Assembly (NCBI GenBank): GCA_963678675.1
Contig: OY783191.1
Coordinates: forward strand, 19,843,111-19,907,110
Length of the DNA stretch: 64,000 nt
Source of the DNA: Xiphydria camelus
Lineage: Eukaryota; Arthropoda; Insecta; Hymenoptera; Xiphydriidae
Reading direction: 5' to 3'
Shown: piece after piece, positions 1 to 64,000 of the stretch
Numbering within the stretch: position 1 is the first letter of the stretch
Layout: each line of letters starts with the position of its first letter
Position numbers and translations under genes: made by a program
Notes under the pieces: generated by a model
Databases searched by the model: none
The model's input: only the letters and a program-made list of their open reading frames with translations
Told to the model about the DNA's origin: nothing

Positions 1-16
1 TCGGGACCGGAAGTTT

Positions 17-120
17 CTTCTTGAACATTTTGGAATATTCTGGAATATTTTGGAACATTCTAGAACATCTTGGAACAGCTTGGAATATTCTGGAAGAGTT
101 CGCGATATTTTTGAAAATTT
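17..120. repeat. 10-bp tandem array resembling a heat-shock element
   Basis: About ten copies of a 10-bp unit (consensus TGGAAYATTY) run in perfect 10-bp register. Written in 5-bp steps the array reads TTC-nn-GAA-nn-TTY-nn-GAA, the alternating nGAAn arrangement that heat-shock factor trimers recognise. Nearly every GAA is intact; some TTC positions have drifted to TTT, TCT or GCT. No heat-shock gene is visible next to it, so it may be only a minisatellite that matches the motif by chance. Confidence 0.6.
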
Positions 121-780
121 TATGACACTGTTATAGAGCACTTGAGATAGTCGCTGGAAGAAGTCGATTGGTGGGCGGCACCCTTTAAACCCCTATATCT
201 TCTGAAAAAACTCCTGCCGTTCCAAAACAAAAACTTCTTCATCGATGGGGGATGTAGGGCTACCATACCCTATAACCCCTATGGGGCTACGATTAGCGGT
301 TCCAGAGTTTTATGGGAATGTACAGACTAACCACACTTACTTTTATTATATATATGTATTGATTTTTTAAGCTCTACAACTTTTACTTTACACTTTTTTC
401 GATATCTCGCTTAGTTTTCGAGTTATTTTCGTAGAACCCATTTTTTGGGTAGTTTTTATTGTTTTTCATAAATCCTCGGGGATATAGAAATTTTTTTACT
501 TTAACCCTGTTTTCAGCTATCCAAGATGGACCTTTGACCAAATTTTCAGCTTTGAGGCTCGAAACATCGATTTCAGAAGGATTTTTACTGGACTATAGCC
601 TGCCGACGGTTCAAGGGTCGAAAAAGCCCGGAGTGCGTCACGAAGGACGCATTAGCAGGATGTAGGTAGCTAGGACGGACACCCCACCCGGAGTCATGGG
701 TCAAGGGTCGTTCCGGGGCTTTCGGCAAGGTCCGCAAACTTGGTATATTAGACGGCCATCGCCGGCAGACCGACTTGAGT
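121..780. other. No recognisable gene
   Basis: Mixed AT-rich and GC-richer DNA between the 10-bp array and the hairpin array. The only open frame, a 68-codon plus-strand frame at 459-665, resembles no protein I know. Nothing supportable is seen. Confidence 0.5.
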
Positions 781-785
781 CTCGG

Positions 786-1132
786 TAGTGGAAGCTTTCG
801 CTCGGCGAACACCACTATCCCTCGAACGCCCCTAGGGAAGCTTTTGCTCAGCGAACACCCTAGTAGTCGAACGTCCTTACCACGAGTGGCGACAGCTTTC
901 GTTCGGCGAACATCGCAACACTCGTGGCTCACCGATCGACTCTCGGGCAACCGAGAGGGCAGCTTTCGCTCGGCGAACACCCTCTCGCTCGCAGACCACC
1001 GATCGACTCTCGAGCAACCGAGAGGGCAGCTATCGCTCGGCGAACACCCTCTCGCTCGCAGATCTCTAACGGCCCTACGCCGTCCTGGTCTGAAGTTCGA
1101 TAGCGGCAGTTTTTGCTCCGCGAACACCCTAG
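786..1132. repeat. Array of six hairpins with a shared core and variable arms
   Basis: Six copies of a 20-bp core (AGCTTTCGCTCGGCGAACA plus one preceding base) lie at 792-811, 838-857, 893-912, 960-979, 1027-1046 and 1107-1126. The core folds on itself (TTCGC-TCG-GCGAA). Copies 1-5 are flanked by complementary arms that differ between copies: TAGTGG/CCACTA, CTAGGG/CCCTAG, CCACGAGTG+GCGA/TCGC+CACTCGTGG, and CGAGAGGG/CCCTCTCG twice. Copy 6 has imperfect arms. Copies 4 and 5 sit in a 67-bp tandem duplication. Conserved core plus changing but paired arms suggests either a hairpin mobile element that landed in palindromic sites or selection on a folded nucleic acid. Open frames across the array are by-products of the repeat. 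Confidence 0.85.
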
Positions 1133-1865
1133 CGACCTCGCCGCCCTGACCGACGTTCTCACGTCGCCTCACCGGCACCCTCTACGTGGACGAGCCACCT
1201 TCGCCTCCGGCCTGACGACGATACCCGGGACGCGAGCAGCACCCGGCACGCCAGGACCGACGCAGCCGTTCCTGGGGACGACACTCCCGCACTACATCCG
1301 AGCAGCCCGACCGGCAGCACCTCTAACGCTTCTCCGAGCTCGATCCCTCCTGTGATCTTTTTCCCCCACCCACACACAACCATTTGTATTCCCATATCAC
1401 GAATAAACCCTAGTTCTAGTTTATTCGCGCTCTGTGCATACTACCCCTCCTACAAGCTCATGTAAAAAAGTGTCCCATTCATACCACTTCTCCCCTATAT
1501 AGCATATATAATTTCGATTTTTAATCATTATTTCTAAAGAATCACGTTATTACTTCAACTTCTTTTCTTTTTCTTAAATTATTAATAAATATTCTAAACG
1601 TTTTCCTCTAATTAGATTTTCTATACCAATTTTATGCAAATTCTCTATGAGTCCTACGAATAATCTCAAACTACCGTCTAACCAACAAATAACGACACAT
1701 TAAAGCCTGTACGAATGGGCTTCGAATCTTAAGAATTCACCCAATATTACAGTCAAGGTTTCACCAAAAGAGAAACAAGAAAAAATTCAGCTACAGAAAG
1801 TTGGTTCAAAGGTACCAAGCATGTAATAGCCACCCAGAAACAGTACGGCATCATTCCTCAGACAA

Positions 1866-1960
1866 CTGGTACAGGGTGGCTGCAGAAATTGGATTATAAA
1901 ATTCCTTGACTTTTCCCTGATTAATACAGATCAAATTTTGTAAGTATTCCCTGACATTTT
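1866..1960 (+). repeat. Dispersed repeat 'ACAGGGTGGCTRCAGA', copy 1
   Basis: The stretch begins ACAGGGTGGCTGCAGA and carries two 'TCCCTGA' phrases. The reverse complement of a related sequence lies at 50,455-50,550 (ending CCACCCTGTAG). This is an old interspersed repeat; its class cannot be told from these two copies. Confidence 0.5.
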
Positions 1961-2149
1961 TTGTTCATACCTACTAAAATTTTCACATAGCCAACAAAGT
2001 TATAAGTAAATTATTGTAAGACAAGAACATGATGACGAGACAATATTTACATTTAAGAACCGTTTTGTTTATTAATATACACTCAAATAGTTAACATTTC
2101 AACTAAAACAATATTCTTGCAATCAAAGGATTTCACAAACTTCGAACTA

Positions 2150-2186
2150 TATAAGTATATAAGTATATAAGTATATAAGTATATTG
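2150..2186. repeat. (AAGTATAT)n microsatellite
   Basis: Four head-to-tail copies of an 8-bp unit, AAGTATAT, in AT-rich intergenic DNA. Confidence 0.85.
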
Positions 2187-2356
2187 CTATACTTTTGAAA
2201 ACCGCATAGCTATGCTTTACAACACTGAGCATATTATTCAAAATTGAAACGATGGTAAACTTAAACTTAAAACGGATATTCCGAAAATGATAATTTTACA
2301 ATAATATTGTAATATTATATTGTGAAAAAAGAACTTTATAGGTACTCGGATTGATC

Positions 2357-2745
2357 ACACAGGCACACAAAAAAAAAGTTCCTGCTCCCGGAACCAGACC
2401 AGTATATCTTTATGTTTTTGAGGTCGCTGAATCCGAATCCGGTATCCGTTTGTCTCCATCACGTCACGTTCAAGGTCATTTCAAGGTCAAATCCTGGAAA
2501 AATAGTCAAATCGATTCAAATTATTATTCCTATATATTTTTAGGGTCGCTGAATCCAAATCCGATGTCCGTTTGATCCGACAAGGTCAAATTCAAGGTCA
2601 TTTCAGGGTCAAATGTATTTATTCTCCCTAAAATGAATTTTTTTACTGCAGATTCTGAAAGAACGGGAAATTTTACGTCAAGATATGTATCCAATTTTTT
2701 TGATAACAAACCCTAAAGTCATTTCAAGGTCACTTTATATTATTG
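2357..2745 (+). repeat. Left inverted repeat, rich in TCAAGGTCA
   Basis: Imperfect inverted copy of 5620-6012. It contains the 9-mer TCAAGGTCA or close variants at about 2470, 2483, 2590, 2603 and 2713; further copies follow at about 2823 and 2885. TCAAGGTCA is the monomer site of the FTZ-F1/SF-1/ERR group of nuclear receptors. Whether it is bound is unknown. Confidence 0.8.
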
Positions 2746-3028
2746 TATGGAAGATTCATATGACAATTGCAAAAATAAGAAAATGTGTCTTCACGAGAAT
2801 AAACTACCACATCAATATGTTTTCAAGGTCACTGAGTTAGAATCCGAGGTTCGTTTGCCACCAGTATGTCAGGGTCAAGTTCATTTCAAGGTCAAATCCA
2901 GCAAAAATGTTCAAATCTTTTCGCATCATCACTCCGTTATATTTTTGGAGTCGCTGGAACGTGCATTTTTTATTTCACTCTGCTACTTCTTCATCGTTTC
3001 GCCTTCTTTTAAAACGTACTCGTTTATT

Positions 3029-5207
3029 CTAAAAAAATCTGTGCAAGGGATTTCTCTTGCGTTTTTTTCCTTTTTCCGCGCTTTCTCTCTGCAACATCCA
3101 ACAGAAATCTGTCATCATGTTTTCATCCCATCTACCCTGAAATCTTCGTTCTACATCTTTAAAATCTTGGTGGAAACGTTCTCCTTGTTCTTCACTGAAA
3201 TTGCCAACGTTATCTGGAAATTCGTCCACATGACTGTCCATCATATGTAATTTTAAACTCATGTTAAATTCCAATCTCCTGAAATGCTCAACCATGTCAG
3301 ATATTATTTTGTTGTAGTCCGAGCTCTTATGATTGCCTAGAAAATTTGAATTTGAATTTAAAATTGACTTTCTTGAAGCTGACCCACGCATTCTTCTCAA
3401 TAGAGCTCATTTGAGTTACGAAGTGATTGTCTCTAAACATTTTTCTGATCTGAGGTCCATCGAATACTCCCGCGCCTACTTTAGCATCAGATAGACCTGG
3501 AAATTGATCTCGTAAGTATTTGTAACAATCGCTTTCTTTATTCAACGCTTTGACGAATTGTTTCATGAGTCCTAACTTTATATGTAATGGAGGTATCAAT
3601 ACCTTCTTTGAATCTATCAACGGCTGCTGTAAGATATTGTCGGATCCTACAACGAAGGATGTTCTAGGTTCCCAAACCTTTTTCACGTAATGATTTTGTT
3701 TATCTCTACTATCCCATTTACAAAGATAAAACGGTTTTTTTGTATAGCCAGATTGCTGTCCCAGAATCATTGTGAGGATTTTAAAATCTCCGCAAACTTG
3801 CCATTTGTGGTCATCATATTTTATTGCTGCTAATAGAGTTTTCAAACATTCATACGATTCATTCATAATAGTCGAATGCGCAACTGGTATTGGTGCGTAT
3901 ACATTAGTATTGTGGAGTAAGACTGCTTTGAGACTACGTTTACTAGAATCGATAAAAAGTCTCCATTGATCAGCACTATAAGTATCGGGCTTTAATTCGT
4001 CGATTAATCCTTTGACATTATTACAATAAACGAGAGACTTATTTGAATTACGAGAGAAGAAGCTCCTAAATTTTTTTTCTCTTGCCCTGTAAAACGTTAC
4101 CTTCGTTTTCTTCTTCAGCAGATTTCTCTTTTTCAACGTAGAAGCACAGTACTCGGTAACATCTTTCAGCAATCCCATGTTACGAATGAAATCGTTCAAT
4201 TCTTCCTGTGAGAACAATTGAGGCTTTTTATCCTTACAACCCGTTGGAACGTATTCATGAGAATCATCTTCAGTTTCACTTTCTTCATCATTCGTCTGGC
4301 CATCTTCGCTGCCACTTTCATTTCCGCTCATATATCTCTCATCGTCATTATCAGTTTCATTTTCACTCGTGTAACTTTCATCTTCGCTATCAGTTCCACT
4401 CATATAGCTCTTACCTCTATTATTATCATCGTACTGTTCATCCTCATTCACACAATCTCTACGCTGATCTATATTTTCTCTTTCAACGTTTGCTTTAATC
4501 TCGTCTATTTCCATTCCATCTGAACTAAAATTCCGTTTGTTTGTATTGTCCTCGTTGGAAATAACAGGTAGTATGACACCCGTAACGTTAGCATACTTTA
4601 TATGTGATTTATTTTTCATATTGTACCCAGTTAGATATGTTCTGCAGAAATAACAATCTTTTCTAGATTGCGCTTTGGTCCAATGTATTGGTATAAAAAA
4701 ATTGAGATATTTCTTGTCTCGAGATTTATCATAACGATAAAACATTGTGTTACAAGAAGCACAAATGATGCGTGGTACCCAATCATTACCTTCATCTATC
4801 ATGTTCAGATCAATACAATCCTTATACATATTCCTTATATGCTCTGAAATAGGTTTGCGATTCTTTGATGCTTCATACTTACCACAAACATTGCAAAATG
4901 AATCTGGATCCTTATTGCATATGTGATCCGAACTTGTAGTGATAGACTCTACAGTAGCCAAGTTTTCCACCAATGCAGAATTGCGGTCGCTTGGTGACGA
5001 CGATTGCGGGCCCGCTTGCTTACCCAGACCAACCGCCGATACTGGGGTTCCTTGTGAGAACCCCTGTATCGTAAGACATTTCCGTGTGCCTGCCATAACG
5101 ACTTGGACGCCTTCATCCAGGGATTTTGCCGGAAAAATAAACAATAAAAAAAACCGTTGCCCGCCGTCACCGCGTGGAGGTACCCTGGGTGCAGGCACTC
5201 CACACAT
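3029..5207 (-). pseudogene. RNase H-like transposon protein, frameshifted
   Basis: Residues ~75-200 carry paired cysteines (FCNVCGKYE, ICASC, DCYFCRTY) that look like zinc ligands. An acidic Ser/Asp/Glu-rich linker follows (~240-345). The conserved core has WRLFIDSSKRSLKAVLLHN, then VCGDFKILTMILGQQSGYTK, then LIPPLHIKLGLMKQFVKAL. The last block (SEEQGERFHQDF) is in another frame. FIDSS, CGD and EEQGERFHQD are reasonable candidates for an Asp-Asp-Glu catalytic triad, but that is inference. The two frames meet in an AAATTC hexanucleotide run at 3345-3365, so slippage there probably broke the gene. The family is common as uncharacterised proteins in insects and cnidarians. The start is uncertain: a methionine ~36 codons in (VVMAGTRK) may be the real one. 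Confidence 0.7.
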
Positions 5208-5619
5208 ATTCGTTGTATCAAATTTACAACGATGAGCTCCAATTCACTTGAATTGAGAGATCACGTGACTGGATTTCAAAATTTATTTTGCGGTACGAGA
5301 ACAGATTCATTCTCGCTCGGAACTGAGTGAGTTGATGCATGGAAAAAAACTTGGCAGATCTCCAAACAGACCTCCGCGTCTTTTAAACGTCAAAGACGTG
5401 TACCGCTCAACGGATCATTCGGTCATGGACGCCGATCCGCGGTAATGCATTGAAGACACGAGAGAGCTAGGAAACCGCCATAGGCGACAGCCTTCCGACT
5501 GACTGCTCCGTCACGGCCTCTCTTACTACAGACACTCCACGCGTGACCCAGCGCCCTATGAGTGGAAACACGTCGACCGGCACTCCCATGGAGGGGGTCA
5601 GCTTGGACTTTAGATTAGA

Positions 5620-6012
5620 ACATTTTTGCTAGATTTGACCTTGAAATGACCTTGGGGATTATGTAATCAACAAAATTGAATACATATCTAGACGTACAAT
5701 TTCCCGTTCTTTCAGAATCTGCAGTCAAAAATTCATTTTTGGCAGAATAAATACATTTGACCTTGAAATAACCTTGAATTTGACCTTGTCGGATCAAACG
5801 GACATCGGATTTGGATTCAGCGACCTCAAAAATATATAGGAATAATAATTTGAATCGATTTGACTATTTTTCCAGGATTTGACCTTGAAATGACCTTGAA
5901 TGTGACGTGATGGAGACAAACGGACACCGGATTCGGATTCAGCAACCTCAAAAACATAAAGATATACTGGTCTGGTTCCGGGAACAGGAGCTTTTTTTTT
6001 GTGTGCCTGTGT
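5620..6012 (-). repeat. Right inverted repeat, rich in TGACCTTGA
   Basis: Inverted partner of 2357-2745. TGACCTTGAA-type sites stand at about 5636, 5647, 5759, 5771, 5881 and 5892. Spacing between neighbours is mostly 10-13 bp, giving direct repeats. Confidence 0.8.
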
Positions 6013-6641
6013 TATGTAAAGACTCGAATCATCAACATATCTATAAAAATGACTAGTGTAGATCAAATGCTAAAATGAAAAGAGCCGTATAAACCAACAA
6101 ACAATTTCAAGTAGTAAATACCGTGTAGAAAACACCGGATAAATCATGTCAATGTTATATCTTTATAAAATAAACAATTGAGAAGTATAGATGATTAAAC
6201 CTGATTTTTTGTTCGCGATACCTTATTAACAATGTTACTAGCAATGAGTACGGGATGAATGACTGGAATGGTTATTAGGGCGAGAAATCCCTCTAGAATT
6301 TTCAAAAAATCGATTTTTTTTACATATTTCGAAAGTATGATACCCAAAGAATATACTGACCAAAGGAAAACTCGAAATATTAAATATTTGTGGAGTTATC
6401 GCATATAGTCTAGAGCGTGGGGACAGCATGCGATCAGATAGCGAGTCGGGCGCTCGGAGCAACCATTTCCTTAATTACCATTAGTACTTATGGCCAGGCA
6501 GATATTTCGAGGAATTTCTTGAAACGACACGCCACTCCTTTTCACGTGAAATTGTAGGTATGCGAAATGGAACGTTGCCCGAGCAATAGAGTCAGTTTAG
6601 CTCGAAAGTTTGTCGTGAACGGTTAAATTTTCAAAACCAAA
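6013..6641. other. Flank and leader of the Mutator-like pseudogene
   Basis: AT-rich DNA with no coding region. The 5' end of the Mutator-like element should fall here, but no inverted repeat matching the 3' side could be found by eye. Confidence 0.4.
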
Positions 6642-8369
6642 ATGCCGAACTATCCGAAAGGAACCCGAGGTAATATAGCTCGGAAATGTGTAAAAAAACG
6701 ATTTCAAGGAAATCAATTCGCTGATAAGAGCGAGAAGAATTTCGAGCCTAGTACAAGTGACGGTATAAGTGCAAGTGCTAAAAAACTAAAGTCTGCGTGC
6801 ACAGAGGATATCCGTACAAATTCTTTGCACGCATATAGAATTATTGAGTTTTTAACAGTTTTTACGGCTCTATCAGACATTTTAATTTGTTCTGTATGCA
6901 AGGAAAGGATAAATTTTACAAAGTCAAGGCATAGAGGCCTGGGTTTCAAAATTGTCATTACGTGTCAGTGCGGTCATCGAGAAATTCAATCAGGACCTTT
7001 TTGATTCATACTGGTTATGAAATTAATCGAAGGCTTGTGTTAGTCATGAGACTTTTGGGGGTCGCAAGACAAGGAATCAATACCTTTTGCAATCTCATGG
7101 ACCTGTGCATTGGACTCACAATCAGTCAAAGCAGCTACACTAGAATCATCGAACATATTCATGCAGCTGCTAAGTCGTCATTCGATTTTTCATCACAGAA
7201 TGCTGTTAAAGAAGAGGTGAAAAAAAAATGTCGAGCATGAAAGAGCAGAAAAAATTCTCAAAGTCTCTGGTGACGGTACATGGAAAAAGCGTGGGTTCAA
7301 ATCACACTGTATGGTGTTACTACGCTCATCGGCTACTACTCTGGTAAAGTGATCGATTTGGTTGAGAAAAGCAATTACTACCACGGCTGTACGTTCTGGA
7401 AAAATAAGACTCATACTAAAGAATATGAGGAATGGGTCGAAGATTACGAAGAAATTTGCATGAAGAATCACGAGGGCTCCGCGGGAAAAATGGAGGTTGA
7501 TTCTATGAAAGAAATGTTTTCCAGATCGGAAGAGAAATTCGGCGTAAAGTATGGCAATTATATAGGTGATGGGGATTCAAAAACTTTCAAGGCCATACTA
7601 GAACTAAATCTTTATGGTGACGAGTTGACTGTTATAAAAAGTGAATGCATTGGCCACGTAGAGAAGAGAATGGGCACCAGACTCCGAAACGTGAGAAAAG
7701 AAAAAAAACTTTCCGGAAGAGGCAACTTAACGGATAAAGTTGTGAAAAAACTCATAAAATATTATGGTTTGAGCATTCAAAGAAATGTAAATAGTGCTGC
7801 AAATATGAGAAAAGAGATTATGGCTACTTTTTATCATATTTTTTCAACAAAGGAAGAACCGAATCACGAATATTGCCCGACTGGACCCGAAAGCTGGTGC
7901 AAATGACAGAAAACAATCGCCTTAAATAAAAATCAAAAATTGGAAGATCTTTCACCGTTACTTGACGAAAATATCAAACAGCATCTTCTGCCAATTTATC
8001 AAGATTTGTCCAGAGATGATTTGCTAGAAAGATGCTTGGGTGGCCATACCCAAAATGCTAACGAAACTTTCAACTCGACGATCTGGCGATTGGCTCCGAA
8101 ACACTTACATTCCCTACATTGCTGCTGGGGTATTCAATAATGGCTTTTCTTCGATCCTAAGGATTATGAATGCGTTGGATATAATCATTGGTACCAACTG
8201 CAAAGTTTTCGCCGAAACCTCTGATGAGGCACGAATTATACGACAGAACCGGGTGAGTCTTTCTCAAACAAAAGAAGCCCGTATAGCCCGGAAACAGCAG
8301 CTAGCGGAGGAAAATCAGTTTTTCGAGGAAGTTGAAGGTCTACTGTATGCGCCTGGAATCGCTGATTAA
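6642..8369 (+). pseudogene. Mutator-like transposase, multiply broken
   Basis: Fragments in three frames line up in the order of the Mutator-like transposase family common in arthropods. The N-terminal part has a Cys-rich knuckle (CSVCKERI, TCQCGHREI). Next come YEINRRLVLVMRLLGVARQG, an SGDGTWKKRGF block, IGDGDSKTFKA, and GHVEKRMGTRLRNVRKEKKL. The tail has YCPTGPESWCK, then LLERCLGGHTQNANETFNS, then FNNGFSSILRIMNALDI. GDGTW and GDGDSKT probably carry catalytic aspartates. Breaks: frameshift at a T run near 7002, frameshift near 7300, a TGA at 7904-7906 after ESWCK, and a frameshift near 8100. At least four lesions mean it is dead. Confidence 0.75.
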
Positions 8370-8944
8370 TCGGTAAGTCACTACAATTAATAGTTTTCAC
8401 ATGTTGAAACTTTAAACGCGATTATCTCGAAACTACGTTTTCAAAAACTGCTCGTGTTGTAGCTGAAAAAGTTATCGACCGATTTGGATGAAATTTTGGG
8501 AGGTTACTCTCACTAATATTATCGGAAGGATATACCTCTATTTTGAAAGGTAGCGTGTAAATAAATAATGTTTTGGGGGTCAAATATGTCGAAAAAATGG
8601 TTGAAAATTCGACCTTTGGAGTAAAAAGCTCCCAAATTTTCAATTTTGTACTTTTGATGTGTAAACATCTATTACGGCGGTATGAGGGTAAACCTCGGGA
8701 AACGGGACGGAAATGTGAAACCGGATGTGATTAGTGCGCAGTGATTCGTGCGCAGCTACTTCAGCGCTTGCGGCCTAAGGTGGCATTCCATTTTGATGTC
8801 GATGATCTCGATATAGTAAATCGCTATACAACCTACTAATAGCGCAGCTAGCATTGGTGACGCACACAAGCCTAGTCACTTTCTCCTAGCTTCCCCACGC
8901 ACTCCGTAAATAGCTAACACTTGTATATCTGTCTAAATAATCTA
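8370..8944. other. 3' flank of the Mutator-like pseudogene
   Basis: Non-coding. It starts with low-complexity phrases of the 'ATCTCGAAACTACG' type often seen at transposon ends. No inverted repeat is matched to the left side. Confidence 0.4.
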
Positions 8945-9510
8945 CAGGGTGTCGGAAAAACACCGACACAGAAATAGGGGTGATAGGTTACGTCATTACA
9001 AGTATTTTGATATAAGGGACCTATACCCGCAAGCGCCCCCTTCTGGAGATATCAACTTTTCAAGTTTATAACGACCGAGGTTGATCAAAGTAGAATAATA
9101 AGAAACGTATCAAGATGGTAACGAATATTTAATTTTACGAGATACAAAAACAATGTACTACAGCAAATGCTCAAAATGACGGCCACCCATGTCCATGCAA
9201 CATCGGAAACGATTCTGGATAGATGTGCCACTGCGCAAACTGCTTGCGGAAAGGATAACCGCTTGGCTCAAGTCCTTGTACTTTTCGAAGATGATGTGGA
9301 TACAAGGAGTTTTCATTTGTTTTTCAATTGTACAGGTAGACAAAAAACTCAATATTATTCTACTTTGATCAACCTCGGTCGTTATAAACTTGAAAAGTTG
9401 ATATCTCCAGAAGGGGGCGCTTGCGGGTATAGGTCCCTTATATCAAAATACTTGTAATGACGTAACCTATCACCCCTATTTCTGTGTCGGTGTTTTTTCC
9501 GAACACCCTG
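8945..9510 (-). mobile_element. Short Tc1/mariner-type element with 165-bp inverted repeats
   Basis: Near-identical inverted repeats of ~165 bp begin CAGGGTGTCGG (8945) and end CCGAACACCCTG (9510). TA dinucleotides flank both sides (8943-8944 and 9511-9512), the Tc1/mariner signature. The centre keeps a 64-codon minus-strand frame (9352-9158) ending GGRHFEHLL. That tail resembles the C-terminus of IS630/mariner-class transposases, so this is an internally deleted copy of a full-size element. Confidence 0.8.
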
Positions 9511-9541
9511 TATATATACCGTAATACCGTATACCGCACGT

Positions 9542-9668
9542 CCCGTAAGAAACACAACAAGCGACATTTTTCTTCGGCAGCATTTGCCGACGGTGTTTGA
9601 GTCTTTTACATGTGCACCGTTGGCAAATACTGCCGAAGGTAAATGTCGCTTTTTGCGTTTCTTACGGG
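9542..9668. mobile_element. 127-bp hairpin MITE
   Basis: An imperfect palindrome: the arm starting CCCGTAAGAAAC pairs with GTTTCTTACGGG over ~55 bp, including TTCGGCAG/CTGCCGAA and ACCGTYGGCAAA blocks. It sits between the 566-bp element and palindrome A copy 1. Confidence 0.75.
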
Positions 9669-9670
9669 AT

Positions 9671-9985
9671 ACCGTATGTCCCACTCTGTACATATTGGCC
9701 AGTTTGAAATTACCTTCGGGCAGGCTTGGTCGGTACTCGAGTCATTTAATACCAGTAGAAGTCGAGTCGGTAGTTAGAGTTGGTGTCAATTCGGGAGATC
9801 GAAGCGTCTAACCTTGAAATCGTGGATTTGTGAATTATGGTGAGTAATTTTCATTATTCACAAATTCATAATTTCGAGGTTAGACGTTTTGATCTCCCGA
9901 ATTGACACCAACTCTAACTACCGACTCGACTTCTACCGGTAAAAATTGCTCGAATTCGCCCCGGCCACCAAGTCCGGCCGAAGGT
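9671..9985. mobile_element. Palindrome A, copy 1 (long hairpin MITE)
   Basis: The left arm begins ACCGTATGTCCCACT, runs through GGTCGGTACTCGAGTCA and AGAAGTCGAGTCGGTAG, and turns round near 9840 at an ATTATGGTGAGTAAT loop. The right arm mirrors it to about 9985. Arms are ~150 bp. Other copies or pieces of A are at 22.9, 25.4, 32.2, 34.4, 39.7, 41.3 and 43.0 kb, most of them touching a CCCCGAYAGC transposon. Confidence 0.8.
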
Positions 9986-10452
9986 AAATTTCAAGGTCAT
10001 ATAGACATCGGTCATACGGACATCAACATACGGACATCGGTTATCGAAATAATCGATCTGAACTTGCTGACGACGCCAACGCGGATGACTACGCATGCGC
10101 ATTCACGTTTCTCCGGTGATTCTATTGGACGAGGAGACCCACGGGGGTGCTCATGCAAAATTCGCAATAGGGAGGTTCGGACCAAAAATATTTTATATTA
10201 TTTCTCTATGGAAACTATTATGCATGTGTAAGTAACCATGTACGTGAAAGAATTTTTCAAAAAAAATAAAATTTACTACTTCAAATTGCACATTGTAACT
10301 CCGGCGATAACGTTAGGGACGAGAACGTTTTCTTATTGGTTTGACGTCACTTGCCAGACACAAGCTCCGCCTTCTCCTGGGGAGCAGTGCAGGCATATAG
10401 CGCGAACGTGATTTAACTATCTGGCTCTCTTAGATCGGCAAATGTTTCGGGG

Positions 10453-10647
10453 GTGAATCAGCGATGGTCAGAAGGGAAAAGGTCTAAGCTTCTATTTGAG
10501 GAAAGGCTTATTGTTGAGGCAGATGAAGTTGATAAAAACAATAAGATTGACGTAAATTCCCTAAAAGATTCTGAAGTAAAAAAACTTCGACGAAGTGCAC
10601 GTATTAAAGATTTGCCTAACGTATCATATGATGAAGATTACTGTTGA
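10453..10647 (+). pseudogene. C-terminal remnant of a transposon protein
   Basis: A 64-codon open frame that ends in a basic tail, KKLRRSARIKDLPNVSYDED. Tails of the type RRSxRxxxxPxxY are common at the C-terminus of retroelement polyproteins and some transposases. No catalytic domain is left. I cannot assign a family. Confidence 0.35.
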
Positions 10648-10978
10648 ATATTAATTTTTTATAAATTTAATCACGATACTATCAATTTTTATGTAACCTT
10701 ATTAGAATATAAGAGTAATTTGTATCTACAAACTTATGTATGTATCAGCATAGATTTAAGATTGAATGATAATGATTACTTGGTCTGTTTAAGGTCTTCT
10801 TTTGGGGTTTTTCCTTAATCCGTAGCAACAAATGTTGGACTATTGTTATGTTCCTCAAAAGCAAATTATAATAGATAAGAAAACTTCTACATTAATTTAA
10901 TCGATTCATTCTTGAATGAGAGTATTGAAATAAGCAAAAACTGCTCGAGATGTTAGATATTTATAATCCTAAGTTTAA

Positions 10979-11274
10979 CCCTTTCGCTCATGGTGACCAC
11001 AAATGTGGACACGTGGATTAATGTATATATAAGGTCATAAATTAGAATTTTGACCGTTTGTTCACAAGAAGTACATTCGTGGACATTGTAACGAATGTAT
11101 AAGGCATATATCGCCATACGAATTAAGAATTAAATTTATGACTAAACTAAAAAAATTAAATTTATGCCAAAAAAATTTTTTTATTAAAAAAAATTAAAAT
11201 TTAAAGCATCGAAGAGCTGGAATATACATTATCAATTTTATGGCTGTAAAAATAAAAATTCGTGAGTGAAAGGG
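10979..11274. mobile_element. 296-bp piggyBac-type MITE (TTAA duplication)
   Basis: The ends CCCTTTCGCTCA and TGAGTGAAAGGG are inverted and flanked by TTAA at 10,975-10,978 and 11,275-11,278, the piggyBac hallmark. No coding content; the inside is AT-rich. Confidence 0.8.
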
Positions 11275-11278
11275 TTAA

Positions 11279-11987
11279 GAATATGATTTATTATCGCAAA
11301 GGAAAGGTAAGAGGGTATAGATTTATAACTCTACCCTCTTGCTAAAAAGTTTCCAATACTTTACAACCGGAAAAAACCCGGCGGACCTAGCGGCCCAGAT
11401 GAGCATTGTGGTGTGTAGCTTGATACAGAGTGATTTCTGGTCACTCTGTCCCTTCTAAACGGGCTTTGCAGCGTCTACTAAATAAGAAATAGTTAGTTCC
11501 GAGACAGCAACAACGAAGTGTATGTGATTTTTCGACGTGTGGACGTTAAAACCCGCGCTGAAGCCACTACTACTTAATACGTACTGCTGGCTGTTGCATT
11601 TTCTACGGTAAATCTACTCGTTGCGAGCATAGTTTGGACGTTGTGGCGGGGGTGTCTGGCAACTGACGTCACGCAACGTAGCCTCGTGTCGAGGTCCCGT
11701 TTTCTAGCCTCGTGTCAATTCATGATTTTTAAATATTTATAGCACGATTAACTCTTAATATTTTGGGCTACAACTTCGGTTAACGTTTTTGTGACATAAG
11801 CTCTATCGATTTTCATTTTTAAAAAAATTACCGAAAACCTCCCTATTTTGCTATGGTCTGATTGATCGCGGACATATGGTACATGTACTTTTGTGCAGTG
11901 TCGCATATGCAACTAGATTAGATCCTAAGGCCGTACAACCTTCAAGGGTTACCAGATTTTATAGCGGTAAAATTCAAATATTCTATA
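11279..11987. other. No gene
   Basis: Holds the right arm of the degenerate element (to ~11,852) and ~130 bp of unassigned AT-rich DNA before the Gypsy remnant. Confidence 0.4.
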
Positions 11988-13327
11988 CTAATTTAGGATT
12001 GCTATTCTATTGAGAAATGACGAGCGGATAAATTGAATTCGACACAACGGTTCGCACCGTTTAATATGATGATTTGCCGTTGTACGCAGACGATTGGTAC
12101 CCGTCAGCCGCAAGAGCTCTTTGAAAAGATTGGACTCGAACTGTCTCCCTTGGTCTGTAGTTACCCTTAATGGTATCCCATAACGCGCTATCCAAACGTC
12201 CATGAAACCGCGTGTCACGGTCTCTGCTTCGATGTTTGGGAGTGGTACCGCTTCGGGCCAGCGTGTGAAACGATCTATGCAGATCAAACAGTATCGAAAT
12301 CCCCGTGACAGTGGTAGTGGACCCATGATATCGAGATGGACGTGTTCGAATCGTTGACTCGGTTGTCCAAACTCCTTTATCGGCATTGTCACGTGCCGCG
12401 TTATCTTCGCCCTTTGACATGAGATGCATTGCCGTGCCCAAGCTCTGCAATCGTTATTCACGGAGGGCCAAACGTAACGCTCGGTAATTAACTTCTGCGT
12501 GGCTCGGATCCCAGGATGTGAGAGTCGGTGCAGAGAGTTAAATACGTCTCGTCGTAAACTCGCGGGAACGTACGGTCGTGCTAAACCTGAACCTACTTCG
12601 CAGTAAATATTCGTGTTAGCGTCAGGAATGTATATTTTGTGAAGCTTAAGGCTGCTCGCGTTTCCTTCGAGGAGTCCCTGTAATTCCGGATCGTCTTTCT
12701 GAGCCGACGCGATCTCTCGGCAGTCGATGGCTCTCGATACCGCTTCTACTCGTGAAAGAGCATCCGCGGCAGTATTGTTGATTCCTGCGATGTGCTGAAT
12801 GTCTGTTGAGAATTGGGCGATGAAATCCAAGTACCGAAATGCGTGCGTGGATTGCGGCGTTCGCGAGTCCTCGCTTCGTCTCCTCGAAGGCAGCTTCCGT
12901 GTTCGGGCTCCAGATGATTTGAGAGTCGTCTTTAACCCTTTTTCCTTTGAGAAGGTCGTTGAGAGGCTGCTGCAGTTCAGCGGTCCTAGGTATGAAACGA
13001 CGGTAGAAGTTTACCATACCAAGGAACCTGCGCAGTTTACGAATCGTTTCTGGTTTCGGGAAGTTCGTGATGGCCTGCACTCGTTCCTCCAAGGGTCTCG
13101 TGCCGTGGCCGCGACTTTGTATCCGAGAAACTTCACCTTTCGTGCGCCGAAAACGCACTTTGTAAAGTTGATGACAAGGCCAAATTCCTTGAATCGCTCG
13201 AAGAGTATCCGCAGATGTTGATGATGTTCCTCCTCGTCTCTTGAGGCTACCAGGACATCATCTATATAAGCGTAGCAAAAACTAAGCCCCCGCAGAACGT
13301 GGTCGATAAATCGCTGGAACGTTTGCG
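11988..13327 (-). pseudogene. Ty3/Gypsy pol remnant (reverse transcriptase to integrase)
   Basis: Read on the minus strand from ~13,327. The reverse transcriptase palm has the catalytic YIDDVLV near 13,265. The thumb and connection follow (RKLRRFLGMVNFYRRFIP at ~13,040). The RNase H C-terminus (DFIAQFSTDIQHIAG) comes next, then the integrase zinc finger (HRLSHPG ... CISCQRAK). Integrase core aspartates are in LDIMGPLP and TTDQGRQFES; the third acidic residue is lost because the frame ends at ~12,000. The RNase H catalytic region is missing: the sequence jumps from RGLANAAIHA straight to the RNase H tail with a frame change at ~12,835. Neither LTR is seen beside it. Confidence 0.85.
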
Positions 13328-13417
13328 CGACGAGGACGACGATGACGACGATGACAACGAGGACGACGATGACGACGAGGACGAGGACGGCGATGACGAG
13401 GACGACGACGACGACGT
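13328..13417. repeat. (GAY)n trinucleotide repeat
   Basis: About thirty GAC/GAT/GAG triplets in a row, with occasional variants. It directly abuts the 5' edge of the Gypsy reverse transcriptase remnant, so the retroelement homology stops exactly at the repeat. Confidence 0.9.
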
Positions 13418-13432
13418 CAACGGCGGAGCCCT

Positions 13433-14880
13433 CTAGTCTTTTAAAATCTTCTTTCGTTTTATTTCTAGCTCTTTAGTTTTCAGTGCTACTCGTTTTCGAT
13501 TATTTCCACATTCGTCTTCTTTTTTCTTTTTATTCTTTTGGAACTCGAGTGCTTCTATATATTGCGCTCGAGCATTGTGAACGGAATGGATCATCGATTT
13601 AGTTATCTCAACTTTTTGGATATCACCAGTCGGGAGAATTGCATCGTACATTTGTCATTGAGCATCAGAGATACTTCTTTTTTGGTTTTCAACAAGACAT
13701 TCTCGATTAATCGAAAAGCCTCTTTTCACGTTACAGTTTCCATGCGACAGTATAAATACTTGTACCATCTTCAAGAAGGAAACTAGATATGAACATTCAT
13801 TTCCCGAATAAAGAATACTGAACTAAAAGACATCCAGTCGATCGCTTTTAGTGAACGATTTCATTCTTTCTTGAAAATTTGGAATCTGGCAGAGAGAAGT
13901 TTGAATTTTCGATCACCCCTATCAGCCGTACCAACGACTGATATTCACTTCTTTTTTATAAAAATTTCCAAGGCTATCCGAAGTTACTGATCACGGATAG
14001 ACGGATTAACAGCTACGTGAGGATCTAGATACGAAATCCCTTTCATCAATTTATATTGGAGAGGTGATCGTTTTAAAATTGCATCGCAGAGAACGCCGAG
14101 ACACAATGTGCAATCCTTTTGGAATAACAAAATTTCCTTGTCCGTTTTCTGTTTAATTTGTCGGATAGTATCTATAGTGCTGTATCCAAGATCTACATCT
14201 TTATAGGCCAAAAGGTTGGATTTATCCGAAAAATCAATCCGGAATGGAGACTTTCCCAGGTACTCTGGTTTGACGAATCTCTTCATCACAGTTATGAGGA
14301 TACGCAATAACGACTCGTAAACGAGAGACGTAACAGGTTCATCGGATTAAAATATTCTCAGGAATGGTTCTAACTCTGAAGCAACTGATTGGAAGAATCG
14401 AAATTTAACGCCCAAGAATTTATTATTTAGAGCCTTAGATAAAATTTTGAAACTAATGCAAACGGAGTTTTTTTCGATGTCGATACACCCTCAACGTACT
14501 TGACTAGGCAATGGAGAATATTCACTGCTCTTTGAGCTGCTTCAATGTTTTCGAGTCATCTGATGGCAAAAAACTTACGTGGGAATAATTCAAATTTACT
14601 ATGGTCGACATAGTCTGTCCTACGTGCAGGCAGATTCTTGAATAAATTACAGAGAGTTCTGAGAAAATCAATAATATTCCATTTTGTAGCTTTCACGGCA
14701 GTCTTGAAGGCACTGTGGAGAGAATGCGCCCACAACTTTAACAGGTACAGGTTGATCAGGATCATAGTGGTTCATTTCGAGCATTAAATCTCGATAGAAT
14801 TTCCAGTTAAAGTTCAGCCCACCCATGGAAATTTGCGAGGTTTTAATACCTGTAGGATCATGATCACGCGGAACAGGATG
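13433..14880 (-). pseudogene. Broken hAT-like/transposon protein
   Basis: Minus-strand fragments in several frames keep a consistent order. First comes SQISMGGLNFNWKFYRDL (~14,850), a decayed form of the 'SMDGPNVNW' motif. Then LWAHSLHSAFKTAVKAT and NLFKNLPARR (to 14,556). A further block is DLGYSTIDTIRQIK and LCDAILKRSPLQYKLMKGIS (14,307-13,984). A lysine-rich tail ends at 13,433. The motif set is familiar from uncharacterised transposon-related proteins of insects and cnidarians; I place it near hAT only tentatively. There is a stop at ~14,556 and several frame changes. Confidence 0.5.
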
Positions 14881-15139
14881 TCAAACGATGTGAACGTATA
14901 TTTAACTAAATATATATAAAAAATGTATACATGGGCTAGATTGCCCGTGAACTTCACTCCAATCACTCACCGACGGCTGTCTACTTCACGCACACCATAC
15001 TCCACACTCCGAATCTGTACGTCTGGAATCTCTCTTTGCAAAATACCGAATCTGAAACTACTTCTCTCTTCCTACCCTCCGCTTATATATCCTTACCTCC
15101 TCTCTACTTCCGTCTACCCTTCTCCGTCCATCAATTGTT
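14881..15139. other. No gene
   Basis: Pyrimidine-rich plus strand leading into the hairpin minisatellite; no convincing coding frame. Confidence 0.4.
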
Positions 15140-15925
15140 CCTGAGGAGCGGCCTCGCTGGCCGCTACTCAGGCCCCTCGCCTTCCTCGTCCTCAGTTTTC
15201 CCGGAACGGTCTCGCCGACCGTCGCTCGGGTCCCTCGCACTCCTTAAGGTAGCCACAGACGTACAGTTATTCCTCAAGGCAAAACTGTGCTGTCGAGGCC
15301 TTGAGGATTTCCTTTAATGGCGGATGGCCCACACACGGACTGAAGTACACGTCAGTTCGTGACTCGGAATCTGTCGAATGGCGACATGACCTCTGGCGGT
15401 GAAAAAAAAACAAACTAGTTTTAGATAGCAGTTTTGGAGGTTATCTACGCATTAGAAGGACACCAATAGAAATGTATTTATATTTATATGTGTATCCTGT
15501 AATACGTAATAAGAAAGTATTCAAAACTACGCGCTAAAATCACGCCATAAGAAAATATATTCGCTCTAGTGGCAAAAGTTGGAGTTAAAAGCGCCAGTAC
15601 TAGAGGTTCTACCACACACGCCGAGTTTGGCCTGTTCAGTCAGGTCTGCGCAGTTATTCTCGATGGTTTTTCGAATAGGATTTTGTGGGCTGTACAGTCC
15701 ACCGGCGGCCTCAAGGTCTTCACCACACACGTTGAGGAAAATCTCAAGGCTTGGACTGCGCAGTCCAAACCTTGAGGAATAACTGTACGTCTGTGGCTAC
15801 CTTTACGGCTCCCGCTTTCCCGGAACGGTCTCGCAGACCGTTATTCGGATCGCTCACATTCCTTACAGCCCGCTTTCCCAAAACGGTCTCGCCGACCGTT
15901 ACTCGGGTCTCTTGCTCATCTACTC
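15140..15925. repeat. ~59-bp hairpin minisatellite, split by a MITE
   Basis: Four diverged units each hold a stem-loop with loop TCGCY or CGC. Stems: AGCGGCC/GGCCGCT (15,147-15,165), ACGGTC/GACCGT (15,206-15,222), ACGGTCT/AGACCGT (15,825-15,841), ACGGTC/GACCGT (15,883-15,899). Spacing inside each pair is 58-59 bp. Unit 1 differs from the others at two stem positions, and both partners have changed, so pairing is kept. The MITE at 15,247-15,802 lies between units 2 and 3. Confidence 0.75.
15247..15802. mobile_element. 556-bp MITE, Harbinger-type (TTA duplication)
   Basis: The inverted ends AGGTAGCCACAGACG (15,247) and CGTCTGTGGCTACCT (15,802) extend ~33 bp, through ATTCCTCAAGG. TTA is duplicated at 15,244-15,246 and 15,803-15,805, as expected for PIF/Harbinger. 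There is no coding content, and weaker inverted similarity continues inward. Confidence 0.75.
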
Positions 15926-16503
15926 TAATCAAGAGACACGGCAGTGTCTCGCGGCATGTTCGTTCAAGTAGTTTCGCGCTCAGACACGACAGCACTAGTG
16001 TAACGATAGAAATTACAAAATATCATAACTTTTTTGTAACATTTCTGCAATATTTTACAAAAATCGTGAACACTACCGCATATGTTAGAAATATATATTT
16101 CTCGATAAATTCGAGAATGTTGCGAAACATCATAGAAACGTTTCAGTCTCATTACGTCGAAAGATCTCCTCGATAAGGTACAGCTCGATAAGATTGTACT
16201 TGTCAGGGCTGAATTATGTAGGGTTTTTATAATTATTTTAGGAAGTCCCAGAGGAATACAGGTGCAGCAAAATATCGATGCTATCCTAGAAAGAATGAGG
16301 AATAACCCTCGAATCCTAATCGATATCAGTGATTCCTCATTGACGTTCGTTACACCAGAGTTGAAGAAAAGATGAAATAGAAGTGAGGTACATGTACATT
16401 TCACTTTTAACAGGTCGGTAGAACTTGTGATCAAGAGACACGGCAGTGTCTCGCGGCATGTTCGTTCAAGTAGTTCCGCGCTCAGACACGATAGCGCTGA
16501 TGT
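15915..16503. repeat. Direct repeat with GAGACAC hairpin, interrupted by an E arm
   Basis: A ~75-bp sequence occurs at 15,915-15,990 and again at 16,425-16,503. Each copy contains the hairpin GAGACAC-GGCA-GTGTCTC (15,933-15,950 and 16,435-16,452), followed by a GCGGCATGTTCGTTCAAGTAG phrase in separate pieces. The ~435 bp in between is E-family palindrome arm. Confidence 0.65.
15991..16424. repeat. E-family palindrome arm
   Basis: Includes the ATGAAATAGAAGTGAGGTAC phrase and an inner module with AGGAAGTCCCAGAGGAATAC. The same module is at 19,606-19,990 in the same orientation and, inverted, at 17,520-17,640 and 20,480-20,580. Confidence 0.7.
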
Positions 16504-17359
16504 CGCGAGCACCCGTCTCTTCACACCAGAAATGTCTGCCCCCTGCACCCCTCAATTTTTACATCGAATTTTCTCAATAAATATACGGTTATAACCAAAA
16601 CTATGCTTAGTTACGCCATATAAATCGACTATTCTCTATCGATAGAGACCAGAGTAAATGTTGTAAGTTACATACTAACAGAGATTTTTCCTTAGCAACG
16701 CGAAGCAACGCCCCTTGCGCCTAAAAGTCGAGAATCCGATTTCTCGGGCGATATATATATGTCAAAATCTCACAAAAATTCCACCTGTCTTCGGCGATAT
16801 TCGGCCATGGTCGGAAATGTGTACACAGATGCGGCCACACGCATACGCCATCAAATGTATGTGAGAGTGTGTGAGAGAATATATTCCTTGAATGTTTAGT
16901 TGTTTTTCAAAATTAATAAAATATTTCCATTCGCGAAACGATTAACCTCGCGTTTATTTCGATCCTCGGTCGCGCTTGTTAATAAAATGTACAAATTCAG
17001 TGTAATCGGAGTTATGAATCTCAATAGTGGTGAATGTGACAGACGCTCCGTATAGTTTAATAATCGTTTGTTTTTTTTCGATAATCGGGATAGTGAACGG
17101 ATGCAGTGCTGTGTTTCTCTGGTTGCCTGTGCATAAAGAGCAGGAAAGGAGACGGCAGTATCTCAGAAGAATTACCATCAGATAAGTTTAATTGCCATCT
17201 GACAGCTTTAATCTCACTTTCGATGGAAGGACAATTATCTTTGTGATAATTCTATTTTTTGTTTCAGCGTCATGCGAGCACGAGACGAATTGATGGCTTT
17301 TCATCTCTGTCACAATCAAAGCCGTGGGAGAAAAATAGGAGATGCAATGGAATTGTATC
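16504..17359. other. No gene
   Basis: AT-rich; no repeat partner or coding signal recognised. A 74-codon minus-strand frame at 16,954-17,178 looks like chance. Confidence 0.4.
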
Positions 17360-17660
17360 ACAACACACAATCAAGTAATTACTTTATCATTATTTTTTCT
17401 CTATCGATATATTTCCTCTTTCGTACTATTACAAGTTCCAATTTACACACCGACCTGTCAAACCTGAAGTGTACATGTACCTCACTTCTATTTCATCTAT
17501 TCTTCGTCTCCGTTGTAACGACAGTCAATGAGGAATCACTGATACCGATTAGGGTTCGAGGGTTATTCCTTATTCTTTCTAGCACAGCATCGATATTTTA
17601 CTGCATCTGTTTTCTTCTGGGACTTCCTAAAATAATTATAAAACCCCATATGATTGTTAT
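17360..17660 (-). repeat. E-family arm, inverted
   Basis: Reverse complement of the arm at 15,991-16,424, in the order ACCGACCTGTCAAACC, GTGTACATGTACCTCACTTC, then the module ending GGGACTTCCTAAAATAATT. The apparent 196-codon plus-strand frame over this region is read-through of the repeat. Confidence 0.7.
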
Positions 17661-17664
17661 TTAC

Positions 17665-17805
17665 AATTTGTTACAGATCGTATGCGAACCCGAGGGGGTT
17701 TCTTTCGAACGAAGGATCATCCACTTATTGTTCCAAGAACCAGTTGCATTAGTTCATTTGGCGAGCTGGATCTGCTGTCTCGAGTGCATGGACGTGTGCC
17801 ACTTT
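17665..17805 (+). repeat. Coding-like segment repeated three times
   Basis: Translates as CEPEGVSFERRIIHLLFQEP and on to ICCLECMDVC. A TTTGTTACAG acceptor-like sequence precedes it. Copies lie at 19,273-19,395 (minus) and 20,295-20,420 (plus). The frame is open here and closed by one stop at 20.38 kb. It may be an exon of the element that made the E palindromes, but it resembles no family I know. Confidence 0.4.
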
Positions 17806-18330
17806 AAATGGATATTTTGTAATTTCCATTGTTACATCAGAGGCGAAGAAGAGATGAAATAGAAGTGAGGTACATGTACATTTCACGTTTGATAGGTTGG
17901 TATATAAATTGGAACTTCTGATAGTATAATACGAAAGAGGAAATATATCGATAAAGGAAAAATAATAATAAAGTAGTTACTACATTATTGTAATCTAATT
18001 CCATTGTATCCCTTACTTTTCTGCCACGACTTTGATCGTTGATAGTGAAGAAAAATCAAATTTATTGGTTGATCCATCTACTATCAACAATCAAAGTTGT
18101 GGCAGAAAAATAAAGGGTACAATAGAATTGGATTACAATAATGTAGTAACTACTTTATTATTATTTTTTCTTTATCGATATATTTGCTCTTTCGTATTAT
18201 ACTATCAGAAGTTCCAATTTATACCAACCTATCAAACGTGAAGTGTACATGTACCTCACTTCTATTTCATCTCTTCTTCGCCTCTGATGTAACAATGGAA
18301 ATTACAAAATATCCATTTAAAGTGGCACAC
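17806..18330. mobile_element. E palindrome with ~230-bp arms
   Basis: Near-perfect inverted repeat centred at ~18,057. From the centre outward: CTATCAACAATCAAAG, CAGAAAAATAAGGG-like, ATAAAGTAGTTACTAC, TTCGTATTATACTATC, CCAACCTATCAAACGTGAAG, TACATGTACCTCACTTC, CTCTTCTTCGCCTCTG. The right arm is cut at 18,336 by the 936-bp element. A long MITE or the fold-back end of a larger element. Confidence 0.8.
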
Positions 18331-18336
18331 GTCCAT

Positions 18337-19272
18337 CCCTTGGCAAAGTTTTCCATTGAGTGTTTAATGGTAATGAATGGGACCTAAAGGTAACCAATGG
18401 GATCGCAATGGAAATTCGGAGGGAAAAATGAACTAGCACTTTCTACCATTCAATATAAATGGGACTCCACTGGCAAATCAGTGGGAAATAATGAAAGGTA
18501 TGTCTTCCCATTCGTTACCAATGGAGGACCAATGGCAAGTTACTGGGAACATTTAAATGGTATTTTATTCCAATAGTAACTAATGGGAGTCCAATGGCAA
18601 ATAACGGAGTTCCATGCGGAAGCCGGTTACGACTAGACGCGTTGCGGATCGATCGCAGGAAACAGTGCCGATACAGCGATATTACAGGATAATCGCAGCG
18701 ATTTTTCGGATCAGGGGAGTGCAGAGCGTGCCGCCAGCAAGAACACGCAGGAGAAAGAGAGGGGACTGCTCTAGATTTCAAAGGAGGGCTTCAAAAAAGT
18801 TGAAAGAAAAAGTGAGGTTAGGGGAAGATGGGCAGAGGAAGAGGAGGTGGGGCACGCGGGGAGGATGATTCGGGCGCCGTCGGATCAGGAAAGTCGGAAA
18901 AAGCCGAGAGGACAGCGGGAAGACCGACCGAGGCGCCAGAAGGAAAGCGGAGGAGAGGCAGACCAAGAAGCGCGAACAGAGATGACGCGGATGCGGCCAC
19001 GGGGGTCTTGGACAAATAGCTAAGTAAAGTATCACTCAACAAATGGGAAATGAATGGTTATAATTGGATGGGAATTAATTCCATTTCACGAATGGTAATG
19101 TCAACGGTATGAAAACACCATTAAACGAATGGGAAAATAAATGGGATGTCGAATGGTAGTATAAGTGGGAAAGATACCATTGGCAAAACCCCATTGATTT
19201 ACCTTTGACAGACTGTCAGTGGTATCCAATGGGATTTTTTAAATGGTAATTAATGGGAGACTTAGCCAAGGG
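18337..19272. mobile_element. 936-bp element with CCCTTGGC ends and AT duplication
   Basis: Inverted ends CCCTTGGCAAAG (18,337) and CTTAGCCAAGGG (19,272). The interrupted sequence (CACACGTCCAT ... ATGCACTCGAG) exists intact, inverted, near 17,785 as CTCGAGTGCATGGACGTG, which shows the duplication is the 2 bp AT. The inside is packed with ATGGGA/CAATGG phrases on both sides of a GC-rich core (18,600-19,020) that looks foreign and includes a small AT-hook frame. Superfamily not recognised. Confidence 0.75.
18828..19019 (+). CDS. Small AT-hook-like open frame inside the 936-bp element
   Basis: 63 codons, very rich in Gly, Arg, Glu and Ala. Near the C-terminus it has GKRRRGRPRSANRDD, whose RRGRPR core is a classical AT-hook that binds the minor groove of AT DNA. 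An AT-hook would fit a transposon protein or a captured piece of a chromatin gene. The other frames over the GC-rich core are also open, so the coding call is weak. There is no larger domain, and no intron or promoter evidence. Confidence 0.3.
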   Translation: MGRGRGGGARGEDDSGAVGSGKSEKAERTAGRPTEAPEGKRRRGRPRSANRDDADAATGVLDK

Positions 19273-19489
19273 ATGCACTCGAGATAGCAGATCCAGCTCG
19301 CCGAATGAACTAATGCAACTGGTTCTTGAAACAACAAGTGGATGATCCCTTGTTCGAAAGAAATCCCCTCGGGTGCGCATACGATCTGTAACAAATTGTA
19401 AATAACATAATCATTTGCAGAGTTTCATTATTTAAAATATACCGAACTTAACGTAGAAATTAAGGAACTATATTAATCTGAGTTAACCA
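19273..19489 (-). repeat. Inverted copy of the coding-like segment, with flank
   Basis: 19,273-19,395 is the reverse complement of 17,665-17,790 (CTCGAGATAGCAGATCC ... CGGGTGCGCATACGATC). The following ~90 bp are AT-rich. Confidence 0.6.
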
Positions 19490-20240
19490 ATTCTAATGAC
19501 AGAATTATTAAAAATGATATATAATATTTCATCTTTCGTATTATACTATCACACAAGTTTCAATTTATATACCGACCTGTCAAACGTGAAGTGTACATGT
19601 ACCTCACTTCTATTTCATCTCTTCTTCGCCTCTAGTGTAACGATAGAAATTACAAAATATCATAACTTTTCTGTAACATTTCTGCAATATTTTACAATAA
19701 TCGTGAACACTACCGTATGTTAGAAATATATATTTCTTGATAAATTCGAGAATGTTGCGAAACATCATAGAAACGTTTCAGTCTCATTACGTCGAAAGAT
19801 CTCCTCGATAAGGTACATCTCGATAAGATTGTACTTATCAGGGCTGAATTATGTAGGGTTTTTATAATTATTTTAGGAAGTCCCAGAGGAATACAGGTGC
19901 AGCAAAATATCGATGCTGTCCTAGAAAGAATGAGGAATAACCCTCGAACCCTAATCGATATCAGTGATTCCTCATTGACGTTCGTTACACCAGAGTTGAA
20001 GAAAAGATGAAATAGAAGTGAGGTACATGTACACTTCACTTTTAACAGGTCGGTATATAAATTTGAACTTGTGTTATAGTATAATACGAAAGATGAAATA
20101 TATCACTTTTAGTAATTCTGTCATTATTATCTATAGATTTAGTTAACTCAGATTAATATAGTTTCTTAATTTCTATGTAGAGTAAGTTGGGTATATTTTA
20201 AATAGTGAAATACTGAATATAATTGTGTTATTTATAATTT
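19490..20240. repeat. E-family inverted arms with inner module
   Basis: 19,545-19,630 (ACCGACCTGTCAAACGTG ... CGCCTCTAGTG) and 19,990-20,090 (AGAAGTGAGGTACATG ... AGTATAATACG) form the outer inverted arms. 19,606-19,990 repeats the module of 16,000-16,372. No coding content. Confidence 0.7.
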
Positions 20241-20489
20241 GCTACAGAAATAAACGTACTGCTATTGAATTCCACCCAGAAGGACTCCAAATCATGTGCG
20301 AACCCGAGGGGGTTTCTTTTGAACGAGGGATCGTCCACTTGTTGTTCCAAGAACCAGCTGCATTAGTTTATTCGGTGGGTTAGATCTGCTGCCTCGAGTG
20401 CATGGACGTGCGTTCATCCTTCAATATCCTCCCTACCATGATCTGCTGATTCTAACCTCTGTTGCCACAGCCCGAATGCTCGTCGAAGG
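20241..20489 (+). repeat. Third copy of the coding-like segment
   Basis: 20,295-20,420 repeats 17,680-17,800 (CEPEGVSFERGIVHLLFQEP), with a stop after the following VYSVG. A TTTGCTACAG acceptor-like string lies at ~20,238. The next ~70 bp lead into the next E arm. Confidence 0.45.
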
Positions 20490-21229
20490 TTATTCCTTAT
20501 TCTTTCTAGCACAGATCTATATTATGCTGCATCTGTATTCTTCTGGGACTTCCTAAAATAAGTATAAAAACCCCATATAATTCAGCTCTGACAAGTACAA
20601 TCTTATCGAGGAAATCTTTCGATGTAATGATTCCGAAATGTTTCTATGATATTTTGCAACATTCGCGAATTTATCAAGAAATATATATTTCTAACATACG
20701 CGGTAGTATTCACGAATATTGCAAAATATCGCAGGAATGTTACAGAAAAGTTACTTGCAAAAACGTGCTTTGTGAGATATAAATGATTACACCAGAGGCG
20801 AAGAAGAGATGAAATAAAAGTGAGGTACATGTACATTTCACGCTTGACAGGTCGGTATATAAATTTGAACTTGTGATAGTATAATACGAAAGAGGAGATA
20901 TATAAATAAAGAAAAAATAATAATAAAGTAGTTACTCCATTATTGTAATCCAATTCCATTGTATCCCTTATTTTTCTGCCACGACTGATTGTTGATAGTG
21001 GATGGATCAGCTAATAAATTTAATTTTTATTCACTATCAACAATCAGTCGCGGCAGAAAAATAAGGGATACACAATGGAATTGGATTACAGTAATGTAGT
21101 AACTACTTTATTATTATTTTTTCTTTATCGATATATATTTCCTCTTTCGTATTATACTATCCCACAAGTTCGAATTTATATACCAACCTGTCAAACGTGA
21201 AGTGTACATGTACCTCACTTTTATTTCAT
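20490..21229. mobile_element. E palindrome, second full copy
   Basis: Inverted repeat centred near 21,015 (CTATCAACAATCAGTCG loop region). Arms run outward through AATAAAGTAGTTACT and the TACATGTAC block. The left arm continues into the AGGAAGTCCCAGAAG module at ~20,545. The right arm ends at 21,229, where module F begins. A diverged duplicate of this part starts at 44,118. Confidence 0.75.
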
Positions 21230-22054
21230 TAAGTATTACTGCAGAACGAGTAGGTAAGAAGATTTTTATGAAGACTCATGATTTTTTGACTTGTCATCTC
21301 GTACAGGTGCAACCGAAGAGGATCTAGCTCGTGTCCTGTCCACAAAAAGATGACTCGATGGACATTGGAGAATGTCAGACTTGTCACCGAGCGCCTATAT
21401 CCCACGGTACATTAATTGCAATACGCATTTCTCCTTTCAACTAGTCCAGCTTTAAATAACTTTTACTTCTTTCAAGCTAAAACCTTGGCTAATAACCTTT
21501 TTTGAACTGTTTGTGGTAGGTGGCAACGATTGATAATAGCGACTCGTCGTAAACAAGTTCGTCTATTAAAACTAAAAAGCAATTCGGTGTACCGAACTAC
21601 TACTGCGATAATGTACCCGAGCTCACGGTCTTTTCTGCGATTAACATTAACGTAATCGTGATTATGCTCAGGTGATGGGTGTTCCAAAAGAGGTAATGTT
21701 GATACTAAACATCGGATGCTCTTTAAGCTGACTTGCTAGTGTATGCTTTGCAACTGGAACATCATCGCAGGAATAATTTGTCTACGATTAGTCACAATCA
21801 TTGATCGCTGCCCCCTACGACGAACAGTTTGTACAAGGTAAATACTTTGAAAGAAGTGAAAGTTATTTAAAGCAGGAATAATTGAAACGAAAAGCGCATA
21901 TTGCAATAAATGTACCGTGGGTAATAGGCGCTCGGTGACAAGTCTGATATTCTCCGATGTCCATCGAGTCATCTTTTTACGGACAGGACACGAGCTAGGT
22001 CCTCTTCGGTTGCACCTGTACGAGATGACATGTCAGAGTCTGCAGTAATACTTA
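21230..22054. mobile_element. Palindromic module F, copy 1
   Basis: 825 bp with inverted ends TAAGTATTACTGCAG / CTGCAGTAATACTTA and arms of ~240 bp (CTCGTACAGGTGCAACCGAAG; GACTCGATGGACATTGGAG). The centre is unique, with two short minus-strand frames (71 and 78 codons) that match no family. It sits exactly between inverted E arms. Copy 2 is 44,357-45,188. Confidence 0.75.
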
Positions 22055-22372
22055 ATGAGATAAAAGTGTGGTACATGTACACTTCACGTTTGACAGGTCG
22101 GTATATAAATTCGAACTTGGAATAGTATAATACGAAAGAGGGACTATATCGATCAAGAAAAAATAAGGGATACAATAAAATTGGATTACAATAATGGAGT
22201 AACTACTTTAAACACTTGGGGAAACTCACCGAAGGAACCCGAATAATTATCTTGTATCACTTGTACACTTGATTTCGAGGTTACATGCATGATTTGACAG
22301 CTACCGGGAGATCAGGGGGGCCTTTCTCGAGTCACTCGTATCTTTGCGTGCACGCAACTCAGCGAAGAGACC
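22055..22372. repeat. E arm and unassigned flank
   Basis: 22,055-22,210 is the closing E arm of the palindrome that contains F. 22,210-22,372 is unique apart from its duplicate at 45,480-45,645 and carries no gene. Confidence 0.6.
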
Positions 22373-22485
22373 AATCAGGTTTAAGTATTCCGTTGCGGCG
22401 GGGGTCCTGATTGGTCTACTCGCTAAGAAACGTATATGCATCTTTGCGAGTAGACCAATCAGGACCCCCACCACAACGGAATACT
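22373..22485. mobile_element. ~113-bp hairpin
   Basis: AAGTATTCCGTTGCGGCGG ... GTAGACCAATCAGGACCCCC pairs over ~45 bp around an AAACGTATATGCAT loop. Duplicated at 45,646-45,758. Short hairpin MITE. Confidence 0.75.
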
Positions 22486-22486
22486 T

Positions 22487-22662
22487 GATCTGCAACAGTT
22501 AATAGATGATTTTTATTCGCATTGGCATGTTTATGATGATATTTGCAATGAATGTTCTACTCGGATTGAAATGAGTCGTAAGGTCAGCATCGAAGCTGTA
22601 AATGATGTAGTAATAATTACATTAAATTTATTTCTGTCTAAGGGCGAAATTTCAGCGGTGCA
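22487..22662 (+). pseudogene. Ubiquitin-hydrolase-like fragment, uninterrupted copy
   Basis: One open frame: LQQLIDDFYSHWHVYDDICN, then ECSTRIEMSRK, then VVIITLNLFLSKGEISAVH. It shares its sequence with 45,760-45,851 plus 47,774-47,856, but has no insertion after MSR-K, so it gives the empty site for the 1.9-kb element. Homology stops at 22,662 and an unrelated sequence starts (TGTTACGTCCC). See 45,760-48,104 for the reason to think of a ubiquitin C-terminal hydrolase. Confidence 0.45.
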
Positions 22663-22663
22663 T

Positions 22664-22953
22664 GTGTTACGTCCCAATAGCAACTCAATTTAATATTTTC
22701 TCAGGTGCACCTATTCGAACTAACTTATTACCCACCAATCTATTTTTTCACACTATACAGCTTAGTCTGGCAGGAACAGCGACTCTATTGTCTAGCGTTA
22801 ACAGCTCATTCATTTCGTTCTCACCACGGCCCGGCCTAAACAGCGAGTGTGAATAACTACGGATGTTTAGTCTACCGTATGTCCCACTCTGTACGCGGGC
22901 CAGTTTGAAGTTACCTTCGGGGAGGCTTGGTCGGTACTTGAGTCATTTAATAC
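22664..22953. other. Possible LTR start, then a fragment of palindrome A
   Basis: 22,664 begins TGTTACGTCCC, similar to the start of many Gypsy LTRs in insects, but no matching end is found. 22,874-22,951 is the outer arm of palindrome A (ACCGTATGTCCCACT ... CATTTAATACC). Confidence 0.4.
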
Positions 22954-23121
22954 CCCCGATAGCCAAGTTTTGTCACTACGAGCGCACTGTGCCGTCACGC
23001 GGTGGAGTTAGGAAACATCACAGTGACCTTATCGTGCGTGCCCCCGCGGACGTCACAGTGGCGACACGGAGTGGCGACGGCGAGTGAGTTTACTGTGACT
23101 GCACAGCGATCGTAACTACCG

Positions 23122-23335
23122 TACACCCGTGCTCACGAAATCTGTCGCTGGTGACTTTTTTTAAACCTTATTTTTAAACGTACTAACCAGTGAACAATTA
23201 ATTCTCATGCCCTCATTAGCTACGGTGACGTCTACTCTCGTTAATGAAAGCACGAGGATTGATTAATCATTGGTTAGTACGTTTAAAAATAACATTTAAA
23301 AAAAGTCACCAGCGACAGATTCCGTGAGCCCGGGT
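23122..23335. mobile_element. MITE D (214-bp palindrome)
   Basis: TACACCCGTGCTCACGAAA and CTGTCGCTGGTGAC pair with GTCACCAGCGACAG and GAGCCCGGGTGTA; the stem continues through TTTAAACGTACTAACCA. It abuts palindrome B1. Confidence 0.75.
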
Positions 23336-23708
23336 GTATGTATCATGCCAAATTGAACAAGCAGATATACCGACACTGCCGAAACTTTACCGACGGTCAA
23401 GGATTTTATAGTTAGAGTTGGCTTGAGAAGAGTGCGCTGTGTGTGCTGCGTGAGAGCGAAAAGTGTCAAACGTCTGATTTCCCGATAGCTGTCAATTCGG
23501 AAAATCGAAGTATTGAATAATAGATGAAACACTTCGATCTCTTGAATTAACAGCTATCGGGAAATCAGACGTTTGACACTTTTCGTTCTCACGCAGCACA
23601 CACAGCGCACTCTTCTCAAGCCAACTCTAACTATAAAATTCTTGACCGTCGGTAAAGCTTCGGCAATGTCGGTATATCTGCTTGTTTAATTTGGCATGAT
23701 ACATACGG
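23336..23708. mobile_element. Palindrome B, copy 1 (mariner-type MITE)
   Basis: ~373-bp palindrome with arms starting GTATGTATCATGCCAAATT, then ACCGACGGTCAAG, then TTAGAGTTGGCTTGAGAAG, down to a loop near 23,520. Orientation of the slightly asymmetric centre is opposite to copy 2. Confidence 0.85.
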
Positions 23709-23821
23709 TACAACAGCACTGTACAGTAACGCGGTGCGCTTTCAAAATAAAATTGTCGGTATGTAGATTTTGCAAAAAAGGAACGCACACAGTGACTTTA
23801 CCCGCCTAGAGGTGTCGCTTC

Positions 23822-23945
23822 TTCTTTTTTTTTTTCCGTGCCCCACCGGGATTTGAACCTGCGATCTTTGGAATATCCTAGGCCAGATGCCTCGAGACTG
23901 GGAAACGTTTTCGCATTACGCCACCAACTCTTCGAGAGATGTTGG
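23822..23945 (-). mobile_element. tRNA-derived SINE
   Basis: Read on the minus strand: a box A-like GGTGGCGTAATGCG, then a box B GGTTCAAATCCC, then GGTGGGGCACGG and an A-rich tail. It matches the SINE at 40,875-40,983. The acceptor stem does not close, so it is not a tRNA gene. Confidence 0.65.
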
Positions 23946-24269
23946 TCGACTCCAGTCATATATAGAAACCGGACATGACAGTGACTGCTCTCGAAGGTTC
24001 TCGTTAAATTTTCTAAAATAATTTGATATGTTCTTTTTCAAAACAGTAGCGATTATGATAATTATCCATTCACTATTTATAGTAGAATATTCGTCAAGAA
24101 TCATGTTAAAGTTAACCATTAGCGCCAAGCGTCTTATGTATAGGACGGCTATTTGGAATGTTTTTCTCATAACCTCTGAGTAACAAATCATGCAATTTTC
24201 GTAAAGAAAATGCACCAGAAATTAATTTGGGCTTTAATGGGTTAAGTTCACGATGGAATTTTTGTATTA

Positions 24270-25185
24270 TTAGGTGTTGGAATTAATTTGTAGCGTCGAT
24301 CTTAACAATACCGTATGTATCATGCCAAATTAAACAAGCAGATATACCGACATTGCCGAAACTTTACCGACGGTCAAGAATTTTATAGTTAGAGTTGGCT
24401 TGAGAAGAGTGCGCTGTGTGTGCTGCGTGAGAGCGAAAAGTGTCAAACGTCTGATTTCCCGATAGCTGTTAATTCAATAGATCGAAGTGTTTCGTCTATT
24501 ATTCAATACTTCGATTTTCCGAATTGACAGCTATCGGGAAATCAGACGTTTGACACTTTTCGCTCTCACGCAGCACACAAAGCGCACTCTTCTCAAGCCA
24601 ACTCTAACTATAAAATTCTTGACCGTCGGTAAAGTTTCGGCAATGTCGGTAATTCTGCTTGTTTAATTTGGCATGATACATACGGTAAATGGCACGCAGG
24701 TAGTACAGTATTTCGTTGTTACCGACAGTAATGTAATATCGTAAAAACATCACAATTTAATTGTAAGAATTCTTTATACATAAGTGTTTGACATGAGTCT
24801 TGATGGACTAATGCCTCCAAATCATTATCATCAAATTTATTCGGCTCCTTGTCATCCAAGTCGAAATCACCAGCTTTAAAACGTGCAAACCACTTCCGAC
24901 GCGTTTGCTCGCAGCTAGAGCATGTACACTTCCACTAAATACGTAGCTGCACTTTTGTTCATATTAAAATAATAAAGCAAAACTCCCCGCAAGAACACGT
25001 TATTCGGCACAAATTTTGATATATTCAATAAATTATTATAAAATGTTGTTATTTATGATTTGAAAAAAGGTTATGTACCAACCAAGTTGGGAGTTGACTT
25101 ATCACCAGTAGGAAAACGTCTTAAAAGTTTGGGCATGATCATATCGTTTCATTAAAAAACGCTACGAATTAATTCCAACACCTAA
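24270..25185 (-). mobile_element. Deleted mariner element, split by palindrome B2
   Basis: Inverted ends TTAGGTGTTGGAATTAATT / AATTAATTCCAACACCTAA next to TA. Without the 375-bp B2 insertion it matches the 537-bp mariner remnant at 40,003-40,539. The remains of the transposase N-terminus are on the minus strand. Confidence 0.75.
24311..24685. mobile_element. Palindrome B, copy 2 (TA duplication proven)
   Basis: 375 bp from CCGTATGTATCATGCC to GGCATGATACATACGG, with TA on both sides. The uninterrupted site (GCCATTTATTGTTAAG) is seen three times in the tandem array at 40.5, 42.2 and 43.97 kb, which confirms a TA target duplication. Confidence 0.9.
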
Positions 25186-25413
25186 TATATAATTTTTAAT
25201 TTTTATTGAACAATTTGGATTTTTTAAAAGATTAAGTCACAGTGGCGTCACAGTTACGTCACCCAGTGACAATCACTCCGTGGCATCCCAGTAACGTATG
25301 AGTAACGTCACTCGGTGACAATCACGCGGTGGCGGCACAGTGAAGCTCCCGTGCCAACACGGCGTGCTGCCACCGCGTGACGCTCGGGTGAAAGTCACGC
25401 TTGGCTATCGGGG

Positions 25414-25570
25414 ACCGGTAGAAGTCGAGTCGGTAGTTATAGTTGGTGTCAATTCGGGTGATCGAAGCGTCTAACTTCGAAATTATGAGCTTGTGAATAA
25501 TGGAAATTACTCACCATTATTCACAAATTCATAATTTCGAGGTTAGACGCTTCGATCTCCCGAATTGATA
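25414..25570. mobile_element. Palindrome A, copy 2, interrupted
   Basis: Left and right arms of A from ACCGGTAGAAGTCG to CCCGAATTGATA. The rest of the right arm (TACCAACTCTA) resumes at 31,841 beyond the 6.3-kb transposon that landed in it. Confidence 0.8.
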
Positions 25571-26257
25571 CCCAGATAGCAAAGTGGCGCCACCGTGACT
25601 GCACACTGCTTTCACGCGGTGTATTCGAGTGCATGCACTGGGGTGTCCATCTGTCTGTGCACCGTGAAGCCACGCTGCAGTCACGCAGTGTGAGCACCGA
25701 GTGGAAGCACTGTGGCGTAACAGGGTGACTCCACAGTGCTTGTACTGTGAGATGATGGTGTAGACCCAGTGGCTTCGCTGTGAAGTTATCATATGGACTA
25801 CAGGGATGTATTCTAATAAAATATTTATATTAAAAAACAACATTTCTTTTACTATTCCATTTATTAAATGAACATATTGTAGCTGGAGATCCCAATATTA
25901 ACATATCAAAATGTATTATCCGTCAATTCCCGGGAAAATTTATAATTAATTAAAAACTATCGAAGTTTTGGCCCTAAGCCACTTTATAGTATAGTCTTAT
26001 TAGATATTCGCGAAACAATTTATTAGTGTCAGGATAAAACCGGTACCAATCGATAGGAAAAAATCTCCTGAATGACATATAGAAATGGGTAATCTTCAAA
26101 TTGACGAGAAATAATGTAATTAATTAAAAACTACCTGTCAAAATCACATGCCAACAAATCGCGAAGCTATATTTTTTCTGTAACCAATTTCATAAATAAA
26201 AATATCCCAATGTACAGGAGAAAATTCTTTACAAGTTTCAAGTCGGAACTTATTATA

Positions 26258-26422
26258 CATATCGATACCTTACTTTGAAAACCTCATAAGTGCAATTTTG
26301 GACAAAAATGCCATTTATAGCTTACTGCGTTAAGATTTAAAATCTGAACACACAGTAAGCTATAAATGGCATTTTTGTCAAAAATTGCACTTACGAGGTT
26401 TTCAAAGTAAGGTATCGATATG
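26258..26422. repeat. 165-bp hairpin
   Basis: CATATCGATACCTTAC...GCCATTTATAGCTTA pairs with TAAGCTATAAATGGC...GTAAGGTATCGATATG. Repeated in copy 2 at about 35,327-35,490. Confidence 0.8.
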
Positions 26423-26959
26423 TAATTCAAATTGGCTTAAATCGATCAGCTGATCGTTACGCGACGCTCCTTTATTACGCGTGCAACTAACGGAGGAAAG
26501 CGCGTTCCGCAATCTATTCAAATTTATACTCTTTTTCCTGGGCATCCTAGATTTACTCGATCAAAAAAATGAAGCTACCAATTTGTAGCGGGGAAAATTT
26601 ACTATGAAATTGATGCAAGAACCTACTTGACAAAATGCACGGTTAATTTATAATAATTTTTTGAAAGTCCCGGTGTACGAAAGTACAATAAGCTGCGCAT
26701 GTCGCGTTTTACGTGGTCGCCATGAGAACAGCTGATTGCTTGGCGAAACATGCTCAGGGGTGCTATTCTCGACGCGTGGGAAATGCTTTTCGTGGACGAA
26801 ATATTTTTCGTTAACGGACGTAAAATTTCGTCGATCACTTTCGTTAACGATTCGAATATCCCTTCCAAGATAGATCTCGTCAACGAAATTAATTTTCTCA
26901 CACGAAAAATGTGTTTACATCCTTTATAGCGACGTCTTCTTTTTAGAATCTCGTTTAAT

Positions 26960-29128
26960 AGGTGCCCATACACACAGAGGTCGAACTGTCGGTTTGGAAC
27001 GGCAGTTCGAACCGTCGGGTCGATCCGTCGGTTTTAACCGTCGTCGTCCACTAACGCAGAATAGAAACCCGCGGGTAAAACTGACAGGCCGGCCGGCCGC
27101 AAAACTGCAGATCGACCCGTAGTGTCGACCGACAGTAGACGGGCTGAGAAAATCGATTTTGTTGCGCTTGTACTTTATAAGTGTACGATTTTAATTCTTC
27201 TTTTTTTAAAATACTCGGAAAAATATATAGAACAAATGTGACATAAAGCCAAAGTTTGCTTTTTAATTTTTAATACAAATGTATTTTTTGTACGGCTTTT
27301 TCTTTAAATATCTCGAAAACTATTGACAAGTTATCGAGACATGCTCCGGAAAAAATTTAGAGAATTTCAAGATGAAACGATTGGTTTTTATCTCATTTTG
27401 TTACGATGAATAGTTCTCGAGATATTGAATTTTATATATAAATACGCGCCGTAGCGCCCGCGCGCTCTTGTAAACAAATGCCTCTAACTTCACTAAAAAT
27501 TGGTATTTTTCGATGATTTTTGTTTTGTTTTAAAAGTAATGAAATATTGCAATCATCAGAAACAAAAATTTGTCAATTTTTTCGGGTTTACGCCAGAGCA
27601 TCAAAGTGCATTTACACGTTTTAATAGCGAAAAAGGTTTTTTTCGTAGAAAATTCAATGTACTCCTTTTTTAAATACTCACTTGATATAAACATAATTTT
27701 CAAAATTATTAGTTTACCAAAATAATTGAGTATTGCTTCGTTTCGGAGTCGAGAAGCTCGAGTTTAGCGTTTCCCGCAGGTGCGACAAGGATAACGCGAC
27801 GTGAGTTCATGCGTCAGAGAGATAATCTCAATCTCGTATAGAATGAAATCGTTGAAAATAGCAATTAAACCTCGGTTTTTTATAATGTCACGTCATGGAC
27901 AACTAGATTTACTACTAACTATCAATTCGGGGAAAACAATAGGGATCATCGATACACTCAGGACATTTTATATCGCAAAAGAATATTCTGTTCCTACTAA
28001 CCTTTCTTTGTCCTTCGATCTCTCTCTCTCTCTTCCTCCTCCTGTCGGCCGTGGGATCCTTGCTCCGAGGGGTGGATCGAAAGGGGTGCGCTCTCTCCTT
28101 GATCACTCACTTTAGGTAGCACGACAGGGATAGAAATTGAGGTTTCCACAAATCACAGTCTCGGAACTTCTTTATTTAGTACAGAACACGCGTTACTCGA
28201 GGAAAAAGACAAAAGACCAAAAGCTAAAAGGCAAAAGGCAAAAGGCTCTGCCGGTGTCCAGGATTCTCCTTATATATGCCGTTAGACTTCGTCCCGGGTG
28301 GGGATCCTTCCTGATGTTGAAAAGGGGAAGGAGAAGGAATGCGTTGAATCATGGAGCTTCTTCCTGTCAGCGGCTCACCGATGATCTCTTGGCGTCTTGT
28401 TTTTCGCTGGTGCATTTCCTTTAATGCTACGCAGGTGGCACGTGTAGGTTTTCGCGCCTTCGCCTTGCGCGAGGGTTCGTGTTACTCGCGGTGCAGTTTT
28501 GGATCGGTGCGGAGTCGGCATTCCGGTCTTCGTAGCGGGCTTGCTCGTCGCTATTTGATTCCTCTTATTCTATCGCTTTACTCGCCGCTGCGTTTTATTC
28601 CATGAAAACGGCTACGTTAGGACGTTACAATAACTTTTACTAATTTTAGTTATAATACTAATCAACAGAAAAATTACGTTCAAGTTGGACACAAAACGTG
28701 ACCGATGAAAAAAAAAATGTTGGAAGATTTAATAATTTATTTTACTATTTTTTAAAGAATTAAGGCTTTATAAAATTGCAAGAGGTTATTAAAAGTAATG
28801 AATTATATCTAAGGATATTCTGAAATTAATAATCTTCATCATCGTTTTGCATGAGAGAGACCGGTGAATTACTATTACATACTTCTTCCCTGTAATAATA
28901 ATTATATTTTCATGTTCAATATCGTTAGCGGTACGAACCGACGTTCCGTCTGTCGTGCTAAAACGCATGTTAGTGGACGGCGGCAGTTTTTCCCGTCGGT
29001 CTGGACTGACGGGTCAGCCTGACGGTTCGATCTGGCGCGTCGCGCGCCCACTAACTGAAAGGTAAAACTGCCGGTTCGAACCGCGCCGTTCCAAACCGAC
29101 AGTTCGACCTCTGTGTGTATGGGCACCT
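26960..29128. mobile_element. 2169-bp element with AGGTGCCCATACAC ends
   Basis: Inverted ends AGGTGCCCATACACACAG (26,960) and CTGTGTGTATGGGCACCT (29,128). Imperfect arms of ~200 bp contain tandem CGAACTGTCGGTT / GACGGTTCGA words. Copy 2 of the host transposon has the empty site (CTCGTTTAATCACTTAG), giving an AAT or TAAT duplication. The ends resemble Harbinger elements elsewhere in the window (AGGTCCAGATACACATG; GGGGCCCATACACTG). No transposase; a solo LTR sits inside. Confidence 0.7.
27886..28629. mobile_element. Solo LTR, 744 bp (ATAA duplication)
   Basis: Starts TGTCACGTC and ends GACGTTACA, i.e. TG...CA with a short inverted repeat, as in Gypsy LTRs. ATAA is duplicated at 27,882-27,885 and 28,630-28,633. 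No internal retroelement sequence lies beside it, so it is probably what remains after recombination between two LTRs. Confidence 0.65.
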
Positions 29129-29792
29129 AATCACTTAGCAACGACCCGTCGCATCGGCCCACCACCTCGTCATGCAACTCACCGGCATACAAATACCAAA
29201 CAACATTCGTTGACGAAAACAGCGAGAACGACGAATGACAATTTCGTCAACGAAAAAAGTAATTTCGTTAACGAAGGAGTTTCGTATGGGAAAAAATTCC
29301 GTGTACAAAATTTCTCAAACGAAATAATAATTCCGTTCACGAAATCGTTTCTGACGTGTCGAGAATTGCCCCCCAGGGGCAATTGCGTTTTGGTTGAGAA
29401 ATTTTGTACGCGAAATGTTTTCCCATACGCGCGAAACTCCTTCGCTAACGAAATTACTTTTTTCGTTGACGAAAGTGTCATTCGTCGTTCTCGCTGTTTT
29501 CGTCAACGAATGGGTTTGGTATTTGTCCGAGGCGGTGGGCCGATGCGACGGGTCGTTGCTAAGTGATTAAACGAGATTCTAAAAAGAAGACGTCGCTAAG
29601 GGATGTAAACACATTTTTCGTGTGAGAAAATTAATTTCATTGACGAGATCTATCTTGGAAGGAATTTTCGAATCGTTAACGAAAGTGATCGACGAAACTT
29701 TAAATCCGTTAACGAAAAATATCTCGTCCACGAAAAGCATTTCCCACGCGTCGAGAATAGCTCCCCTGAAATTACTTTCGTACACCGTGTTC

Positions 29793-30790
29793 ATTTTCCG
29801 CATGTCTCCCTTGAGCTTCTCCATCACCACGAATATCCTCTCCGGCGTCTCGAACATCCTCTCGAGATTAACGACTCCGCTGTGGGACAGATTCTGCAGG
29901 ATGGCTACTTCGTTCTTGAGCTGGGCCTTTTGCTCGGTGGTAAAACGCAGCTTGTCGATCACCTTTATCGCCATCGCGCGGCCGGTCTTGCGATGAACTC
30001 CGCCGTAGATGATATCAAATTAACCCGAGCCAAGAACTTCGTCCGGGAAGATGTGATAGAGCTGCGACATGTCGGTTACGCGTTCCTCTGGCTCGGTTGT
30101 CGACTGCTCCTACCGACCTGTGGAAAACGACGCGTGTTTTTCGGTATAGCGTCGGTACGCGTTCGCGCGCACACTCGCGAGCTCTGAACGTACTTGCCGA
30201 TCCGGAGGTGACGGGCATCAATGCCTGCCTGATATTCGTTTTCCAGGTCCTCGCCAAGTGAGCGCCAACGCCACTTTCCGGCGGTGGAAGCTGACCACTA
30301 GCACCTCCATAGAGGGGATCTTCGGCAACGTAGTAATCGACGTTGGCCGTTCTCAATTCGAAACAATGCATCGTGCCTGGAAGGAGAGAACGCGCGCGTT
30401 GTACATCGACTAAACGCGCACAGACAATTTCTAACGATATACATATGTACTCACGAGAATGTTGTTCCCTGGCGGCGGCGACGACTAGAATTTCAGCCAA
30501 CGGAATCTCTTTGAAGTACTTGGAACTGCTGTCGCTTTGGAACAGAATTATGGCCTTTGTGTCCAATCGCCAGTAGTGTCTCTTCCTCTGAAAACACGCG
30601 CGCCTTAATGATGGGGGAAGCGAAACCGAATCAGCGCCACGTCGTCAACCTACCATCGGATCGCGATTCGTCGAGTGCACCATCCATCCTTCCTTCAGGA
30701 TCTTGGAGCCGCGTCGTTTCATGTGCTTGGCGCTTTGAACTATTCACATCAGCGGTATATTGTTACTCGGCGATGAGCTGCACCTGCGTT
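29793..30790 (-). pseudogene. PKD: Captured protein kinase D fragment with introns, copy 1
   Basis: Four minus-strand exon pieces with clear splice signals: ~30,782-30,654 (linker, SNNIPLM then GSKILKEGWMVHS), 30,597-30,455 and 30,376-30,194 (PH domain: [46 protein letters not shown]), and 30,117-~29,793 ([44 protein letters not shown]). Introns run GTAGGT...TTTTCAG, GTGAGT...CTTCCAG and GTACGT...CCACAG. This is the order found in animal protein kinase D, from just before the PH domain to the hinge of the kinase N-lobe. It is dead: TGA after NNIPLM, TAG after the third intron, and TAA in the glycine loop (GSG-stop-F). The catalytic loop and C-lobe are absent. Because introns are present it was captured as DNA. 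Confidence 0.85.
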
Positions 30791-30894
30791 ATCGCGTACG
30801 AGGTACCAAGTGTGACGGAGGGAGTGATGGAGAAGAAAAAAAGATAAAGTATCGCAAGTGTCGAGATACGACGTTGATTGAATAATTACCTCGA

Positions 30895-31440
30895 TGGTCT
30901 GGAATTTTGAAATTCGTCGGAAGATGCGTCGTCATGGCACGGAACGAGGTCCTATGGAAATATCATACGCCTAAAACGATTCTTAGTGCGCTTTCCTCGT
31001 GTTTCCTTGTGTTTATGCGATTAGAGGGGGGATGATGACAGGTTGGCTTATTGTCACTTCGCTGTAGACTCCCAGCATAGCTCGGTCGTTCGCAAGGGCC
31101 TCTTCGGTGTCCCGGAGCTCCCGAGGCGGTTTCTCGCGAGGGTCGCTCGTTTGGTGTTCCTCTGCTGGCCTTTGCGGTCTTTCGTCAACCGACGCTATGT
31201 AGCGGCGGCCATGATGGCGTTCGTGCCACGAGGGAACTCGATACGACAGACTTCGTAATCGTCGAATACTGCTTAAACGCCGGCCTCGCCGCACTTCCAT
31301 TTCACTTATTCGCACTGCTCCGTGAACACCACCATGCACTTTTTATCGCACTCACTCGCGAAAAACCCGACTAAAGTTCCGAATTTCGTAGGAGCGATCC
31401 GCCACACGTCCGCACTGCTCGACCACCGAACCTTTAAATT
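30895..31440 (-). other. Second coding-like stretch in the capturing transposon
   Basis: Minus strand 31,339-31,013 is open for 108 codons (EMEVRRGRRL, then VPSWHERHHGRRY). A second frame reads FDDYEVCRIEFPRGTNAIM. Both recur in copy 2 at 39,176-38,889. GC and codon composition resemble the PKD exons rather than the AT-rich left half, so it may be another captured host piece, possibly a 5' exon. I cannot identify the gene. Confidence 0.35.
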
Positions 31441-31855
31441 ATTTAATTACGAACACGCGTGTTCCCTGCGTATTAAAATGATTGAGTTAACCCCCGTACT
31501 AAAATCTTGAAATTTGCGTAAAACTATGTTGGCGTGCCGCGGGAGCTGCGTGTTCCGCAGCGAATTCATTAATTCGTTAACAATTTTGTGAAGACAGTGA
31601 ATTTACCGATATTCATGGTCGGTAAATTTACGAAGTGTGCACGTCGAAAAGGCACCGTGACTGCACTGAGTGTAACCACTGTGTCTTTATCCTGTGAACC
31701 ACTCCGTGTGCTCACTGTGTAGCCACGGTGCTTTTAGTTTGTGTACGCCACGCGATCACGCCACGGTGAGACCACAGTGGTGCCACTACGTGGCAGCACT
31801 GCGTGCGGCTAGCGTGTAAATCCACGCTTTGCTGTCGGGGTACCAACTCTACCTA

Positions 31856-32230
31856 CCGTATGTATCATGCCAAATTAAACAAGTAGAATTACCGACATTG
31901 CCGAAACTTTACCGACGGTCAAGAATTTTATAGTTAGAGTTGGCTTGAGAAGAGTGCGCTGTGTGTGCTGCGTGAGAGCGAAAAGTGTCAAACGTCTGAT
32001 TTCCCGATAGCTGTCAATTCGGAAAATCGAAGTATTGAATAATAGACGAAACACTTCGATCTATTGAATTAACAGCTATCGGGAAATTAGACGTTTGACA
32101 CTTTTCGCTCTCACGCAGCACACACAGCGCACTCTTCTCAAGCCAACTCTAACTATAAAATTCTTGACCGTCGGTAAAGTTTCGGCAATGTCGGTATATC
32201 TGCTTGTTTAATTTGGCATGATACATACGC
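31856..32230. mobile_element. Palindrome B, copy 3
   Basis: 375 bp, CCGTATGTATCATGCC to GGCATGATACATACGC, next to TA. It abuts the stub of palindrome A copy 2 (31,841-31,855). Confidence 0.85.
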
Positions 32231-32426
32231 TATAACTACCGACTTGACTTCTACCGGTATTAAATGTTTCGATTACCGACCAAGCCTCCTTAAAGGTAAC
32301 TTTCAAACTGGCCCGTACAGAGTGCCCCGATAGCCAAGTTTTGTCACTACGAGCGTACTGTGCCGTCACGCGGTGGAGTTAGGAAACATCACAGTGACCT
32401 TATCGTGCGTGACCACCGTATGCCTA
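32231..32426. repeat. Fragments of palindrome A and of a CCCCGATAGC end
   Basis: 32,236-32,324 is an inverted outer arm of A (ACCGACCAAGCCTCC; CAAACTGGCCCGTACAGAG). 32,325-32,424 is a truncated transposon end (CCCCGATAGCCAAG; TCACTACGAGCG; CACGCGGTGG). Confidence 0.7.
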
Positions 32427-32622
32427 CCCCGATAGCAAAGTGGCACCACAGTGACTGCACCCTGCTTTCACGCGGTGCATTCGAGTGCATGCACTGGGGT
32501 GTCCATCTGTCTGTGCACCGTGAAGCCACACTGCAGTCACGCAGTGTAAGTACGATGGTAAAAGTAGAATTTTGCAAAAAGGGGGCGATAAAGTAGGATT
32601 TCCCGCCTGCCTTATCCGCCTA

Positions 32623-32650
32623 CTAGAGAGAGAGAGAGAGAGAGAGAGAG
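32623..32650. repeat. (AG)14 microsatellite
   Basis: Fourteen AG dinucleotides at the tail side of the SINE. Confidence 0.95.
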
Positions 32651-32651
32651 T

Positions 32652-32770
32652 GTCGGTTTTTTTTTCTCAAACCCGACCCGGCCAGGACTCGAACCTGCGA
32701 TCTTTAGAAGACTGGGAACGCTTCTCGCATTCTACCAATTGCGCCATCGACTCTTTGTGGTGGAAGTCGA
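32652..32770 (-). mobile_element. tRNA-derived SINE with tRNA-Arg-like head
   Basis: Minus strand: GATGGCGCAATTGGTAGAATG (box A with D-loop), AGTCTTCTAAAGA (an anticodon-loop-like CTTCTAA), GGTTCGAGTCC (box B), then GAGAAAAAAAAACC and the AG repeat. The acceptor stem does not pair and there is extra sequence before the anticodon region, so this is a SINE head, not a tRNA gene. It shares CCCAGTCT and AAAGATCGCAGGTTC with the SINE at 23.9 kb. Confidence 0.65.
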
Positions 32771-33671
32771 CTAAGTTATACATATAATATCGATACCTGA
32801 AAGCAACAGTACTGTGACTAGTGAGATAAAGCCGAAAGCCGATTTCGAGCTATGTCAAACGTAAACTAAATTTTAAATATTTTTGCCGAGATATCTCAGT
32901 GTTGCACTGTGTAAAGGCCGGTTTATATATATATATATCTCATTAAATTTTTAAAAATAATTTGATACTTTCTTTTTCAAAACAGTAGCGATTATGATAA
33001 TTAATTATTCATTATTTATGAAATAATTCAGTACAATTTGCACTGTTTGAAACATTATTATAATATCAATTTTGTTATTTTCTAATTTAAAAATTCTTCT
33101 ATCGGGGTGTGAAATCAATTAATTGTAAATTTACAACCGCACACATCCGCAGATCAAAATTTGTAACTAGTCACAAATTGCTTTCTGGGAACAAACCTAT
33201 TATTATATCAATTTTGTTATTTTCTAATTTAACACATTCGCTGCCACTTTTAGATTGATTGCATCGCGCTCAGTGCCGGTAACAGACTGAATAATTATGT
33301 AATGTGCACGTCAATGTGTCTCCGATCGGAGCCGGCGGCACAGGCGCGAAGTGTCGACTGGCTCCGATCGGAGCCGGCGGCAGCAAACGACGTGTTAAAA
33401 ATTTTGTGAAGACAATGAAGTTACCGACATTCATGGTCGGTAAATTTACGAAGTGTGCACATCGAAAAGGCACCTTGACTGCACTGAGTGTAACTACTGT
33501 GTCTTTACGCTGTGAACCACTCAGTGTATTCACTGTGTAGCCACGGTGCTTTTAGTTTGTGTACGCCACGCGATCACGCCACGGTGAGACCATAGTGGTG
33601 CCACTACGTGGCAGCACTGCGTGCGGCTAGCGTGTAAATCCACGCTTTGCTGTCGGGGTAGCAGACCATAA

Positions 33672-34330
33672 TTGTATAATTAATTAGGAATTACTCCTAT
33701 CGTTTGGAAATAGTTTGGGGATATTTAGGAAATTAGTTTCAGATTTTGGGAAACGTTAATTAATTTATTATAAATTATTTTTTACTTGACCGTATAGATA
33801 GCAGATATAGATTAGAAATTGTCAAATTACAGTCGAATCAATTGGAAATCATTTGGGGAATTGAACCCTATTGTTAATTTCATTTGGGAAACAATATTTA
33901 TGTAATTAATAATTAATTATCGTTCCACAGTGAAAACTGTTTTATTAATATATCATACCTAAATACGTTGACGGTTACCGACTGTTAGATACCTAGGTTT
34001 ACATAATTTGATAATTAATTAGGTAGTAATTACTCCTATCTTTTGGAAATAGTTTGGGAATATTTAGGAAATTAGTTTCAGATTTTGGGAAACGTTAATT
34101 AATTTATTATAAATTATTGTTTACTTGACCGTATTAGGTAGATAGCAAATATTAATTAGAAATTGTCAAATTACAGACGAATCAATTGGAAATCATTTGG
34201 GGAATCGAACCCTATTGTTAATTTCATTTGGGAAATAATACTTAGGTAATTAATAATTATAATTATCGTTCCACAGTGAAAACTGTTTTATCAATATATA
34301 ATAAATACGTTGACGGTTACCGACCGTTAC
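33672..34330. repeat. Tandem duplication, two ~339-bp copies
   Basis: TTACTCCTAT at 33,691 and 34,030, then GGAAATAGTTTGGG, TTGTCAAATTACAG, AATCATTTGGGGAA and ACGTTGACGGTTACCG recur in order with few differences. AT-rich, non-coding. Confidence 0.85.
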
Positions 34331-34409
34331 AGCCCGTTCACACGATACGGTTTTTTCCCGTTTCGGTATTTTACCGAATCCGTTTTTTTACCGTGTGCTG
34401 CAGTGGCGC

Positions 34410-34604
34410 ATACCGTATGTCCGTCTCTGTACTGGCCAGTATGAAAGTTACCTTCGGATAGGCTTGGTCGGTAATCGAGACATTTATACCGTAATTATAA
34501 TTATTTTCGTAATTTCCATTATTCACAAATTCACAATTTCGAGGTTAGACGCCTCAATCTCCCGAATTGACATCAACTCTAACTGCCGACTCGACTTCTA
34601 CCGT
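34410..34604. mobile_element. Palindrome A, copy 3 (internally deleted)
   Basis: Outer left arm (ACCGTATGTCCGTCT; GGCTTGGTCGGTAATCGA) is joined at ~34,495 to the right arm (ACAATTTCGAGGTTAGACG ... GACTTCTACCG). The left inner arm is gone. Transposon copy 2 starts directly after it. Confidence 0.7.
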
Positions 34605-35822
34605 CCCCGATAGCAAAGTGGCGCCACCGTGACTGCACACTGCTTTCACGCGGTGTATTCGAGTGCATGCACTGGGGTGTCCATCTGTCTGTGCACCGTG
34701 AAGCCACGCTGCAGTCACGCAGTGTGAGCATCGAGTGGAAGCACTGTGGCATAACAGGGTGACTCCACAGTGCTTGTACTGTGAGATGATGGTGTAGACC
34801 CAGTGGCTTCGCTGTGAAGTTATCATATGGACTACAGGGATGTATTCTAATAAAATATTTATATTAAAAAACAACATTTCTTTTACTATTCCATTTATTA
34901 AATGAACATATTGTAGCTGGAGATCCCAATATTAACATATCAAAATGTATTATCCGTCAATTCCCGGGAAAATTTATAATTAATTAAAAACTATCGAAGT
35001 TTTGGCCCTAAGCCACTTTATAGTATAGTCTTATTAGATATTCGCGAAACAATTTACTAGTGTCAGGATAAAACCGGTACCAATCGATAGGAAAAAATCT
35101 CCTGAATGACATATAGAAATGGGTAATCTTCAAATTGACGAGAAATAATGTAATTAATTAAAAACTACCTGTCAAAATCACATGCCAACAAATCGCGAAG
35201 CTATATTTTTTCTGTAACCAATTTCATAAATAAAAATATCCCAATGTACAGGAGAAAATTCTTTACAAATTTCAAGTCGGAACTTATAGTCTACGATGCA
35301 CCGTTTTTGTGTAATAAATTATTATACATATCGATACCTTACTTTGAAAACCTCGTAAGTGCAATTTTGGACAAAAATGCCATTTATAGCTTAATGCGTT
35401 AAGATTTAAAATCTGAACACAGTAAGCTATAAATGGCATTTTTGTCAAAACTTGCACTTACGAGGTTTTCAAAGTAAGGTATCGATATGTAATTCAAATT
35501 GGCTTAAATCGATCAGCTGATCGTTACGCGACGCTCCTTTATTACGCGTACAACTAACGGAGGAAAGCGCGTTCCGCAATCTGTTCAAATTTATACTCTT
35601 TTTCCTGGGCATCCTAGATTTACTCGATCAAAAAAATGAAGCTACCAATTTGTAGCGGGGAAAATTTACTATGAAATTGATGCAAGAACCTACTTGACAA
35701 AATGCACGGTTAATTTATAATAATTTTTTGAAAGTCCCGGTGTACGAAAGTACAATAAGCTGCGCATGGCGCGTTTTACGTGGTCGCCATGAGAACAGCT
35801 GATTGCTTGGCGAAACATGCTC

Positions 35823-36660
35823 AGGGGTGCTATTCTCGACGCGTGGGAAATGCTTTTCGTGGACGAAATATTTTTCGTTAACGGACGTAAAATTTCGTCG
35901 ATCACTTTCGTTAACGATTCGAATATCCCTTCCAAGATAGATCTCGTCAACGAAATTAATTTTCTCACACGAAAAATGTGTTTACATCCCTTAGCGACGT
36001 CTTCTTTTTAGAATCTCGTTTAATCACTTAGCAACGATCCGTCGCATCGGCCCACCACCTCGTCATGCAACTCACCGGCATACAAATACCAAACAACATT
36101 CGTTGACGAAAACAGCGAGAACGACGAATGACAATTTCGTCAACGAAAAAAGTAATTTCGTTAACGAAGGAGTTTCGTATGGGAAAAAATTCCGTGTACA
36201 AAATTTCTCAAACGAAATAATAATTCCGTTCACGAAATCGTTTCTGACGTGTCGAGAATTGCTCCCCAGGGGCAATTGCGTTCTGGTTGAGAAATTTTGT
36301 ACGCGAAATTTTTTCCCATACGCGCGAAACTCCTTCGTTAACGAAATTACTTTTTTCGTTGACGAAAGTGTCATTCGTCGTTCTCGTTGTTTTCGTCAAC
36401 GAATGGGTTTGGTATTTGTCCGAGGCGGTGGGCCGATGCGACGGGTCGTTGCTAAGTGATTAAACGAGATTCTAAAAAGAAGACGTCGCTAAGGGATGTA
36501 AACACATTTTTCGTGTGAGAAAATTAATTTCATTGACGAGATCTATCTTGGAAGGAATTTTCGAATCGTTAACGAAAGTGATCGACGAAACTTTAAATCC
36601 GTTAACGAAAAATATCTCGTCCACGAAAAGCATTTCCCACGCGTCGAGAATAGCTCCCCT
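35823..36660. repeat. 838-bp inverted-repeat module with TTCGTTAACGAA words
   Basis: The arms begin AGGGGTGCTATTCTCGACG and end CGTCGAGAATAGCTCCCCT; the inner part is a second palindrome (GAAACTCCTTCGTTAACG and its complement). It abuts the 3' edge of the PKD fragment, right after the codons for KGDMREM, so it may have brought or cut the captured gene there. Confidence 0.7.
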
Positions 36661-36689
36661 GAAATTACTTTCGTACACCGTGTTCATTT

Positions 36690-38650
36690 CCCGCATGTCT
36701 CCCTTGAGCTTCTCCATCACCACGAATATCCTCTCCGGCGTCTCGAACATCCTCTCGAGATTGACGACTCCGCTGTGGGAGAGATTCTGCAGAGGATGGC
36801 TACTTCGTTCTTGAGCTGGGCCTTTTGCTCGGTGGGAAAACGCAGCTTGTCGATCACCTTTATCGCCATCGCGCGGCCGGTCTTGCGATGAACTCCGCCG
36901 TAGATGATACCAAATTAACCCGAGCCAAGAACTTCGTCCGGGAAGATGTGATAGAGCTGCGACATGTCGGTTACGCGTTCCTCTGGCTCGGTTGTCGACT
37001 GCTCCTACCGACCTGTGGAAAACGACGCGTGTTTTTCGGTATAGCGTCGGTACGCGTTCGCGCGCACACTCGCGAGCTCTGAACGTACTTGCCGATCCGG
37101 AGGTGACGGGCATCAATGCCTGCCTGATATTCGTTTTCCAGGTCCTCGCCAAGTGAGCGCCAACGCCACTTTCCGGCGGTGGAAGCTGACCACTAGCACC
37201 TCCGTAGAGGGGATCTTCGCCGACGTAGTAATCGACGTTGGCCGTTCTCAATTCGAAACAATGCATCGTGCCTAGAAGGAGAGAACGCGCGCGTTGTACA
37301 TCGACTAAACGCGCACAGACAATTTCTAACGATATACATATGTACTCACGAGAATGTTGTTCCCTGGCGGCGGCGACGACTAGCACTAAACGTACCAAGC
37401 GGGGTCAAATAACCCCTTTCAAAATTTACTTAAAAATCGTACATTCATTGTTATTTCTTTCGTTCATTTGACTTTCTGTAAATTCTTATATCATCTGATT
37501 ATTCAATTTCTCGCTCTCCCTTTTTCTCGTAGCTTATTTTTTATAGCGAAAAATTCTTTACCTACCTTACGTACCACGAGGGGTCATTTGACCCCATACG
37601 AAGTTTACGTATTTGTCGGCAGTTCTCCTTAGTTCTAAACTCAAATATGCTTCTGAAATGAAGGTTCTATTTATCTAAACCTCATATATGTGTTTGGTTT
37701 CGGCGCGAGCACTTGGACGGCCGGATCGGGTCCATATGACATAACGCACAAACAAACAAGACTCTTATCGGAGAAACAAGCACTGTTCCCTCCCAGTATA
37801 CTGCTAGTTCTCTATAGCTAAACGAAATAGAAATGCAGTCGTATATTGAGTCAAAGAGCAAAGATCAGAGCGTATAATAAATCAAGTTCGACAAGGAGTG
37901 ACATGACAGTTTCCATTACATTGTGACAATTTCTGTTATATTCAATTCGCCTTCTGTTTTACTGTAACACCACAAATTTTACGAAGAAGAAAAAGAAAAC
38001 CAACCAGAAGGAATACCAAGCAGTTCCAACAATAATTCGCAATCATGGAAGAAATGTCAAGTAAGATTGTGCACAGGCAATAATACAATTCAAACTTGTA
38101 TAATGTGTAAAAGATTTGTCTGCGGGAAATATGCGAAGGAGAAACCAACTATCTGTAAAAGAAGGAATTAATTGATTATTTTGCTTACAGAAATAAAAAT
38201 ATGTGTTTGATTATTTTATTAGAAATCATAAATTATGTTGCAAATTATTTCCTTTAATAAATTAGGAATTTCTTTCTGAAAATAAACATTTATTTCATAA
38301 GGGGTCAAATGACCCCTCATGGTAAGAATAGGTAGGTGTAAAGTACCGGTATGTTTAGTGCTAGAATTTCAGCCAACGGAATCTCTTTGAAGTACTTGGA
38401 ACTGCTGTCGCTTTGGAACAGAATTATGGCCTTTGTGTCCAATCGCCAGTAGTGTCTCTTCCTCTGAAAACACACGCGCCTTAATGATGGGGGAAGCGAA
38501 ACCGAATCAGCGCCACGTCGTCAACCTACCATCGGATCGCGATTCGTCGAGTGCACCATCCATCCTTCCTTTAGGATCTTGGAGCCGCATCGTTTCATGT
38601 GCTTGGCGCTTTGAACTATTCACATCAGCGGTATATTGTTACTCGGCGAT
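36690..38650 (-). pseudogene. PKD: Captured protein kinase D fragment, copy 2
   Basis: Same four exon pieces as copy 1: ~38,650-38,520; 38,463-38,365 continuing at 37,383-37,350; 37,271-37,089; 37,012-~36,690. It shares the TGA, TAG and TAA of copy 1, so the fragment was dead before the element multiplied. Here the glycine loop reads GSG-stop-FGII and the PH exon keeps VDYYVGEDPLYG. A 2-bp insertion near 36,792 shifts the frame before [13 protein letters not shown]. The second exon is cut by the piggyBac-like element. Confidence 0.85.
37384..38360 (+). mobile_element. 977-bp piggyBac-like element with CTAG duplication
   Basis: Ends CACTAAACGTACC and GGTATGTTTAGTG, with subterminal GGGGTCAAATRACCCC palindromes typical of piggyBac-like elements. 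Copy 1 of the host transposon has the empty site (GACGACTAGAATTTC), so the duplication is CTAG, not the usual TTAA. Near 38,030-38,165 a remnant reads CQVRLCTGNNTIQTC and MCKRFVCGKYAKE, like the C-terminal cysteine-rich domain of piggyBac transposases. The rest of the transposase is deleted. Confidence 0.75.
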
Positions 38651-39714
38651 GAGCTGCACCTGCGTTATCGCGTACGAGGTACCAAGTGTGACGGAGGGAG
38701 TGATGGAGAAGAAAAAAAGATAAAGTATCGCAAGTGTCGAGATACGACGTTGATTGAATAATTACCTCGATGGTCTGGAATTTTGAAATTCGTCGGAAGA
38801 TGCGTCGTCATGGCACGGAACGAGGTCCTACGGAAATATCACACGCCTAAAACGATTCTTAGTGCGCTTTCCTCGTGTTTCATTGTGTTTATGCGATTAG
38901 AGGGGGGATGATGACAGGTTGGCTTATTGTCACTTCGCTGTAGACTCCCAGCATAGCTCGGTCGTTCGCAAGGGCCTCTTCGATGTCCTGGAGCTCCCGA
39001 GGCGGTTTCTCGCGAGGGTCGCTCGTCCGGTGTCTCTCTGCTGGCCTTTGCGGTCTTTCGTCAACCGACGCTATGTAGCGGCGGCCATGATGGCGTTCGT
39101 GCCACGAGGGAACTCGATACGACAGACTTCGTAATCGTCGAATACTGCCTAAACGCCGGCCTCGCCGCACTTCCATTTAACTCAGTGAGCTTCGCACTGC
39201 TCCGCGAACACCACCATGCACTTTTTATCGCACTCACTCGCGAAAAACCCGACTAAAGTTCCGAATTTCGTAGGAGCGATCCGCCACACATCCGCACTGC
39301 TCGACCACCGAACCTTTAAATTTAATTACGAACACGTTCCCTGCGTATTAAAATGATTGAGTTAACCCCCGTACTAAAATCTTGAATTTTGCGTAAAACT
39401 ATGTTGGCGTGCCGCGGGAGCTGCGTGTTCCGCAGCGAATTCATTAATTCGTTAACAATTTTGTGAAGACAGTGAATCGGGCATATTCATGGTCGGTAAA
39501 TTTACGAAGTGTGCACGTCGAAAAGGCACCGTGACTGCACTGAGTGTAACCACTGTGTCTTTATACTGTGAACCACTCAGTGTGCTCACTGTGTAGCCAC
39601 GGTGCTTTTAGTTTGTGTACGCCATGCGATCACGCCACGGTGAGACCACAGTGGTGCCACTACGTGGCAGCACTGCGTGCGGCTAGCGTGTAAATCCACG
39701 CTTTGCTGTCGGGG

Positions 39715-39774
39715 GGCCAGTTTGAAGTTACCTTCGGGGAGGCTTGGTCGGTACTTCAGTCATTTAATACCAGT
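39715..39774. repeat. Outer arm of palindrome A
   Basis: GGCCAGTTTGAAGTTACC ... CATTTAATACCAGT, between transposon copy 2 and the tandem array. Confidence 0.75.
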
Positions 39775-40002
39775 CCCCGATAGCCGAACGTGACTTTCAC
39801 CCGAGCGTCACGCGGTGGCAGCACGCCGTGTTGGCACGGGAGCTTTACTGTGCCGCCACCGCGTGATTGTCACCGAGTGACGTTACTCATACGTTACTGG
39901 GATGCCACGGAGTGATTGTCGCTGGGTGATGTAACTGTGACGCTACTGTGACTTAATCTTTTAAAAAATCCAAATTGTTCAATAAAAATTAAAAATTATA
40001 TA

Positions 40003-40539
40003 TTAGGTGTTGGAATTAATTCGTAGCGTTTTTTAATGAAAAAATACGATCATGCCCAAACTTTTAAGACGTTTTCCTACTGGTGATAAGTCAACTCCCA
40101 ACTTGGTTGGTACATAACCTTTTTTCAAATCATAAATAACAACATTTTATAATAATTTATTGAATATATCAAAATTTGTGCCGAATAACGTGTTCTTGCG
40201 GGGAGTTTTGCTTCATTATTTTAATATGAACAAAAGTGCAGCTACGTCTTTAGTGGAAGTGTACATGCTCTAGCTGCGAGCAAACGCGTCGGAAGTGGTT
40301 TGCACGTTTTAAAGCTGGTGATTTCGACTTGGATGACAAGGAGCCGAATAAATTTGAAGATAATGATTTGGACGCATTAGTCCATCAAGACTCATGTCAA
40401 ACACTTATGTATAAAGAATTCTTACAATTAAATTGTGATGTTTACGGTATTACATTACTGTCGGTAACAACGAAATACTGTACTACCTGCGTGCCATTTA
40501 TTGTTAAGATCGACGTTACAAATTAATTCGAACACCTAA
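40003..40539 (+). mobile_element. Deleted mariner element (unit 1; also units 2 and 3)
   Basis: Ends TTAGGTGTTGGAATTAATT / AATTAATTCGAACACCTAA beside TA. Remains of the transposase N-terminus are readable: HYFNMNKSAAT, then FKAGDFDLDDKE and FEDNDLDALVHQDSCQT. These match the helix-turn-helix part of mariner transposases. Stops and frameshifts break it and the catalytic domain is gone. Counterparts at ~41,736-42,272 and ~43,469-44,005. Confidence 0.75.
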
Positions 40540-40874
40540 TAATACAAAAATTCCATCGTGAACTTAACCCATTAAAGCCCAAATTAATTTCTGGTGGATT
40601 TTCTTTACGAAAATTGCATGATTTGTTACTCAGAGGTTATGAGAAAAAAATTTCAAATGGCCGTCCTATACATAAGACGCTTGGCGCTAATGGTTAACTT
40701 TAACATGATTCTTGACGAATATTCTACTATAAATAGTGAATGGATAATTATCATAATCGCTACTGTTTTGAAAAAGAACATCAAATTATTTTAGAAAATT
40801 TAACGAGAACCTTCGAGAGCAGTCACTGTCATGTCCGGTTTCTATATATGACTGGAGTCGACCAACATCTCTCG

Positions 40875-40983
40875 AAGAGTCGGTGGCGTAATGCGAAAAC
40901 GTTTCCCAGTCTCGAGGCATCTGGCCTAGGATATTCCAAAGATCGCTGGTTCAAATCCCGGTGGGGCACGGAAAAAAAAAAGA
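40875..40983 (+). mobile_element. tRNA-derived SINE (unit 1; also unit 2)
   Basis: GAGTCGGTGGCGTAATGCG, then GGTTCAAATCC at 40,948-40,958 (box B), GGTGGGGCACGG and an A10 tail. The unit 2 copy (42,608-42,716) has a box B change (GGTTCAAATTCC). Confidence 0.65.
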
Positions 40984-41257
40984 AGCAACACCTCTAGGCG
41001 GGTAAAGTCACTGTGTGCGTTCCCTTTTTGCAAAATCTACATACCGACAATTTTATTTTGAAAGCGCACCGCGTGACTGCACAGTACTGGTGTAGTGACG
41101 ATCGCTGTGCAGTCACAGTTACCTCACTCGCCGTTGCCACTCCGTGTCGCCACTGTGACGTCCGCGGGGGCACGCACGATAAGGTCACTGTGATGTTTCC
41201 TAACTCCACCGCGTGACGGCACAGTGCGCTCGTAGTGACAAAACTTAGCTATCGGGG

Positions 41258-41507
41258 GGTAGAAGTCGAGTCGGTAGTTAGAGTTGGTGTCAATTCGGGT
41301 GATCGAAGCGTCTAACTTCGAAATTATGAATTTGTGAATAATGGAAATTACTCACCATTATTCACAAATTCATAATTTCGAAGTTAGACGCTTCGATCAC
41401 CCGGATTGACACCAACTCTAACTACCGACTCGACTTTTACCGGTATTAAATGACTCGAGTACCGACCAAGCCTCCCCGAAGGTAACTTCAAACTGGCCCG
41501 TACAGAG
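41258..41507. mobile_element. Palindrome A, copy 4
   Basis: Full inner palindrome (GGTAGAAGTCGAGTCGG to CCGACTCGACTTTTACC) plus one outer arm ending CCCGTACAGAG. The copy at 42,991-43,240 is identical to the eye. Confidence 0.85.
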
Positions 41508-44117
41508 CCCCGATAGCCAAGCGTGACTTTCACCGGAGCGTCACGCGGTGGCAGCACGCCGTATTGGCACGGGAGCTTCACTGTGCCGCCACCGCGTGAT
41601 TGTCACCGAGTGACATTACTCATACGTTACTGGGATGCCACGGAGTGATTGTCACTGGGTGATGTAACTGTGACGCCACTGTGACTTAATCTTTTAAAAA
41701 ATCCAAATTGTTCAATAAAAATTAAAAATTATATATTAGGTGTTGGAATTAATTCGTAGCGTTTTTTAATGAAAAAATACGATCATGCCCAAACTTTTAA
41801 GACGTTTTCCTACTGGTGATAAGTCAACTCCCAACTTGGTTGGTACATAACCTTTTTTCAAATCATAAATAACAACATTTTATAATAATTTATTGAATAT
41901 ATCAAAATTTGTGCCGAATAACGTGTTCTTGCGGGGAGTTTTGCTTCATTATTTTAATATGAACAAAAGTGCAGCTACGTCTTTAGTGGAAGTGTACATG
42001 CTCTAGCTGCGAGCAAACGCGTCGGAAGTGGTTTGCACGTTTTAAAGCTGGTGATTTCGACTTGGATGACAAGGAGCCGAATAAATTTGAAGATAATGAT
42101 TTGGACGCATTAGTCCATCAAGACTCATGTCAAACACTTATGTATAAAGAATTCTTACAATTAAATTGTGATGTTTACGGTATTACATTACTGTCGGTAA
42201 CAACGAAATACTGTACTACCTGCGTGCCATTTATTGTTAAGATCGACGTTACAAATTAATTCGAACACCTAATAATACAAAAATTCCATCGTGAACTTAA
42301 CCCATTAAAGCCCAAATTAATTTCTGGTGGATTTTCTTTACGAAAATTGCATGATTTGTTACTCAGAGGTTATGAGAAAAAAATTTCAAATGGCCGTCCT
42401 ATACATAAGACGCTTGGCGCTAATGGTTAACTTTAACATGATTCTTGACGAATATTCTACTATAAATAGTGAATGGATAATTATCATAATCGCTACTGTT
42501 TTGAAAAAGAACATCAAATTATTTTAGAAAATTTAACGAGAACCTTCGAGAGCAGTCACTGTCATGTCCGGTTTCTATATATGACTGGAGTCGACCAACA
42601 TCTCTCGAAGAGTCGGTGGCGTAATGCGAAAACGTTTCCCAGTCTCGAGGCATCTGGCCTAGGATATTCCAAAGATCGCTGGTTCAAATTCCGGTGGGGC
42701 ACGGAAAAAAAAAAGAAGCAACACCTCTAGGCGGGTAAAGTCACTGTGTGCGTTCCCTTTTTGCAAAATCTACATACCGACAATTTTATTTTGAAAGCGC
42801 ACCGCGTGACTGCACAGTACTGGTGTAGTGACGATCGCTGTGCAGTCACAGTTACCTCACTCGCCGTTGCCACTCCGTGTCGCCACTGTGACGTCCGCGG
42901 GGGCACGCACGATAAGGTCACTGTGATGTTTCCTAACTCCACCGCGTGACGGCACAGTGCGCTCGTAGTGACAAAACTTAGCTATCGGGGGGTAGAAGTC
43001 GAGTCGGTAGTTAGAGTTGGTGTCAATTCGGGTGATCGAAGCGTCTAACTTCGAAATTATGAATTTGTGAATAATGGAAATTACTCACCATTATTCACAA
43101 ATTCATAATTTCGAAGTTAGACGCTTCGATCACCCGGATTGACACCAACTCTAACTACCGACTCGACTTTTACCGGTATTAAATGACTCGAGTACCGACC
43201 AAGCCTCCCCGAAGGTAACTTCAAACTGGCCCGTACAGAGCCCCGATAGCCAAGCGTGACTTTCACCGGAGCGTCACGCGGTGGCAGCACGCCGTATTGG
43301 CACGGGAGCTTCACTGTGCCGCCACCGCGTGATTGTCACCGAGTGACATTACTCATACGTTACTGGGATGCCACGGAGTGATTGTCACTGGGTGATGTAA
43401 CTGTGACGCCACTGTGACTTAATCTTTTAAAAAATCCAAATTGTTCAATAAAAATTAAAAATTATATATTAGGTGTTGGAATTAATTCGTAGCGTTTTTT
43501 AATGAAAAAATATGATCATGCCCAAACTTTTAAGACGTTTTCCTACTGGTGATGAGTCAACTCCCAACTTGGTTGGTACATAACCTTTTTTCAAATCATA
43601 AATAACAACATTTTATAATAATTTATTGAATATATCAAAATTTGTGCCGAATAACGTGTTCTTGCGGGGAGTTTTGCTTCATTATTTTAATATGAACAAA
43701 AGTGCAGCTACGTATTTAGTGGAAGTGTACATGCTCTAGCTGCGAGCAAACGCGTCGGAAGTGGTTTGCACGTTTTAAAGCTGGTGATTTCGACTTGGAC
43801 GACAAGGAGCCGAATAAATTTGAAGATAATGATTTGGAGGCATTAGTCCATCAAGACTCATGTCAAACACTTATGTATAAAGAATTCTTACAATTAAATT
43901 GTGATGTTTACGATATTACATTACTGTCGGTAACAACGAAATACTGTACTACCTGCGTGCCATTTATTGTTAAGATCGACGCTACAAATTAATTCCAACA
44001 CCTAATAATACAAAAATTCCATTGTGAACTTAACCCATTAAAGCCCAAATTAATTTCTGGTGGATTTTCTTTACGAAAATTGCATGATTTGTTACTCAGA
44101 GGTTATGAGAAAAAAAT

Positions 44118-44356
44118 TGTTGATAGTGGATGGATCAACCAATAAATTTGATTTTTCTTCACTATCAGCAATTAAAGTTGTGGCAGAAAAATAAGGGATA
44201 CACAATGGAATTGGATTACAGTAATGTAGTAACTACTTTATTATTATTTTTTCTTTATCGATATATATTTCCTCTTTCGTATTATACTATCCCAAGTTCG
44301 AATTTATACCGACCTGTCAAACGTGAAGTGTACATGTACCTCACTTTTTTTTTCAT
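44118..44356. repeat. E arm, second cluster
   Basis: Starts GTTGATAGTGGATGGATC directly after truncated mariner-array sequence; matches 20,993-21,229 with small differences. Confidence 0.75.
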
Positions 44357-45188
44357 TAAGTATTACTGCAGAACGAGTAGGTAAGAAGATTTTCATGAAG
44401 ACTCATGATTTTTTGACTTGTCATCTCGTACAGGTGCAACCGAAGAGGATTTAGCTCATGTCCTGTCCACAAAAAGATGACTCGATGGACATTGGAGAAT
44501 TTCAGACTTGTCACCGAGCGCCTATATCCCACGGTACATTAATTGCAATACGCGTTTCTCCTTTCAACTATTCCAGCTTTAAATAACTTTTACTTCTTTC
44601 AAGCTAAAAACTTGGCTAATAACCTTTTTTGAACTGTTTGTGGTAGGTGGCAGCGATTGATAATAGCGACTCGTCGTAGACAAGTACGTCTATTAAAACT
44701 AAAAAGCAATTCGGTGTACCGAACTACTACTGCAATAATGTGCCCGAGCTCACGGTCTATTCTGCGATTAACATTAACGTAATCGTGATTATGCTCAGGG
44801 GATGGGTGTTCCAAAAGAGGTAAAGTTGATACTAAACATCGGATGCTGTAAGCTGACTTGCTAGTGTATGCTTTGCAACTGGAACATCATCGCAGGAATA
44901 ATTTGTCTACGATTAGTCACAATCATTGATCGCTGCCCCCTACGATGAACAGTTTGTACAAGGTAAATACTTTGAAAGAAGTGAAAGTTATTTAAAGCAG
45001 GAATAATTGAAACGAAAAGCGCATATTGCAATAAATGTACCGTGGGTAATAGGCGCTCGGTGACAAGTCTGATATTCTCCGATGTCCATCGAGTCATCTT
45101 TTTATAGACAGGACACGAGCTAGGTCCTCTTCGGTTGCACCTGTACGAGATGACATGTCAGAGTCTGCAGTAATACTTAATGAGATAA
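44357..45188. mobile_element. Palindromic module F, copy 2
   Basis: Same inverted ends (TAAGTATTACTGCAG / CTGCAGTAATACTTA) and centre as 21,230-22,054, with scattered substitutions and small indels. Confidence 0.75.
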
Positions 45189-45645
45189 AAGTGAGGTACA
45201 TGTACACTTCACGTTTGACAGTTCGGTATATAAGTTCGAACTTGTGGGATAGTATAATACGAAAGAGGGACTATATCGATAAAGAAAAATTAATAATAAA
45301 GTAGTTACTATATTACTGTAATCCAATACCATTGTATCCCTTATTTTTCTGTCACGACTTTGATAGTTGATAATGAATAAAAATCAAATTTATTGGCTGA
45401 TCCATCCACTATCAACAATCAAAGTCGTGGCAGAAAAATAAGGGATACAATAAAATTGGATTACAATAATGGAGTAACTACTTTAAACACTTGGGGAAAC
45501 TCACCGAAGGAACCCGAATAATTATCTTATCACTTGTACACTTGATTTCGAGGTTACATGCATGATTTGACAGCTACCGGGAGATCAGGGGGGCCTTTCT
45601 AAAGTCACTCGTATCTTTGCGTGCACGCAACTCAGCGAAGAGACC
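45189..45645. repeat. E palindrome and flank
   Basis: 45,189-45,480 holds the closing E arm and a near-complete short E palindrome around ~45,385 (the counterpart at 22,200 lacks part of it). 45,481-45,645 duplicates 22,208-22,372. Confidence 0.7.
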
Positions 45646-45758
45646 AATCAGGTTTAAGTATTCCGTTGCGGCGGGGGTCCTGATTGGTCTACTCGCTAAG
45701 AAACGTATATGCATCTTTGCGAGTAGACCAATCAGGACCCCCACCACAACGGAATACT
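45646..45758. mobile_element. ~113-bp hairpin, copy 2
   Basis: Duplicate of 22,373-22,485, same stem and loop. Confidence 0.75.
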
Positions 45759-45854
45759 TGATCTGCAACAGTTAATAGATGATTTTTATTCGCATTGGCA
45801 TGTTTATGATGATATTTGCAATGAATGTTCTACTCGGATTGAAATGAGTCGTAA

Positions 45855-47770
45855 TAGTCGGAGAGCCAGAGCCAAAAAAGTTCTCTGAATTTAATAAGCC
45901 CAGTTTTTTTATAGTTTATTACAGTGGTTGTGTAGACAAACATACTGCGGTCAGTCAAGCGAAAGCTGGGGCATATGTCTCAGGGACGCTATCAAAGTTG
46001 TCGTTCCTGCCGGGGTAATAATTTGAATTTAATAAGGTTGAAAATCGGTATACAACTTGTATATTGCATATAAATAAAGGTTACGAAGTCAGTCAGCTGA
46101 ATGTGGGGGCGGAGCTGGTCAGTCAGCAAAAAAAGAAATGTTAATTTCGCGCGCGCTCGGCGTTGCAGGCGATTTCAAATCAGAGTATAGGAAAGAAGAG
46201 CGCAGGTATACTCGTAGGGGGGGTAAGAGACAATAGCTCGGGGTCTGTTCCGTCGCACCGAGCGTACACATAGGTCGTAAATATCACGGACAATTCGTTA
46301 ACAGCCATCTCCCGCAGTGCCCGCTTTGACCGGCACCGTCATAAAAGTGATCCGAGCCGGCTAAAGGAGAGGAGTGTCCGATGCCACCGATGAACAATTG
46401 GGGAATTTTGATACTTAGTTTTTCCATTTCGCCAGCGTCATCGACATCCCTCCTCTGGCCGATCAGGGCGCGTCGCGTCACGTTAGAACGAACTAGATTC
46501 AATAGGCTATTAATTAAATATAATATAATAATATTGAAAATGTATTATATATGTACATAATAGACATTACAAATAATATTTTAATAACTCATTCATTATC
46601 AAATTCTGCCTCCGAATCATCAAATTCGTTGATTTCGCTTAAACGTCAACAACGCAACTTCTTACTTCAATAGGTGTTCAAGTCATATCGATAATAAGTA
46701 CGAAATAAACTATTTTAAGCATGCACAAAATGTTTATATTGAATTGTATCTTACCTTAACTCTTGTCTATACTTTTTACTTAAAGCCGTAAACTTTCTGT
46801 AGCAAACTACATGGTAGCACTCAATTTGTCCTGGATTCGACGGCAAAGATATATTGTCATACGTTAAATTATATTTTGCACGAATTCGTAAAATTGCTTT
46901 ACAATTTGTTAAAGTCTTCTCTGTAAATGATATTAATAGCTGATGCTTCTTGAGGCAGAATACACAAATTTTGTTCATTTTGAAACGAAACACATGCGTC
47001 ACTCACTACGGTTTAACCATTGTTCAATACAACACGAATTGAGACACGACACTTGATGGTTGATAGTACATTGAAGGGCACGCTTTTAGCCCCGATTTAT
47101 ATATTCGCATCGTAGCCCAATGGAAGGGATAGCGTGGGCTAACGTGACTCGACGCGACGCACCCTGATCGGCCAGGGGAAGGATGTCGATGACGCTGGCG
47201 AAATGGAAAAACTAAGTATCAAAATTCCCCAATTGTTCATCGGCGGCATCGGACACTCCTCTCCTTTAGCCGGCTCGGATCACTTTTATGACGGTACCGG
47301 TCAAAGCGGGTACTGCGGGAGATGGCTGTTAACGAATTGTCCGTGATATTTACGATCTATGTACGCTCGGTGCGACGGAACAGACCCCGAGCTATTGTCT
47401 CTTACCCCCCCTACGAGTATACCTGCGCTCTTTTCTATACTCTGATTTGAAATCGTCTGCAACGCCGAGCGCGCGCGAAATTAACATTTCTTTTTTTGCT
47501 GACTGACCAGCTCCGCCCCCACATTCAGCTGACTGACTTCGTAACCTTTATTTATATGCAATATACAAGTTGTATACCGATTTTCAACCTTATTAAATTC
47601 AAATTATTACCCCGGCAGGAACGACAACTTTGATAGCGTCCCTGAGACATATGCCCCAGCTTTCGCTTGACTGACCGCAGTATGTTTGTCTACACAACCA
47701 CTGTAATAAACTATAAAAAAACTGGGCTTATTAAATTCAGAGACCTTTTTTGGCTCTGGCTCTTGGACTA
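45855..47770. mobile_element. 1916-bp element G with ~620-bp inverted repeats, TAA duplication
   Basis: Ends TAGTCGGAGAGCCAGAGCC and GGCTCTGGCTCTTGGACTA. TAA is duplicated at 45,852-45,854 and 47,771-47,773, proven by the empty site at ~22,585 (GAGTCGTAAGGTCAGC). The 3-bp TAA fits PIF/Harbin­ger, but the long arms are unusual for that group. The arms are GC-rich and hold GAGCTATTGTCTCTTACC and CAGCTGACTGACTTCG words. The AT-rich centre (46,500-47,140) carries one exon. Confidence 0.8.
46751..47002 (-). CDS. First exon of a cysteine-rich transposon protein
   Basis: 83 codons from an ATG: KICVFCLKKHQLLIS, then CKAILRIRAKYNLTYD, then ECYHVVCYRKFTAL. C-x2-C plus C-x-H-x3-C is a likely zinc-binding N-terminal module known from uncharacterised insect transposon proteins. 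The frame runs into a strong splice donor at 46,754 (TTAAG|GTAAG), so it is a 5' exon. The continuation is not in the element. Inside element G, so probably a remnant of the autonomous parent. Confidence 0.5.
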   Translation of the reverse strand: MTHVFRFKMNKICVFCLKKHQLLISFTEKTLTNCKAILRIRAKYNLTYDNISLPSNPGQIECYHVVCYRKFTALSKKYRQELR

Positions 47771-48298
47771 TAAGATCAGCATCGAAGCTGTAAATGATGT
47801 AGTAATAATTACATTAAATTTATTTCTGACTAAGGGCGAAATTTCAGCGGTGCATGCAAAAGGATTTCTTAAAACTATTCCAACGTCTCGAGTTAATATA
47901 TGTAACAACATATATACTGTCATAAGTGGTATCTTTACATGTGATGAAAGAATTCGTCATGGTCATTGGAAGAGTATACTTAGAGTTGAAGGTAAAACGT
48001 CTTCATGGATTTCTGTAGACAACCAAAATATAAGAAAAATCCGATGTCCTGTAAATTCGAAAGCGGTATATGTTTTATTTCTCCAAAATACTAAAGCAAA
48101 GTGAAAAATATAAGGGCTCTCTAGTCTATAAATTCCTTTCAAAATATCACGAGAATAAATCAAAAGTAAGTAAGTGGTTATAATTAATTGGCTCGTATCG
48201 GTATAAAATGTGAGACTTTAATTTTGTGGTAATAGAAAGCTATTCTTCTACATGTACGTATTCTCCTCATGAATAAATTCCAAAAAGTAATGAAATCC

Positions 48299-49023
48299 CC
48301 CCACAAAAACAGATTCTCTGTAAAAAAAAGGCGGCATGTTCATTCAGTGCCAACAAAAATTGATACCTACGTAAAATACTCTCCAAAAAAGATTTGAAAT
48401 CAATTAAGATCGCCATGTTCAAGATTTATATATAAAAAGTAAAAGGCATCATTTGAAAGGAAAATTATTGTAAATCAAGTTACTAAAAAATTCGACTAAG
48501 GAATTTATAAAAAAATTTTAATAAAAAAGAACTTGCCGCGTTTTTTCCTTCAAAATAAAAATTCAGACAGAATTATACTCGATGTTTATGCACTTATGAT
48601 TTTAAATAAATTCATACACTTATATGATACCACCAGTATACCGAATGTCGCACGGGAAACCAACCAGGCGGGGGCCTTCTGAATTTCTCTGAATTTGACT
48701 TCGGCAGTGCAATTTATGAATTACTCTAGCACCGTCCAAGCACTACCAATTATTCGGTATAGTGGACAAAAGATGAAAACTTAAACGCGACAAGTTCTTT
48801 TTTATTAAATTTTTTTTATAAATTCTTTAGTCGAATTTTTTAGTAACTTGATTTACAATAATTTTCCTTTCAAATGATGCCTTTTACTTTTTATATATAA
48901 ATCTTGAACACGGCGATCTTAATTGATTTTAAATCTTTTTTGGAGAGTATTTTACGTATCAATTTTTGTTGGCACTGAATGAATATGCCGCCTTTTTTTT
49001 ACAGAGAATCTGTTTTTGTGGGG
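48299..49023. mobile_element. 725-bp MITE with CCCCACAAAAAC ends, TCC duplication
   Basis: Inverted arms of ~240 bp from CCCCACAAAAACAGATTC to GAATCTGTTTTTGTGGGG, flanked by TCC (48,296-48,298 and 49,024-49,026). The non-coding centre is unique. Superfamily not recognised. Confidence 0.8.
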
Positions 49024-49026
49024 TCC

Positions 49027-50212
49027 TACATACCCAATAAGAATCAATGTAGATTTAAAAGTTGCCAACAAATCTGCAGAAGTTGCATGTTCCAGGAAGA
49101 CCGACTTTAAATATCTGGTACAAACTAAATTACAGCCGTTATTCTAAAAGCGTACGATATCACGTCCATTTGACCCCTTTGTGCTACTTTATTCAAGGAT
49201 TCGTCAAATCCAATTACAATATGAGAACACGCAGAGTGCCATTTCAGAAGTTCATTGTGAACGTAAGGGGTCAAACCATGCAATACTACGAGTATATTAT
49301 ACTCTATTTTGGCTCTACCCAACTGAATCTTTTCAGCCACTGTGCTATCGGCAAACATAATTTTGAACAGAGAAACGTCTTTTTCGACCGCTTGCATGAA
49401 ATATGTGATGGAATAGAGGGCAGACACCAAACTATTTCAGCCGGCGTAATTGCTTATTTTAATACGTAGGTTCCTAGTCCCTGCGAATTATTCATTTGAG
49501 ACGTGCGAACAGTTGATACAAAAGTTTCACTCAAACTCTGTCGCTGCGATATAGATAATTAAGAGAAACTCAAAAGGTTGTATATCGAAGCGTGAAGAAA
49601 AAAATCACATCAGTAAGCGCGAAAAAACATTTCGTTTTTCGATAACAATTTTCTCTACAGTACTCTCGATACTTTTCCGCCGACGGGTCTGTAGGGGAAG
49701 AGATAAGGCTTCTTCCACCCGAACGTACTTACACTCAGCGCTTCATTCCGCATCTCTTCATGAAAAAGTATCGAGAGAATGGTCCTCGACTCGACACGCG
49801 GTTAAGTCCGATATGATGAGGGAAGCGCTCGAACTCGTTCGAAGGGGAATAGAAAAGTACCGCGCGCGCGCGCGAGAGTACTGTAGATAGAAACTCTAGA
49901 ATGACAGCGTACCCCAACTGTTGGATCTATTGCAGGTAGCGTAGAATATTCACGTGATAACGTTGATGCCGTAGCCGGAGAAGCAGGGGCGATACTTTTT
50001 GAAAGTGCCGATTCACCTTTACAAAGCACGGGTATAGAATAGGATTTAGCTTGAGCGGCCACAGTGGACTGATGCTTTTTCCCATTTCTGTGACTGATTA
50101 CTGCTTGTTTATCAATATTGTTTTCGGCAAACTTAGTATTGCAGAATGAACAAAATGCAGAAAAATAATTTTTTACTGCCCTTATCCACTCTTTAAAGTT
50201 TGAATTCGACAA
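49027..50212 (-). pseudogene. BED-finger/hAT-like transposon protein, broken
   Basis: The N-terminal piece (50,212-49,930) has KEWIRAVKNYFSAFCSFC and AVISHRNGKKHQSTV, a C-x2-C...H-x5-H BED-type finger. The second piece (49,470-49,027) has ITPAEIVW, LFKIMFADSTVAEKIQLG and CSHIVIGFDESLNKVAQRG, then RYLKSVFLEHATSADLLAT. FDESLNK is the usual start of the catalytic core of this hAT-related family. It is cut by frameshifts and by an inserted MITE; everything after the core start is missing, replaced by the MITE at 48,299-49,023. Confidence 0.65.
49655..49884. mobile_element. 230-bp MITE with CTACAGTACTCTCG ends
   Basis: CTACAGTACTCTCGATACTTTTCC at one end and GAAAAGTACC(GC)n then CGAGAGTACTGTAG at the other. 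It lies between the two halves of the BED-finger pseudogene. An alternating (CG)7 tract at 49,860-49,873 stands just inside the right end. Confidence 0.65.
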
Positions 50213-51249
50213 CCAACAAAATGATTAAACGTTGTTTTTTTGGTGGTTGCATGACTCTGTCATCACTGGAAACAAATTCTTACGTTTATGTCAGTTGCTA
50301 CAAAGAGATATATAATATACGTTAAGAACCGTTGATGATAAAGACCCTAACTCTAGTCGATAGGACTCGTTTGCGCTATCTACCGGAGACATCGTGAAAT
50401 TTATCGTAAAATGTATCAATGGTGAAATTGCGAGAAATTAACTCCATTTTATTTGAAATTTCCAGAAAAAATCTAAAATTCCCTGACTGACCAAATTCTT
50501 TGACATTTCCCGGTTTTCCAGGTCTGTAGCCACCCTGTAGTATTGTAATTATGAAACGATATTCGAGCAATATAAACATTATAAACTCAACAAAGTTTGA
50601 GTAATATATGCATCAAATACAATAAGCTTTAATCTACAATATGAAACGGAAAATGTAGAACTTTGGGAATAAAATTTATAAATAGTTACTTATCGTTAAC
50701 AATTTACATTCCATTAGAGCATTACACTGGAATATATTTGTGCCTTAAATATAACAAGAATGACTCTAATTTCAATTCCAATTATAAGAGAAACGACGTT
50801 TCATGAGAAATATTTGTGTTAATCCAAGTGCTCTCGAAGCTTCACATTATCGTAATGAAAAAAAGTAATTGAAAAAATATGTCCACAATGAACAATGGTT
50901 TGAAATGTTCATTTTAAAATGACGAATTAAAAAAAATTTAATTACAGAAAATAAAAGATACACTTCAGAAAAATTAATTGTTTAACTTCACGGAGTCATA
51001 CAAAATCCAGAATGATGTCAATATATTGCTTTCATTTCTTCATAATATAGATCACCTTAAAAAATTGTTTCTTTTTTATAGTAGTTATAATCACCTAAAG
51101 TTCGAGTAGAGTCATTTTTCCTCAATTCTTCATCATTTTATAACTCAAGAATATTTTGGTGAAAAATTTGGAATGAATTACAAAGGCTTATTTGATTGAG
51201 AATTATTGTAAACAAAAGTGGACGTAATAGGCACAGCAGGAAATATTGG
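50213..51249. other. AT-rich, no gene
   Basis: Contains the inverted partner of the dispersed repeat at 1866-1960 (50,455-50,550, ending CCACCCTGTAG). The rest is AT-rich with no recognisable feature. Confidence 0.5.
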
Positions 51250-51600
51250 GATCTGACATGGGGGAGGAGCTTAGTTCGAAAAATCCAATATGGCCGAAAT
51301 GAGTATACTACCGATACAGAGTCTTATGGGAGTGAAGTCATTATTTATTGTTTTGACACGCGCAGGGCTCCGCGAATCTTTCCCAACTTTCACTAGACTC
51401 GCGGGAGGACATGCGCACCCTTTGCCCTCCGTTATCGTCCAGGGTTGACCTCCCATAAATATAAATTCAGCCTTCGAGACGCGCATATGCCTGTCTCTGG
51501 ACGGGCGCATCACGGAACGTCGACGTATCTGCGCGCAACCCCGGCGTTTTTTCACGTTTTTACTCTTCCACTTTCTCGAAACTTTCTTCTCATATCGTGA
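51250..51600 (+). repeat. Dispersed repeat with 'GACTCGCGGGA', copy 1
   Basis: GACTCGCGGGAGGACATGCG, CCAGGGTTGACCTCCCATAAAT, GAGACGCGCATATGCCTGTCTC and ACGGAACGTCGACG appear in the same order at 56,800-57,050 (copy 2). An old GC-rich interspersed repeat of unknown type. Confidence 0.6.
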
Positions 51601-53510
51601 AATGGAAAAAACCCGACCTTATGCCGAAGCATACCCCTTCCTTGCGAGCCATTTCCCGGCAGTCGTGAAAAATTCGTTATCGTGTCCGTATCTCCTCCTG
51701 CTCCTCACTTACGCAAGCATCGCACTCATTCTAAGTGTTCCCGGACATTCGTTGTTAACCCGAAAATAAAATCTACGTATTTACCAAACAACAACCTTCT
51801 CTCTCCAGTTTCTTCGCTTCTGTCTACTCCTTCGTCGCAACAGCGTTCTTTCCTGGATTCCGATTCCATTCCCTTTCTTTCCTCAAACTATTTTATGTTT
51901 GGTCTTCCGAACATTTACGAATGGCTTTAACTATGAATGCGATTTGCTCTTGTGGGCAGGTATTTTACACCTTCCATTTTTCTATTAATTCAACATATGA
52001 ATAAGGTATAATTTTTAATAATATAATAATGTTCTGTTCGTTCCGAGGTTTTTGAACGTATTGGACGCTCTTCGACCAGGAACTTGTTGTATGACTTTTT
52101 TAGTTTTCTCTTACGACCGGGTGTGGGAGTGCTAAGTACGCAACGCGAAGAAATTTCCAGGGAAATGCGGAAGGCAGGATTAACTGTTGTAAATCCCGAG
52201 GAAACTCCAGTGCTCGGTTCCTATGCCCCGGTCGACGTATACGTACACGGGACCCTGTGGCATTGAGGAACTTTCCCGGATCTAATTTATGACTCAAAGG
52301 ATCCCAAGGAGTGTCGAATTTTTCCCTCGCACCGATCTAGGGCCCAAATGCGCGAGAAGCATTTGGGCGAATACGCGACATACATACATTAATCCAATGC
52401 CAGTCACTCGCTAACCCACTAAACGGTATACTAGGAATAGTTTTACTTCTTGCCACCAGATGGCGTATTGAGACATGTCAGATCCCAATAGGGGGCAGGC
52501 CAAAATCTCACCTAGCGTCGCTAGTAGTAAAATTCCAAAGCTTTTGAATAATGTTTAACGTACTTGTAATAGGGATGAATAGAATTGTTATATATTACTT
52601 CAAGCAATTAGTTTGTAATGAATTATAAAATAATTAACTGATATTGAAATTTCATATTCCACGTCGATTTTCTTCCGAGAAATGACATCTAAGGTTACGG
52701 TAACTTGTCCTTTTTCTAAATTTCTCGCTTCTACTAAGTACATCACCAACATGGCTAGTCATGCATAATTCTTTACAATAAGTACTCCCGGACAGTTTCA
52801 TGACAACAATCTTAACTTATTAGAGTAAAGCCAGCTTTAACTATTCACGTAATTTTGTTTATCTCTTTTACATCTAAACTTCTAAACTTCAGAATTTGGC
52901 CACTAGAGGTTTACACATCGCCTTGTATACGCCTCTTGCGTATCTCGAAAGTGCGCCGAAAGCGCCGCGTAGTGGCCAAGATTGGCACAAATGGGTTACA
53001 CTGTCAACCAATCAGACCTTCCGGCTTGTGCTTATACAGGCAAACCTAAGTGTACATGTGACCACATGTATAGTCGTACACCCCCGTGCCGTGTAACCCA
53101 GTACAGCACTTTTTGCTCACCAGGCGAGTAAGGCGGCGCCACCACCGATGCGCACAATGCGTATAGTCTCTATTACAAATGGTAGAGTAAGGACGTGGCC
53201 GGTTGTATATGGAATGCCTTTATATATTGTTGACGCAAGAATACCTTTATCGTGAAAAGAATTTCTTCCTACGTGGAAAAAAAAAATACTAACTTGAGCC
53301 TGTCAAATATGTTTTTTGTACGAAGAAAATCATGACTTCATCCTGCAATTATGTCATGTAATTATGATCTTGATTCGAGAAAACTTTTTTTTGGTACTAG
53401 CAATTACTTCTCTCAGTGTAGTTTATAAAAGTATTACCTTTATTTATTTATAGGTTCATACATATTATAATACTGTTTCAACAGGATTCTTCGATAGATT
53501 GAAATACCTA
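51601..53510. other. No recognised gene
   Basis: Plus frames of 82 (51,682-51,930) and 60 codons (52,084-52,266; REEISREMRKAGLTVVNPEE) look like nothing I know. A GGCCACTAGAGG ... GTAGTGGCC inverted pair near 52,900-52,978 may be a short MITE. The last ~100 bp are the 3' flank of FANCL. Confidence 0.4.
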
Positions 53511-54591
53511 CTAAGTAAGGGAACAAAATAACGTTTCTTCGCAATTTGGGCAGTTTCCATATATGTTGTTGAATGCAACGTGATTGGTAGCCACTGCTTG
53601 TAACCACTGAAATTAAATGTTATCAGTCGTTTAATAAAAAAAGGATATAGTACTACATTCCATTTTACTATTAGATAATAGATTCCTAAGTACGAGTACC
53701 TCCAGGAGACAGGACCTATGAAAACGCCTACTGCACTTGATGTTGTCACAAATTATGTCCGTTAATTGACCATTATCCAATTCCAGTGAGAAGCATATGC
53801 AGCATTCTTCATCACCTATTATGCTGTCTAATTTCTTCGGACTACTTACTATTGGTGGTTGTGGAAATTCGGACAAGTTCAATAGAATCATCAGATTTTC
53901 CGTTATACTATATTCCGGATTCCATTCCTACGAATTGTCCAATGTATTAATTCCAGTAATCATAATTATTTTCTTTTCTATCGCTATTTTAACCTTCTGT
54001 ATTACCAGGAGATACTTTTCAAAAATGTGTTTACACCAATAAAGCATTACAGTACTGTCTATACTGGTTATGAAATGTTATTTAAATATTGTATCCATCA
54101 CAATAAGTTCATTGTACTTCAGAGAAAGTATAATAATAAGTAGATCTCTTAGCAAAAATACTGTATAATGCGAATAAAAATTAATTCAAAGAAGATATTG
54201 AACAAAAATTATATCAGAATTTCTCCACTAAATTTTTACCAGCATTTATAATTATCATACTTTCGCGGAATCAAATTTATAAAATTCTACAATTAACTCA
54301 GGTTTCACACATCTTGGCAACATAATAGTAAGGAAATCTATTTAAACTTAGCTACGATAAGTCCCCTTATACGATAAATGAGTGAAATTACAGTGTCGTA
54401 CCTGCAGCTTGCCCGACAAAACATTCCTGTATTTCACTTCTTCGATTGGACTTCCTATGAATTTGATTTCTTGTAGATCATAAGGATTTAAAGGATTAAT
54501 TGTAATTATGGCAGATACACATTCTGATAAACGAATCCGACGATAAAGATGATTCCTTTGAGGATTTGATGGATCTAGAACCCAGCAGTTT
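53511..54591 (-). CDS. FANCL: FANCL, C-terminal exons (RING-type E3 ligase)
   Basis: FANCL is the E3 ubiquitin ligase of the Fanconi anaemia core complex; it monoubiquitinates FANCD2/FANCI in the nucleus during crosslink repair. Three minus-strand exons: 54,591-54,402 (NCWVLDPSNPQRNHLYRRI, part of the central UBC-like/DRWD fold); 53,927-53,700 (EWNPEYSITENLMILLNL, then DEECCICFSLELDNG and CDNIKCSRRFHRSCLLE); 53,606-53,511 (WLQAVATNHVAFNNIYGNCP, NCEETL, stop TAG). Junctions are TTTCAG|..|GTACGA, GTAG|..|GTACTC and TTTCAG|. The frame stays open across both junctions and all Cys/His ligands of the C-terminal RING/PHD-like finger are present. No stop or frameshift, so it looks functional. Upstream exons are not recognised. 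Confidence 0.85.
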
Positions 54592-54898
54592 CTGAAATGC
54601 GTACAATAAAGAATAAGAATAATAAAGAAAGACAAATAAAGCAAGAATGAATAGACGACACAAATAAGAAAACCTGTCCATACACATACACATATATATA
54701 GCTTACAGCGTCCAGACTTGGATCTGCAACATAGCACAAATATAACATAGATAATAATATAAGATATAATATAAGATAGATACGATTTTATGGAAGTATA
54801 GACGATGCGTGGCATCGTTGATTGGTCGTGGTAGGTAGGAGAGGTTAAGCAGGATGGGCATTTGTCAGTGATGAAACTCTTATTTTATATTGCTTACA
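54592..54898 (-). other. Upstream of the recognised FANCL exons
   Basis: AT-rich, probably FANCL intron. A 17-nt stretch at 54,723-54,707 between TTGCAG and GTAAGC has splice-like borders but is too short to call. Confidence 0.3.
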
Positions 54899-55162
54899 AT
54901 TCTTGCAGTCGTCAAAGTGTTCGATTTGTATTAAGTAAGCTACACTCAGAGAACATCACGACATTTTTCTAATTGTAAGATATTCGGGGAGCAACTTCTG
55001 CGGACACATATGCTTCGTTTTTAATCCAAGAATCGATGTTTTAAAAAATTGTTTACAATGTGAATGCAGAAGTTGTTCTTCAAATATCTCAGAAAAATTA
55101 CACGACGTTCTTTGAGTATAGCTCATTTAGTACAAATCGAGCATTTTGACGACTGCAAGAAT
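54899..55162. mobile_element. 264-bp MITE
   Basis: ATTCTTGCAGTCGTCAAAGTG pairs with a CATTTTGACGACTGCAAGAAT end; the inner arms include GATTTGTATTAAGTAAGCT and AGCTCATTTAGTACAAATC. It lies upstream of FANCL. Confidence 0.75.
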
Positions 55163-55456
55163 AGGGGTCTTGCGCAATTTTCAGTAATATGTCAGACAGC
55201 ATCGTGAACACGCAGTAAACCAATTTCCAAAATATTTCCTTTATACGAGCTTAGATGTAGTTGTTATTAATCATTAAAATTCAAGCGCGCGGGGTCCGCT
55301 CACTAAAACGCCGCTATAGTAGTGGAGGGGATGTGTGACGTTACAGCGCTGTAAATGCTGGCGGCAGTGTTGGTTGCAAGCAGCTGCACGCCGTAACGCG
55401 CCGTTGATCGCCTTCAATAACGACTGGTTCTACACTCGTTTTTGTATTTTAACACT
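55163..55456. other. GC-richer stretch before the THAP exon
   Basis: No coding region. It could hold the promoter of the THAP gene; no clear TATA box is visible. Confidence 0.3.
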
Positions 55457-55860
55457 ATGGAAGGGTCATTTGGTACTTACAAATGAGGGGTTCATTGTAA
55501 AAGTGGTGTAAGTCATTTCAAGAAACAGAAGAATTTAATAGAAATGTTGCCGTTTGTAGCCGTTTGTAATGTGCCGTTCGTGTTTGTGCTGCCATCCTAT
55601 GGACCTTTGAACGAAGCTATAACTTACACCACTAGTCTAGCTAACACATTTGATTATGTAGATAACGTTTTTCGCCATTATCTTAAAATGGCAAAAAAGT
55701 GACACACCACTTTTGCAGTGAGCCCCTCAAATGGTGTATTGTGCCAAAGTGCAAGAGCACGAGTATTGTGAACCCCGAAAAAGTGTTCATAAATGTTCCC
55801 AAGGACGAAAAAACCCGGAAAGTGTGGATAAAAATAATAACTAGGTGGTTTACTCTACAC
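55457..55860 (+). pseudogene. THAP-domain first exon, split by a MITE
   Basis: The frame starts ATGGAAGGGTCATTTGG (55,457), is interrupted at 55,485 by a 254-bp MITE, and resumes at 55,739. Across the insertion it reads MEGSFGTYK, then WCIVPKCKSTSIVNPEKVF, then NVPKDEKTRKVWIK. C-x4-C, the P of VPKD and the W of KVW are the start of a THAP zinc finger (C2CH), a DNA-binding module of host genes and P-element-type transposases. The second half (C-x2-H) is not found; it would lie in the next exon. Stop at ~55,866. Confidence 0.65.
55485..55738. mobile_element. 254-bp MITE inside the THAP exon
   Basis: GAGGGGTTCATTGTAAAAG pairs with CTTTTGCAGTGAGCCCCTC over ~28 bp. AAAT is duplicated at 55,481-55,484 and 55,739-55,742; taking out the insert and one AAAT leaves an open reading frame. 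Confidence 0.75.
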
Positions 55861-55866
55861 AAATAA

Positions 55867-56473
55867 AAACAAAGCTTGTTTTATGCAAATCATTCACTTT
55901 ACCTTGCAGCTTTAACGCCCCGTATTTCAACTGAGGTGAAATGTGAGTTATTTGCAAAAAACTGGGCTACCATTATCGAGTTTATTTTGGGTAGATTGTC
56001 TGACTGCCCCTTAAAGAATTCAGCCTCCATTCTTTTACAATAACAATACTTATAAATAACACTAGCACGAAGGCGACAAGAACAAACACAACACGAGTAT
56101 ATATATGCGTATGGAGAGCGATCTCGACTTCTCGGAGCTAAACCAACGAATGTCTGTACGCTGCCACGTCGTCGATGCATCGTCTATGCATCGGCCGGTT
56201 GCAATCCTCGTCAATGCATTGTCTATGCATCGGCCAGTCGCAACTGAGACATACCTACACACAGCGAAACGACCATAAAAGACGCGAAGACAGACTCTGA
56301 CGACACGTGCAATCGTTTTGCCCCCTACCATCTCTCTCCACGTCGGCGACTTGCTTAATTTATTGCGTCTTGTAATATGAGACTCCTTCGCACCGTTCCG
56401 ATCGCCGAAAGTCAGCTCTTCTAAGATCGAAACATATCAAACGACGTCTCCCCTTCCTTCCTTCCTTCTCTTT
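55867..56473. other. No recognised gene
   Basis: The minus-strand frame of 93 codons (56,180-55,899) and another at 56,331-56,062 run through a short direct repeat (GTCTATGCATCGGCC, twice near 56,185 and 56,228). No family resemblance. Confidence 0.4.
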
Positions 56474-57365
56474 TAAGGGGTCCATACACTGTCCAGCAAG
56501 TTTGCGCAACGCAGCGTTTGCGCAAACTTGCTGGACAGTGTATGGCGGTGTTTGATGCGTTGCGCAAATGTTTGACAAACTTTAAACGTGTTTGACGTCT
56601 AAAAGGGGCCCATACACTGTCCAGCAAGTTTGCGCAACGCAGCGTTGCGCAAACTTGCTGGACAGTGTATGGCGATTTTTGATGCGTTGCGCAAATGTTT
56701 GACCAAATTCAAAAGTGTTTTAAATCTTTTGCGCAACGGGCTCCCCGGCGCCCCGGGTGGGGCGGGGGACGAGGTCCTCGACCTTTTCCTCATTTTCAAT
56801 AGACTCGCGGGAATACGCTTTGCCTTCCCTACGAGCACCCTTTGTTTACCATCCAGGGTCGACCTATCATAAATTAAGCTAACGAGAAGTATATCGACCT
56901 ATCATAAATGAAGCCATCAGGAAGCGCGTCACCCTATCGAGACGCGCATCCGTCCTATCATAAATTACTACATCGAGACGCGCGTACGTTCGTCTCTTGA
57001 CCGCGCCACGGAACTTCGACGCATCTGCGTGTCTTCCCGAAGTCTTTCGCACGCCTCTGTTCCCTTCCTACGTCTTACCAGCGATCTATCTCTACGAGTA
57101 TCCGGTTCACCCTCTATCCTTTTTCCTCTATCCTCCTATCCAGGTTCACTTGTGATAATGACGACTATTCAGAATAGGGAATTTTGGAGGGATGATGCAG
57201 CAACGCTGCGTTGCGCAAACTTGTTTGACAGTGTATGGATGATGCAGTTGTGCAACGCAGCGTTGCGCAAACTTGTTTGACAGTGTATGGATGATGCAGT
57301 TGCGCAACGCAGCGTTGCGCAAACCTGCGTTGCGCAAACATGTTTGTCAGTGTATGGGCCCTTTT
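56474..57365. mobile_element. Palindrome-rich MITE, GGGCCCATACACTG ends
   Basis: 56,474 starts AAGGGGTCCATACACTG and 56,601 AAAAGGGGCCCATACACTG; the end at 57,365 is CAGTGTATGGGCCCTTTT. Perfect palindromes (TTTGCGCAACGCAGCGTTGC... and complement) sit at 56,482-56,547 and 56,610-56,672, in two ~128-bp tandem units. Three tandem units of 49-66 bp with the same words lie at 57,191-57,355. The middle includes copy 2 of the GACTCGCGGGA repeat. The ends resemble Harbinger-type ends. Confidence 0.65.
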
Positions 57366-57624
57366 ACATTGAAACCGTAAGCACCGCCCTACTTAGACTT
57401 TTCGACAACTGTACTTGAACTCTCTAACTAAAGGTCCAGATACACATGCTAGTAAAAAGGCATGTTTATGAGCATGCTTAAAAAAAGCATGCTCTTTTAA
57501 CGGCTACACTTGCTCGATATGAGCATGCTACTTTTAAGCATGCTTTTAAATAAGCATGCTTAAAGCAAGCACTCGGATACACATGCTAGTTCCTAACAGG
57601 CTGTCTGCCAGTGCAGTGGAAAAG

Positions 57625-60251
57625 ATGGAACACCAAGTGGCTATCCGCACAGAAGTGAAAAAAATAATTGTATTACTTGCAATTCAATGCATACGAAATC
57701 GTCTATTGAAAGAGAAAAAAAAAGGAGGAATAGGACGATGTGGGTCCGTGATTGGTTAAGTAGGAGAGAGAATCTTGGAGCGAGTACTCGATTATTACTA
57801 GAAATGCGAGGAGAAGATATTCAAGGATATAAAAACCATTTACGTATGCTACCGCATCAATTTGATGAGCTACTGTGTAAAGTTGGGAACGCTATACAAA
57901 AACAAGACACACATATGCGAGATGCTATTCCGGCAAAAGTGAAATTGGAAGTGACATTGAGGTATCTAGCTACTGGAGATTCTTTGTATACATTAGAAGC
58001 ACTTCACAGGGTTTCGAGATGTACCATAGCAACATTTATACCTGAAGTTTGTGATGCAATATACAATGCTCTGAAGGATTATATGCGGGTAAGTAAAACA
58101 GTGATGATTATTACAAATGAAGTATTTATTTATGTTAAATTACATGGTAGACACTTAAGGTTGTCGTCGTGTAACTGGTCATTCAATGAAATGAAACCAT
58201 ATAGTGTATAAACTTCCGAGGCTTCCGAAATCCATCCAAACGCAGGTCGATATAGATGAAATCGAGACAAAAAGAGGACTCGGGCGCCACGAATTACGAA
58301 GATCCCGACACCCCCCGGTCTTCACCAACCGCCGCTCGCGAGATCGCTATTCGTTGATACTTTTTCTACACTATATGGTTCATTTCATAGAAAAATGTCG
58401 AGCCGTTGATTAAAAAAAATTAAAATAGATGAAATCCTATCTAAACACATGTAAATTAAATTATTTTAAAAAATGTATAATTAAAGTTTTAGACGGTCAA
58501 TCGTCGTCGGGTTGTACTCATTTTGTAGTTAATGTTTTGAACTATCTACTATAAAAATTTTATAAAATGTCGAAATAACCAGTTACACGACAACAACGTT
58601 AATCTAGTTTAAGACAAGTTCCACGCTTTGCTCAACATATCTTGTCGGGGCTGGACATTGTTTTCAATATAATTTTGTTCTTGGGAAGACATGTGAAAAA
58701 GCATAGATGAAGCCATTCTTTGTCTATTTCTAACAGGATTTTTGGCAGCCATGGATTGTGTGATTGAAGTGGGATATATGGTATCATTTGTTATTTGTAC
58801 ATTTGCAGCAGGGCGCGTGGAAGTCATGGTTGATGTGATTGAAGTGGGATATATGGTATTATTCGTTATTTGTACATTTAAAGCAGGGCGCGTGGAAGTC
58901 ATGATTGGTATGATTGAAGTGGGATATGTGGTATAATTCGTTATTTGTATATTTGAAGCAGGGTGAGTGGAAGTAATGGTTTGTGCGTTCAAAGTGGAAT
59001 AATATGTAAATGGAGATAAAGTTGGGTAGAGGTGTCGACGTCTAGCCGCGGTCAGAACTGTTTGTATCTCAGATTGCACATCCAATGCTTCGCCCAATGG
59101 CAGGGCTCGCAATTGGGCAGCAACATTCTGTCCAAAAAAGTGGAATTCGTCATATTGTACCTCCTTACTTATCGCAGAACTTATATTTTCTAAACGATGT
59201 AGAGCAACGTTGACCGGCTCTTCTTCTATCCTTTTTCTTTTACGCCCTGTCGTTGTGCTACTAGATGAGCAGAATTTTGATCGTTGTTCCGCAGTTAAAC
59301 TGGTCGAGGGTGTAGACATTACGTTAGTGACTGACGGCGGCGACAGTGGGTTTGAATTTGAATCAGCATCACTTGGCCGAGAATCCTGTGATGCCTCTTC
59401 TAATTCCTGTTAAAAAAGAAATAGTGTTAGGATTGTCAGATATGTGAAATACTATATTACAATGTATTTCTTATTCTTCACAGATTCCGTGCAATGAAGA
59501 ATGGAAACGAATTGAGCATGGATTTCGAAGTAAATGGAACTTTCCAGGATGTATTGGGGCGCTGGATGGTAAACATATAAATATACGTGCTCCTGATGGT
59601 ACTTCAGATTACTTCAATTACAAGGGTACCCACAGCACTATACTCCTGGCATTAGTTGATGATAACTACTGTTTTTCATATGTAAATGTGGGAACAAATG
59701 GAAGAGCTTCTGACGGAGGTGTTTTTCAACGATCAAACTTGGCACAAGCTTTGGAAAATAATACTATCAATTTACCGGAAGACTCAATTATTGTGGCAGA
59801 CGCTGCTTTTCCTCTAAAAACTTATCTTATGAAGCCATATCCGAAAACACCAACGCATAAAGAGAAAATATACAATTACCGTTTATCGAGAGCCAGACGA
59901 ATTGTTGAAAATACTTTTGGTATTTTGGTAACCAGATTTCGAGTTCTTCTGAATACCATTCATATGAGTCCCGAAAAAGTTGATAGCATTACATTGGCTG
60001 CTTGTTCTTTACACAATTGGCTTCGAAAAACATCCGATATGTACATCACACAAAGATGTGTCGACTTTGAAGATATCCAACAACGTCTTGTGGTACCAGG
60101 AGCATGGAGGACACAAATGTGTACAGCTTTGGAAAGCTTACCACCTACACGTAGTAACCACGCCTCTCAATGGGCAGAAGCAATAAGAAACACTTACGCA
60201 CAACTTTTTGAAACAACAGAAGCGGTACCATGGCAAGATCATATGATTTAA
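57625..60251 (+). pseudogene. Harbinger transposase, two exons, one probable frameshift
   Basis: Exon 1 (57,625-58,088) starts MEHQVAIRTEVKKIIVLLAI. Near an A9 run (57,715-57,723) the frame must change by one base to reach TMWVRDWLSRRENLGAS, EDIQGYKNHLRMLPHQFDEL and LRYLATGDSLYTLEALHRVS. It ends at CGG|GTAAGT. Exon 2 (59,484-60,251, after TTCTTCACAG) begins IPCNEEWKRIEHGFRSKW. It carries the DDE triad in GALDGKHINI, VADAAFPLKTY and RRIVENTFGILVTRFRVL. This is the HARBI1/DDE_Tnp_4 type. An alternative start at 57,687 (MHTKSSIEREKK) would avoid the frameshift but lose the conserved N-terminus. The intron contains a TTAA-flanked MITE and an exon of the other gene. Confidence 0.85.
58159..58598. 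mobile_element. 440-bp piggyBac-type MITE in the transposase intron
   Basis: GGTTGTCGTCGTGTAACTGG and CCAGTTACACGACAACAACG, flanked by TTAA (58,155-58,158 and 58,599-58,602). A second inner inverted pair (ATGAAATGAAACCATATAG and complement) surrounds a GC-rich insert at 58,205-58,350. Confidence 0.75.
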
Positions 60252-61553
60252 ATGAATGAGTAAATTAGACCATTTGCACGCGCAAGCGCGCGCCAAAAAC
60301 GTATTTCATAACGACAATAATTGAAGAGTATAACTTCTAATTAGTCTATGTGCCATATTTGCAAAAATATATATTTTGCTTGAAAACGGTCGTAAGTGCA
60401 AACCGCAATACATCTAAAAAGGGTCTATGTGCAGAAGCATACGTAGAGGCTTAAAACTCAAAAATCTACAAGACATGCTCGACTGTAGGTATTCTTTTGA
60501 AGCATCTGCCTGCTTTTGTCGATTTTTCCAACTTTAGCTTTTTGGCACTTACACTGATTAGAAATTACACTCTTCAATTGTAAATCTCCATATAATGTAG
60601 TTGGTAGAGTAGATTTCCTCATTCTTTCTTAAAGCTGCGAAATAACGAAATATTTCTTTTGTAAAGATTGATTACATTTCTTATAAAATATGAAGTAAAA
60701 CAATGTGAAAATGTCATCATTCACACAAAATATGCGCTAAATTAAAATTGCAGTTTATACTTGTGATTAAATATTTGTTAATATGATTGATTAATTAATA
60801 ATTCAAAAATTAATTTTTTTCTGTCAATTCTTATATTCTTACTTCCACACTAATTTTATAAAATTGAATTTCCCCGTTTTAGCTATCAAATACTATATCG
60901 ATTATTAGATCGATTATCAAATAACTAATGGGGATAGGTGACCGCGACTTCCGATTATATCGTGCTGGATTTTATTAAATAGGATAATGTTTAATAATAA
61001 ATAAGTAATGAATGCCTAATTAATAAATATATTCAATAACTACTGAAGAAAGTAATGTTCTTTTTAACCCCTATACATCTTGGTCAACTCGCACAATTGG
61101 TTCTTCTAAGGCAACGTACTCGCAGGTATAGTGTCATGAATGAATTAACCTTTCTTAGTATAAATATATAGTTGTTCTATAAAACTCTATATAAAAACTC
61201 ACCAATTCGGAACCAGCAGTTTCCCGGTAGTCGCTTGTGTCTCTAATGAAAGAGTGCATTTCTTTAAACCATGCCATGGGTGGGTTGTATACCGTTGCGG
61301 CACCAGATCCGGATCGCTTCGAGTTGTCCATTTTTTTCACTTCAGAGTGGTAGACAGTTCTCAAGTTTTTAATTTTGGTTTTTAACATTTTTACAGTCAC
61401 AGTCGAGTCGTCCATGCTTGTTATCAAAGCTTTATAAGCATTATTTCTTGCTATATTGTTTTTGTACAATGGTGACCGCGGGTTCCAAAGGCATTCGTAT
61501 CTCCGATACTCACTTACAAACTGTAATGTTTTTTCATCTCCCCAGCGAGACAT
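58609..61553 (-). CDS. MADF-BESS protein of the Harbinger element
   Basis: Two exons. Exon 1 (61,553-61,203) encodes a MADF domain: MSRWGDEKTLQFVSEYRRYE, CLWNPRSPLYKN, NAYKALITSM, LRTVYHSEVKKM, VYNPPMAWFKEMHSFI. It ends at TTG|GTGAGT. Exon 2 (59,406-58,609, after TTTTTTAACAG) has a basic stretch (GRKRKRIEEE) and a BESS-like motif (FFGQNVAAQLRALPLGEALD). Then come three ~30-residue imperfect repeats (ITSTHPASNIQITN; MTSTRPALNVQITN; MTSTRPAANVQITN). The frame is open throughout. In Harbinger elements the Myb/MADF-type partner binds the ends and brings the transposase into the nucleus. The start is the first ATG (CCGAAATGTCTCGC). Confidence 0.85.
60320..60578. mobile_element. ~259-bp MITE in the MADF-BESS intron
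   Basis: ATTGAAGAGTATAACTTCTAA pairs with a TTAGAAATTACACTCTTCAAT end; the inner parts share GTGCCA/TGGCAC. It lies 70 bp downstream of the transposase stop. Confidence 0.7.
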
Positions 61554-62198
61554 TTCGGCACTAGATAATAATACACTACACTGATCTACACTGCACTAGA
61601 ATGTACAATACACTGTGTTCGGTGGCTGCGGAAAACTAAAAACGCGACAAACCAAAATACCAACAATTCGCAACTAACTCCGCGCCCTCGAGTTTTTCTT
61701 CTTATATCATCTTACGGATACGCCAAAAAAGGGTAGTTGTCGGGGGAAGGCCTGATGGAGGCCTTTCTGATTGGTCAGAGATTCTGCCGTGAAAACTCTA
61801 GAGAATACGTAGGCGTGAGTTTCTCCGAGGCTTGACCTTCGGTGGTCTAACCGGAGTCTGGTCCTCCTGAGTTCTTCCGAGGGCAAAGTGACATATTTAC
61901 GGCGCCAAAACTATGTATTACAAAAACTGATGAAACAATGCCTTCCTTAGCTATTTTTACTGTTTTCTACTTCTTTAAGTTGTTTTGGATTTCAGAAGTA
62001 AGAATTTTTATTCTCTTGTATAACAAATCATAAGTCGAAATAAGGAATTATTAAAAGTACCCAACATTTAAGCGACGATGATCTGGCACTAGCTAGTGCT
62101 ATTTTTATAATTATGGTGCAAAAGAAGAAGAAAGATACAAACGGAAAAAACGGAGATGGTGGAGTGTTTCACTATTCAAAAATAGATACAGGTAATTG

Positions 62199-62273
62199 TG
62201 TAGTTAGATGGCAAAATCAGATATGTCCAATGAAAATCAGATATGACGTATCTGATTTTGCCATCTAACTACA
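62199..62273. repeat. Perfect 25-bp inverted repeat
   Basis: TGTAGTTAGATGGCAAAATC plus AGATA pairs exactly with its complement 25 nt downstream. The loop holds ATCAGATATGACGTATC, a partial second copy of the stem words. A tiny MITE or a fold-back artefact. Confidence 0.85.
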
Positions 62274-63802
62274 GAATTATAAGTTCATACGACGATTCAT
62301 TCTCTGGAGTCACTTCTATATGAAAAAGCCAGCTGGGCTAATATTTGTTGTTATACAATTTATTTACAGATATACTGGCAAGGATCTACTAAGAGATTTG
62401 TACTCAGGAGAATTTTTGCTTTTTATATTTACTAAAAGAAAGGGCAGTTTTTAAAAATAATTTATTAATTATCCACATAATAGTAATTCAAAGAAATAGA
62501 AGGAATGTTTAAATCAAATCGAATAATTCACCTAAAAATAGCAGGAAATGTCAGAGTTTAATTTGACATACTATTGCAAAAAATCAATTAATATTTACTT
62601 AAAAAAAGTATAAGAAGAAGAAAAACATAATACTATCATTCAAATACATAATAATAATCTTCAAATTCTATTTCCATTGATTAATCCTCATCATAATTAA
62701 ACACAATATCACTTCCACTTTTCTACATCCCTTTCAACGCACGACAGTGTTGTTGGGTTCCGCCAATAATTGCACAAGGAAGAATCGTCTCGATTTTGTG
62801 AAAATACTCTGCATCAAGGATAAGCGGAAGTGAGATTTACAGCTTAAAAAGTTTTCACTATAGGAAAAAGACAAGGGTCCTTGAAAGGGGTTTTGGCATT
62901 CGGGGTTCGCACCGAAGGGCATGGGTTCATACATCGACTGTCTGGTTATCACATGTTCGGAAAAAAACCCGGTAAGAACGTAGTCTCCTCTTTCTGTACT
63001 TTTGAGAAAGAGCCATGAAGTAATAAATTGTCCCTTCTCCGGACAAGCAAAAATAAGAATACAAAGGCAGTTGAATTTTGAACGAAAATAATTGTAAGCA
63101 CCAAGAATCCTACAGTAATGAATGTAATAACGCAGCACGTATATTTCCGCAAACTGAGGGATGTAAACTGTACTATAAAGCTGTACTCCATACGTATGTT
63201 TTGAATAATTTTTTCTGACTCTCTATATAGGCTGACATTTTTTGAGCATAGTAGACAATGTCTACGAAACCAAGCCAGATAGAGAAAAAATGTTTACTAA
63301 CCTTTTTTGTAGGCTTTGTTTTGCTCAACAGAAAAGTTTATTATAAATTTTTCAGTATCTGTATTACTTTCAAAGATATAATGAAACAGATCATCAAAAG
63401 AATTGATGATACGCATAGTAGCGCGCCATGCCAGTTCGTCCCGAAAGATGAAAAGATGAAGATCGCGCATCACGAATCGCGAATACAGCCTAGCCTTTCG
63501 CGTTATATTCTCGTTCCGCGTTATGTTCTCCTAACTGAATTTTCACAATTAAACAATGCTCGCGCCGTTCTTGGGTCGAAGCGGACCTTCTCCGTTCGGC
63601 CGGTTGCGGAAAGGTCATCTATAAAAAGTGAAAATGTCACTTCTCGCCGTGGTGCCGTTTCGACCCACCTCATTGTTCATCTTTGGCCTGTTTGACCCGG
63701 CACATCTGTTTCTCTGAATGGGGACGTCGAGTGCGTGACGAGAGGATACCTAAACGCCGAGCCCGAACACACTGACTTTGACAACGCGTAATTGGCTCGG
63801 AC

Positions 63803-63810
63803 TTATATAC
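63803..63810 (+). promoter_or_regulatory. TATA-like box
   Basis: TTATATAC lies ~70 bp upstream of the ATG at 63,871, at a position that would place a start site near 63,833. Confidence 0.35.
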
Positions 63811-63870
63811 CTTGCATCTAACAGCAATGGCAATAGCAAGGGTACTAATTAATCGTCTCTGACCATAAAG

Positions 63871-64000
63871 ATGGATCAGGCTACTTTCAATCGATGGTTC
63901 GATCCTTTGTACCTGGATGATCCAGATATTAGGTTTTCCCGCGATCAGTTATTTATTGAATTCATAATTTCTCTGCTTTACAAAGCTGACTCTTACCATT
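63871..64000 (+). CDS. Open frame cut by the window end
   Basis: Open for 43 codons to the last base: MDQATFNRWFDPLYL, then RFSRDQLFIEFIISLL. Codon use looks balanced, unlike the AT-rich chance frames nearby, and a TATA-like box stands upstream. I do not recognise the protein. It may be a real gene start or the first codons of another mobile element. Confidence 0.4.
   Translation, partial: MDQATFNRWFDPLYLDDPDIRFSRDQLFIEFIISLLYKADSYH

Follow-up and report, generated by a model that had tools for sequence, protein, structure and literature searches.

Two related elements, A (positions 25571 to 31840, 6270 bp) and B (34605 to 39714, 5110 bp), of the 64,000-nt window, the whole stretch of DNA analyzed, are very probably copies of a non-autonomous cut-and-paste transposon that carries genomic protein kinase D (PKD) DNA of the host lineage, introns included. 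Together they are best read as a multicopy Pack-TIR. The capture of gene pieces by TIR transposons is already known in animals, and A and B are a further case, one that stands out for its host, its size, and its copy number.

Ends of the elements

The motif CCCCGAYAGC occurred 13 times in the window, compared with a mean of 0.03 in shuffled sequence. Element A runs between the tips CCCAGATAGCAAAG and CTTTGCTGTCGGGG with TA on either side; its left tip, CCCAGATAGC, differs from the motif at one base. B is likewise bounded by a tip-to-tip pair, and a third element, C (32427 to 33658, 1232 bp), has A-type ends and no PKD sequence. Left and right tips agreed at 12 of 14 bases in A and at 13 of 14 in both B and C, and the family can be described by an imperfect TIR of 14 bp (CCCCGAYAGCAAAG), with terminal tips ending in ...GCAAAG in all three elements, subterminal GTGAC/CACTG-like repeats in the A/B family, and a target duplication of 2 bp at A. 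A single exact 21-base pattern searched against IMG/VR returned no related elements.

Alignment of A with B showed 4034 of 4086 sites (98.7%) to be identical, the 52 substitutions comprising 37 transitions and 15 transversions. The preliminary description of two near-identical elements therefore holds for the aligned sites, but the copies differ by an extra 2172 bp in A and an extra 981 bp in B; similarly, the range given for them, 25571 to 39714, holds both A and B but also encloses the PKD-free C. Resemblance between C and A was seen solely at the left 121 bp and the right 265 bp, each at 95%. As the interior of C is unlike that of A, a cargo-free element is represented only in part, which counts against the main reading.

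Tips that end in ...GCCAAG, or near it, were found on a second group of elements, E1 (22954 to 25413), E2 (39775 to 41257), E3 (41508 to 42990), and a partial E4 (from 43241). Across the ten ends of A, B, C, E1, and E2, the GTGAC/CACTG-like end motifs, which were chosen by eye, reached 50 to 90 per kb, compared with 7.9 per kb in the window and 5.0 per kb in the PKD part. These ends are thus 6 to 11 times as rich in the motifs as the window, and the two subfamilies look related.

Both A and B contain a nested element (26755 to 29768 in A; tips CAGGGGTGCTATTCTCGACGCG and CGCGTCGAGAATAGCTCCCCTG), which therefore predates the A/B split. In A it is itself split by the 2172-bp A-only insertion (26956 to 29127). 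The 981-bp B-only element (37380 to 38360) has ends CACTAAACGTACC and GGTATGTTTAGTG and, by eye, a CTAG duplication, and its empty site is visible in A. An inverted repeat, CGGTGTACGAAAGTA, brackets the nested element of A at 26671 to 26685 and 29773 to 29787, a few bases from where the PKD reading stops.

A five-exon piece of PKD

The minus strand of both A and B carries five exons and four introns of PKD, every intron GT-AG, as had been claimed in outline, spanning from the linker ahead of the PH domain as far as the N-lobe of the kinase. The piece was formerly taken to begin at the PH domain; the extent from PH to N-lobe stood, but ahead of the PH exons there is also a short linker exon. 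In A, this exon (DLVPCHDDASSDEFQNSRPS) lies at 30890 to 30951, with a TAG acceptor directly before it, and the remaining minus-strand exons encode the linker and the start of the PH domain (30654 to 30777), the middle of that domain (30455 to 30587), its end (30194 to 30376), and the kinase N-lobe (29790 to 30117). The introns measure 112, 66, 78, and 76 bp, and the exons join into a single PKD frame with three stops. The same model in B placed five minus-strand exons within 36683 to 38827: exons 1 and 2 at 38827 to 38766 and 38653 to 38530, exon 3 at 38463 to 37350, split by the 981-bp insertion, and exons 4 and 5 at 37271 to 37089 and 37012 to 36683. Resemblance to PKD fades shortly past KLKGDM, near nested TE sequence.

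In the spliced read, Pfam recognized PH (E 1.7e-7) and Pkinase (E 1.4e-14), both passing curated cut-offs. The top two PDB matches of the PH half were protein kinase C D2 type, which is PKD2 (5.8e-32), and protein kinase C nu type (5.8e-31), or PKD3; the kinase half matched CaMK1D and other kinases, with no PKD-named chain among the 60 of 327 matches shown. A protein search gave 2545 proteins with E 0.001 or better out of 4021 candidates, and the closest named full-length relatives among the best 120 of these were hymenopteran PKDs (Cephus cinctus, 83%; Athalia rosae, 84%). A midpoint-rooted tree of 32 rows placed the fragment within a 20-row clade (100/99) in which every named member is hymenopteran, and grouped it weakly (80/72) with two sawflies, Athalia and Neodiprion. 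This nesting inside Hymenoptera points to a host origin of the piece, the host being probably a sawfly or a related wasp.

When the whole window was searched by tblastn (E < 0.1) with 6 of 239 PKD-related proteins, PKD matches were confined to 31020 to 29609 and 38896 to 36502; some of them extend into nested-element DNA, and that portion was excluded from PKD. The same 6 queries found neither C1 domains nor a kinase C-lobe in the window. With no further PKD sequence there, the A/B piece does not appear to be the native PKD locus, and the concern that it might belong to such a locus within an assembly duplication was not borne out in the window. In A, tblastn with PKD-related proteins gave no PKD match from 25692 to 26670, the interior that separates the left TE end from the nested elements; the stretch from the linker exon to the right TE end (30952 to 31575) is possibly an upstream PKD intron.

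Open frames around 31.0 to 31.45 kb of A look coding by eye. A second captured gene was rejected here, as the minus-strand frames had no convincing match: Pfam gave just DUF6584 for three minus-strand frames (E 0.19, below its cut-off), PDB gave 0 matches for one such frame, and none of the 1041 candidates from a protein search with two frames of this interval reached E 0.1.

Timing of decay

The three stop codons previously reported as common to A and B were confirmed in position. A TGA (30746 to 30744 in A) replaces Arg in IPLM(R)IVQ, a TAG (30112 to 30110) comes immediately past intron 4, and a TAA (30022 to 30020) replaces Gln in GSG(Q)FG; of the three, the TAG is the least certain because it adjoins a splice acceptor at a place that varies in real PKDs. 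We infer that the PKD cargo is without coding function.

Constraint was assessed on 30 real PKDs (25 named and 5 unnamed), our own pick from 239, in which 122 columns were invariant. The A/B fragment departs from these at 14 columns: 10 in both copies, two of them stops, 4 in A only, and none in B only (Poisson ranges, 4.8 to 18.4 for the shared and 1.1 to 10.2 for the A-only changes). Leaving out each real PKD in turn gave 0 to 4 private changes, the maximum of 4 belonging to a mosquito, a caddisfly, and an unnamed protein. B retains the common state at the 4 A-only sites, and its own changes occur elsewhere; a B-private 2-bp insertion lies near 36791 in the kinase exon. The mean change per copy after the A/B split was 0.64%. 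Shared changes thus outnumber private ones to an extent that supports the earlier proposal that the bulk of decay predates the split, although the counts are small and part of the changes could sit in the PKD of the host itself.

The sharing of all three stops, and of 10 of the 14 changes at conserved sites, by the two copies would also suit a piece captured from an already dead PKD duplicate, with stops older than the capture. We regard such a source as unlikely, though still credible: the data fit capture followed by decay equally well, and no second PKD copy was seen in the window.

Insertion sites and probable transposition

Likeness between A and B ends at the tips. In the 40 bases inside the tips, 39 of 40 were identical on the left and 40 of 40 on the right, compared with 8 of 40 and 11 of 40 in the bases outside. 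The host site of A is a palindromic element, Pal (25414 to 25570), which resumes to the right of A. After the flanks of A were joined minus one TA, they gave a gapless 96-bp match to Pal copies (seven matches, 86.5 to 94.8%), running 16 bp across the joint, and when the removal of 0 to 8 bases was tried, the joint was gapless with 2 (TA) alone. The same range of removals gave gapless joints at E1 from 2 (AC) alone, with 114 of 118 bases matching, and at E2 from 3 alone, with 115 of 120. Two-base duplications were accordingly read as TA at A and AC at E1; a TA at C rests on inspection by eye, since C had no crossing match at any removal length. For B as for C, no match crossed the joint with 0 to 8 bases removed, neither element has a recognizable empty site, and no target duplication was found at B. 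Either the site of B was rearranged or B came by another way. Pal repeat forms the left flank of A as well as that of B, cut at different offsets, and the right flank of B starts in a different Pal arm and appears rearranged.

The lack of a target duplication at B would suit a segmental duplication, or an assembly artefact, of one locus at which the transposon ends are incidental, as would the position of the copies, which lie 9 kb apart in the same direction and both adjoin Pal, with further tandem duplications in the region (spaced by 1733 bp from 39775). Such an origin is nevertheless improbable, given that likeness stops at the tips, that the insertion points in Pal differ, that A has both a target duplication and an empty site, and that 52 substitutions and two private insertions separate the copies. 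Capture at the DNA level by a TIR transposon, as first proposed, is instead backed by the introns, the tip boundaries, the site of A, and the existence of C, with the same ends and free of PKD.

Under this preferred reading of a transposon that captured PKD DNA, the PKD piece would have been copied into the element through template switching or gap repair. Still with both ends, recognized by a transposase supplied from elsewhere, this hybrid would then have jumped at least once, yielding A and B. The PKD piece would then be a passenger, the ends sufficing for a transposase made elsewhere.

By analogy with the Pack-MULEs of plants, CCCCGAYAGC elements might be taken for a sawfly family that captures genes repeatedly, with numerous host-gene pieces in circulation and small RNAs that match PKD influencing the kinase gene of the host, but the chance of this seems slight. 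It is slighter still for A and B as a putative working regulatory element whose transcripts or small RNAs would act on host PKD. The expected closeness to host PKD, with about 3 to 4% change at constrained codons by a hand estimate, would be favorable, and certain animal Pack-TIRs are transcribed (PMC8277862). Against it, the PKD piece has the same orientation in A and B, so that no PKD hairpin could form between the copies. A retrocopy made through mRNA, or capture by a Helitron, as reported for gene fragments of insects, is contradicted by the results and can be dismissed, since four GT-AG introns count against the former and the inverted tips and target duplication of A do not fit the latter, Helitrons being without TIRs and without target duplication.

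Comparison with known systems

Target duplications of MULEs are longer, 9 to 10 bp in Pack-MULEs, and A and B fall outside that group with a TIR of 14 bp and a duplication of 2 bp (at A). CACTA/EnSpm-like elements have CACT[A/G] tips, subterminal repeats, and a duplication of 2 to 3 bp; the duplication and subterminal repeats found here would fit, but the tips are CCCC, not CACT. Tc1/mariner elements duplicate TA at the target; TA was seen at A and, by eye, at C, and AC at E1 of the related subfamily.

In the two elements, the PKD interior is enclosed by both termini of a single TIR element and is host-gene-derived, with four GT-AG introns and thus not an intronless copy. With nested insertions, the interior measures about 6.2 kb in A and about 5.1 kb in B, and the PKD piece about 1.16 to 1.2 kb.

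The sole animal-wide survey of Pack-TIRs found was that of Tan et al. 2021 (PMC8277862). Across the genomes of 100 animal species it counted 370 Pack-TIRs, spread over 55 of the species; four cases were multicopy, and none came from an insect reference genome. The median captured size was 224 bp, and 323 of the 370 were hAT or TcMariner. A and B resemble the animal Pack-TIRs of that survey in having a host-gene piece between the termini of one TIR transposon, not intronless and in more than one copy; unlike the median Pack-TIR, their piece is about 1.2 kb long and has five exons. The search rules given there call for annotated TEs, an internal size of 100 to 5000 bp, and a unique parent, namely, a TE-free locus elsewhere in the genome that is at least 90% identical, and would probably have missed A and B.

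The insect case in PMC8277862 is Ssk-FB4, from fly populations of Drosophila melanogaster; here too an insect gene was captured by a TIR element, is multicopy, and moved by transposition, and one of its copies is tandemly duplicated. As described there, the TIRs of FB4 are about 700 bp long and its TSDs 9 to 10 bp, compared with 14 bp and 2 bp at A, and Ssk-FB4 is a near-complete expressed gene, whereas A and B hold a dead piece of PKD. Non-autonomous elements with host-gene pieces are also found in plants, as Pack-TYPE transposons and Pack-MULEs (PMC8903248, PMC3310237); MULEs mostly have long TIRs (PMC3310237). Literature on transduplication in insects yielded no insect capture by title and the start of the abstract, and CCCCGAYAGC as literature text gave no transposon paper by title among the matches listed. 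A five-exon capture in two hymenopteran copies is a further insect case beside Ssk-FB4, and the introns and tips of A and B, with the empty site of A, can serve to test the origin of such captures.

Other repeats in the window

Copies of Pal were located at 9671 to 9941, 22874 to 22954, 25414 to 25572, 34412 to 34603, and 41258 to 41507, and the uninterrupted copy at 9671 to 9941 has a long hairpin as its predicted fold. By eye, B (on its left side), E1, and E2 lie at an ACCGGT-like site of Pal, with A close by at a TACC; Pal may thus be a preferred target. From 39775 to 44118, the window contains 1733-bp tandem units made of a 1483-bp E element and a 250-bp Pal piece. Another palindromic element, of about 375 bp, is present in three copies (23336 to 23710, 24309 to 24687, and 31854 to 32233).

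The E elements contain mariner-like remnants (24270 to 25185 and 40003 to 40539) with TTAGGTGTTGG- and CCAACACCTAA-like ends and, by eye, a WFARFKAGDFDLDDKE-like read. tRNA-like sequences in E and C elements (23826 to 24000, 32650 to 32790, and 40807 to 40981; box B GGTTCAAATCC and GGTTCGAGTCC by eye) are probably SINEs, and ARAGORN reported no tRNA. A Harbinger-like transposase (DDE_Tnp_4, 59448 to 60251, E 1.1e-32) and a MADF/Myb-like ORF (61155 to 61595, E 6.6e-17) were found in the region 59448 to 61595. The window also holds a fragment of a Mutator-like transposase at 7274 to 7906 (PF20700, E 1.5e-41) and the integrase of a retroelement at 11988 to 13010 (Integrase_H2C2, rve).
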